A stretch of 35,577 nucleotides of DNA from Microcaldota archaeon (GTDB taxonomy: Archaea > Micrarchaeota > Micrarchaeia > Burarchaeales > Fermentimicrarchaeaceae). A program made the translations under genes and the position numbers. The DNA is taken from positions 1-35,577 of the forward strand of contig JACCLG010000027.1 in NCBI GenBank assembly GCA_013425335.1, read 5' to 3'. Below are positions 1 through 35,577 of this stretch, piece after piece (within the stretch, counting starts at the first letter, position 1; each line of letters starts with the position of its first letter). The notes below the pieces were generated by a model. The model was not told where the DNA came from. It did not search any database and worked only from the letters and a program-made list of their open reading frames with translations.

Positions 1-1483
1 TTTGGTCACCTTCCATGAATGAAGGGCTTGTTGCATTATAATACCATAAATCTATTTTGATGGTGTGCAGATTAGGAACACATGTTGCATTTGGCATATA
101 GAAGTATCCATCGGCTTTGGTTTTCATTGCGGCAACAGGAAACCATATCGCAAAAGCGGTAATATTATAGGCTGGTGCTGCCACTACCTGAGATGCATAA
201 CCTGCTTCTGCACAGGAGCAGCTCCATGAATGAATTCCAATTGCTAATGTACTCGTTGTGTAATGAAAGAGATTATCTACTCCACTAAAAGTTGCTCCGT
301 TATCAACTCCGTCTATAGTTACATTGCAGCTTGCTCCACTAAGCGGGGTCACGCCAGATCGGTAATTACACTGAAAATCAACATTTGCACCAGAAGGTGC
401 TGGGCTTGGTGGAGCTACAGTTGGTGAGAGAGTTGTTGGTGTGACAGGTAATGAAGTTATGGTATAAGTCTGTGGTGAGCCAACCTGAGACTGGAAGCCT
501 GCTGCCGATGCATCGCAGTACCATGTGTTAGTTCCTATTGCAAGCGTTGAGGTGGAGTAGGTGTAGTTCCAGTCACTTGCATTGTAGGTTGCTAGGTGAT
601 TAGTTCCGTTTATATTCACATTAACTGTTGCGCCTCCTACAGGCGTCATCAACCCCCTGTAGTAGTAGCAGTTGAATCTGACAGTAGTTCCTAAGACTTG
701 GGGGCTTGGGGGAGAGACGGACTGGGTGAGCTTAGTTGCTATGACAGGTACTGAAGTTATGGTATAAGTCTGTGGTGAGCCAACCTGAGACTGGAAGCCT
801 GCTGCCGATGCATCGCAGTACCATGTGTTAGTTCCTATTGCAAGCATTGAGGTGGAGTAGGTGTAGTTCCAGTCACTTGCATTGTAGGTTGCTAGGTAAT
901 TAGTTCCGTTTATATTCACATTAACTGTTGCGCCTCCTACAGGCGTCATCAACCCCCTGTAGTAGTAGCAGTTGAATCTGACAGTAGTTCCTAAGACTTG
1001 GGGGCTTGGAGGAGAGGCAGACTGGGAGAGCTGGGTGGCAATGACACCGCAGGGGGCATTGCTTTCGCAACCATTAGCAGCATTTGCGTCGCAGTCATAC
1101 CATCCAACATTGCAGTTATAATTGCATGTGCCTGAATATGTGCAAGAGCCGCTTATTAGACCACAAAAATAATTTGCGGCAATTCTTTTACAATCGCATA
1201 CTCTATCGTGTGAAACTGTACAAGTAGTAGGGGGAACTGAACCCGCGTTTGGTAGTGTTGGTGGACACCATGGGGTAGGTGCTGTGCAGGTATACGTGCT
1301 GACGCAAGTTCCAGGACCTATATCGCAGTCTCCTCCTCCACCTGAATATGTGCAAGAACCGCCTGCTGTAGGGGGATTACAACCCGTTGTTATGATAGTA
1401 GCAGCGTAAGAGAGTTGAACGAGAGATATAATTAACAGGAATAGAAGCAGGAATTTTCCCATATATTTCCAAGCTCCACCCAT
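1..1483 (-). CDS. Secreted Cys-rich, Ig-like repeat surface protein (3' end outside window)
   Basis: The reading frame is open from an ATG at 1483 to the window edge, giving 494 codons without a stop. It starts with a signal peptide (hydrophobic core KFLLLFLLIISLVQLSYA). A Cys- and Gly-rich segment follows at about residues 30-150, resembling small disulfide-bonded modules. Then come Ig-like repeats of about 100 residues, each opening with S-P-P-S-P and containing two Cys, a GTN glycosylation-type motif and a terminal Y-T-I-T strand. The first two repeats are almost identical in DNA; a third is diverged. GTGAT lies a few bases before the ATG. A secreted adhesin or S-layer-associated protein is likely by architecture. 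Its position just after the secretion-like gene array is suggestive only. The C-terminal anchor is not visible. Confidence 0.85.
   Translation of the reverse strand, partial: MGGAWKYMGKFLLLFLLIISLVQLSYAATIITTGCNPPTAGGSCTYSGGGGDCDIGPGTCVSTYTCTAPTPWCPPTLPNAGSVPPTTCTVSHDRVCDCKRIAANYFCGLISGSCTYSGTCNYNCNVGWYDCDANAANGCESNAPCGVIATQLSQSASPPSPQVLGTTVRFNCYYYRGLMTPVGGATVNVNINGTNYLATYNASDWNYTYSTSMLAIGTNTWYCDASAAGFQSQVGSPQTYTITSVPVIATKLTQSVSPPSPQVLGTTVRFNCYYYRGLMTPVGGATVNVNINGTNHLATYNASDWNYTYSTSTLAIGTNTWYCDASAAGFQSQVGSPQTYTITSLPVTPTTLSPTVAPPSPAPSGANVDFQCNYRSGVTPLSGASCNVTIDGVDNGATFSGVDNLFHYTTSTLAIGIHSWSCSCAEAGYASQVVAAPAYNITAFAIWFPVAAMKTKADGYFYMPNATCVPNLHTIKIDLWYYNATSPSFMEGDQ
442..1020 (-). repeat. Tandem 300-bp direct repeat encoding two Ig-like modules
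   Basis: Bases 442-720 and 742-1020 match at an exact offset of 300 bases with about six differences over roughly 279 bases, counted by eye. The period keeps the reading frame and equals 100 codons. A more diverged third module lies around 121-440. The near identity implies recent duplication or gene conversion. Confidence 0.95.
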
Positions 1484-1525
1484 GTTAGATCACTTACTTT
1501 TTGTTATATTATGTTGTATTTATTA

Positions 1526-1535
1526 CTATATTTAA
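1526..1535 (-). promoter_or_regulatory. TATA-like box for the surface protein gene
   Basis: On the minus strand TTAAATATAG, preceded by a purine-rich ATAGG, lies about 45 bases before the ATG at 1483. That spacing would give a leader of roughly 20 bases. It suggests the gene has its own promoter as well as following the upstream array. Confidence 0.45.
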
Positions 1536-1536
1536 C

Positions 1537-3918
1537 CTATCTCCCGAGCATCTCGCTGAAATTGCCCGGATGCAGAAGCTGTATTACACCTATTCCTATC
1601 TCGGATTTGATTATGACCGCCAGCGGGCTGTAGGAAAGGTCCAGCTTCTTAACAGTCTCCTCCAGCTCCTTCTTGCTTTCAAAAATGATGAAATTCTTTC
1701 CAACACTGGTAAGCTCAAGCGCCCTTTTCAATGCATTCTCATCAGTGTAGATATGCACGTAAAGCCCCTCTCCCTTAACCGTTGCGAGCATGTCGCAGTC
1801 CTTCCTCTGGTTCAGGTCAGTGAAGGGTATTGCATTGTTTATGAGGAAGTTTCTAAGAAGCCTGAACAGGACGAGATATCTAATATTTCTGCCGCTTTTG
1901 GCCTCCCATGTTTTGAGGCCGTAGAAGTTCAGCGCCTTTACGACATCCCCGCTCTCTATGAGCTCATCCAGTATCTTGTCAAGGTTGTAGTCAGTTATAA
2001 GGATTGGCACGCCCTTGTAGGTTATCTTCCTCCTCATCTCGTTCTTCATCTCCTGCGGACTGAGGGGCATGAAACTCCATTTGTACTCCTTGTTCACGGA
2101 GTCGAGCAGGCTGAGGACTGAGAATTTCGAGACGGGGACTACGACTTTTTCAAGAGGCGGGAAATCCGGAACGTCAATGATGTACACAGGCTTCTCCGGC
2201 CTTCTAAGAGCGATTGCAACTACGGCAACTATGGCTATTGCCACGATCAGAACAATGTTGAGTGGATTATCGAGCCAAGAGGCAGGTTTGGGGAAGTTAC
2301 TATTAACAGTTAGTATCTGCCCGCTTATGTTAACTTTAAAAGTGTATAAACCATAGTCAAGGGGCTGGCTCAGTATGAAGGCGAATCCCCCGTCAATATT
2401 GGATGTATTGGAGTACGGCGGGAGCACGTCCTTGCCAGGAGTTTTGTTCACCGTTATGTATGCTACCTTGTAGGGCAGCGGCACAATGTCGCTTGGATTT
2501 GACAGGATGGGGTTCCTTGGCACATATACGAAGAAGTAGAAAACCTGCGGGTCGAGATCCCATCTAGGATTTGGCATTGTGAGGTTTATCGGCGGAACAC
2601 TCAGGAACGACTGTGCGTATACATAACCATTATCATCCTCTGCCCTGAGCGTGTAGTTGCCAATGGGCATATCAATGAGGAAGTTGCTCGTGAAGGTGTA
2701 TTCTGTTTGGATTTTGATGCTGTGCGCATACTGCCTCTCAACAAACTGCATATTTTTGTATACCGCCACGCTTATGTTGGCATCCCTTGGAGCAGAGAAG
2801 TTTTCTGAGAGCCGGAAGTCTATGAGCATCTTCTCGTCTCCAAAAGCCTGGGGTTTGTGTATTATCTTACCCCGGACTGGGTTGCTTATTTCCCTATCAA
2901 TGTTTATGTAAAGCTGAGTGCTGTTGGAGGTGGTTGCATTGACGAATATCCTGGCCCATCCCGAATCGTATGGGGACGGGGCAAGGAATATCATCGAACT
3001 GCTGGAGTTGGATTCATTGATTTTTTTGGCGGATATGTCTAGGCTGCCCGTGGTTAATGGGCCTTTCCACAGCACTTCGTGAATCAGGCGCCCTACATCC
3101 TCTCCGGCGGCTTTCCCGTCACTCCACCCTATGTCGATGCTCCTCGGCAGGACGAAGAAATACCCGCCCCGCCTGTGCACATACGACATGGAGCACGCCA
3201 CCATATTGCGCGAAATGACGAAGCTGGGGTTTTGCAGCCTGTAGCCCTGGCAAGTCTCTAGGCCGGACTTGACCTGGTAGCTGATGTTATATGCTGAAAG
3301 CCTGCTCTGCGGTATATGCACCACCGAACCATTAAGGTAGAACGCCTCGTCAAAATCACGCCCCAGGAATATGACAACAAACCCCTTGTCCATAAGCTGG
3401 TTGAGGTCTTGACCACTTTCGAGGCCGATGAGCTGTGCCGGTATCTTTCCTGTCGGAATTATGATTATTGAGCGGCGGCTAATCCTTTCGAGCTGGCCGA
3501 TTTTTATCTGGTTGAGCGTGGAATTAACTTCGAGCAGATCATATTTTTTGAGCGTTGCCTCCAGCGATGTCCTGAAGTCTGGCAGGCCATCGCATTCTGT
3601 GCAACCCGAGAAGCCTGGGCTTGAGTAGTCCAAAAGGTAGATGTCACGTGGTATCTCGCTGTCATAGAGGCTGACGCTCACATTTGCATCTGTGATGTTT
3701 TTTCCGTCTGCCCGCGTGAGCAGGTATACAACTTTGCTTGGAACTCCGGGGCTTCCGTAATCGAGAACCCCAGAATCCAAAACATTGAATTCTATGCTGG
3801 GGTTAATGCCAGCCGGAGGCTGGATGCCCCCGGATGCTAGGTAGAAAATAATAAATACGCCGACGAACCCTAGGATTAGGAGAATCGCGATGAGTATAAT
3901 TAAATTTCTCCTCCTCAT
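1537..3918 (-). CDS. Large two-TM protein with extracellular domains and cytoplasmic tail (unknown family)
   Basis: 793 residues. An N-terminal membrane anchor (RRRNLIILIAILLILGFVG) is followed by about 520 extracytoplasmic residues with many N-x-S/T sites and several Cys. A second membrane helix (about 550-570, PLNIVLIVAIAIVAVVAIAL) leads to a basic stop-transfer and a cytoplasmic domain of about 220 residues. The outer part contains beta-rich segments resembling Ig/CARDB-like domains; I recognise no catalytic motif. The start overlaps the stop of the preceding gene as ATGA, so the two are translationally coupled. It is the last gene of the secretion-like array, which suggests an envelope-spanning or surface-exposed component. 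That role is inference. Confidence 0.85.
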   Translation of the reverse strand: MRRRNLIILIAILLILGFVGVFIIFYLASGGIQPPAGINPSIEFNVLDSGVLDYGSPGVPSKVVYLLTRADGKNITDANVSVSLYDSEIPRDIYLLDYSSPGFSGCTECDGLPDFRTSLEATLKKYDLLEVNSTLNQIKIGQLERISRRSIIIIPTGKIPAQLIGLESGQDLNQLMDKGFVVIFLGRDFDEAFYLNGSVVHIPQSRLSAYNISYQVKSGLETCQGYRLQNPSFVISRNMVACSMSYVHRRGGYFFVLPRSIDIGWSDGKAAGEDVGRLIHEVLWKGPLTTGSLDISAKKINESNSSSSMIFLAPSPYDSGWARIFVNATTSNSTQLYINIDREISNPVRGKIIHKPQAFGDEKMLIDFRLSENFSAPRDANISVAVYKNMQFVERQYAHSIKIQTEYTFTSNFLIDMPIGNYTLRAEDDNGYVYAQSFLSVPPINLTMPNPRWDLDPQVFYFFVYVPRNPILSNPSDIVPLPYKVAYITVNKTPGKDVLPPYSNTSNIDGGFAFILSQPLDYGLYTFKVNISGQILTVNSNFPKPASWLDNPLNIVLIVAIAIVAVVAIALRRPEKPVYIIDVPDFPPLEKVVVPVSKFSVLSLLDSVNKEYKWSFMPLSPQEMKNEMRRKITYKGVPILITDYNLDKILDELIESGDVVKALNFYGLKTWEAKSGRNIRYLVLFRLLRNFLINNAIPFTDLNQRKDCDMLATVKGEGLYVHIYTDENALKRALELTSVGKNFIIFESKKELEETVKKLDLSYSPLAVIIKSEIGIGVIQLLHPGNFSEMLGR

Positions 3919-4112
3919 CTTTGACCCTCTTTGATCCAGCCAAGCTTCTTGAAAATCGTGGTGGCTCTCTCAGCAAGCGGATTTTCCTCCTCCTTGTACT
4001 TCTTTTTTATTGCGAAATGCTTCGTGTTCTGGAATCTCTTTTTCACGCGGAGCAGGTAGGTCTCCTTCTTCAGCTGGGATTCTAGTATTTCGTTATTTGG
4101 GGATTGCTCCAT
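3915..4112 (-). CDS. Small basic protein (65 aa) of the secretion-like array
   Basis: I chose the ATG at 4112 because GGGTGAGCC lies immediately upstream and the preceding gene stops only four bases before it. A longer reading to 4205 would run inside that gene. The 65-residue product has no signal peptide or membrane helix and is rich in Lys, Arg and Glu (KKETYLLRVKKRFQNTK; KHFAIKKKYKEEENPLAER). It is probably helical and cytoplasmic. Its stop overlaps the next start by four bases. I do not recognise the family. Tight coupling on both sides argues that it is real and works with its neighbours. Confidence 0.7.
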   Translation of the reverse strand: MEQSPNNEILESQLKKETYLLRVKKRFQNTKHFAIKKKYKEEENPLAERATTIFKKLGWIKEGQR

Positions 4113-4116
4113 AGGC

Positions 4117-4905
4117 TCACCCGATGTATTCGAGATGCCCCTGCGTGACCATTGCGTTGAGCAGGTGCTCCACTCTGGATTCCAGGACGTTGTATACCTT
4201 GGCAAACTCCGTTATGTTTATCTCGTTATTATGCAGCTCAAGCCACTCCTGTATTTTAACTTTGAGGGTGTCATCGGAGGGAGATTCAAGCTCTTTCAGC
4301 CTCAGCTCCAGCTCGTCATTCCTTGCCTTCAGCTCTACTGTTTCCTTTGTGATTTTGGCAAGAGAAGCATTAAGGCTCTCAATCTTCCTCTGCAGGGAGA
4401 GGGCTTCCCCGTTCAGAACATCGTATTTTGCGTATATCTCATCGTAGGTGGATGTGGCGAATTCTGTTATCTCAGTGAGGGAATTCCTTATTATCTGGTA
4501 GAGCTGCTTGTGGTCTATTTCGTATGTCTGCCCTATAAGGGTCAGGATATTCAGGAAGTGTTTGAGAACTTCTATGTTCCTCTTTTTTTTGTTTATGCCC
4601 GGAACGATTGTGTACACAATCTCTATCTCGCTGGGCCTGAAGTATACAGTTGAGAACAGATACGGGTTCTTCCGTATATCTCTGCTCTCAACATTCAATG
4701 CGGCTACATAATCGCCTTCAACAGCAAGCTGGACTGAGCTGAGCAGGGAGAGAGCGCTTGTTATCTCGCTCAAGTCCCTTACTCTCCTGGCTGGGAGCCT
4801 GAAGCCCGCTACCTGGGGCGTAGGAACCTCATCCTTAGGTTCCTTTTTCTCAGCAAGTTTCGGCTCCTTCTTATCAACTGGTGCTTCTTCCTTTTTTTCT
4901 GCCAT
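4117..4905 (-). CDS. Coiled-coil protein with C-terminal winged-helix-like domain
   Basis: 262 residues from the ATG at 4905; a longer reading to 5010 would overlap the preceding gene more deeply. The first about 40 residues are a charged, probably disordered Lys/Glu/Pro segment. A globular alpha/beta region (about 45-150) follows. Then comes a long coiled coil (about 165-205, heptads around LQRKIESLNASLAKITKETV and LKARNDELELRLKELE). The last about 55 residues (NEINITEFAKVYNV, then a recognition-like helix and QGHLEYIG) look like a winged helix. There is no signal peptide or membrane segment. It could be a cytoplasmic scaffold for the ATPase or a DNA-binding regulator. It overlaps the previous gene by 32 bases. 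Confidence 0.8.
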   Translation of the reverse strand: MAEKKEEAPVDKKEPKLAEKKEPKDEVPTPQVAGFRLPARRVRDLSEITSALSLLSSVQLAVEGDYVAALNVESRDIRKNPYLFSTVYFRPSEIEIVYTIVPGINKKKRNIEVLKHFLNILTLIGQTYEIDHKQLYQIIRNSLTEITEFATSTYDEIYAKYDVLNGEALSLQRKIESLNASLAKITKETVELKARNDELELRLKELESPSDDTLKVKIQEWLELHNNEINITEFAKVYNVLESRVEHLLNAMVTQGHLEYIG

Positions 4906-5239
4906 GTTCCTCAACTCTTGGGAAATACGATATGAGCGAGAATAGGATGAAGAGAACTGCCGCCACCAGACCGAAGAATATGGACTGCAGAGTCTGGGAT
5001 ATGAGAACAAGCATCACGAAGAACAGGGTTGCCAGGACGGTCCATGTCATCAGCGATCTCTCAAACCTGCGCCTCTTCTCCTTTGCTTTGGGAAGGCATT
5101 CATCACAAACAACAAGGGTGTTGTTCCTGGCAATGTTCAGCCTGTTCTTTATATTTCTGATTGTCTCTAGGTATAAATCATCTTCAATCATGCTTCCCTT
5201 CTTCTCTTTCCTGCAAACTATGCAGACGGATTTTTTCAC
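4874..5239 (-). CDS. Zinc-finger protein with two membrane helices (121 aa)
   Basis: The start is GTG at 5239, supported by AAGGATGAT just upstream; the nearby ATGs are in other frames. The N-terminus has two CxxC pairs (CIVC near residues 6-9 and CDEC near 45-48), typical of a treble-clef or zinc-ribbon fold. Two hydrophobic helices (about 65-83 and 88-107) and a basic tail follow. The zinc module should face the cytoplasm. It lies five bases after the 99-residue gene and overlaps the coiled-coil gene. The family is unknown to me; a membrane anchor for cytoplasmic partners of the machine is a reasonable guess. Confidence 0.75.
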   Translation of the reverse strand: MKKSVCIVCRKEKKGSMIEDDLYLETIRNIKNRLNIARNNTLVVCDECLPKAKEKRRRFERSLMTWTVLATLFFVMLVLISQTLQSIFFGLVAAVLFILFSLISYFPRVEEHGRKKGRSTS

Positions 5240-5243
5240 AGCA

Positions 5244-5543
5244 TCATCCTTTTAGGATAACTTCCTGAACCTTTTTATCATCAACACCTGCCTTCTTGAA
5301 GTCCGCCCTCGAAAACACGCTCATGAGGGTGGTTTGCTCTATCCCGATGTCTTTGAGAAAGTTGGAAACCTGCGCCCTGGTTACGCCAAACTTCTCCAGG
5401 TTGAGCACAAACGCTATTACATCCATGTGCCTGTTCTTCTTGTCAAAGAGCGTCATTATCTCCTCCATAGGCGCATCGCTAAGGCCGAACAGCTTGAGCT
5501 TCTTCCTCAGCTCACTTTTGTCAAAGGAGTAGGATTTTGCCAT
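5244..5543 (-). CDS. Stand-alone paralogue of the ATPase C-terminal domain (99 aa)
   Basis: The all-helical 99-residue product aligns over about 76 residues without gaps to the C-terminal end of the ATPase encoded just upstream. Both start Y-x-F-(D/E)-K-x-E-L and share a central M-D-x-x-x-F-V and a later R-A-x-x-x-x-F-L-K-x-x-G. By eye 27 of 76 positions are identical. GGGTGATGGGAA precedes the ATG at 5543, and the ATPase stop lies six bases upstream of it. It has no membrane segment. It probably binds the ATPase or the same partner that the ATPase tail binds. This is a duplication within the operon. Confidence 0.85.
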   Translation of the reverse strand: MAKSYSFDKSELRKKLKLFGLSDAPMEEIMTLFDKKNRHMDVIAFVLNLEKFGVTRAQVSNFLKDIGIEQTTLMSVFSRADFKKAGVDDKKVQEVILKG

Positions 5544-5549
5544 TTCCCA

Positions 5550-7076
5550 TCACCCGGCTCCTATTCTATTTAGTATATCTATTATCATGGAATCCTCCAT
5601 GCCCACTCCCTTCAGGAATGAGGTTATATTCGCTCTTGCGAGGTCGTTGTTCTCAAGGAACTCCACGAAGCTGACTATATCCATGCGCTTATTGTTCCTG
5701 TTGAATACATTTATCAGCTCGGATGCACGGATGTCATCCATGCCAAACTCCGTGAGCTTGTTCTTGAGCTCGTTCTTCTCAAAGGCATAATTCTGGGGAA
5801 TGGTGTCATCAGCAAGCTGTGCCTGCGTGAGAATGGACTGGACATCAAGGAAATACTCCTCAAGGGGCTCCTCTCCATGAATCTTCTCCAGCAGGAAAGT
5901 TTCGGGGAATTTCGTGCTCGTCTGGAATGCCATGTTCACAGCGCACTGGCCGACACCGAACTTGCTTATCTCCGCCCTCATATAATCGCTGAAGTTCAGC
6001 GAGCCCTGGATGTAGTCCAGGAAGTTCTGGAATTTCACCCTCAATATGAATGTTGTTCCTACATTGGAGAATATCGCCTCATGTATGTCCGTGGGGTTCT
6101 GGGAAGCCACTATGAGGCCGAAGTTATATTTCCTTCCCTCCCTCACAATCATTATCGCATCGGACCTCTCATCCTTGGCTATCTTCCATGCCTCGTCAAG
6201 CACCACGAACACCCTCAAGCCCTTCGTTGCGGACCATCCTGTGGACCTCATCTTCTCCTTGAGGAACTGCAGCACAAAGAGGCCCGCAAGCCCCCTCATA
6301 ACCTCGTCAGGAAGCCCGCTCAAATCAACGTCGACCAGCCCGACTTCAGTCAGCTCCTCAAGCTTTACCGTGCTCTGCTGGGAGAAATAGTCCTCGCCTG
6401 GCCTGCAGAAGTTCTTCAAGCGGTATATTGTATTCTCCAGCTCTGCCGGGAACTCGTAATTCCCTCCCTTAAGCCTGTCCTCAAGTATGTTCACAACGTC
6501 CTTCAGAGTTGGTGTGGGCAGCGGCTTTCCGTCAGAGCCCTTATGCTCCACTTCGCTGAGCTTGAAGCCGGCTTCAGTGTAAGTTTCCTCAAGAGCCTGC
6601 TCAGTCAGCCTCTTCTGCTCGGGGTACTGGCTTATATCCGTGAGTATCTCCAGCGTCCTTATAATCTGCTTCACCCTGTCGAGAGGCTTCATGCCTCCCA
6701 GATCCATGAGATTTATGAAATCCCCCCTGCCGAGTGAGATTATCCTTCCTCCTGTCTGCTTGACCCATGCCCTGTACTCCCCAGCCCAGTCTATTATTAT
6801 GGCGTTGCTTCCCCACACAAACGCAGCCCTGGACAGGAATGCCTTGACGAAATATGACTTTCCCGCGCCAGTAATCCCGACTATGCATATGTGCGGGTTT
6901 GTCAAGTACTCATAGGACCAGTTGAAAGGAACATGAAATATTTTCGTTTTCCCAACGTATATGGAATTCGAAGGGTCAAGGGCTAGATACTCCGCCGGCG
7001 GCTCGGGAGGTCTTACAAAGAGTGGCCTCTTGGCCAGCTCATTGCTCATTATGGATTGTATTCTTAACGCTCCCAT
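5550..7076 (-). CDS. VirB4/HerA-type secretion ATPase
   Basis: 508 residues. Walker A GITGAGKS lies at 67-74. An acidic strand IIIDWAGEY at 93-101 is typical of HerA/VirB4 ATPases. Walker B RVFVVLDEAW is at 288-297, and REGRKYNFGLIVASQNP at 322-338 matches the family's sensor region. A separate helical domain occupies about 428-505 and is duplicated in the next gene. Family members are hexameric motors that energise DNA or protein transfer and pilus assembly. The protein begins almost directly with the ATPase fold, without the long N-terminal domain of bacterial VirB4. AGGTG lies before the ATG at 7076. It sits between the paired membrane proteins and the accessory genes. HerA-like DNA translocation is an alternative reading; the operon context favours VirB4. 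Confidence 0.92.
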   Translation of the reverse strand: MGALRIQSIMSNELAKRPLFVRPPEPPAEYLALDPSNSIYVGKTKIFHVPFNWSYEYLTNPHICIVGITGAGKSYFVKAFLSRAAFVWGSNAIIIDWAGEYRAWVKQTGGRIISLGRGDFINLMDLGGMKPLDRVKQIIRTLEILTDISQYPEQKRLTEQALEETYTEAGFKLSEVEHKGSDGKPLPTPTLKDVVNILEDRLKGGNYEFPAELENTIYRLKNFCRPGEDYFSQQSTVKLEELTEVGLVDVDLSGLPDEVMRGLAGLFVLQFLKEKMRSTGWSATKGLRVFVVLDEAWKIAKDERSDAIMIVREGRKYNFGLIVASQNPTDIHEAIFSNVGTTFILRVKFQNFLDYIQGSLNFSDYMRAEISKFGVGQCAVNMAFQTSTKFPETFLLEKIHGEEPLEEYFLDVQSILTQAQLADDTIPQNYAFEKNELKNKLTEFGMDDIRASELINVFNRNNKRMDIVSFVEFLENNDLARANITSFLKGVGMEDSMIIDILNRIGAG

Positions 7077-7086
7077 GAATACACCT

Positions 7087-7911
7087 TTATATTGAGCCTT
7101 TTAAATCTTTAAGTGCTGGGGGGAATGCCACTTCCCAGTCGAAACACTTTTTCATGTCCTCCCCCTTCAGGTCGGATATTTCCACATTGAGCGCATTGGA
7201 GAACGTGGCTTTCAGCTCATTTGCCTGCCCTTTCACCGCGGCTATCGCTGCCGCAGGGCTGACACCAACTGCCATTGTCATAATATACATCAGAGTACCA
7301 AGCGGCTTCTCTCCTGATGAGAGCCTCGCGAGAAGCTCATTCTGCTTGGCAACTTCCCTCTCCCATTTGTCTAGGGTTATGGCATCCGGACGCGGCTTCT
7401 CCCTCTCCCTTCCGAGCCTCAGCTGGGCTGCCGCCCTGTTTGTCTCAGTATCCTCCCTGAACTTAATTATATCCTCCGGGTAGGAGATCAGGCAGAACTT
7501 AAATGGATAGTCTATGCTTGCAACAGCCCTCTCCCACAGGTCCATGTAGGATGTCTGCTCCTCCTGCACTCCCGCAGCCGCGGACTCGTAAAGTTTTGCA
7601 TACTGGAACTGCGCCGAATAGTAAACACCGCCAACACGTTTTAGTATGACATCCTGCGACGGTGGGATTTCAAAACCTCCGGTTCTTATCTCTCTGACTT
7701 TTAGAATCCCTGTTATGAAGGGGAGAATAAAAAATCCCACCTGGTAGACAACTGCGTTGAATATCAGGCACAGGATGCAGACAGCCAATACGACAATTTT
7801 AAAGCTGCCTAGCCCTGTTGATGTGAAGCTGAGCATCAGGGATATGAATGATATGCCCAGCGCAGCAGCTGTGACTGTCTTCTCGTTTATTCCAAATGAT
7901 ATGTATGGCAT
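7087..7911 (-). CDS. Two-TM plus soluble domain protein, VirB3/VirB4-N-like candidate (copy B)
   Basis: 274 residues. Two membrane helices (about 13-33 and 38-68) precede a soluble domain of about 190 residues. It is clearly paralogous to the adjacent gene. Shared blocks are MDLWERA, AQLRL-x2-ER-x-KP, a central KxEREx stretch, YIMT, QANE-x-K-x-T and DMK-x-CF-x-WE-x2-x-PP. The ATG directly abuts the preceding TAA, with GGGAG upstream. The two-helix N-terminus recalls VirB3/PrgI. The soluble part could supply the N-terminal domain missing from the ATPase. That match rests on position and size, not on an alignment. Confidence 0.8.
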   Translation of the reverse strand: MPYISFGINEKTVTAAALGISFISLMLSFTSTGLGSFKIVVLAVCILCLIFNAVVYQVGFFILPFITGILKVREIRTGGFEIPPSQDVILKRVGGVYYSAQFQYAKLYESAAAGVQEEQTSYMDLWERAVASIDYPFKFCLISYPEDIIKFREDTETNRAAAQLRLGREREKPRPDAITLDKWEREVAKQNELLARLSSGEKPLGTLMYIMTMAVGVSPAAAIAAVKGQANELKATFSNALNVEISDLKGEDMKKCFDWEVAFPPALKDLKGSI

Positions 7912-8721
7912 TTAAACTCCCGCTTGCGAACTTGACTCCTCCCTTATCTGCGGAGGCAGCATGTATTCCCATTCAAAACATCTCTTCATATCATCTCCTG
8001 TAAGCACTGCAACGTCTGCATTGAGCGTGGTCGATATTGTTGATTTTATCTCATTGGCCTGGTTTTTCGCAGCAGCCAAAGCCATTTCAGGGGTTGGACC
8101 CTGCCCGCAGGTCATTATGTATGTTATCTGCATTATGGCGTTGTTGCCCGTAGCAATCTTTGAAAGCATGTTGTCCCACATCGATATCTCCCTCTCAAGC
8201 TTACTCAGAGTTGCTTCATTCGGCTCGGGTTTGCCCCGTTCATTTGCAAGTCTTAGCTGTGCGTCGGCTTTCTTGTTCTCAATTATGCTCCTGTATTTCG
8301 TCAAATCCTTTGCATAGGAGGATATGCAGAACTTCGTGACAAACTTCAGACCGGAAATTGCTCTCTCCCATAAATCCATGAATGCGGCCTTCTGGTCCTC
8401 GCTTTTCTCAGTTGTGGATTCGTATACCTTCACATGGATGAACATTGAGGCATAGTACGCATTGCCAATTTTCTTGATGACTGCATCCTGGGATGTGGAG
8501 AACTCGTAGGGTTCTTCTATGACGTCTATTACCCTCACCCTCCTGGTGAGGAATGGCAGCATCCAGTAGCCATACTTGAAAAGAAGCAGGCCTGCCACTG
8601 AGAAGAGAGGGGCCAATATAAGGAGGAAAGAAGCTATGGACCACAGCCCGCTTATGATGAATGTCATGGCTACCAGAATCGTGCCTATGCCGATACAGGC
8701 AAGAGCTATGTTCCTTTCCAT
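7912..8721 (-). CDS. Two-TM plus soluble domain protein, VirB3/VirB4-N-like candidate (copy A)
   Basis: 269 residues from the ATG at 8721. An in-frame GTG at 8736 would add five residues, but the binding site TAGGTGAT covers that GTG and sits ten bases before the ATG. Two membrane helices (about 5-25 and 28-55) are followed by a soluble domain paralogous to copy B. The blocks MDLWERA, TYIMT and DMKRCFEWE are well conserved. The gene lies 15 bases after the last VirB6-like gene and ends directly against copy B. Retention of both copies suggests a heteromeric pair at the inner face of the membrane. Confidence 0.8.
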   Translation of the reverse strand: MERNIALACIGIGTILVAMTFIISGLWSIASFLLILAPLFSVAGLLLFKYGYWMLPFLTRRVRVIDVIEEPYEFSTSQDAVIKKIGNAYYASMFIHVKVYESTTEKSEDQKAAFMDLWERAISGLKFVTKFCISSYAKDLTKYRSIIENKKADAQLRLANERGKPEPNEATLSKLEREISMWDNMLSKIATGNNAIMQITYIMTCGQGPTPEMALAAAKNQANEIKSTISTTLNADVAVLTGDDMKRCFEWEYMLPPQIREESSSQAGV

Positions 8722-8736
8722 GGTCAAAAAAATCAC

Positions 8737-9747
8737 CTACAATATCTGTATTATTCCCTGCCCTATATCTGTTATGTCCGCACCCAGCAACGGTGCTATT
8801 GTCCTTATGAACGTGAAGGTTACTATTAATACCAGCATTGGGTAATAAAATATTTTCAGCCATATTCCTGAGAGCCATCCGAGAATCCATGCTGATGCAT
8901 TCCTGAGCTGGGGGGATAGGACCCTCTGGGTTGCAACATCAGTCGCAGTCTGGAAATCGCTGGCGCATGCACCGTAATCACTCAGGTTGAAGTTGCCTAT
9001 GCTGTTACCGAGTTGATTCGCCTGGTTCTTGACCTCTGACGGGTTCTCCGACATCAGCGAGACATAGGTGAACATTACCGGGTATACTATTGAAAGCCCG
9101 ATTCCAATTGCAATGAGCAGACCTCCTGCACCTCTTGTCCACGGGAATATCCTGAGCAGGACTCCGGCAGGTATGAAGAGTGAAAACCCTACGTTGTAGA
9201 AGAGGTGCAGTAGTGCCCTCTGCGCGGCAGTGGTTATTGCCGCCATTGTGACCACATGCGCCTGGAAATGCAGCTGCTCAACAACAGGGCTGAGGACGAG
9301 CTCGAAGGGAGAAAAATCAAGACCTGCTGCATTGAAGTAGAACGAGAATGTTGTGAGGAACTCAAGCGGGAAGTTTACGGTGTAGACATTTGTGTACACT
9401 GCATAGAGCGATTCCATAACCCCGTCAAGGTATGCATACGCTCTCTTGTATGGATTCATTCCTCCAATCATCGTCTGGAAACCCTGGTTGACCATGACGT
9501 CCATCATGAACAGCAGGAACACGACAAGGACTGCGCTGGCGCATGCCTGGTAGAACTCCGCCTTTGCCCATTTCCTCAAGCCATCAAGGTTGAAGAATAC
9601 GCCAAGCATGTATGACAGCGAGACAATGAGGAAGGCCGTGGTAACCGCTATCAGGGCCACGGGCTGCCATACGTTCCACGCTCCCGCCACATCGACAGGT
9701 GCTCCCGTATTCCAGGGCTCTGTCCACCACACTATTGGCGTTGCCAT
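8737..9747 (-). CDS. VirB6/TrbL-like polytopic membrane protein, paralogue 6 of 6
   Basis: 336 residues with about six or seven membrane helices and no signal peptide. It carries all the elements shared by the six tandem paralogues. Motif A is WAKAEFYQ at 60-67. Motif B at 193-223 has the pattern P-A-G-V-x-L-R-x-F-P-x-T-R-x-x-G-G and then Y-P. The C-terminus has F-I-R-T-x-A-P-L-L-G-A-D. An outer loop between about 100 and 165 and a second one (about 228-290) distinguish it. The start is two bases after the previous stop. The VirB6/TrbL assignment rests on topology and on linkage to a VirB4-type ATPase and VirB2-like pilins. Confidence 0.82.
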   Translation of the reverse strand: MATPIVWWTEPWNTGAPVDVAGAWNVWQPVALIAVTTAFLIVSLSYMLGVFFNLDGLRKWAKAEFYQACASAVLVVFLLFMMDVMVNQGFQTMIGGMNPYKRAYAYLDGVMESLYAVYTNVYTVNFPLEFLTTFSFYFNAAGLDFSPFELVLSPVVEQLHFQAHVVTMAAITTAAQRALLHLFYNVGFSLFIPAGVLLRIFPWTRGAGGLLIAIGIGLSIVYPVMFTYVSLMSENPSEVKNQANQLGNSIGNFNLSDYGACASDFQTATDVATQRVLSPQLRNASAWILGWLSGIWLKIFYYPMLVLIVTFTFIRTIAPLLGADITDIGQGIIQIL

Positions 9748-9748
9748 A

Positions 9749-10810
9749 TTATATCAGCCTCGTGAGGTTGCTCACGTCAACCTCCTCCCCAAGGGCCATT
9801 GAAAGCCCTTTGATGAATGCTATGAGAATCATGAACATTATTAAGGGTATGAATATTGCTCCCATTATAACGGTTCCTATGAATGACGCAATGAAACCAA
9901 GTATGTCCGGGTTGAACCAGCTTGTGTTGGCTGGCGAGGTTCCTGCAGTTTGGAATGAGGTGCTGAAATCGGAATAGTTGTGCTGGATGTTGTCAACCAG
10001 CGCCCCGTAGAAAAGTACTGCAATGAGTGGATAGAATACAAAGAACCCGATTCCTATGGCCATGAGACCCCCTCCAAAGCCCCTGGTAGCGCCAAAGCAC
10101 CTGAGGACAACTCCGATGGGGAAGAGGATTACGAACAGGCTCGCAGTCATTTTCAGAAGCACCATCTGGGTGAGGGTGAAAATTGCGCCTGTTAAAAGCG
10201 CAATGGATGCTAGCAGGAGCCCATCTGCAACCTGGGCCAGCCCTGCCAACGGAGCGATAATAATCCCGACTCCGCCTGGGGCAAAGCCCAAGGTCATTGA
10301 TGCCGCTGCGGTTAGAATGGAATTCATTGCAATCACAAGCAAGTAGCCCTGCATGATTGTCGTGTACATTGTTGAGAGGTAGCCGAATGCGACGTCAGAC
10401 ATATTGCAGCTTGATTCACCGGCCCCTCCACAGCTTGACACCAGGCCGAGCGATTTCATGTCCAAGTCGCAGAGAGAGGATATGAGGACTAGCACAACTA
10501 TGACCATGACAATGGCGATTATCGCCTCTGCCATTTGGTTCTTTGCCCACATTATTGCTTTTTGGTGGTCCAGGGCGTAACCCAGGGTATAGATGAGTAT
10601 GCTCACTATAAATACGGTTGACGCTGCAAGAAGGGATACTCCCTGCCAGCTCGCCCAGATGCTGTTGACAAAAGCAGGGTTTACCGTTGTCCCGCTGCAC
10701 GCGGGAACCACTGACAATTCCGTTCCAGATGATGTAGTTGTATAGGTGCAGCCGGCCAAGGCTATGGCTACGAGCAGGAGGCAGGCTGTGATTTTTTTGG
10801 ACGCTTTCAT
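9749..10810 (-). CDS. VirB6/TrbL-like polytopic membrane protein with lipobox-like N-terminus, paralogue 5 of 6
   Basis: 353 residues. It is the only paralogue with a lipoprotein-type signal: KKITACLLLVAIALAGC, giving a candidate lipobox L-A-G-C with Cys at 21. Motif A is WAKNQMAE at 88-95. Motif B at 231-261 has P-I-G-V-x-L-R-C-F and T-R-G-F-G-G then Y-P. The C-terminus ends L-G-E-E-V-D-V-S-N-L-T-R-L-I. Several extra Cys (about 38, 114, 127, 135) fall in the outer segments. ATGA overlap with the preceding gene indicates coupled translation. It is presumably a channel subunit with a lipid-anchored or cleaved outer N-terminus. Confidence 0.82.
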   Translation of the reverse strand: MKASKKITACLLLVAIALAGCTYTTTSSGTELSVVPACSGTTVNPAFVNSIWASWQGVSLLAASTVFIVSILIYTLGYALDHQKAIMWAKNQMAEAIIAIVMVIVVLVLISSLCDLDMKSLGLVSSCGGAGESSCNMSDVAFGYLSTMYTTIMQGYLLVIAMNSILTAAASMTLGFAPGGVGIIIAPLAGLAQVADGLLLASIALLTGAIFTLTQMVLLKMTASLFVILFPIGVVLRCFGATRGFGGGLMAIGIGFFVFYPLIAVLFYGALVDNIQHNYSDFSTSFQTAGTSPANTSWFNPDILGFIASFIGTVIMGAIFIPLIMFMILIAFIKGLSMALGEEVDVSNLTRLI

Positions 10811-11745
10811 ATCAACCCCTGCAGCCCTCCCACATCTATTTCAGAGCCAAGTATTTTCGCAAGTTCGTTTACCAGCACAAGCACTGTCAGCAGATTGAAC
10901 AGAGAAAGCATGAAGACAAACACAACCAGATGCAGCACCACGACGTATTCCAGATAGTTAATCAAAGCGAGTATGATATTGAGCCCGATGTCCGGAGTGT
11001 TCGTGAAGCAGGTTATTGGGTTCGAAGCGCAACTGATTCCCCCTCCGATGGCGCTGCCCAGGAATGGGGTGGAGCCCATGGTGCTGACTTGCAGGATGGT
11101 CTCATCATAGAGTGCACTGTTAAAAACCCACATGAATGGGTAGAAGATGTAGAAGCCGAGGAATATGGCAATGAGCGCCCCGCCGGCAGACCTGCTCCAT
11201 GGAAACGACCTCAGCGCTATTCCTATTGGAAGCACGATTATGAGCTTGTCATGGATAAACGAAAGGAATGCGCTCTGGCCGAGCATTATTGCCATTCCTC
11301 CAAGAATTCCCTCCATGGTTAGGGAGAGCATTGAAGTCAGCGTTGTCAATCCCGCGAATGGTGATATGCTGAAGCCCATCTGGCTGGGCATGGCGTTGAA
11401 AGCCATCGTCTGGAGAAGCGCAAAGGAGGCATCCACGGCAACAACTGCAATGAAGAATGATGAAAGGTTTGCAATCATTTTATTTATGTAGTCAGTTGCG
11501 ACGGTGAACGGCTCCTTCCCGTAGATGTTCTTCATCGTTAGGTCTATTGTCACTGCAAAAGTCAAAATCAAGACTGCTATCAGCGCGCTTGCCAATGCCT
11601 GGAACAGCTCCTCCTTCGCCCATGCCTGGAGCTTGGGGAGGTGGAAGCCTATGCCAAGCATGTATGCAATTGAAATCAGGGCCAGGGCTAGGGATATCAC
11701 CGCGAATGTTATCCCATACCATGCTCCCCAATCTATAATTATCAT
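10807..11745 (-). CDS. VirB6/TrbL-like polytopic membrane protein, paralogue 4 of 6
   Basis: 312 residues, the shortest and closest to a minimal form, with about seven membrane helices. Motif A is WAKEELFQ at 42-49. Motif B at 172-203 has L-P-I-G-I-x-L-R-S-F-P-W-S-R-S-A-G-G then F-Y-P. The C-terminus is L-G-S-E-I-D-V-G-G-L. A shared element, E-P-F followed by A-x-x-Y-I-N-K-M, lies at about 78-90. TAGGTGCAGCA precedes the ATG, with the upstream stop inside this site. The next start overlaps its stop. Confidence 0.82.
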   Translation of the reverse strand: MIIIDWGAWYGITFAVISLALALISIAYMLGIGFHLPKLQAWAKEELFQALASALIAVLILTFAVTIDLTMKNIYGKEPFTVATDYINKMIANLSSFFIAVVAVDASFALLQTMAFNAMPSQMGFSISPFAGLTTLTSMLSLTMEGILGGMAIMLGQSAFLSFIHDKLIIVLPIGIALRSFPWSRSAGGALIAIFLGFYIFYPFMWVFNSALYDETILQVSTMGSTPFLGSAIGGGISCASNPITCFTNTPDIGLNIILALINYLEYVVVLHLVVFVFMLSLFNLLTVLVLVNELAKILGSEIDVGGLQGLI

Positions 11746-11753
11746 TGCTGCAC

Positions 11754-12938
11754 CTACAGGATTCTGGTCAAGCCAGCTATCTCAACATCTCCTCCCAGCA
11801 TTGGCGAGAGGGTTCTTATGAATGAAATTGTCACGAGCAGTATTATGAGCGGGATGAACACCGCCGGCACCATGAGGTAGCCGATAGTTGGAAGAACTCC
11901 GTCGTACTGGCTTCTCATACCGGCATACACATCTGGCGCAGGACTGCAGAATCCAGGAGTGCTTGGGCACGAGGAGCCGGGGCATACATTTGGGTCAGCG
12001 GCTACGCAACCATTCTTGAACATGAAGTCGGCAGCCCCAAAGTTGCCAACAGCAGTGGGAAGGCCGGGTATTATGTAGGACATCATTCCGAGAAAGCTGA
12101 TGCAGTATGGGGCATTGGAATCAGCCCCGCCCGGCATAAACCCGCCCCCAGCGCAGGAGATGGGCGCATACCAGTGGGTTGGGTCGTTGCTTGGGTAGTA
12201 GAGCTTGCGCACGTTGAAGTCCATGTAGCTGCCGAGCATTATGTACATTAGAGGATAGATTGTGTACAGGCCGAGCGCAATTGCAATGAGCAGACCGCCA
12301 ACCTTCCTTGTGAAGAAGAACGTCCTTAATATTATTCCAAGCGCAAGGAGGCTCGGGAAGAGAGTTGCCTGGATGAATCTCAGCATCCAAAGCTGAGCGA
12401 AAAAGCTCGAAACCAGCGGCAGCAGTATTGAGAACGCATAATCGAGGGAGTCGGATATTACGCTGCCCCCAGCCCACATGTCCCATCGGAAGCCAAACGC
12501 CGTGGGGCAGTAGCCGAGCAGGCATGTCTCGGACCCGGGCCCAATGCTGAAGTCGTAGTATTTGCCCATGCTCTTTATGAGGCCTACCCGCATTGCTAGG
12601 CCGAATATTTCCTGAGTCTGTTCTACCGACTTATTTTTCATGTTGTCCATTATATTTATTGCCACGCTAATGTGATCGCCACCTGGCGGGCACCCATCAG
12701 TGAGGGAACAGGAGAAGTTAACTATTGCAGTCACTACTACCACAGCTACTGCTATGATGAAGGCGCTTGCCAATGCCTGGTATACCTCTTCCTTGGACCA
12801 GACCTCAATTTCCTTCAGCCTGAACAGGTGAGCCAGAAGATACGCCAGGGATGCAAATAGTATGGAGAGCACTGCTGCGCCTACGGCAACTACCTGCCAG
12901 ATCGTCCAAATATTCTGGAATGCTACTGGTACTCCCAT
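11754..12938 (-). CDS. VirB6/TrbL-like polytopic membrane protein with Cys-rich outer loop, paralogue 3 of 6
   Basis: 394 residues, the longest of the six. Motif A is WSKEEVYQ at 47-54. Motif B at 199-230 has A-L-G-I-I-L-R-T-F-F-F-T-R-K-V-G-G then I-Y-P. The C-terminus is F-I-R-T-L-S-P-M-L-G-G-D. A long loop at about 245-345 holds six Cys (262, 279, 311, 319, 324, 331) and is rich in Pro and Gly, so it is probably extracytoplasmic and disulfide-bonded. Another pair of Cys sits near 77-83. GGAGAAGGATAAT leads directly into the ATG. The loop could contact pilus, substrate or partner cell. Confidence 0.82.
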   Translation of the reverse strand: MGVPVAFQNIWTIWQVVAVGAAVLSILFASLAYLLAHLFRLKEIEVWSKEEVYQALASAFIIAVAVVVVTAIVNFSCSLTDGCPPGGDHISVAINIMDNMKNKSVEQTQEIFGLAMRVGLIKSMGKYYDFSIGPGSETCLLGYCPTAFGFRWDMWAGGSVISDSLDYAFSILLPLVSSFFAQLWMLRFIQATLFPSLLALGIILRTFFFTRKVGGLLIAIALGLYTIYPLMYIMLGSYMDFNVRKLYYPSNDPTHWYAPISCAGGGFMPGGADSNAPYCISFLGMMSYIIPGLPTAVGNFGAADFMFKNGCVAADPNVCPGSSCPSTPGFCSPAPDVYAGMRSQYDGVLPTIGYLMVPAVFIPLIILLVTISFIRTLSPMLGGDVEIAGLTRIL

Positions 12939-12939
12939 A

Positions 12940-13917
12940 TTATCCTTCTCCGAAGTTCTGGCTTAAAACCCTTGATGCATTTTTCACGAACGTGAGGGTT
13001 ATCACAAGGTTCAGGGTTGGGAGGAAAATCGCCTGCGGGAGCAGTTTCGCAACCTCCTGCAAAAGCAGGACAATATCTATCAGCGCCCAGGGTAGGAACG
13101 GAGATATAATGGCCAGTGCGAATCCTTCCACAACCGGCAGCCCGGCAGAACTTGATATGAAAGAAGCGCTCATCACTGGGTCTTTCATCACTGCATTGAC
13201 TACCATCTGGTTCATAACGAAGCAGAGCGGGTATACAATATACAGCCCAAGTGCCAAGGCTATGAACGTTGCCCCAGCCCTTCTCAGAAACGGGAACACC
13301 CTGAAGAGTATGCCAAGTGGAAGCATTATCCTGAAAGCGAATGCCTGTATTATGGACAGGCCTATATCCTGGACCATGAGGCTTGCTGACAGCCCTACAA
13401 AGAGCGTGTAGAGGAAATCAAAGTTGGTTGCAACTGTCCTGAGGCCTATGCTCTGCTGATAGGTTGTCCCAAGGGATTTGGAACCCACGTGGGTCTTGTA
13501 GGCGGCAGCCAGCTGGCAGATGAGGCTGTCTTGGAATGCCCGTGTCGCAAGGTTGATCGTCTTATCCCAGACCAGGCCATTAAGATAGGTGTGGGCTATA
13601 ACGAAGGGGTCAGCTCCGGCAACATTGGTGAAGATGCTACATACTGCACTGATTACAACTACTAGCAGGACTACTATTGCTACGGAGATTATTGCCTGGT
13701 AGAACTCGTCCTTTATCCAAACAGCCCACTCCGGTTTAGAAAATATTTTGGACAACATATATATCAGGGAGAAGGACAGGAAAATGAGCGACAGCCCAAT
13801 GAAAACCAGATTTATCCAGCCGCCTGACTCCCACTCGCCGCTTATGCAGCATGGCTGAGGTGGATTCATGCATGCGGTTGCAGCGGAAACATTCGCAATA
13901 GCAATAGAAATGAGCAA
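12940..13917 (-). CDS. VirB6/TrbL-like polytopic membrane protein with signal peptide, paralogue 2 of 6
   Basis: 325 residues if TTG at 13917 is used. Motif A is WIKDEFYQ at 67-74. Motif B at 198-230 has L-P-L-G-I-x-F-R-V-F-P-F-L-R-R-A-G then Y-P. The C-terminus lacks the L-G-x-D ending of the others and stops at SQNFGEG. The start is uncertain. TAGGTGAT lies nine bases before an in-frame CTG at 13938, and reading from there adds a basic n-region (KTFVRA) that completes a normal signal peptide. A non-canonical CTG start is therefore possible. A Cys-containing stretch (MNPPQPCCISG) follows the cleavage region. Confidence 0.8.
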   Translation of the reverse strand: MLISIAIANVSAATACMNPPQPCCISGEWESGGWINLVFIGLSLIFLSFSLIYMLSKIFSKPEWAVWIKDEFYQAIISVAIVVLLVVVISAVCSIFTNVAGADPFVIAHTYLNGLVWDKTINLATRAFQDSLICQLAAAYKTHVGSKSLGTTYQQSIGLRTVATNFDFLYTLFVGLSASLMVQDIGLSIIQAFAFRIMLPLGILFRVFPFLRRAGATFIALALGLYIVYPLCFVMNQMVVNAVMKDPVMSASFISSSAGLPVVEGFALAIISPFLPWALIDIVLLLQEVAKLLPQAIFLPTLNLVITLTFVKNASRVLSQNFGEG

Positions 13918-13952
13918 CGCCCTTACGAATGTTTTCAGACTCGTCTAATCAC

Positions 13953-14909
13953 CTATACCAATCTGGCCAACCCGAATAAATCCGGGTCGCCCCCCAGCGC
14001 ACCTGCAAGCGAACGTATTGAAGACAAGGTTATTACTACTGTCACTAGGAAACATGCAGTTATTATAACGAAGTTCCTCATCATGCTGCCCAATGCGTTT
14101 ATAGGGCCGGCTATATCCCAAACGATCGGCCCGAAATACAGATTCTCCATCGGGTTGCCGGGCTGCCCAGCTACAGTTACTGACTTAAAGCTGTTGTATA
14201 GTCCGTAGGAGTATATTATTGCGAGAGGGTAGATTATGTAGGCGCCCACTGCAACTGCAATGATGGTGCTGCCGGCAACTCTTGTGAGCGAAAAACTCCT
14301 CATGAGGACTCCGAGGGGCAGGAAATACTTGAACATTACCACCCTGAAGAAATCCAGGAGAACCTGCTGGACAAGTAGTACAGCAAACATTGCAGAGAGG
14401 AGGTTGAACAGTGTGTCTATCCCAATTGTCATGGCGCTGAATCCAGCTTCGGGAGTTACCATGGAACCAATGCGTATTGTCAGCACCTCGGGTATAATTA
14501 TGGGTATGAAGAAGCCTATCGTCAGTGTTGAAAGCGCAGCTATGTACAGGTTATACAGGAACAAGTTGAGGTATATGCCGGCGGTGTCATACAGCATTTG
14601 ACCCAGACTGCTGTGCGCTACTTCCAGCGGATCGCCGCCAGCCAGGTTGGTTGATATGCCGAATAGGACTCCTACGAAGGCAACCAAGGAACCAACTATA
14701 ACCCCGCTTATGAATATCTCGTACATCTCCCTCTTGGCCCACTCCTCAAGCTCCTTGTAGTTGAACCCAATCCCAATTGCAAAAGCAATTGCAATTATGC
14801 CGAATGAGACCAAAAGGGCGGTTAGGGCAGCTGACACCCACCCCCCCAGAAATGTGCCACCGCTTAAGTCTACCTGCAGAATTGTCAAAACCACCAACTC
14901 TATATACAA
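13953..14909 (-). CDS. VirB6/TrbL-like polytopic membrane protein, paralogue 1 of 6
   Basis: 318 residues, first gene of the 14-gene array. Motif A is WAKREMYE at 57-64. Motif B at 197-229 has L-P-L-G-V-L-M-R-S-F and T-R-V-A-G then I-Y-P. The C-terminus is L-G-G-D-P-D-L-F-G-L-A-R-L-V. The shared D-P-L-x-V-A-H element is at about 93-99. The start is uncertain: TTG at 14909 has no clear binding site, while GGTGGT a few codons inside would serve a rarer start. The true product may lack about ten residues. It is followed by 14 to 35 bases and then paralogue 2, depending on the start used there. Confidence 0.8.
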   Translation of the reverse strand: MYIELVVLTILQVDLSGGTFLGGWVSAALTALLVSFGIIAIAFAIGIGFNYKELEEWAKREMYEIFISGVIVGSLVAFVGVLFGISTNLAGGDPLEVAHSSLGQMLYDTAGIYLNLFLYNLYIAALSTLTIGFFIPIIIPEVLTIRIGSMVTPEAGFSAMTIGIDTLFNLLSAMFAVLLVQQVLLDFFRVVMFKYFLPLGVLMRSFSLTRVAGSTIIAVAVGAYIIYPLAIIYSYGLYNSFKSVTVAGQPGNPMENLYFGPIVWDIAGPINALGSMMRNFVIITACFLVTVVITLSSIRSLAGALGGDPDLFGLARLV

Positions 14910-14995
14910 TATCTGGTAATTTGGGTTTGGTTGTTTTTAAAACTAACTGAAGATAAGATAAAATATTGTTTACGCTTTAGGCAGAAGAAGTATGG

Positions 14996-15009
14996 AAAAA
15001 GAAAAAAAA
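14996..15009 (-). terminator. T-tract terminator after the third pilin gene
   Basis: On the minus strand eight T, then C and five T, begin about ten bases after the pilin stop at 15020. Oligo-T tracts are the usual archaeal intrinsic terminators. This separates the pilin unit from the VirB6-like array. Confidence 0.6.
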
Positions 15010-15019
15010 TGAATGTTTT

Positions 15020-15376
15020 CTATGGGCAACTGAATGTGAATGTACCAGGCGACATCTGTGTGAATATCTTAACCAGTATGGGTGCCAGCACTGCAAGGAA
15101 TATGCCAATTATCCCTCCAACCAGGAGAGACATTGCCCAGCCCTGCGCCTTTGCCCTCATTTCAGAACCGAAGACTTGACCTGATGCATATGCCAACCCT
15201 GCAAACAGGAACATTATAAGGGAAAGACTTGGCAGAACGGTGTAGACAAGCGTCTGGAATTGGCAGAGAGCTAGTGCTATATTCGTAGCCATTGTTCCTA
15301 CACCTACAGCGGCGAAGACTGGAGTCTGCAACGAAAGGAGAATCAATACAAGAGCCATTTTTGCATTATTTCTCAT
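15020..15376 (-). CDS. VirB2-like pilin, divergent copy (pilin 3)
   Basis: 118 residues from the ATG at 15376. AGGTGGTGAT lies just upstream; a GTG at 15388 falls in that site and was rejected. The layout is signal peptide (cleavage near F-A-A, residue 22), then TM1 (about 42-67), a short polar loop (E-M-R-A-K-A-Q-G-W) and TM2 (about 82-106). This is the topology of VirB2/TrbC conjugative pilins. The loop K-A-Q-G-W-A and the L-L-V-G-G-I-I-G start of TM2 match the other two copies. One Cys precedes TM1 (38) and one is next to the C-terminus (117), both on the outer side. Confidence 0.85.
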   Translation of the reverse strand: MRNNAKMALVLILLSLQTPVFAAVGVGTMATNIALALCQFQTLVYTVLPSLSLIMFLFAGLAYASGQVFGSEMRAKAQGWAMSLLVGGIIGIFLAVLAPILVKIFTQMSPGTFTFSCP

Positions 15377-15457
15377 TTTAATCACCACCTAGTATATGGA
15401 ATACGGAGAATAAAAAGATTTCGGTATGACCTCATGCTATTACCCGGATATTTAAAT

Positions 15458-15479
15458 AAAATATAAAAAAAGAAAAAAA
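15458..15479 (-). terminator. T-tract between pilin 2 and pilin 3
   Basis: Minus-strand runs of seven T, a C, seven T and then ATATTTT begin nine bases after the stop at 15489. This is likely a terminator. The A/T-rich end plus the following TTTAAATA could also act as a TATA element for the next pilin gene. Confidence 0.55.
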
Positions 15480-15488
15480 TGGATGTCT

Positions 15489-15836
15489 CTAAGGACAAGC
15501 GTTTGCGAATCCTGCACCGGCTCCTGCTGCGTTTACGAATATGTTTACCAGTATGGGTGCCAACACTGCAAGGATTATACCAATTATCCCTCCAACCAGG
15601 AGAGCCATTGCCCAGCCCTGCGCCTTTGCCTTGGTCTCAGCACCGAAGAATTGGCCTGCTGCGTATGCCAACCCTGCGAACAGGAACAGCACCAGCGAAA
15701 GAGCTGGCAGTACTCCAAGAACCAGTACCTTGAAGGTGCACAAAGCCGCGGATACATTTATAGCCGTCTGAGTTGTAGTCACGGCAGATGCTAGTCCCAC
15801 AGCTAACAACAGGGACAAAATTGCCTTATATTTCAT
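15489..15836 (-). CDS. VirB2-like pilin (pilin 2)
   Basis: 115 residues. Signal peptide 1-18 ends A-S-A. TM1 is at 36-60, the polar loop A-E-T-K-A-K-A-Q-G-W at 66-75, and TM2 at 76-101, with a small Gly/Ala-rich tail. Cys 33 and Cys 114 lie outside the membrane on the same side. TAGGTGG precedes the ATG. It is a near copy of pilin 1: about 20 base differences plus one inserted Gly codon and one missing Pro codon by eye. Such short two-helix proteins form the filament of conjugative pili and of the Ced/Ted pili in Thermoproteota. Filament assembly here is inferred from topology and context. Confidence 0.87.
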   Translation of the reverse strand: MKYKAILSLLLAVGLASAVTTTQTAINVSAALCTFKVLVLGVLPALSLVLFLFAGLAYAAGQFFGAETKAKAQGWAMALLVGGIIGIILAVLAPILVNIFVNAAGAGAGFANACP

Positions 15837-15869
15837 TTTAAACCACCTATTACATGGAATACGTAGAAT

Positions 15870-15911
15870 AAAATATAAAAAAAGAAAAATAAAATATAAA
15901 AAAAGAAAAAA
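15870..15911 (-). terminator. Duplicated 21-base T-tract between pilin 1 and pilin 2
   Basis: Bases 15870-15890 and 15891-15911 are two copies of a 21-base unit (20 of 21 identical) made of A-runs on the plus strand. Read on the minus strand, each is a T-tract followed by TATATTTTA. They follow the pilin 1 stop by nine bases. They probably terminate transcription, and the inner copy may supply the TATA box for pilin 2. Confidence 0.6.
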
Positions 15912-15920
15912 TGGATGTTT

Positions 15921-16268
15921 CTAGCAGGCGTTTGCGAATCCTGCGCCGGCTCCTGCTGCGTTTACGAATATGTTCACCAGCACTGGTGCCAGCACTGCAA
16001 GGACTATACCAATTATCCCTCCAACCAGGAGAGACATTGCCCAGCCCTGCGCCTTTGCCTTGGTCTCAGCACCAAATGCCTGGCCTGCTGCATACGCCAA
16101 CCCTGCGAACAGGAAGAGTATCAGCGAAAGAGCTGGCAGTACTCCAAGAACCAGTACCTTGAAGGTGCACAAAGCCGCGGATACATTTATGGCCGTCTGA
16201 GTTGTAGTCACTCCGGCAGATGCTAGTCCCACAGCTAACAACAGGGACAAAATTGCCTTATATTTCAT
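15921..16268 (-). CDS. VirB2-like pilin (pilin 1)
   Basis: 115 residues from the ATG at 16268. AGGTGGTTTAAA lies right before it, which argues against an in-frame ATG 15 bases further upstream. The signal peptide ends A-S-A-G, with the same two-helix topology as pilin 2 and Cys at 34 and 115. It is the promoter-proximal member of the three-gene pilin set and lies behind the palindrome-containing promoter. High sequence identity with pilin 2 points to recent duplication or conversion. Confidence 0.87.
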   Translation of the reverse strand: MKYKAILSLLLAVGLASAGVTTTQTAINVSAALCTFKVLVLGVLPALSLILFLFAGLAYAAGQAFGAETKAKAQGWAMSLLVGGIIGIVLAVLAPVLVNIFVNAAGAGAGFANAC

Positions 16269-16287
16269 TTTAAACCACCTCATTTTT

Positions 16288-16305
16288 ACTCCCTTTTTCG
16301 GGAGT
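16288..16305 (-). promoter_or_regulatory. Short hairpin at the start of the pilin 1 leader
   Basis: ACTCCC and GGGAGT form a perfect six-base stem with a six-base loop. From the TATA position the transcript should begin near 16308, so this hairpin would sit at or near its 5' end, ahead of the ribosome binding site at about 16274-16279. It may stabilise the mRNA or be a protein site. Confidence 0.5.
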
Positions 16306-16330
16306 TGTGGAATGACTATGCATATTGTTA

Positions 16331-16344
16331 TATTTAAACCTTTC
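16331..16344 (-). promoter_or_regulatory. BRE/TATA promoter of pilin 1
   Basis: On the minus strand GAAAGG (16339-16344) is followed directly by TTTAAATA (16331-16338), a good archaeal BRE plus TATA box. It lies about 65 bases before the ATG, giving a leader of roughly 40 bases. Confidence 0.65.
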
Positions 16345-16345
16345 T

Positions 16346-16367
16346 ATAACTGTACTAGAACAGTTAT
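16346..16367. promoter_or_regulatory. 22-bp palindrome, candidate operator
   Basis: Arms ATAACTGT and ACAGTTAT are perfect inverted repeats separated by six bases whose core CTAG is itself palindromic; only one base pair in 22 fails. It abuts the pilin BRE on its upstream side and lies between two divergent promoters. This is a typical site for a dimeric regulator. An activator position is likely for the pilin promoter. Confidence 0.6.
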
Positions 16368-16384
16368 TGAATCGTTGCCCCACA

Positions 16385-16400
16385 GGAAAGAGATAAATAT
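16385..16400 (+). promoter_or_regulatory. BRE/TATA promoter of the small membrane protein gene
   Basis: GGAAAG (16385-16390) followed by AGATAAATAT (16391-16400) lies 40 bases before the ATG at 16440 on the plus strand. It is divergent from the pilin promoter, with the 22-bp palindrome between them. Confidence 0.5.
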
Positions 16401-16439
16401 TGAATATTCGGAATACTAACGGAGTACCATTGAGAGCAT

Positions 16440-16814
16440 ATGAAAACATTCGAAGACTCACATATCCGCGAAAGCCCCTCACAGGGTGAAGATGCAAGAG
16501 TCGTGCTCCTCATGTATTTTCTGAGGGCAGCATCCTTAATCCTGATACTGGCCCTGTTTCTTTATATAGTAGGCAAGCAGCTTGCTTTCCTTGATGCGGA
16601 ACTCAAGTTCCCGGAGTTCGTCTCTGCCAACATCCTTGCCCTCAGTTCAGCGTCGCTCTTCCTCTTTCTCCTGCAGGCGCTCTTTTATGCATATCTAGTA
16701 AGAAGGAAAACAGCCGTGAAGAGGAGCAGGGGCGAAATCATCATAGGATATGCCCTGCCCATCTTGGGAATCATTGCAGCGGTATACGCAGCATATGCCA
16801 TAGGAGCCATGTAG
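16440..16814 (+). CDS. Small three-helix membrane protein (124 aa)
   Basis: The product has a polar N-terminus of about 20 residues. Three membrane helices follow (about 22-47, 63-88 and 100-122), with a basic loop R-R-K-T-A-V-K-R-S-R between the second and third. It is transcribed divergently from the pilin genes and shares their regulatory gap. I do not recognise the family. Shared control with the pilins through the palindrome is possible, but there is no direct evidence for a role in the machine. Confidence 0.7.
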   Translation: MKTFEDSHIRESPSQGEDARVVLLMYFLRAASLILILALFLYIVGKQLAFLDAELKFPEFVSANILALSSASLFLFLLQALFYAYLVRRKTAVKRSRGEIIIGYALPILGIIAAVYAAYAIGAM

Positions 16815-16858
16815 CCCATAATGCCGAAATAGGAATTGGATAGGCAGCACAACTAGAC

Positions 16859-17596
16859 TTACTTGAGTATTGTGTATTTCGTGAGGTACGACTGAGTCTG
16901 CAGTATCACAAGAAAAGGCATCACAATCATGGAGTTGAGCACTAGGACAACATATCTCCCCCAGCTAACATAGGCGCTCAGCAGTATGAATACCTCATCA
17001 ATAACTGACAGCATTATGAAACCCACGAGAAGCCACAGCACGAAGAGGAGCAGTTTTTTCCTTATCATGAAAAGGCTCATCTTCATTGCCTCTATTGGTC
17101 TGAGCTCGTCAATGACTACTGCTGCAGGCGCATAGAACAGCGGCAGGGATACAAGGAACGTAAAGAGCGGAGTTGCCAGGTCGTCTAGCTGGTATTCGTG
17201 GAAGAGAAGCAGCACAGCAAGGGACAGAACAAGAGTGATTGTGTAGAGCAGGAATATTGTCATAGTGTACTTCTCTATGCCCTCTATAACCTCGGTTCTT
17301 ATGTTCGTCATGGTTCTCTGTGACTTTATGACAAGGTTTATTGACACCACGGCAAATGAGATGAGGAAAAGAGATGCCAGCGAGCTTATGAATATCAGCC
17401 CTATGTCAAAGTATGTGAGGTCTATGAACATGCTGCCTGTCCTGAGAAATGTTGCGCCTATGGAGACATAGGTTGGCATTGGAGAAAGAAGCGGTATGGC
17501 GAATGACAGCAGGAATGGTACCGAGAAGAACAGCACCAGCTTTGCATTTTTTCCGAATGCCTCTATACTATGCTGAATTACTTCGGTTTCAACCAA
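16859..17596 (-). CDS. Six-helix membrane protein of unknown function (245 aa)
   Basis: The start is TTG at 17596 with GGTG five bases upstream; no ATG is better placed. An amphipathic N-terminus (IQHSIEAFGKNAKLVLFF) leads into about six membrane helices. The segment E-L-R-P-I-E-A-M-K-M-S then a helix start with I-R-K-K resembles archaeal polytopic proteins in which a cytoplasmic amphipathic helix repeats before each membrane pair. I cannot assign a function. A TATA-like CTTATATATTAATA lies upstream at about 17625-17640, so it is probably transcribed alone. Confidence 0.75.
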   Translation of the reverse strand: MVETEVIQHSIEAFGKNAKLVLFFSVPFLLSFAIPLLSPMPTYVSIGATFLRTGSMFIDLTYFDIGLIFISSLASLFLISFAVVSINLVIKSQRTMTNIRTEVIEGIEKYTMTIFLLYTITLVLSLAVLLLFHEYQLDDLATPLFTFLVSLPLFYAPAAVVIDELRPIEAMKMSLFMIRKKLLLFVLWLLVGFIMLSVIDEVFILLSAYVSWGRYVVLVLNSMIVMPFLVILQTQSYLTKYTILK

Positions 17597-17647
17597 CTTA
17601 ACACCAAGTAAATTTATTCCACGTTTATTAATATATAAGTATCCTAA

Positions 17648-18940
17648 CTAAGGCGTTATCCTGCTCCTGTCCCTTGGGAAGAGGGCGCATTCCCGTATGT
17701 TCTCCCTGTTGCAGAGCTTCATTGTAAGCCTCTCAGCTCCAATGGCCCAGCCGGCATGGGGCGGGGCTCCCATCCTGAATGCATTGACGTAGAAGTCAAA
17801 CTCCTTGGGATCCAGCCCGCGCGAGGTGAGCTGCTCCACGAGCAGCTCTGGCAGATGTATCCTCTGCGCTCCTGAAGCTATTTCAAGCCCGCCGTACATC
17901 AAATCGAATGCATTGCACACCTTTGCATCCTCCTTAGGCATGGAGTAGAAAGCCCTGCTCTTTGTAGGCCATTCTGTTATGAAGAAAATCTCCTCCCCCA
18001 GCAGCTCTGCGGCTCTTGACTCCTCCTCCCTGTTGAAATCCGCCCCCCATGCCATGTTATCCCCATTCTTGTTAAGCAGCTCCACAACATCTGTATAGCT
18101 GTGCCTCTCTATCTTCTCCGGAACCTCCAGTTTGGCTCCGAGCAACTTGAGCTCCTCTTGGCAGTTGTTGAGAGCATCTGAGGTTATATGCTTGATCACA
18201 TCCTCAAGAACATCCATCGCATCATTATGGTCGGCAAACCCCATCTCGATATCAAGGGATATGAGCTCGTTGAGATGCGTGGTGGTGTTGTGCTTCTCTG
18301 CCCTGAAAACAGGCGTTGTCATGAATATCTTATCCATTCCCCCTATGACGGCAAGCTGCTTGTACAACTGGGGCGACTGAGCCAGAAAAGCCTTCCTCTC
18401 AAAATACTCCACCGGGAACAGCTCCGTCCCTCCCTCTGTTGCAGCAGATACTATGCACGGCGGGTTTATCTCACTGAAGCCCAGCTGGCACAGCCTGTCC
18501 CTGAAGGAATGCAGCATCTGGCTCTTGACCTTGAAAATAGCGCTCGTCTCGATTCTTCTCAAATCAATCTGCCGGTGGTTGAGGCGCACATCCAAATCCG
18601 CAGGCACCTTGCCCGTAACTTCAAAAGGTATTTTCACCTCAACAGGGTTCAAATCGACAATTTCCGTTGGGTTTATCTCCACTCCGCCCCTTGCCTGCTT
18701 CTCCTCCCGCACTATGCCGGTTACTCTAACAACACTTTCCTTGACAAGGCTCATCCTGCCCAGAACCGTATCGTCAGTGACACCTTTCTTCCCAGTGACC
18801 TGAACAAGGCCTGTCCTGTCCCGGAGTATGAGGAACTTGACCTTGCCCATGTCCCTCACTTCGTGCACCCAGCCTGCCAGAAAGACTGTTTTCCCTTCCA
18901 TGCCAGGCTTTACATCGCATGCATAATGGGTTCTTAGCAT
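17648..18940 (-). CDS. aspS: Aspartate--tRNA ligase, archaeal type
   Basis: 430 residues, the usual archaeal/eukaryotic length without the bacterial insertion domain. The N-terminal OB-fold anticodon-binding domain (about 1-105) contains G-W-V-H-E-V-R-D. The class II catalytic core follows: motif 1 around 155-177, motif 2 with F-R-A-E at 212-215, and motif 3 with G-A-E-R-L at 401-405. The amino acid pocket Q-S-P-Q-L-Y-K-Q at about 188-195 is intact. It charges tRNA-Asp in the cytoplasm; whether it also mischarges tRNA-Asn cannot be told here. GAGGTG precedes the ATG. It lies nine bases after the coiled-coil surface protein gene, so the two are probably cotranscribed. Confidence 0.97.
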   Translation of the reverse strand: MLRTHYACDVKPGMEGKTVFLAGWVHEVRDMGKVKFLILRDRTGLVQVTGKKGVTDDTVLGRMSLVKESVVRVTGIVREEKQARGGVEINPTEIVDLNPVEVKIPFEVTGKVPADLDVRLNHRQIDLRRIETSAIFKVKSQMLHSFRDRLCQLGFSEINPPCIVSAATEGGTELFPVEYFERKAFLAQSPQLYKQLAVIGGMDKIFMTTPVFRAEKHNTTTHLNELISLDIEMGFADHNDAMDVLEDVIKHITSDALNNCQEELKLLGAKLEVPEKIERHSYTDVVELLNKNGDNMAWGADFNREEESRAAELLGEEIFFITEWPTKSRAFYSMPKEDAKVCNAFDLMYGGLEIASGAQRIHLPELLVEQLTSRGLDPKEFDFYVNAFRMGAPPHAGWAIGAERLTMKLCNRENIRECALFPRDRSRITP

Positions 18941-18949
18941 ATACGCACC

Positions 18950-20818
18950 TCAATGGTATTTGAATGGCTTTCTTTTGGATCTGAAAGGATTTTTTATTCT
19001 GCTTAGTATCACAGCGAGTATGATTATAATTATAACTGCACCGGCAACTCCCAGCTTCATCGACTCAGTTTTCCTTCTCTGCTCAACCGCGAGCACCCTT
19101 GCCTGCGTAGCAAAACCGGCTGCCCTTTCAGGCTGTGAGTAGAGCGCATCTACGGCCCTCCGTAGCGCAAGCTGCGACTCCGACAGGTCAGGGCTGAAGA
19201 TAAGAAATTTATCAGTTGACACGTCACTCATTATCGCATTGGCAGTCTCAATCATATTCTCGGCATTCTCTATCTTGCCTATCTTGTCATCCAGCTCCTT
19301 CCTCATTGCATCAAGCTCCAGGTTTGCTTCACCTGTGAAGTTGAGTGAGCTGTTGAAGTCGCGGAGAGAGAGCTCCTCCACTGAATCCTGGAGCAGAAGT
19401 TCAACCTTCGAGAAGTTCATCTTCTGGTTGTACTTCCCGGCGAGGTATGTGATGTTATTCATGAGCCCAAGGGTTTTGTTCACCTCCCTGAACCCAGCCA
19501 CTGTTCTCTCTACGATATCCGCGGTGGATGGCAACGATTCCATATAAATGAGAAAGTCAGCATAGCTTCCATTTCTTATATTATCTCTGTAGTCAGTGAG
19601 GTTGTAGATTGTCAAATTGGTGTAGTTGGCTGAGAGGTTTCCAATCCAAAGCCTTGCCCTGCTCAAATTTTCTAGATAGCCTCCGTAGATTTTGACAAGC
19701 CTGTCCCTTACAAGCGGTTCCAGAATCTGCCTTGCCGCATCAGCCTTTTCCATTGTGCTATCCGCCGAGTCAAAAACAGCGTTAAACTCCCCGGCCTTGC
19801 ATGCAGCATTGGTTTTGTTGGTATACGCCAGGGCAAGCGAGTTCAATGAATTCACCTCATATGAGCTTACGCCTATTGTTTCCGCCTGCTTTTCCAGCGT
19901 TAGCGAATAGCTTACCGAGAGGTTTGCCTGCTCCATCTTGCTTGATATTGCCTCAATCCTCTGAAGCTCAGCTTGTATAAGACTGGTAGCCACATCCGCA
20001 TCATTTTTGGTCTGCACCGCAAGCTGCTTGGCCACTGTTGCATTGAACTTCACCTCGTCATATTTCTGGTACGCATATGCTGACTGGGCATCATTGAGCG
20101 CAGACTTGGCTGCGGAATAGTTACCCAGGGCATCTGAGAGGTATGCGGATGCTTCTGATATTGAAATACACCGGGCAGTCAGCGAGAGGTAGATGGTGCT
20201 ATTGGCCTGCTCAATCGCATTGGAAGCGTCAGAGAAAACCTGCTGCGCCTCTGCCAATGAACTCGCAGCCAACTGCTCGTTTTGAGCTCCACTCTGCGCC
20301 AGGATTAGCTCATTCTGGGTGAGCCCATGGACGTAGACCATATCGGAGTAGGACTCCTGCTGCGGATTCTCGAACCAGCAGCCTACGTCGCAACTCACGA
20401 ACTTGTACGAGTAATGCACCTCATAGCTATGCGTTACGCCCGGGTAGACCAGCGATGAAGCAGCATTCGGGTCTACGGTTATATTGAATATGAAACCGAA
20501 TGTATCCGAGGGCTCATACTTATATCCCTGCGACTGGCCGTATGCCTTACCCGCATCCGCATAACTGAGGCAGCTGCTGTTTGAACTGGGAGGGCAGGTG
20601 CACACCTTTGGGTAAACAGGCATTGGGGTAACAACTTGTATGTCACCAACATGGTCTGTGAACTGCACAAGGATGCTGTCAATGCATAATTCATAGGAAC
20701 CTGACGGGTTGCTTATGAGGAAATTTATTGTTGTCGACTCTCCCGGGGATACAGTCTTGGCTGAGCTAACAAGAAGAATAGGGCACAGCAGTGAAAGCAG
20801 CAGAGCAAGTTTCCTCAT
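18950..20818 (-). CDS. Secreted coiled-coil protein with C-terminal membrane anchor (622 aa)
   Basis: A signal peptide (LALLLSLLCPILLVSSA) precedes an N-terminal beta-rich domain of about 150 residues with several Cys (clustered near 74-83 and 138-142). A long Ala/Ser/Asn-rich helical region (about 165-580) follows, with repeated coiled-coil heptads and many N-x-S/T sites. A final membrane helix (about 590-610, LGVAGAVIIIIILAVIL) and a basic tail complete it. This is a membrane-anchored surface stalk. GGGTAATAAG precedes the ATG at 20818, and a TATA-like AGTTTAATATT lies about 35 bases upstream. Function is unknown. Cotranscription with aspS is probably only positional. Confidence 0.82.
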   Translation of the reverse strand: MRKLALLLSLLCPILLVSSAKTVSPGESTTINFLISNPSGSYELCIDSILVQFTDHVGDIQVVTPMPVYPKVCTCPPSSNSSCLSYADAGKAYGQSQGYKYEPSDTFGFIFNITVDPNAASSLVYPGVTHSYEVHYSYKFVSCDVGCWFENPQQESYSDMVYVHGLTQNELILAQSGAQNEQLAASSLAEAQQVFSDASNAIEQANSTIYLSLTARCISISEASAYLSDALGNYSAAKSALNDAQSAYAYQKYDEVKFNATVAKQLAVQTKNDADVATSLIQAELQRIEAISSKMEQANLSVSYSLTLEKQAETIGVSSYEVNSLNSLALAYTNKTNAACKAGEFNAVFDSADSTMEKADAARQILEPLVRDRLVKIYGGYLENLSRARLWIGNLSANYTNLTIYNLTDYRDNIRNGSYADFLIYMESLPSTADIVERTVAGFREVNKTLGLMNNITYLAGKYNQKMNFSKVELLLQDSVEELSLRDFNSSLNFTGEANLELDAMRKELDDKIGKIENAENMIETANAIMSDVSTDKFLIFSPDLSESQLALRRAVDALYSQPERAAGFATQARVLAVEQRRKTESMKLGVAGAVIIIIILAVILSRIKNPFRSKRKPFKYH

Positions 20819-20864
20819 TCTTATTACCCGATATAACTGTAAATCCTGGAATATTAAACTATGG

Positions 20865-21599
20865 TTATGCCTCTATGATTCCGATTACAAGTCCATTTGA
20901 ATGCTTGAAGAATCGATCGGATTCAAAGTTCATGTTGCATATGTCATGCCACGTGGTCTCAACCCATCTGTTATCCTTAGATATTCGCTTCATATAATAC
21001 GTCTTTGTGAAAGAGATTTTATCATCCCTGAATAATTTGTCAAGATATGGATTGCAGCCAACTGGAAAAGTTATGATAATCTTACCGCCAGGCAATAGCA
21101 TATTTTTTAGTTTTCTAATAACATTGAGAGTTTTCATTGGCTCTCGTTCCTCTGGCTCATCCCAACCAATATGCTCGAGAGTTGATATGGAAATTATCAA
21201 ATCGTATTTGTGTGGGGATTTGAAATCTAGTATATCGCAGTTAATCACCCCCTGCGTTCTTTCGTATTTGTCAACTATTTCGTGGTTAACTGGAAAATAA
21301 TAAGAGAGAACATTTCCAATTTCAAGTATACGCTTCCCCTTATAATTCTTTACAATATCCCACACTATCGGAATTTCGATAGCTCGGTCATTAGTCCAAG
21401 TGAAATTATATGGGTGGTAGAAGTATTCATAGGTCTTGCCTTGGAACACAAAACTGTTCCCTCGAGGTTTTCTTAGCATGTAGATAAAAAATGCCATACG
21501 CCCGAAAACTAGACTGTTCGTTCGGGACAGGTCCCTGATGACAGCAAGGTTGCGCTTAATCCAGGATTTATCGATCAGATGCATCCCCTTACCCAACAT
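20865..21599 (-). CDS. SAM-dependent methyltransferase-like protein (244 aa)
   Basis: A class I methyltransferase core is visible in the middle. Motif I is R-I-L-E-I-G-N near 95-101. An acidic C-D-I-L-D-F follows. I-I-S-I-S-T-L-E-H-I-G is the post-motif II strand with the usual L-E-H. L-P-G-G-K-I-I-I-T-F-P is the later strand. The N-terminal about 60 residues are a separate cap. The codon use looks more A/T-rich than in the neighbouring genes, hinting at acquisition. The substrate is unknown; similar proteins modify sugars or lipids of surface glycans. AAAGGAT lies before the ATG at 21599, and a second in-frame ATG is five codons in. It lies just downstream of a pseudogene relic. Confidence 0.75.
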   Translation of the reverse strand: MLGKGMHLIDKSWIKRNLAVIRDLSRTNSLVFGRMAFFIYMLRKPRGNSFVFQGKTYEYFYHPYNFTWTNDRAIEIPIVWDIVKNYKGKRILEIGNVLSYYFPVNHEIVDKYERTQGVINCDILDFKSPHKYDLIISISTLEHIGWDEPEEREPMKTLNVIRKLKNMLLPGGKIIITFPVGCNPYLDKLFRDDKISFTKTYYMKRISKDNRWVETTWHDICNMNFESDRFFKHSNGLVIGIIEA

Positions 21600-21618
21600 A
21601 ACTTATCCTTTCAGAATA

Positions 21619-21784
21619 TTAACTTATAGCTTTCAGGCAGCATGCAGTCGCATCAGATATTCTTGCATTCACAAACTCGCCCAGCTAGACGTGCCCCGCA
21701 GGACCAAGGGAGGTTCTTTCCTTTCAGTATTTCGGAATCTGCCTGATTGAGCGTGCAGCCATACGTCTCAACAAAAACCTTCAT
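21619..21784 (-). pseudogene. Relic of a radical-SAM tRNA methylthiotransferase (MtaB/CDKAL1 family)
   Basis: Reading the minus strand from ATG at 21784 gives MKVFVETYGCTLNQADSE, the characteristic start of archaeal MtaB-type enzymes, including the first cluster Cys of the N-terminal domain. After about 21 codons the similarity stops. In another frame, just before TAA at 21619, the text LGEFVNARISDAT appears, typical of the closing strands of the C-terminal TRAM domain. Roughly 1.2 kb of normal gene, including the radical-SAM CxxxCxxC centre, is missing. A frame change and an in-frame TAG lie in the joint. The product would be inactive. Intact enzymes make ms2t6A at tRNA position 37. Confidence 0.8.
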
Positions 21785-21795
21785 AAAACCCAATG

Positions 21796-21805
21796 TATAT
21801 AATAA
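21796..21805 (+). promoter_or_regulatory. TATA-like box upstream of the zinc protein gene
   Basis: TATATAATAA lies about 39 bases before the ATG at 21835. The same A/T-rich stretch lies upstream of the dead methylthiotransferase start on the other strand, so it may once have been a divergent promoter. Confidence 0.4.
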
Positions 21806-21834
21806 TAGAATTCGATTTTATTAAAGGTGATGAA

Positions 21835-22014
21835 ATGATTTGCGAAAGATGCAGCAAGGAGGCGCACCAGCTGGAACCATGCGAGTACTGCAACAGAAAA
21901 GTGTGCGTCACCTGCGAGAAATCATCAAAGAAAACCAGCAGGATAAGAAGAATCGTCATATGCAAGGACTGCTGGTCGGATATGAAGAAAAGGAAAGTAT
22001 TCAAGGCTGAGTGA
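21835..22014 (+). CDS. Small zinc-binding protein with four CxxC pairs (59 aa)
   Basis: I chose the ATG at 21835 because AAAGGTGATGAA lies directly before it; a reading from 21793 would begin upstream of that site. The product has CERC, CEYC, CVTC and CKDC in order. The spacing fits a cross-brace treble-clef finger (FYVE/B-box-like arrangement) binding two zinc ions. The tail is basic, which would suit nucleic acid binding. The stop codon directly abuts the ileS stop on the other strand. I do not know the family function. Confidence 0.8.
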   Translation: MICERCSKEAHQLEPCEYCNRKVCVTCEKSSKKTSRIRRIVICKDCWSDMKKRKVFKAE

Positions 22015-25000
22015 CTACGTTTTTATGAGTATTTTCACTTTCTTGCCGTCTATCTCCCATTCCTTGGCATCCCCCTTCAGCTTCTGCTTCTCTGACAGAA
22101 CCAGGATCTTCGCCTTCACTTCCTTCGCCAGGTTCTGCTCTCCTTTCTTAAGAAGCGACAGGAGCTCTGCATCGCCAATTACATTCACCTCAATTATATC
22201 GGTTTCAACAAGCTGGAGCTCCTTCCTCATCATCTGTATCCTCCTTCCCACCTCTCTTGCTATTGCCTCTTCATAAAGAGCTGGAGTCACCTCAACCTTC
22301 AGGTAAACTCTCCCGCCGCTGAAAGGTGCCTCTGCATACCCTTTTGGAGGCGTCTCAAGGAAATCAACCATGTCCGAGGTAACCTTGTAAGGCCTGTCAT
22401 CAATAGAAACTTCAAAGTACTTCTTCTCCTCCAATTCCTTCCTGACAAGCTTCGCATCGCTGTTCTTCACAGCCTCAGCAACCGCTGCGGAGTAATCCTT
22501 GAAGGCGGGCCCCATTACATTGAACTTTGGCCTCGCCTCAACTGTGCTCGGCATGTCCTTCTGTATCCTGGTCTTCTTGACATTGCCAATCATCTCTATG
22601 ATGTAGGAGAGATGCTCTACTGCATTTATGCATTCCGTGGAATCCGTGGCAACTACAACCTCCTCAAGAGGCCACCTGAGCTTTATGTTTGCATTCTGGC
22701 GAAGCTGGGCGATTACCCCTGATATCTCTCGGCATACCTTCATCTGCCCTTCAATGAGTGGATTCACCGCATTCTGGTCGTGCTGAGGCCAGGGCAGCAT
22801 GCTTATGCTCTCTTTCCCCTCCTCCCTGAAGAGCAGCTGGTAGCCCTCCTCTGCTATGAACGGAGTTATCGGCGTGAGCATCTGCGAGATGGCAAGCAGT
22901 GATGTGTGAAGCGTCTTGTAGAACGCATTCGGGTTTCTGCCATCGGAAATCCTTTTCTTGCCGAGCTTCAGGTAGAACCTGCTCATATCCTCAACCATGA
23001 AATTCCTGTAGACTCTCACCGCCTCATGAATGTCATATTTGTCAAGCTGCTCTGCTGTCTGTTTTATTATCCCGTGCAGCCTTGAGAGAAGCCACAAATC
23101 CTCTGGTTCATATTCTTTCACCTCTTTCTTGGGGTTGAACTTGCTGAGCTTTGAGAACCTCTCCATGAACAGGTACATATTCCACAGTATGGAGAGGGAT
23201 TTGTTCGCCTCCTTTATCTCCTCCCAGTTGAACTTCAAATCATCCCACACGGTGCTGCTCATGCTCCACAGCCTGAATGTGTCAGCGCCGTATTTTTCAG
23301 TTATCTCTTCCATGGGGACGAAGTTTCCAAGCGACTTGCTCATTTTTTCTCCTTTCTCATCCACGAAGAAGCCGTGCATGAGCAGGTTTTTGTATGGCAC
23401 CTCGTCGCGGGTTATAACTCCGCAGCCAAGAAGTGAATAGAACCACCCTCGTATCTGGTCCTTGCCCTCAACAATGAAATCGCAGGGATACCAGTACTTC
23501 ATCTCCTCCTTTGAGAGTGGCGCCCATATGGAGTTGCCGGAGTCAAACCAAACATCAAGAACATCAGGAACTCTTTTCATCTTCCCTCCGCACTCGCATT
23601 TCAGGAACACCTCATCTATCTCGGGCTTGTGAAGGTCGTCCAGCCTCTTCCCGCTCTCAATTTCCAGCTCTGACCGTGAGGATATGATTTTTATCTTGCC
23701 GCACTTCTCGCACTCCCATATCGGCATGGGGATGCCCCAGTACCTCTGCCTTGAGATGCACCAGTCGGGAGCAGATGCCACGAAGTCTCGGAACCACACC
23801 CTCGCGAATTCCGGCTCCCAATTCACCTCATCCAGCTGGGAGAGCATCCTGTCCTTTATTTTTGTTATTCTTATGAACCACTGGTCGGTTGTTATGAAGA
23901 TGAGCGGGGACTTGCACCTCCAGCAATGGGGGTACCTGTGCTTTATCTTGCCGGAGCTTATCAGCGAACCTTTCTTTTCAAGCTCCTCCAGTATTGCGGC
24001 ATCGGCATCCTTCACATACATTCCTGCATACTCTCCAGCATCCTTTGTGTATTTGCCGTTCTCGCCAACTGGGCAGAATATGGGGAGGTTGTACTGCTTC
24101 CCTATCTCGAAATCCTGCGGCCCGTGCCCTGGCGCGCAGTGAACCAGCCCGCTGCCGTCCTCCAGAGTGACAAACCTGTCGCTCATCACAACCCTGTGGG
24201 CATCCTTGAACTCCTTCTGCTTCGGCACCTTATGAAGAAGCGGGTGAACATACTTCAGCCCGTCCAGCTTCTGCCCGCTGAACTCCTCAAGTATTATGGG
24301 GCTCAGACCGATTTTGTTTGCCACAGCAATTACTGCATCCAACTTTTCCTTGGCGACAATCCACTCCTCATTCTCAACCTTGACTCTGACATACTGGTAG
24401 CTGGGGTGCACCATCACTGCTACATTTCCAACAAGCGTCCATGGGGTTGTGGTCCATATGACCAAGTATTGATTTTCCTTGCCCTGAACCTTGAATTTCA
24501 CGTATATTGATGGATCAACCCTTTCATCGTATTCCAATTCATAATTCGCTATTGTTGTCTCGCACCTGGGGCAGAATGGAAGAACGTAGATGCCTCTTTC
24601 CAGCAGCCCCTTCTCATGAGCCTTCTTTATGGTGCTCCACACCGACTCTATATAGGGATTTTTGTAGGTTATGTAGGCATCATCAAAATCCAGCCAGCAG
24701 CCCAGTCCCTTGAACTGCTCTGCCATGACGCCTATGTATTTTGTAGCAAACTCCTTGCATTTCTTTATGAACTTGGCAACGCCTATCTTCTGTATGTCCT
24801 TCTTCGACTTCAGCTTGAGCTCCTGCTCCACCTTCACTTCTATTGGCAAGCCATGCGTGTCGTAGCCTGCCTGGTCGCGCACATGGAAGCCCTTTGCCCG
24901 CTTGTATCTGCATATTGCATCCTTCACGCACTTGTTCCAAGCGGTTCCGGGATGTATCTGCCCTGTAGCATAGGGAGGGCCGTCGCAGAAGTAGAACTTT

Positions 25001-25095
25001 TCCCTGCCTTTCCCCATCTCCTTAACCTTCTTGTATACTTTCTCATCCTCCCAGAACTTGTGGATTCTTTTCTCCAGTTTAGGGGCATCGTACAT
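22015..25095 (-). CDS. ileS: Isoleucine--tRNA ligase
   Basis: 1026 residues, full length for an archaeal class I IleRS. The HIGH-equivalent is I-H-P-G-T at about 47-51, with Pro where Ile is usual. The CP1 editing domain shows T-T-T-P-W-T-L (215-221) and the G-L-V-H-C-A-P-G-H-G stretch (316-325). D-W-C-I-S-R-Q-R-Y-W-G is at 444-454 and KMSKS at 584-588. CxxC zinc pairs flank the core (CPRC near 175, CWRC near 391, CEKC near 462). The C-terminal anticodon-binding and tRNA-contact domains follow. It charges tRNA-Ile and edits valine. It starts one base after a small membrane protein gene. Confidence 0.97.
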   Translation of the reverse strand: MYDAPKLEKRIHKFWEDEKVYKKVKEMGKGREKFYFCDGPPYATGQIHPGTAWNKCVKDAICRYKRAKGFHVRDQAGYDTHGLPIEVKVEQELKLKSKKDIQKIGVAKFIKKCKEFATKYIGVMAEQFKGLGCWLDFDDAYITYKNPYIESVWSTIKKAHEKGLLERGIYVLPFCPRCETTIANYELEYDERVDPSIYVKFKVQGKENQYLVIWTTTPWTLVGNVAVMVHPSYQYVRVKVENEEWIVAKEKLDAVIAVANKIGLSPIILEEFSGQKLDGLKYVHPLLHKVPKQKEFKDAHRVVMSDRFVTLEDGSGLVHCAPGHGPQDFEIGKQYNLPIFCPVGENGKYTKDAGEYAGMYVKDADAAILEELEKKGSLISSGKIKHRYPHCWRCKSPLIFITTDQWFIRITKIKDRMLSQLDEVNWEPEFARVWFRDFVASAPDWCISRQRYWGIPMPIWECEKCGKIKIISSRSELEIESGKRLDDLHKPEIDEVFLKCECGGKMKRVPDVLDVWFDSGNSIWAPLSKEEMKYWYPCDFIVEGKDQIRGWFYSLLGCGVITRDEVPYKNLLMHGFFVDEKGEKMSKSLGNFVPMEEITEKYGADTFRLWSMSSTVWDDLKFNWEEIKEANKSLSILWNMYLFMERFSKLSKFNPKKEVKEYEPEDLWLLSRLHGIIKQTAEQLDKYDIHEAVRVYRNFMVEDMSRFYLKLGKKRISDGRNPNAFYKTLHTSLLAISQMLTPITPFIAEEGYQLLFREEGKESISMLPWPQHDQNAVNPLIEGQMKVCREISGVIAQLRQNANIKLRWPLEEVVVATDSTECINAVEHLSYIIEMIGNVKKTRIQKDMPSTVEARPKFNVMGPAFKDYSAAVAEAVKNSDAKLVRKELEEKKYFEVSIDDRPYKVTSDMVDFLETPPKGYAEAPFSGGRVYLKVEVTPALYEEAIAREVGRRIQMMRKELQLVETDIIEVNVIGDAELLSLLKKGEQNLAKEVKAKILVLSEKQKLKGDAKEWEIDGKKVKILIKT

Positions 25096-25096
25096 T

Positions 25097-25456
25097 TCAC
25101 AACCTCTCTCTCACAAAAAGCTGCACTATTGGAAGCAGGAGGAATGCGGCCGGGAGGATGGGGTAGGGAGTCGAAAGCACCGGAACGCCATAATCAATTA
25201 TGCTGTAGGAAAGGACTGCCGAGAGCACTATGACGCCTGCAAAGAGCGAGAATGATTCAACGCTTAGACGTGTCTTGAACTCGCTCTCGCCAAACTGCAG
25301 CATCACCAAAGACATGAGGGTGCATGAAAACAGCAGCGCGAAGTTCATAAAGTTTGCCCGCATGTCGTATGTTGGCAGGAAGGGGTTCAGAAACCACAGT
25401 AGGAAAATCAGCACCACGCTTGCCCCAACAGCCTGGATGATAAACTCCTCCTTCAT
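25097..25456 (-). CDS. Small four-helix membrane protein (119 aa)
   Basis: Four hydrophobic helices (about 5-25, 37-55, 68-85 and 97-114) alternate with short loops; a polar loop G-E-S-E-F-K-T-R-L separates the second and third. AAAGTGAT lies before the ATG at 25456. The stop is one base before the ileS start, so the two are cotranscribed. I recognise no family; the link with ileS is probably positional. A TATA-like CTAAATATTG at 25474-25483 could start this transcript, with a very short leader. Confidence 0.7.
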   Translation of the reverse strand: MKEEFIIQAVGASVVLIFLLWFLNPFLPTYDMRANFMNFALLFSCTLMSLVMLQFGESEFKTRLSVESFSLFAGVIVLSAVLSYSIIDYGVPVLSTPYPILPAAFLLLPIVQLFVRERL

Positions 25457-25491
25457 GAAATCACTTTAGAACTCAATATTTAGATGGCAAG

Positions 25492-25501
25492 GATATTTAA
25501 G
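25492..25501 (+). promoter_or_regulatory. TATA-like box of rfcS
   Basis: GATATTTAAG, preceded by GGCAAG, lies about 40 bases before the ATG at 25538. That predicts a leader of some 15 to 20 bases containing GGTAGTGAT. Confidence 0.5.
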
Positions 25502-25537
25502 ATATTATGTGAAATAGTATTGGCTGGTAGTGATTAT

Positions 25538-26500
25538 ATGGAGTTCGACTTGCCTTGGACGGAGAAGTACAGACCTAAGACTCTTGATGACGTTATCGGG
25601 CAGGCCGATATAGTTGAGAGGATGAAAGCCTATGTAAAGACAAGGAACATACCCCACATGCTCTTCGCAGGGCCTGCAGGAATCGGCAAGACAACGGTTG
25701 CACTGGCTCTTGCCCGCGACCTTTTCAAGGACAATGTGGGAGGATCCTTCCTGGAGCTCAATGCCAGTGATGAGAGGGGAATTGATGTCGTCAGAGGCAG
25801 AATTAAGGATTTCGCAAGGACACTGCCTCTCAGCGATGTTCCATTCAAAATAATACTGCTTGACGAGGCTGACGCGCTTACTCCTGATGCGCAGCATGCC
25901 CTGAGAAGAACCATGGAACTATTCTCGGGTGCGACGCGTTTCATTTTTTCTGCAAATTATAGCAGTAAAATTATTGAACCGCTGCAAAGCAGGTGCTCCG
26001 TCTTCAGGTTCAAACCCCTCACTGAGCATGATATGAAAGAGATGGTGAAAAGAATTGCGAAGGCTGAGAAGATTGAGCTGCACGATGATGCTGTGGAGGC
26101 CCTTATATACATTTCAGAAGGAGACATGAGAAAAGTGGTTAATGCATTGCAGGGTGCGACCGCTTCGGGGAAGAAAATAACGAAAGAGATGATATTCAAA
26201 ATCTCCTCAAGGGCAAAGCCAGAGGAGATAAAGGAAATGCTCGACCTTGCACTGAAGGGGAAGTTCATTGAAGCCAGGGAGAAGCTGGACCATGTGATGG
26301 TTAACTACGGCATGAGCGGGGAGGATGTGCTCCTTCAGATTTACAGAGAAGTTACAAGCCTGGGAATATCTGATAAGGCAAAAGTGAATCTGGTTGACAG
26401 GATTGGGGAGTACAACTTCCGAATGGTGGAAGGAGCAAATGAGAGGATACAGCTGGAAGCGTTGCTGGCACAGATAATGCTGATTGGATGCGAGAAATAG
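25538..26500 (+). CDS. rfcS: Replication factor C small subunit (clamp loader)
   Basis: 320 residues from the ATG at 25538, where M-E-F-D-L-P-W-T-E-K-Y-R-P is the classic RFC start; a longer reading to 25484 adds unrelated residues. Walker A GPAGIGKT is at 45-52 and Walker B ILLDEAD at 106-112. Sensor 1 S-A-N is at 138-140 and the arginine-finger motif S-R-C at 151-153. The C-terminal collar helices are complete. With the large subunit it loads the PCNA sliding clamp at primer ends. No intein is present. The large-subunit gene is not in the window. Confidence 0.97.
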   Translation: MEFDLPWTEKYRPKTLDDVIGQADIVERMKAYVKTRNIPHMLFAGPAGIGKTTVALALARDLFKDNVGGSFLELNASDERGIDVVRGRIKDFARTLPLSDVPFKIILLDEADALTPDAQHALRRTMELFSGATRFIFSANYSSKIIEPLQSRCSVFRFKPLTEHDMKEMVKRIAKAEKIELHDDAVEALIYISEGDMRKVVNALQGATASGKKITKEMIFKISSRAKPEEIKEMLDLALKGKFIEAREKLDHVMVNYGMSGEDVLLQIYREVTSLGISDKAKVNLVDRIGEYNFRMVEGANERIQLEALLAQIMLIGCEK

Positions 26501-26544
26501 GGTTTCTTATTATTGACCTAATGTTACGGCACGGGGTATGAAGC

Positions 26545-27264
26545 ATGCGGGTATCAATAGTAATTCCAGTGTATAACGAAGAACCTAGATTGAGAAAGGT
26601 TATAACGCGGGTTGAAAAGGCAATTGAAAGAATAACAAAGGATTATGAGGTAATAATAGCTGAAGACGGAAGCATTGATGGAACTGACAGGTTGGCTAGA
26701 CAGATTGGAAGAGAAAACCCGAAGGTTATACATTTGCATAGTGATGAGCGGCTGGGAAGGGGGGAAGCTCTAAAAAGGGCGTTCAAGAGGAGTAAGGGTG
26801 AGATATTAGTTTATATGGATTCAGATCTAGCAACGGATTTGAAGCACTTAAAAGAACTGATATCATTCATAGAGAACGGCGCGCAGTTCTCAACTGGCTC
26901 AAGGCTTTTACCCGAGTCGGGTACCAGGAGGTCAGTGAGAAGGGAGATTGCAAGCAGGACATATAACCTACTGGTTAGAACTCTTTTTGGCATTCCCATC
27001 CATGATATGCAATGCGGGTTCAAGGCATTCGAAAGAAAGGCTCTGTTTGATATTTTGGATGATATTGAAGACAAACATTGGTTTTGGGATACCGAATGTC
27101 TTGTAAGAGCTTATAAGAAAGGGTATAAGGTTGTGGAGTTTCCAGTAAGATGGAAGGATAAGGAAAGCAGTAAAGTAAATTTTGTAAAGGATTCTATGAG
27201 GATGGGAACTAAGTTAGTTATGTTGTGGTGGAAATTGGAAGGATTTAAATGGATGTGTCTATAG
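26545..27264 (+). CDS. GT2 glycosyltransferase, dolichyl-phosphate glucose/mannose synthase-like
   Basis: 239 residues with the GT-A fold. N-terminal V-I-P-V-Y-N-E-E binds the nucleotide. A-E-D-G-S-I-D-G-T follows, and Y-M-D-S-D-L-A-T-D supplies the metal-binding DxD-type acids. D-M-Q-C-G-F-K-A-F is typical of the ALG5/DPM1 group, and F-W-D-T-E is the catalytic acid region. The enzyme should transfer a hexose from UDP- or GDP-sugar to a polyprenyl phosphate on the cytoplasmic face. There are no C-terminal membrane helices. It is the first gene of a run of four glycosyltransferases. Confidence 0.88.
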   Translation: MRVSIVIPVYNEEPRLRKVITRVEKAIERITKDYEVIIAEDGSIDGTDRLARQIGRENPKVIHLHSDERLGRGEALKRAFKRSKGEILVYMDSDLATDLKHLKELISFIENGAQFSTGSRLLPESGTRRSVRREIASRTYNLLVRTLFGIPIHDMQCGFKAFERKALFDILDDIEDKHWFWDTECLVRAYKKGYKVVEFPVRWKDKESSKVNFVKDSMRMGTKLVMLWWKLEGFKWMCL

Positions 27265-27291
27265 AGGTAATGATGAGAGGTTGGATATAGT

Positions 27292-28410
27292 ATGGATATA
27301 TCTGTTGTTATACCGACCATGAATGAGGAGGCGACAATAGAGGGGTGCATTAAAAAAGCCGAAGAAGTTTTTAAAGAGATGAAGCTCAAGGGAGAGGTTA
27401 TAGTCGCAGATAACTCATCGGATGGTACCCCGAGGATAGCAAAGAGACTTGGTGCGGTAGTAATCACCCCAAAGAAATTCGGTTACGGCAATGCCTATCT
27501 GGCAGGACTTGATGCTGCAAGCGGAAAATACATAGCCATGGTGGATGGTGATGGGACTTATGATATTAGTGAGATGGAGAAGATTCTCAAACCGCTTATC
27601 AACAGAGAAGCAGACTTTGTGGTTGGCTCCAGATTCAAGGGCGAGATAAAAGGAGGAGCAATGTCATTCCTTCACAGGAGGATAGGCAACCCATTCTTCA
27701 ACTGGTTCCTGAATAGAATTTACAAGATTGACATATCCGACTCGCACTGCGGCATGAGGGCTTTCACAAGAGAGGCATACAAAAAAATGAATCTGAAAAC
27801 AGAGGGGATGGAGTTCGCAAGCGAGATGGTGATAAAGGCCCATAACCAAGGCCTACGGATAAAGGAGGTTCCGATAAGCTACTATCCCAGAAAGGGGTCA
27901 AAATCAAAGATTAAGTCCTTCGATGATGGTTGGAGGCACCTGAAGTTCATGGTTCTTTCCAGCCCTCCAGTAATATTTGTCTATCCCGGGATATTTCTTA
28001 TGGTTACAGGCTTCCTGCTTCTGCTTATCTTGCTTGGGGGACCCGTAATTCTGCTTGGCTTCCCGCTGTATATCCACCCAATGATATTCGGCAGCATGTT
28101 CACCATAGTGGGCTTCCAGCTGTATTCGCTGGGCCTGTTTTCCTCCATATACCGCAGAAGGATTAATGCAAATGGCAAAGGTGAGTCGTTTTTTGCGAAG
28201 CAATTTAGACTGGAGACCGGCCTGCTAGTGGGCATGCTTGCCTTCATTGTGGGGCTCACCGTAGCTCTGATGATAGTCTACAGGTGGGTTGTGAGCGGGT
28301 TTGGTCCTTTGGATTACCAGAGGGAGGCAATAGTTTCTTCAACACTCGTCGCTCTTGGGGTGCAGGTGGCATTCACCTCTTTATTCTCCAGCATATTATC
28401 GATGGAATAG
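27292..28410 (+). CDS. GT2 glycosyltransferase with C-terminal membrane helices
   Basis: 372 residues. A DPM1-like catalytic domain (about 1-225) shows V-I-P-T-M-N-E-E, A-D-N-S-S-D-G-T, the metal site M-V-D-G-D-G-T-Y-D, and D-S-H-C-G-M-R-A-F. Membrane segments follow at about 225-268, near 270-295, and as two helices at 305-370. This layout is common for archaeal polyprenyl-phosphate hexose synthases and for transferases of surface glycan assembly. GAGAGGT lies before the ATG. It is followed by a GT4 gene after seven bases. Confidence 0.88.
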   Translation: MDISVVIPTMNEEATIEGCIKKAEEVFKEMKLKGEVIVADNSSDGTPRIAKRLGAVVITPKKFGYGNAYLAGLDAASGKYIAMVDGDGTYDISEMEKILKPLINREADFVVGSRFKGEIKGGAMSFLHRRIGNPFFNWFLNRIYKIDISDSHCGMRAFTREAYKKMNLKTEGMEFASEMVIKAHNQGLRIKEVPISYYPRKGSKSKIKSFDDGWRHLKFMVLSSPPVIFVYPGIFLMVTGFLLLLILLGGPVILLGFPLYIHPMIFGSMFTIVGFQLYSLGLFSSIYRRRINANGKGESFFAKQFRLETGLLVGMLAFIVGLTVALMIVYRWVVSGFGPLDYQREAIVSSTLVALGVQVAFTSLFSSILSME

Positions 28411-28417
28411 TGGGATA

Positions 28418-29488
28418 ATGAAGATAGCGGTGGTTTCTGACGTGATATACCCCTGGGTTGTGGGAGGGGGGGAGAAGCGCTATTATGAAGTTTTCAGGAG
28501 GCTGGCTAAAAGACATGAAATTCATTTTTACACAATGTTTTACAAAGGGATGCCTTCGAGGGAATTCGAGTATGAAGGAATTAAAGTTCACTGCGTCTGC
28601 GATGCGCCTAAGAATCTTTATTCCGGCAGAAGGAGAAAAATAATTCCCGCTATCAGATTCACTCAGTCTCTTCACAGAAAGCTCAAGCAGGGGAAGTTTG
28701 ATTTGATTGAGTGCAATGAGTTTCCCTTCCTGCCATGTTTCACTGCAAAAAGAATTGCGAGAAGGCAGAAGATACCGCTGGTTGTTACTTGGCACGAAGT
28801 GTGGGGTGACTACTGGGATGAGTATCTGGGGTTCTTAGGATTTGCCGGCAGACGCATAGAGCGCAGAGTTTCCAAGATTTCAGACAGAATAGTATCCGTA
28901 TCCTCCTCCACAAGCGAGAAGCTTGAGAGGGAGCTCGGGGTTGATAAGAGGAAGGTAGTCACAATAAACAACGGGGTGGATGTAAAACTGATTAAAAAGA
29001 TAAAGGCTGGAAAAGAGGGTGACAAAGTCATTTTTGTTGGGAGGCTGATTCCAGAGAAGAATGTGGATTTGCTGATAAAAAGCCTCCCAGAGGATTTGAA
29101 GCTAGTTGTAATCGGGGAAGGCCCTGAAAAAGATGGTTTAGACAAACTGGCAAGAGAGAGTGGCAAGAAGGTTGAATTTAAACCTTTCTTAAACTACGAG
29201 AGCCTGCTAAAGGAGTTGAAGTCCGCTTCTCTCTTTGCAATACTTTCTGAAAGGGAGGGGTTCAGCATAACCGCTTTGGAGGCGGTTGCTTGCGGCACTC
29301 CTGTGCTGGCTCTTAGCAATTCCCTGCCGAGTGAGATTGAGGAGCTTTGCTGCACTACCACCAAGGATGGCATAAGAAGGGACATTTTGAGATATATTAA
29401 CAAAAAACCAAAAAAACACGAGATTGACAGGTTCGATTGGGATGTTATAGCAAAAAGAGTTGAAAAGGTATACGGTGAGCTGAAGTGA
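28418..29488 (+). CDS. GT4 glycosyltransferase (first of pair)
   Basis: 356 residues from the ATG at 28418; an upstream reading would overlap the preceding gene. It has the GT-B fold. The N-terminal domain opens M-K-I-A-V-V-S-D-V and has the G-G-G-E-K-R-Y-Y-E acceptor loop. The C-terminal domain has F-V-G-R-L-I-P-E-K-N and the nucleotide-sugar motif E-R-E-G-F-S-I-T-A-L-E-A-V-A-C-G-T-P. It is a cytoplasmic, retaining transferase of surface-polysaccharide type; donor and acceptor are unknown. It overlaps the next gene as GTGA. Confidence 0.9.
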   Translation: MKIAVVSDVIYPWVVGGGEKRYYEVFRRLAKRHEIHFYTMFYKGMPSREFEYEGIKVHCVCDAPKNLYSGRRRKIIPAIRFTQSLHRKLKQGKFDLIECNEFPFLPCFTAKRIARRQKIPLVVTWHEVWGDYWDEYLGFLGFAGRRIERRVSKISDRIVSVSSSTSEKLERELGVDKRKVVTINNGVDVKLIKKIKAGKEGDKVIFVGRLIPEKNVDLLIKSLPEDLKLVVIGEGPEKDGLDKLARESGKKVEFKPFLNYESLLKELKSASLFAILSEREGFSITALEAVACGTPVLALSNSLPSEIEELCCTTTKDGIRRDILRYINKKPKKHEIDRFDWDVIAKRVEKVYGELK

Positions 29489-30585
29489 AAATCCTCCAGA
29501 CGCCTGCAAGGTTTTACCCGCATGTTGGGGGGGTTGAGAGCTATGTCTATAATTTGAGTAGGGAACTTGTTAAAATAGGTCATGACCTCTCTGTCATATG
29601 CGCCAATGAGCCAAATGCAGGTGATGAGGTTGTCGACGGCGTCAAAGTGAAACGCTTGGGTTACGTGGGGAAGATTGCAAATACAAACATCACACCAAAA
29701 CTTCCCTATGCAATTTGGAAAGAAGATTTCGATGTAATCCATACCCACCTGCCCACTCCCTGGAGCGCGGATTGGAGCGCAGTTATATCAAAGGTTAAGG
29801 AGAAGCCGCTTGTTCTGACCTACCACAATAACATCATCGGGTCGGGCTTTGCTTCCCAAATTGCGAATATCTACAGAAGAACGATGATGAAATTCGTGCT
29901 TGGCAAGGCCGATAAAATAATAGTGACAAACAAGAAACAGCTGAAGTTCTCACCTTTTCTTGGCGGTTACGCAGAGAAAGTAAAAATAATACCGCCAGGA
30001 GTTGATACCAAGAAGTTCAAACCACTGAAAGTTGAGAAAGAAGAGAATTCAGTGTTCTTTCTGAGCGTCCTTGACAGGTTTCACGAATATAAAGGCTTGG
30101 AGCATCTCCTCAGAGCATTAAAAATAGTAAAAAATGAGATAAACGATGTGAAACTTACGGTGGGTGGAGGAGGAGAGCTTACTGAACATTACAAAGGAAT
30201 CGCTCATCAGTTAGGCTTGAAGGATAATGTGGATTTTATAGGTCAGATAGCTGAGAGTGAACTTGTGAAGCAGTATAACATGAGCGAACTTTTCGTACTA
30301 CCTTCAACATCCCCGGCTCAGGAGGGGTTTGGAATTGTTCTGCTTGAAGCTATGGCGTGTGGTGTACCAGTTGTGACTACAGATATTGTTGGGATGGCGG
30401 AAGAGATAGAAAAGGAAAATGCTGGAATCGTCATTACGCCAACAGATGCAGAATCGCTGGCAGATGCAATTGTGATAGGTTTGGAAAACAAAAAAAATGG
30501 AAAGAATGCAAGAAGACTGGCTGAGAGATATAATTGGAGAATTATAGCCAAAAATATCTCAGAAGTTTACTCGTCTATTTCTTGA
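29485..30585 (+). CDS. GT4 glycosyltransferase (second of pair)
   Basis: 366 residues with a GTG start at 29485 overlapping the previous stop; GGTGAGC lies a few bases upstream. The N-terminal acceptor loop is H-V-G-G-V-E-S-Y-V. C-terminal motifs are L-D-R-F-H-E-Y-K-G and P-A-Q-E-G-F-G-I-V-L-L-E-A-M-A-C-G-V-P. The tail ends Y-N-W-R-I-I-A-K-N-I-S-E-V-Y-S-S, which matches the pattern of the orphan tail found after rmlA. It probably adds a sugar to the same surface glycan as its neighbours. Confidence 0.9.
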   Translation: MKILQTPARFYPHVGGVESYVYNLSRELVKIGHDLSVICANEPNAGDEVVDGVKVKRLGYVGKIANTNITPKLPYAIWKEDFDVIHTHLPTPWSADWSAVISKVKEKPLVLTYHNNIIGSGFASQIANIYRRTMMKFVLGKADKIIVTNKKQLKFSPFLGGYAEKVKIIPPGVDTKKFKPLKVEKEENSVFFLSVLDRFHEYKGLEHLLRALKIVKNEINDVKLTVGGGGELTEHYKGIAHQLGLKDNVDFIGQIAESELVKQYNMSELFVLPSTSPAQEGFGIVLLEAMACGVPVVTTDIVGMAEEIEKENAGIVITPTDAESLADAIVIGLENKKNGKNARRLAERYNWRIIAKNISEVYSSIS

Positions 30586-30618
30586 TGCATGAAGATTTTG
30601 GGGATTATTTGTAACGCT

Positions 30619-31095
30619 TCACTTGTGTGGCGACATGTTCCAATCGAAAGGCTTTCCTGTTTTACCGTCAATTATGCTCGGGTCGTTCCATGTTTTTCTC
30701 TCCTCATCCGGATTCTTGTAGTTATATAAATTTGTTACAAAGTAGATTATAAGCGATGGTTCAAAACCCAGGGTTTTGTTGCCATGCCAGTAGTGGCCTG
30801 GTACTCTGGCTATTTGCAGTCTCTCGCCGGAGAGAGTTATATCGTCGAGCTGTTTTTTGCTTTCGTCATAGATGCAGAGCTTAATTGCACCTTTCGGGAC
30901 AATAAAATAGTCTACCTGACCTCTCTTATGCCTATGCCATGCCTTTATTATTCCCGGGTAAACCATGGATAGATTGACTTGCACAATCTTATCATTCCCA
31001 ACAAAATCCTTCCAGTCTTGCCGAAATACCTCGGCAAAGAAGCCCCTCTCATCAGGCAGTTTTTTTATATCGGTTACTTTCACTCCTTCAAGCAT
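30619..31095 (-). CDS. rmlC: RmlC-type dTDP-4-dehydrorhamnose 3,5-epimerase-like cupin
   Basis: 158 residues from the ATG at 31095. GGAGGGTGA lies five bases upstream; an upstream TTG falls within that site and was rejected. The double-stranded beta-helix shows the start P-D-E-R-G-F-F-A-E-V-F, the histidine strand A-W-H-R-H-K-R-G-Q-V-D-Y-F, and R-V-P-G-H-Y-W-H-G. The typical tail has Y-K-N-P-D-E-E-R, W-N-D-P-S-I and F-D-W. It is somewhat shorter than bacterial RmlC (about 180). It should epimerise the keto-sugar made by RmlB. It is transcribed away from the other rml genes. Confidence 0.85.
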   Translation of the reverse strand: MLEGVKVTDIKKLPDERGFFAEVFRQDWKDFVGNDKIVQVNLSMVYPGIIKAWHRHKRGQVDYFIVPKGAIKLCIYDESKKQLDDITLSGERLQIARVPGHYWHGNKTLGFEPSLIIYFVTNLYNYKNPDEERKTWNDPSIIDGKTGKPFDWNMSPHK

Positions 31096-31115
31096 CTGCT
31101 CACCCTCCAATATCT

Positions 31116-31144
31116 TTTAAATATAATATGTTAATATTTATAAA
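31116..31144. promoter_or_regulatory. Divergent TATA region between rmlC and rmlD
   Basis: The plus-strand TTTAAATATA at 31116-31125 lies about 55 bases before rmlD. The minus-strand TTTATAAATATTA at 31131-31144 lies about 40 bases before rmlC. Both are plausible TATA boxes, which would give divergent control of one pathway from an 81-base gap. Confidence 0.5.
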
Positions 31145-31176
31145 TGTTATTATCATATTTAAAAAGAGGGAATACT

Positions 31177-32064
31177 ATGAGCAGGATATTGGTTATAGGG
31201 GCGGCGGGTTTGCTAGGTGGCAGGCTCATGGAGGGAGGGAAGAGCAAGTATGAGATGTATGGAACGTATAAGGAGAACAAAATGAAAGGCAGTAACTTGC
31301 ACCACCTGGATGTTACCAAGAGGGAAGAAGTCTTCTCAATTTTGGAGAGGGTAAAACCGGACTGCGTGGTGGATACAGCAGCCATAACGGGAGTAGATTA
31401 CTGCGAGACGCATCCCGAGGAGGCATGGCTGGTGAATGTGGAGGGGACTAAGAACGTTGCAGAAGCCTGCAAGAGAGCTGGAGCTAAGATGATATTTCTC
31501 TCAACAGATTATGTATTTGATGGGAAGAAGCTGGATTACCATGAGAAGGACAAGCCAAGGCCCCTGAATTATTATGCAAAAACAAAGCTGATTGCAGAGC
31601 ATGTGCTTGAGGCACTTGACGTTAATTACATAGTTGCTAGAACTGCAGTGCTATATGGTGTGGGGGGACTTGGAAAGACAACTTTCGTTAGTTGGGTAAT
31701 AGAGAATCTGAGAAAAAAGGAGAACATTAATGTGGTTACGGACCAGCACAATAACCCCACCTACGCAGACAACCTTGTCGAGATACTATTCGCTCTTTAC
31801 AGGAAGGATGCGAATGGAGTATTTCATGTCACCGGCTTGGACTGTATGAGCAGGTATGAATTCGCAAAGAGAATAGCTGAGGTATTCGACTTTGATGATG
31901 AGTACATCCATCCCACCACCACACCCCAGCTCAACCAGATAGCCCAAAGGCCTGAGAAAGTGTTTATGTCGACGAATAAAGTTGAGAGAATAACAGGGAT
32001 AAAACCAACTGGAGTTAAGGAAGGGCTGGAAAGACTGAAGAAACAGCTGGAGATGATAGAATGA
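31177..32064 (+). CDS. rmlD: dTDP-4-dehydrorhamnose reductase
   Basis: 295 residues from the ATG at 31177, preceded by AGAGGG; a reading from 31144 lacks a binding site. The extended SDR fold has the cofactor loop G-A-A-G-L-L-G-G near 7-14, then D-T-A-A-I-T-G-V-D and S-T-D-Y-V-F-D-G. The catalytic pair is Y-Y-A-K-T-K. It performs the last step to dTDP-L-rhamnose. Its stop overlaps the rmlB start as ATGA. Confidence 0.92.
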   Translation: MSRILVIGAAGLLGGRLMEGGKSKYEMYGTYKENKMKGSNLHHLDVTKREEVFSILERVKPDCVVDTAAITGVDYCETHPEEAWLVNVEGTKNVAEACKRAGAKMIFLSTDYVFDGKKLDYHEKDKPRPLNYYAKTKLIAEHVLEALDVNYIVARTAVLYGVGGLGKTTFVSWVIENLRKKENINVVTDQHNNPTYADNLVEILFALYRKDANGVFHVTGLDCMSRYEFAKRIAEVFDFDDEYIHPTTTPQLNQIAQRPEKVFMSTNKVERITGIKPTGVKEGLERLKKQLEMIE

Positions 32065-33017
32065 GGATACTTGTGACTGGTGGGGCGGGATTCATATTTT
32101 CAAATTTCATAAGACATATGCTGAAGAAATATCCTGATTACCATATAACCAATCTGGATAAGCTAACCTACTGCGGTCGTATCGAGAATACTCTTGATTT
32201 CAAGAACAACAAGAATTACAAATTCATAAAAGGCGATATATGCAACAAAAAACTTGTTGAGAAAATTACAAAGGGTACTGATGTTATAATAAATGGTGCA
32301 GCGGAGACTCACGTGGATAGGTCTATCATAGACGCGGGCACATTTGTTAAAACAGATATGTTTGGCACGTATGTGCTTCTTGAGGCAGCAAGGAAGAATG
32401 ATGTTGAAAAATACATTCAGGTAAGTACTGATGAGGTTTATGGCAGCATAAAGAATGGAAGTTTCAAGGAGAGCGACCCGCCCAACCCCAGCTCACCCTA
32501 CTCGGCCAGCAAAGCAGGGGCGGATATGCTTGTTGGGGCTTACCGCAAAACTTACAATCTGCCAGCAATGATAACGAGAAGTTCCAACAACTACGGCCCA
32601 TACCAATTCCCTGAGAAGCTCGTACCGCTTTTCATAACAAACCTACTTGAGAACAAAAAAGTTCCAGTATACGGAACGGGTTTGAACATACGCGATTGGC
32701 TGTTTGTGATTGACAACTGCAAAGCAATAGATAAGGTACTGCATAAGGGGAGAATCGGGGAGATTTACAACATTGCAGCCTCAGAGGAGAGGGATAATCT
32801 TGAGATAACAAAAATCCTGCTGAAGCTAATCGGCAAATCTGAAGAGATGATTCAGTTTGTTGAGGATAGGAAAGGGCATGATTTTAGGTATTCGATGGGC
32901 AGCAGTAAGATTAGAGAACTTGGCTGGAAGCCTGAAGTTGATTTGGAGGTAGGGTTGAAAGCGACTGTGGAATGGTATAGAGAGAATGAACAATGGTGGA
33001 GGAGCATTAGGAAATAA
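32061..33017 (+). CDS. rmlB: dTDP-glucose 4,6-dehydratase
   Basis: 318 residues, normal length. The catalytic region S-T-D-E-V-Y-G carries the D-E pair, and Y-S-A-S-K supplies the Tyr and Lys. R-S-S-N-N-Y-G-P-Y-Q-F-P-E-K is the substrate-binding segment. The N-terminal loop reads G-G-A-G-F-I-F-S-N-F, so the third Gly of the usual GxxGxxG is Phe. The enzyme converts dTDP-glucose to the 4-keto-6-deoxy sugar with tightly bound NAD. It is coupled to rmlD by ATGA and followed by rmlA after 22 bases. Confidence 0.94.
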   Translation: MRILVTGGAGFIFSNFIRHMLKKYPDYHITNLDKLTYCGRIENTLDFKNNKNYKFIKGDICNKKLVEKITKGTDVIINGAAETHVDRSIIDAGTFVKTDMFGTYVLLEAARKNDVEKYIQVSTDEVYGSIKNGSFKESDPPNPSSPYSASKAGADMLVGAYRKTYNLPAMITRSSNNYGPYQFPEKLVPLFITNLLENKKVPVYGTGLNIRDWLFVIDNCKAIDKVLHKGRIGEIYNIAASEERDNLEITKILLKLIGKSEEMIQFVEDRKGHDFRYSMGSSKIRELGWKPEVDLEVGLKATVEWYRENEQWWRSIRK

Positions 33018-33039
33018 ATTTGTAGTGATAGGTGTGAAT

Positions 33040-33789
33040 ATGACTGGCATTGTTGGAGTTGTTCTAGCTGGCGGCGAGGCGACCAGGTTGGGAGAGCTGA
33101 CAAGGATAACAAACAAACATCTATTGCCTATCGGCAGACTTCCGATGGTCTACTATCCATTGAAAAGACTGGAGGAGGCAGGAATAAAAGAAATATGCCT
33201 AGTTACTGGGCAGAACCACGCAGGCGATTTTATAGATGTGCTTGGCGATGGCAGAGTAATCAACAGAGATGGAAAATTGGTAATTGACGTCAACCTTACA
33301 TACAAAGTCCAAAAGAGAGCCGGCGGGATAGCAGAGGCTCTTGGCCTCACAAAACATTTTGTTGGCGAGGATAAAGTTGTGGTGATACTCGGAGACAACA
33401 TAATAGGCGGTTCCATAAAGCCGTATGTCGACGCATTCAGGAAGCAGGGGGTGGGAGCTAGGCTGCTTTTGAAGAAAGTTAAAGACCCATGGAGGTTTGG
33501 TGTTGTTGAGATAAAAGATGGGAAAATAGTCAATATTGTGGAGAAACCCAAAAAACCAAAATCTAATATTATACAGATTGGAGTTTACATGTATGATAAC
33601 AGTATATTTGGCGTAGTATCAAAATTGAAACCATCGGCACGTGAAGAGCTTGAAATTACTGATGTAAACATGCATTATGTTAAGAATGGGAATGCAGAGT
33701 TTGACATACTGAAACACTGGTGGATCGATGCAGGCACGCTCGATTCCCTTATGAAGGCAAACAAACTGGCATTTAGTGGGATACTCTAA
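33040..33789 (+). CDS. rmlA: Glucose-1-phosphate thymidylyltransferase
   Basis: 249 residues from the ATG at 33040 after ATAGGTG; the frame is open further upstream into the rmlB tail. The nucleotidyltransferase signature reads G-G-E-A-T-R-L-G-E-L-T-R-I-T-N-K-H-L-L-P-I-G, with Ala in place of the usual second Gly. V-I-L-G-D-N-I-I-G holds the metal-binding Asp, and V-E-K-P-K-K-P the Lys segment. It is of the short type (about 240-290 residues). It makes dTDP-glucose for rmlB. Directly after its TAA the frame continues into the relic of another gene. Confidence 0.92.
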   Translation: MTGIVGVVLAGGEATRLGELTRITNKHLLPIGRLPMVYYPLKRLEEAGIKEICLVTGQNHAGDFIDVLGDGRVINRDGKLVIDVNLTYKVQKRAGGIAEALGLTKHFVGEDKVVVILGDNIIGGSIKPYVDAFRKQGVGARLLLKKVKDPWRFGVVEIKDGKIVNIVEKPKKPKSNIIQIGVYMYDNSIFGVVSKLKPSAREELEITDVNMHYVKNGNAEFDILKHWWIDAGTLDSLMKANKLAFSGIL

Positions 33790-33885
33790 ACATTACAGCA
33801 AAATGTATTAGAAGCTGGCGTAAAATACGATTGGAGCAGAATAGCTGAAAAAGTCTTAAAAATTTATTCGTCTCTTTTTTGTTAA
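33790..33885 (+). pseudogene. Orphan 31-codon tail of a lost GT4 glycosyltransferase gene
   Basis: The sequence directly after the rmlA stop reads, in the same frame, 31 codons ending in TAA at 33883-33885. It contains VKYDWSRIAEKVLKIYSS, the typical last helix of GT4 glycosyltransferases (compare Y-N-W-R-I-I-A-K-N-I-S-E-V-Y-S-S at the end of the gene at 29485-30585). There is no start codon or catalytic part. Its last 30 bases overlap, antisense, the end of the next gene. It is a rearrangement scar. Confidence 0.75.
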
Positions 33886-34908
33886 GTACAAAAGAAAGGC
33901 GGCGATTAGACCTATGCTATAATACGGTATAGATTTTTGGTACATGTTGAATACCGTCCACAAAAATAGATAGACGACCAAATACCCAACAAGCCTTTTT
34001 TGCTGGATTTTTTCCATCGTGGAGAAAGAAAGGACTGCCCAAGCTAAAGCGAATGAGGTTATTATCTTTCCAGTATATTCATTTATGCCATTGTTAGTTA
34101 AGAAAAATGCTGCTATGGATAATGTAAGTAAAATCAGAATATTATCCATCTCCGGACTCTCAAGTGATAGATATTCAAGTAGACTGCCCATAACGCCTAT
34201 TACCAAAAGCAGATACGCAAGTAAAGCGAACTCATTTGCAACAGACTCAAAGCCCGATGCTAGGATGAATGCGGTAATCACTAAACAAATTATTCCCATG
34301 GATATGAGCCTTTCCTCAACCGTAAACTTTCCAAAATTCTTCTTTGTAAGAGAGAGTAATGACGCCGATTTTTCTTTTGCAACATCAAAGTAAAAAGTCA
34401 ATAAGCAGAATAGGACTGCCATTAAAAATAGGAATATTAACTGATAGATGCTTGGTTTTACGTAGAGGTAGTATTCAAGGTACCTCTCACTAGAGTTTTC
34501 TGGTTTGAATGTGAGCTGAACCAGATAATTCCCAGGCGGAGTCAGGAGAGGAAGGCTATTCTCAGTACGTATAGTGACCTTTTCTCCCTGTTTAAAGTCT
34601 CTGATTGAAGCTCCCTGCCGTCTGTAAACCACATTTCCTAAATAGCTAATTTCCACACTTATATCTATTTTTTTTATCGTTTCATTTTTCTTGTTAATTA
34701 TGTCAAAGTAGAAAGTTGAAGTTTCCGCTGGATTTGCGTAGTTCTTGTGCGTATAGAAAGTTATATTCAGCAAATCATCCGCCAACTCTGCTTTGGCAGG
34801 CAGTTTTGGCGATTCAAGAACGTAAAAAATGCCTGTTAGTACGAATGCTGAAGTGAATACCAAAAATGCAATTGCGAATAATAGCTTTACCATCTTTTCT
34901 GATTCCAT
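33856..34908 (-). CDS. Polytopic membrane protein with outer beta domain (350 aa)
   Basis: An N-terminal membrane helix (about 7-28) is followed by an extracytoplasmic domain of about 120 residues. That domain resembles a CARDB/NPCBM-type beta sandwich (repeated strands, F-Y-F-D-I-I-N-K-K, P-G-N-Y-L-V-Q-L-T-F). About eight further membrane helices complete the protein. The last nine codons (L-T-K-K-R-R-I-N-F) lie antisense within the relic of a glycosyltransferase gene, so the C-terminus may have been altered by the rearrangement. It lies four bases after the next gene on the same strand and probably takes part in envelope or glycan assembly; function is unknown. Confidence 0.75.
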   Translation of the reverse strand: MESEKMVKLLFAIAFLVFTSAFVLTGIFYVLESPKLPAKAELADDLLNITFYTHKNYANPAETSTFYFDIINKKNETIKKIDISVEISYLGNVVYRRQGASIRDFKQGEKVTIRTENSLPLLTPPGNYLVQLTFKPENSSERYLEYYLYVKPSIYQLIFLFLMAVLFCLLTFYFDVAKEKSASLLSLTKKNFGKFTVEERLISMGIICLVITAFILASGFESVANEFALLAYLLLVIGVMGSLLEYLSLESPEMDNILILLTLSIAAFFLTNNGINEYTGKIITSFALAWAVLSFSTMEKIQQKRLVGYLVVYLFLWTVFNMYQKSIPYYSIGLIAAFLLYLTKKRRINF

Positions 34909-34912
34909 GATA

Positions 34913-35577
34913 TCAACCTCTAAATGTCCATTCTTTGAATTCTTTGTTGGGTTCTATCAACTCATGCAAGTGACCTCGCGGATGCGAGTGCAAAACTATA
35001 TAAGGTCCTATCTTATAGACCTCAACCTCTTTTATATTCTCAGGCTTAGTTTTAAAATCTATGAGTTTGGGTTCGACAATAATGTACCAGTCAGGTTCCA
35101 TCTCTAAGACTTTATCTACATCCCTCTCGTACCAAACCCATTCCTTTGCATCTTTTATAAATGCCCCATGAAGTCCGGCTATTGTCTCATTACTAGCTTT
35201 CTGATTTAACAATGCGATTACCTCCCCATCATACCAGTAACCGAAATCATGCACTCCTATTGCTCCTCTCAAGCTGAGTATTGTCGCCAGATAAGAGAAG
35301 AGAAGGAATTGCAGAATTAATACCGAGAAAAGCGAAATATTTAGAGGATATTTTTGGAAGTATTTTTTCCATATCCAGACTATGCCCGGTCCTGCAAGCA
35401 GTGCCATTGATGCCTGCAATCCCATAGAATATTGAGTTAGGGCACCATTGTATATGAAGCCTTGAATCAAGCTTATTATTAGAAACTGGGGGAGGATTAA
35501 GATCAGAAGGTTGTCTCTCTTATTCCAAACCCACGAAATAAAACCAACAACGGTTATTATTTGTACAATTAAAAATT
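34913..35577 (-). CDS. C-terminal part of a membrane protein, possible GT-C glycosyltransferase (5' end outside window)
   Basis: The minus-strand frame is open from the window edge to the stop at 34913, about 220 codons. It has at least four hydrophobic segments and then a soluble tail with D-F-G-Y-W-Y-D-G-E-V-I-A-L-L-N, Y-E-R-D-V-D-K-V-L-E and E-P-D-W-Y-I-I-V-E-P. A C-terminal alpha/beta tail of this kind after many helices is usual in PMT/ArnT-type GT-C enzymes, which use polyprenyl-linked sugars on the outer face. The catalytic N-terminal loops are not in the window, so the assignment stays tentative. Confidence 0.6.
   Translation of the reverse strand, partial: FLIVQIITVVGFISWVWNKRDNLLILILPQFLIISLIQGFIYNGALTQYSMGLQASMALLAGPGIVWIWKKYFQKYPLNISLFSVLILQFLLFSYLATILSLRGAIGVHDFGYWYDGEVIALLNQKASNETIAGLHGAFIKDAKEWVWYERDVDKVLEMEPDWYIIVEPKLIDFKTKPENIKEVEVYKIGPYIVLHSHPRGHLHELIEPNKEFKEWTFRG

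Follow-up and report, generated by a model that had tools for sequence, protein, structure and literature searches.

A run of collinear genes on the minus strand of a micrarchaeal contig (positions 1537-16283) is read here, with some reservation, as a chromosomal, domesticated type IV secretion system (T4SS) derivative of the Ced/Ted kind, which is general in Micrarchaeota, has a hetero-oligomeric channel and probably serves DNA exchange. The analysed window, 35,577 nucleotides long, is contig 10 of a 1.0 Mb genome (89% complete), to which, among named organisms, Ca. Fermentimicrarchaeum limneticum is closest, with ATPase identities of 86-93% in the closest loci. What we observe directly is the gene set, its order and its conservation, six orthologue groups of channel-type genes, a hairpin that is homologous between these proteins and the pilins, and the family of the ATPase (Table 1).

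In the direction of transcription, three pilin genes are followed by six genes for VirB6-like proteins (B6, p1-p6), by B3b, B3a and the ATPase gene, and then by a copy of the ATPase C-terminal domain, a zinc-ribbon/2-TM protein, a coiled-coil/winged-helix (wHTH) protein and a two-TM surface protein. The first-pass annotation had listed three pilins, six polytopic proteins, two VirB3-like candidates and one ATPase together on one strand, all of which were found. It had also described them as lying with almost no gaps, and from p2 to the coiled-coil gene neighbours overlap or are at most ~10 bp apart; the pilin genes are spaced by 80-110 bp. The reading frame of pilin C starts at 16283, with a possible inner start at 16268. 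The 6-TM gene upstream and the giant secreted ORF downstream may belong to the machine too; a secreted ORF of ~2000 aa or more is found at the place of the latter in L005, L006, L009 and L010, and L006 is part of a complete chromosome.

Table 1 Features of the machine locus and its two neighbours, in order of transcription
Feature	Position	Strand	Basis or remark
6-TM protein, conserved	16859..17596	-	upstream of pilins; between pilin and B6 array in Micrarchaeales loci
VirB2-like pilin C, signal peptide + 2 TM	15921..16283	-	PF18895 T4SS_pilin E 0.0023
VirB2-like pilin B	15489..15836	-	96% identical to pilin C
VirB2-like pilin A	15020..15388	-	PF18895 E 5e-4
VirB6-like polytopic protein p1	13953..14909	-	array position; tree
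VirB6-like polytopic protein p2	12940..13917	-	array position; tree
VirB6-like polytopic protein p3	11754..12938	-	array position; tree
VirB6-like polytopic protein p4	10807..11745	-	AlphaFold2 model, pLDDT 86.6
VirB6-like polytopic protein p5	9749..10810	-	array position; tree
VirB6-like polytopic protein p6	8737..9747	-	array position; tree
B3b, TM hairpin + VirB4-NTD-like domain, 274 aa	7912..8736	-	hhalign to VirB4 NTDs
B3a, TM hairpin + VirB4-NTD-like domain, 274 aa	7087..7911	-	AlphaFold2 pLDDT 89; Foldseek 8rtd_h
VirB4/HerA-superfamily ATPase domain protein, 508 aa	5550..7076	-	DUF87 6e-14, AAA_10, TraG P-loop; PDB HerA + VirB4 4ag5
Stand-alone copy of ATPase C-terminal helical domain, 99 aa	5244..5543	-	36% identical to the ATPase's own domain; locus comparison
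Zinc-ribbon (2xCxxC) protein with 2 TM	4874..5239	-	accessory, conserved across loci
Coiled-coil + C-terminal winged-helix-like protein	4117..4905	-	accessory, conserved across loci
Surface-exposed protein, two TM, ~220-aa cytosolic C-terminal domain	1537..3918	-	accessory, conserved across loci
Giant secreted repeat protein, 5' part	1..1483	-	downstream of machine genes

The pilins consist of a class I-like signal peptide followed by two further TM helices. The T4SS_pilin profile (PF18895) is matched by 11 of the 15 members of the family and TrbC/VirB2 (PF04956) by 4 of the 15, with a best E of 1e-4; these matches are below the curated cut-offs, but consistent over the family members, and the corresponding candidate on pNOB8, a conjugative plasmid of archaea, scores no better (E 6.8e-4). 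A search of the whole PDB gave TrwL, the VirB2 protein of R388, as the top profile match, which is not significant (E 0.23), and the direct hhalign comparison with TrwL gave P 9e-4. Judged by sequence, the micrarchaeal pilins are VirB2-like and qualify as VirB2-type pilins.

The ATPase carries the Walker A motif GITGAGKS and the Walker B motif FVVLDE, and its matches to DUF87, AAA_10 and TraG_P-loop are all above the cut-offs. In the PDB search it aligns both with HerA proteins and with VirB4 (4ag5, E 1e-8, residues 58-331), and the VirB4 and HerA branches are not resolved in the ATPase tree. From its motifs and profile matches the protein can be classed as a VirB4-type ATPase, although the VirB4 N-terminal domain is missing from the polypeptide. 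A DNA-repair HerA was considered and rejected, since a distinct HerA is encoded elsewhere in the genome, near a Rad50-like gene (G000:C49).

B3a and B3b, which share 35% identity, had been put forward as VirB3-like. The AlphaFold2 model of B3a has an N-terminal TM hairpin followed by an alpha/beta domain, and its top Foldseek match is chain h of the R388 T4SS entry 8rtd (prob 0.99, E 0.13, TM 0.39). This entry contains TrwK/VirB4, and from its length of 457 residues we infer that chain h is TrwK. Comparison of B3 with VirB4 N-terminal domains by hhalign gave P 4.9e-5 over ~150 columns, against a best P of 0.1 for 34 unrelated families used as a null, whereas Pfam and PDB-sequence searches revealed no relatives of B3. 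The hairpin sits in the right place for VirB3, but it has no sequence match to PrgI (P 0.025) or TrwM (P 0.083), and a plain VirB3 was replaced by a hairpin fused to a VirB4 N-terminal domain. That the B3 proteins carry this domain and the ATPase domain is encoded separately, i.e., a split VirB4, is supported but not proven.

The assignment of the six polytopic proteins to VirB6 is less direct. They have 5-8 predicted TM helices each, with pairwise identities of 26-32%, and the model of p4 shows six long helices. The hairpin at their N terminus and the pilin are homologues (hhalign P 1.2e-5), the same relation as that found in the pilin/channel pair of pNOB8 used as a positive control (P 1.3e-6). 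When the B6 HMM was run against 8,327 ORFs, all matches fell on B6 proteins, pilins or fragments within B6 arrays, and one ORF in such an array (L098:10355-12025) is matched by both the B6 and the pilin profiles. Conversely, no relatives of B6 were found in Pfam or PDB-sequence searches, and Foldseek of the B6 model gave nothing significant, so that B6 could be a membrane family unrelated to VirB6 and merely linked to the pilin and ATPase genes. We regard this as very unlikely, because the pilin-like hairpin repeats the relation between CedA and CedA1, because single-copy B6 genes occupy the VirB6 place in four-gene operons of the type VirB2-VirB6-VirB3/4-VirB4 (see below), and because the R388 VirB6 chains in the non-significant structure list have TM-scores above most matches, which is suggestive only. 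The B6 profile also failed to match Gram-positive VirB6, R388 TrwI and the pNOB8 CedA-like protein, in a comparison of low power: even between the Gram-positive and pNOB8 sets there is no match. The CedA-like plasmid profile contains three sequences only. The link to VirB6 is therefore indirect but specific, resting on place, topology and the pilin-like hairpin; the six "VirB6-like" proteins of the first reading keep that name on these grounds, without a significant profile or fold match to bacterial VirB6.

The gene set is widespread in Micrarchaeota, very small archaea of which most are uncultured; the survey covers essentially this phylum alone, as returned by a single scan of genome contigs. 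B6 is found in 221 of 245 genomes and the pilin family in 218, each of them in 89 of the 96 good genomes, and their absences coincide, with at least 16 shared (Fisher p 1e-12). B3 is missing in all 17 tested genomes without B6, and ~14 genomes have a single B6 match. These shared absences indicate that the module behaves as a unit. The block of B3, ATPase, zinc-ribbon, coiled-coil and surface-protein genes is repeated in ~70-80 of 84 loci, and the complete order of six B6, two B3 and ATPase genes was found again in two distant orders of Micrarchaeota, which argues against a chance grouping. The first-pass annotation is supported in its central claim, a machine resembling the T4SS core in an archaeon outside Thermoproteota: VirB2-type pilins, a VirB4/HerA-type ATPase, a VirB4-NTD-like partner and VirB6-like proteins with a pilin-type hairpin are kept together.

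Six B6 genes are present in the intact arrays of Fermentimicrarchaeum-type loci, of Micrarchaeales and of families f11, f12, f13 and f17, and each of five two-array genomes examined has two arrays of six. The exceptions are arrays at contig ends (L058, L066, L078), broken genes (L008, L083) and one locus with a position that was not recovered intact (L010). A tree of 127 sequences, taken from 21 arrays, groups them by position, with 12 label changes, compared with a minimum of 5 and a mean of 82 for shuffled labels. A careful tree of 72 sequences needs 7 changes (minimum 6) and places p2, p3, p5, p6 and the single-copy B6 in one clade each, with p1 and p4 split and some of the separating nodes weak. 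It follows that the six-gene set is older than the families and that each second array was copied as a complete set. Each of the six positions in the cassette of channel-type genes corresponds to its own orthologue group, and this composition is fixed across families, phylum-wide, rather than being a local oddity; a recent local expansion was rejected on the basis of the tree. In families f11-f13 and f17 the B6 arrays lie away from the ATPase block, and this distance was counted against the best explanation.

A minimal operon of pilin, one B6, B3 and ATPase genes is found in L105, L134 and L135, and L128 has B6, B3, ATPase and coiled-coil genes close to a pilin gene on the opposite strand. Two genomes, G002 and G011, hold both the single-copy and the six-gene forms. 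This four-gene plan corresponds to VirB2-VirB6-VirB3/4N-VirB4C and is close to those of Ced and Ted. It suggests that the six-gene form arose via tandem duplication of the channel gene, a direction which is inferred, as the tree is unrooted. We can only tentatively go further and propose that the six B6, none of which could stand in for another, make up a single, obligately hetero-hexameric (pseudo-sixfold) channel. Such a channel would have been fixed before the split of the Micrarchaeota families and would fit a hexameric split-VirB4 motor, with the ancestral homo-oligomeric, single-gene form persisting in some of the same genomes; the open-access searches turned up no account of a T4SS built in this way.

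In the working that we propose, a class I-like signal peptide would direct the export of the VirB2-like pilins, which would then assemble into a thin pilus or surface conduit. The six different B6 proteins, each with its pilin-like hairpin, would build a hetero-oligomeric membrane platform or channel beneath it, and the pilin would assemble on the B6 ring. B3a and B3b may hold the separate, presumably hexameric ATPase under the channel, so that VirB4 would be made up of two polypeptides, and ATP hydrolysis would power pilus assembly, substrate movement or both. The cargo would most likely be DNA, exchanged between cells or with a host. The formation of a channel, its hetero-oligomeric nature, the DNA substrate and the direction of transport are inferred and have not been shown.

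The genome was also searched for parts of known conjugation and competence systems. In the 89%-complete assembly we found no VirD4/T4CP coupling protein (PF02534), for which 5 of 14 control genomes were positive, and no relaxase of PF03432, the only relaxase family searched, so plasmid-type conjugation is unlikely. ComEC was likewise not found, which makes the machine a candidate route of DNA import, if the cell imports DNA at all; this is argued from absence in an incomplete genome. The same three absences count in favour of a T4SS derivative that delivers effector proteins or mediates contact with a host archaeon, rather than exchanging DNA. Micrarchaeota are thought to be largely host-associated, and a giant secreted protein and a large surface protein flank the locus. 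Such a role has been proposed for the T4SS of Patescibacteria, of which virB6 is reported as essential for epibiotic growth (PMC12102498). Nevertheless, there is no coupling protein for effector recruitment and no recognisable effector in the locus, and the archaeal systems of most similar plan, Ced/Ted, transport DNA (PMC9905601), which leaves protein delivery or host contact as a real but rather unlikely possibility. The several pilin copies per operon, their recent duplication (two are nearly identical; Table 1) and the giant secreted neighbours could also be explained by a machine for a pilus or adhesion only, in which a VirB4-type ATPase and a VirB6-like platform make a surface filament without transferring any substrate. 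We consider this quite unlikely, since a simple filament would hardly seem to need six conserved channel-type paralogues together with a conserved set of cytosolic accessory proteins, and other pilus-type ATPases (T2SSE) are already present elsewhere in the genome. DNA exchange through a domesticated T4SS remains the reading that we favour.

If this reading is true, domesticated conjugation machinery extends from Thermoproteota to a whole DPANN phylum, in which neither gene exchange nor host contact is understood. The natural series of one channel gene, one set of six and two sets of six lends itself to studying the step from a homo-oligomeric to a hetero-oligomeric secretion channel, and the constant number of six is a clear, testable structural prediction.

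Ced (Sulfolobales) and Ted (Thermoproteales) are archaeal DNA-import derivatives of T4SS (PMC9905601, PMC11868833), and the micrarchaeal machine shares with both a chromosomal location, a pilin, a polytopic VirB6-like protein, a VirB4/HerA-like ATPase and, as far as PF03432 shows, the lack of a relaxase. In both cases the channel protein begins with a hairpin that has homology to the pilin, as described for CedA and CedA1 (PMC9905601). The functions of VirB4 are divided over proteins as in Ced, where CedB and CedD share the VirB4 NTD (PMC11868833), here apparently between B3 and the ATPase, and the cleavable signal peptide of the pilin recalls TedC of Ted. In contrast, Ced and Ted have one channel protein (or two, CedA/CedE), whereas Micrarchaeota, in another phylum, have six ordered paralogues, with no detected sequence similarity between B6 and the CedA-like channel protein of pNOB8. 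The micrarchaeal VirB4-NTD-like domain is on the separate membrane proteins B3a and B3b, and zinc-ribbon, coiled-coil/wHTH and surface proteins are added.

The monoderm (MPF_FATA-like) conjugation systems on plasmids of Gram-positive bacteria, such as Geobacillus pGspE55-1 and Vallitalea pVpro, have the series PrgI (VirB3), a separate NTD-like protein and a DUF87 ATPase, the same division as proposed here for VirB4. In pGspE55-1 these genes are directly preceded by a pilin-like gene, and the ATPase of the Geobacillus plasmid ranks with the best plasmid matches to the micrarchaeal one (E 1e-14). These systems differ by their peptidoglycan hydrolases, with VirD4 and a relaxase when conjugative, and by a single VirB6-like protein, whereas in Micrarchaeota the hairpin and NTD are fused and six VirB6-like proteins are present. 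The Patescibacteria T4SS (PMC12102498) is also reduced, chromosomal and nearly phylum-wide in an ultrasmall, probably host-dependent lineage, but its VirB4 is bacterial and nested in MPF_FATA, and the accessible part of that paper mentions no six-membered VirB6 cassette. Several VirB6-like genes in one T4SS are also described for Rickettsiales (PMC2653234, PMC7648143), where, as far as the accessible parts of these sources go, the system is a diderm bacterial vir system with VirB6 paralogues of another number and make-up. The suggestion that the machine may be undescribed agrees with our searches of open-access full text, subscription papers and preprints being outside their scope, which turned up no account of this kind of machine for Micrarchaeota. 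The kind of machine, a Ced/Ted-like domesticated T4SS, is already known; what we regard as new is its presence in this phylum, the channel cassette with its fixed six members and the proposed split between B3 and the ATPase.

Pilins B and C share 96% sequence identity and reflect a recent tandem duplication; the identity between pilins A and B is 58%. A pilin profile and a B6 (VirB6-like) profile both match a 556-aa ORF of the B6 array in another genome (G088), which is possibly a pilin-B6 intermediate or fusion.

The surface protein, whose cytosolic C-terminal domain of about 220 residues is unidentified, is kept together with the VirB4/HerA-superfamily ATPase in about 70 of the 84 loci. The C-terminal helical domain of this ATPase is duplicated in an adjoining separate gene (36% identity), which is an ORF of its own in some loci only. 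Immediately downstream of the block, Fermentimicrarchaeum-type loci (L005, L006, L009, L010) carry a giant secreted ORF, of which the first part alone lies inside the window; this part has near-identical internal repeats.

Coordinates of the features discussed
Feature	Sequence	Position
Giant secreted ORF, first part	window	1-1483
Surface protein	window	3918-1537
ATPase C-terminal-domain copy	window	5244-5543
Pilins B and C	window	15489-16283
Pilin/B6 double match	L098 (G088)	10355-12025
Additional pilin-like gene	G000:C11 (L139)	19.6-20.0 kb
Further DUF87 ATPase	G000:C6 (L137)	2395-3855

Outside the window, the same genome (G000) has an additional pilin-like gene (E 2.6e-6), separated by about 3 kb from a gene for a T2SSE ATPase. 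A further DUF87 ATPase of this genome, located at a contig end and adjoining small membrane proteins, clusters in the tree with Gram-positive VirB4.
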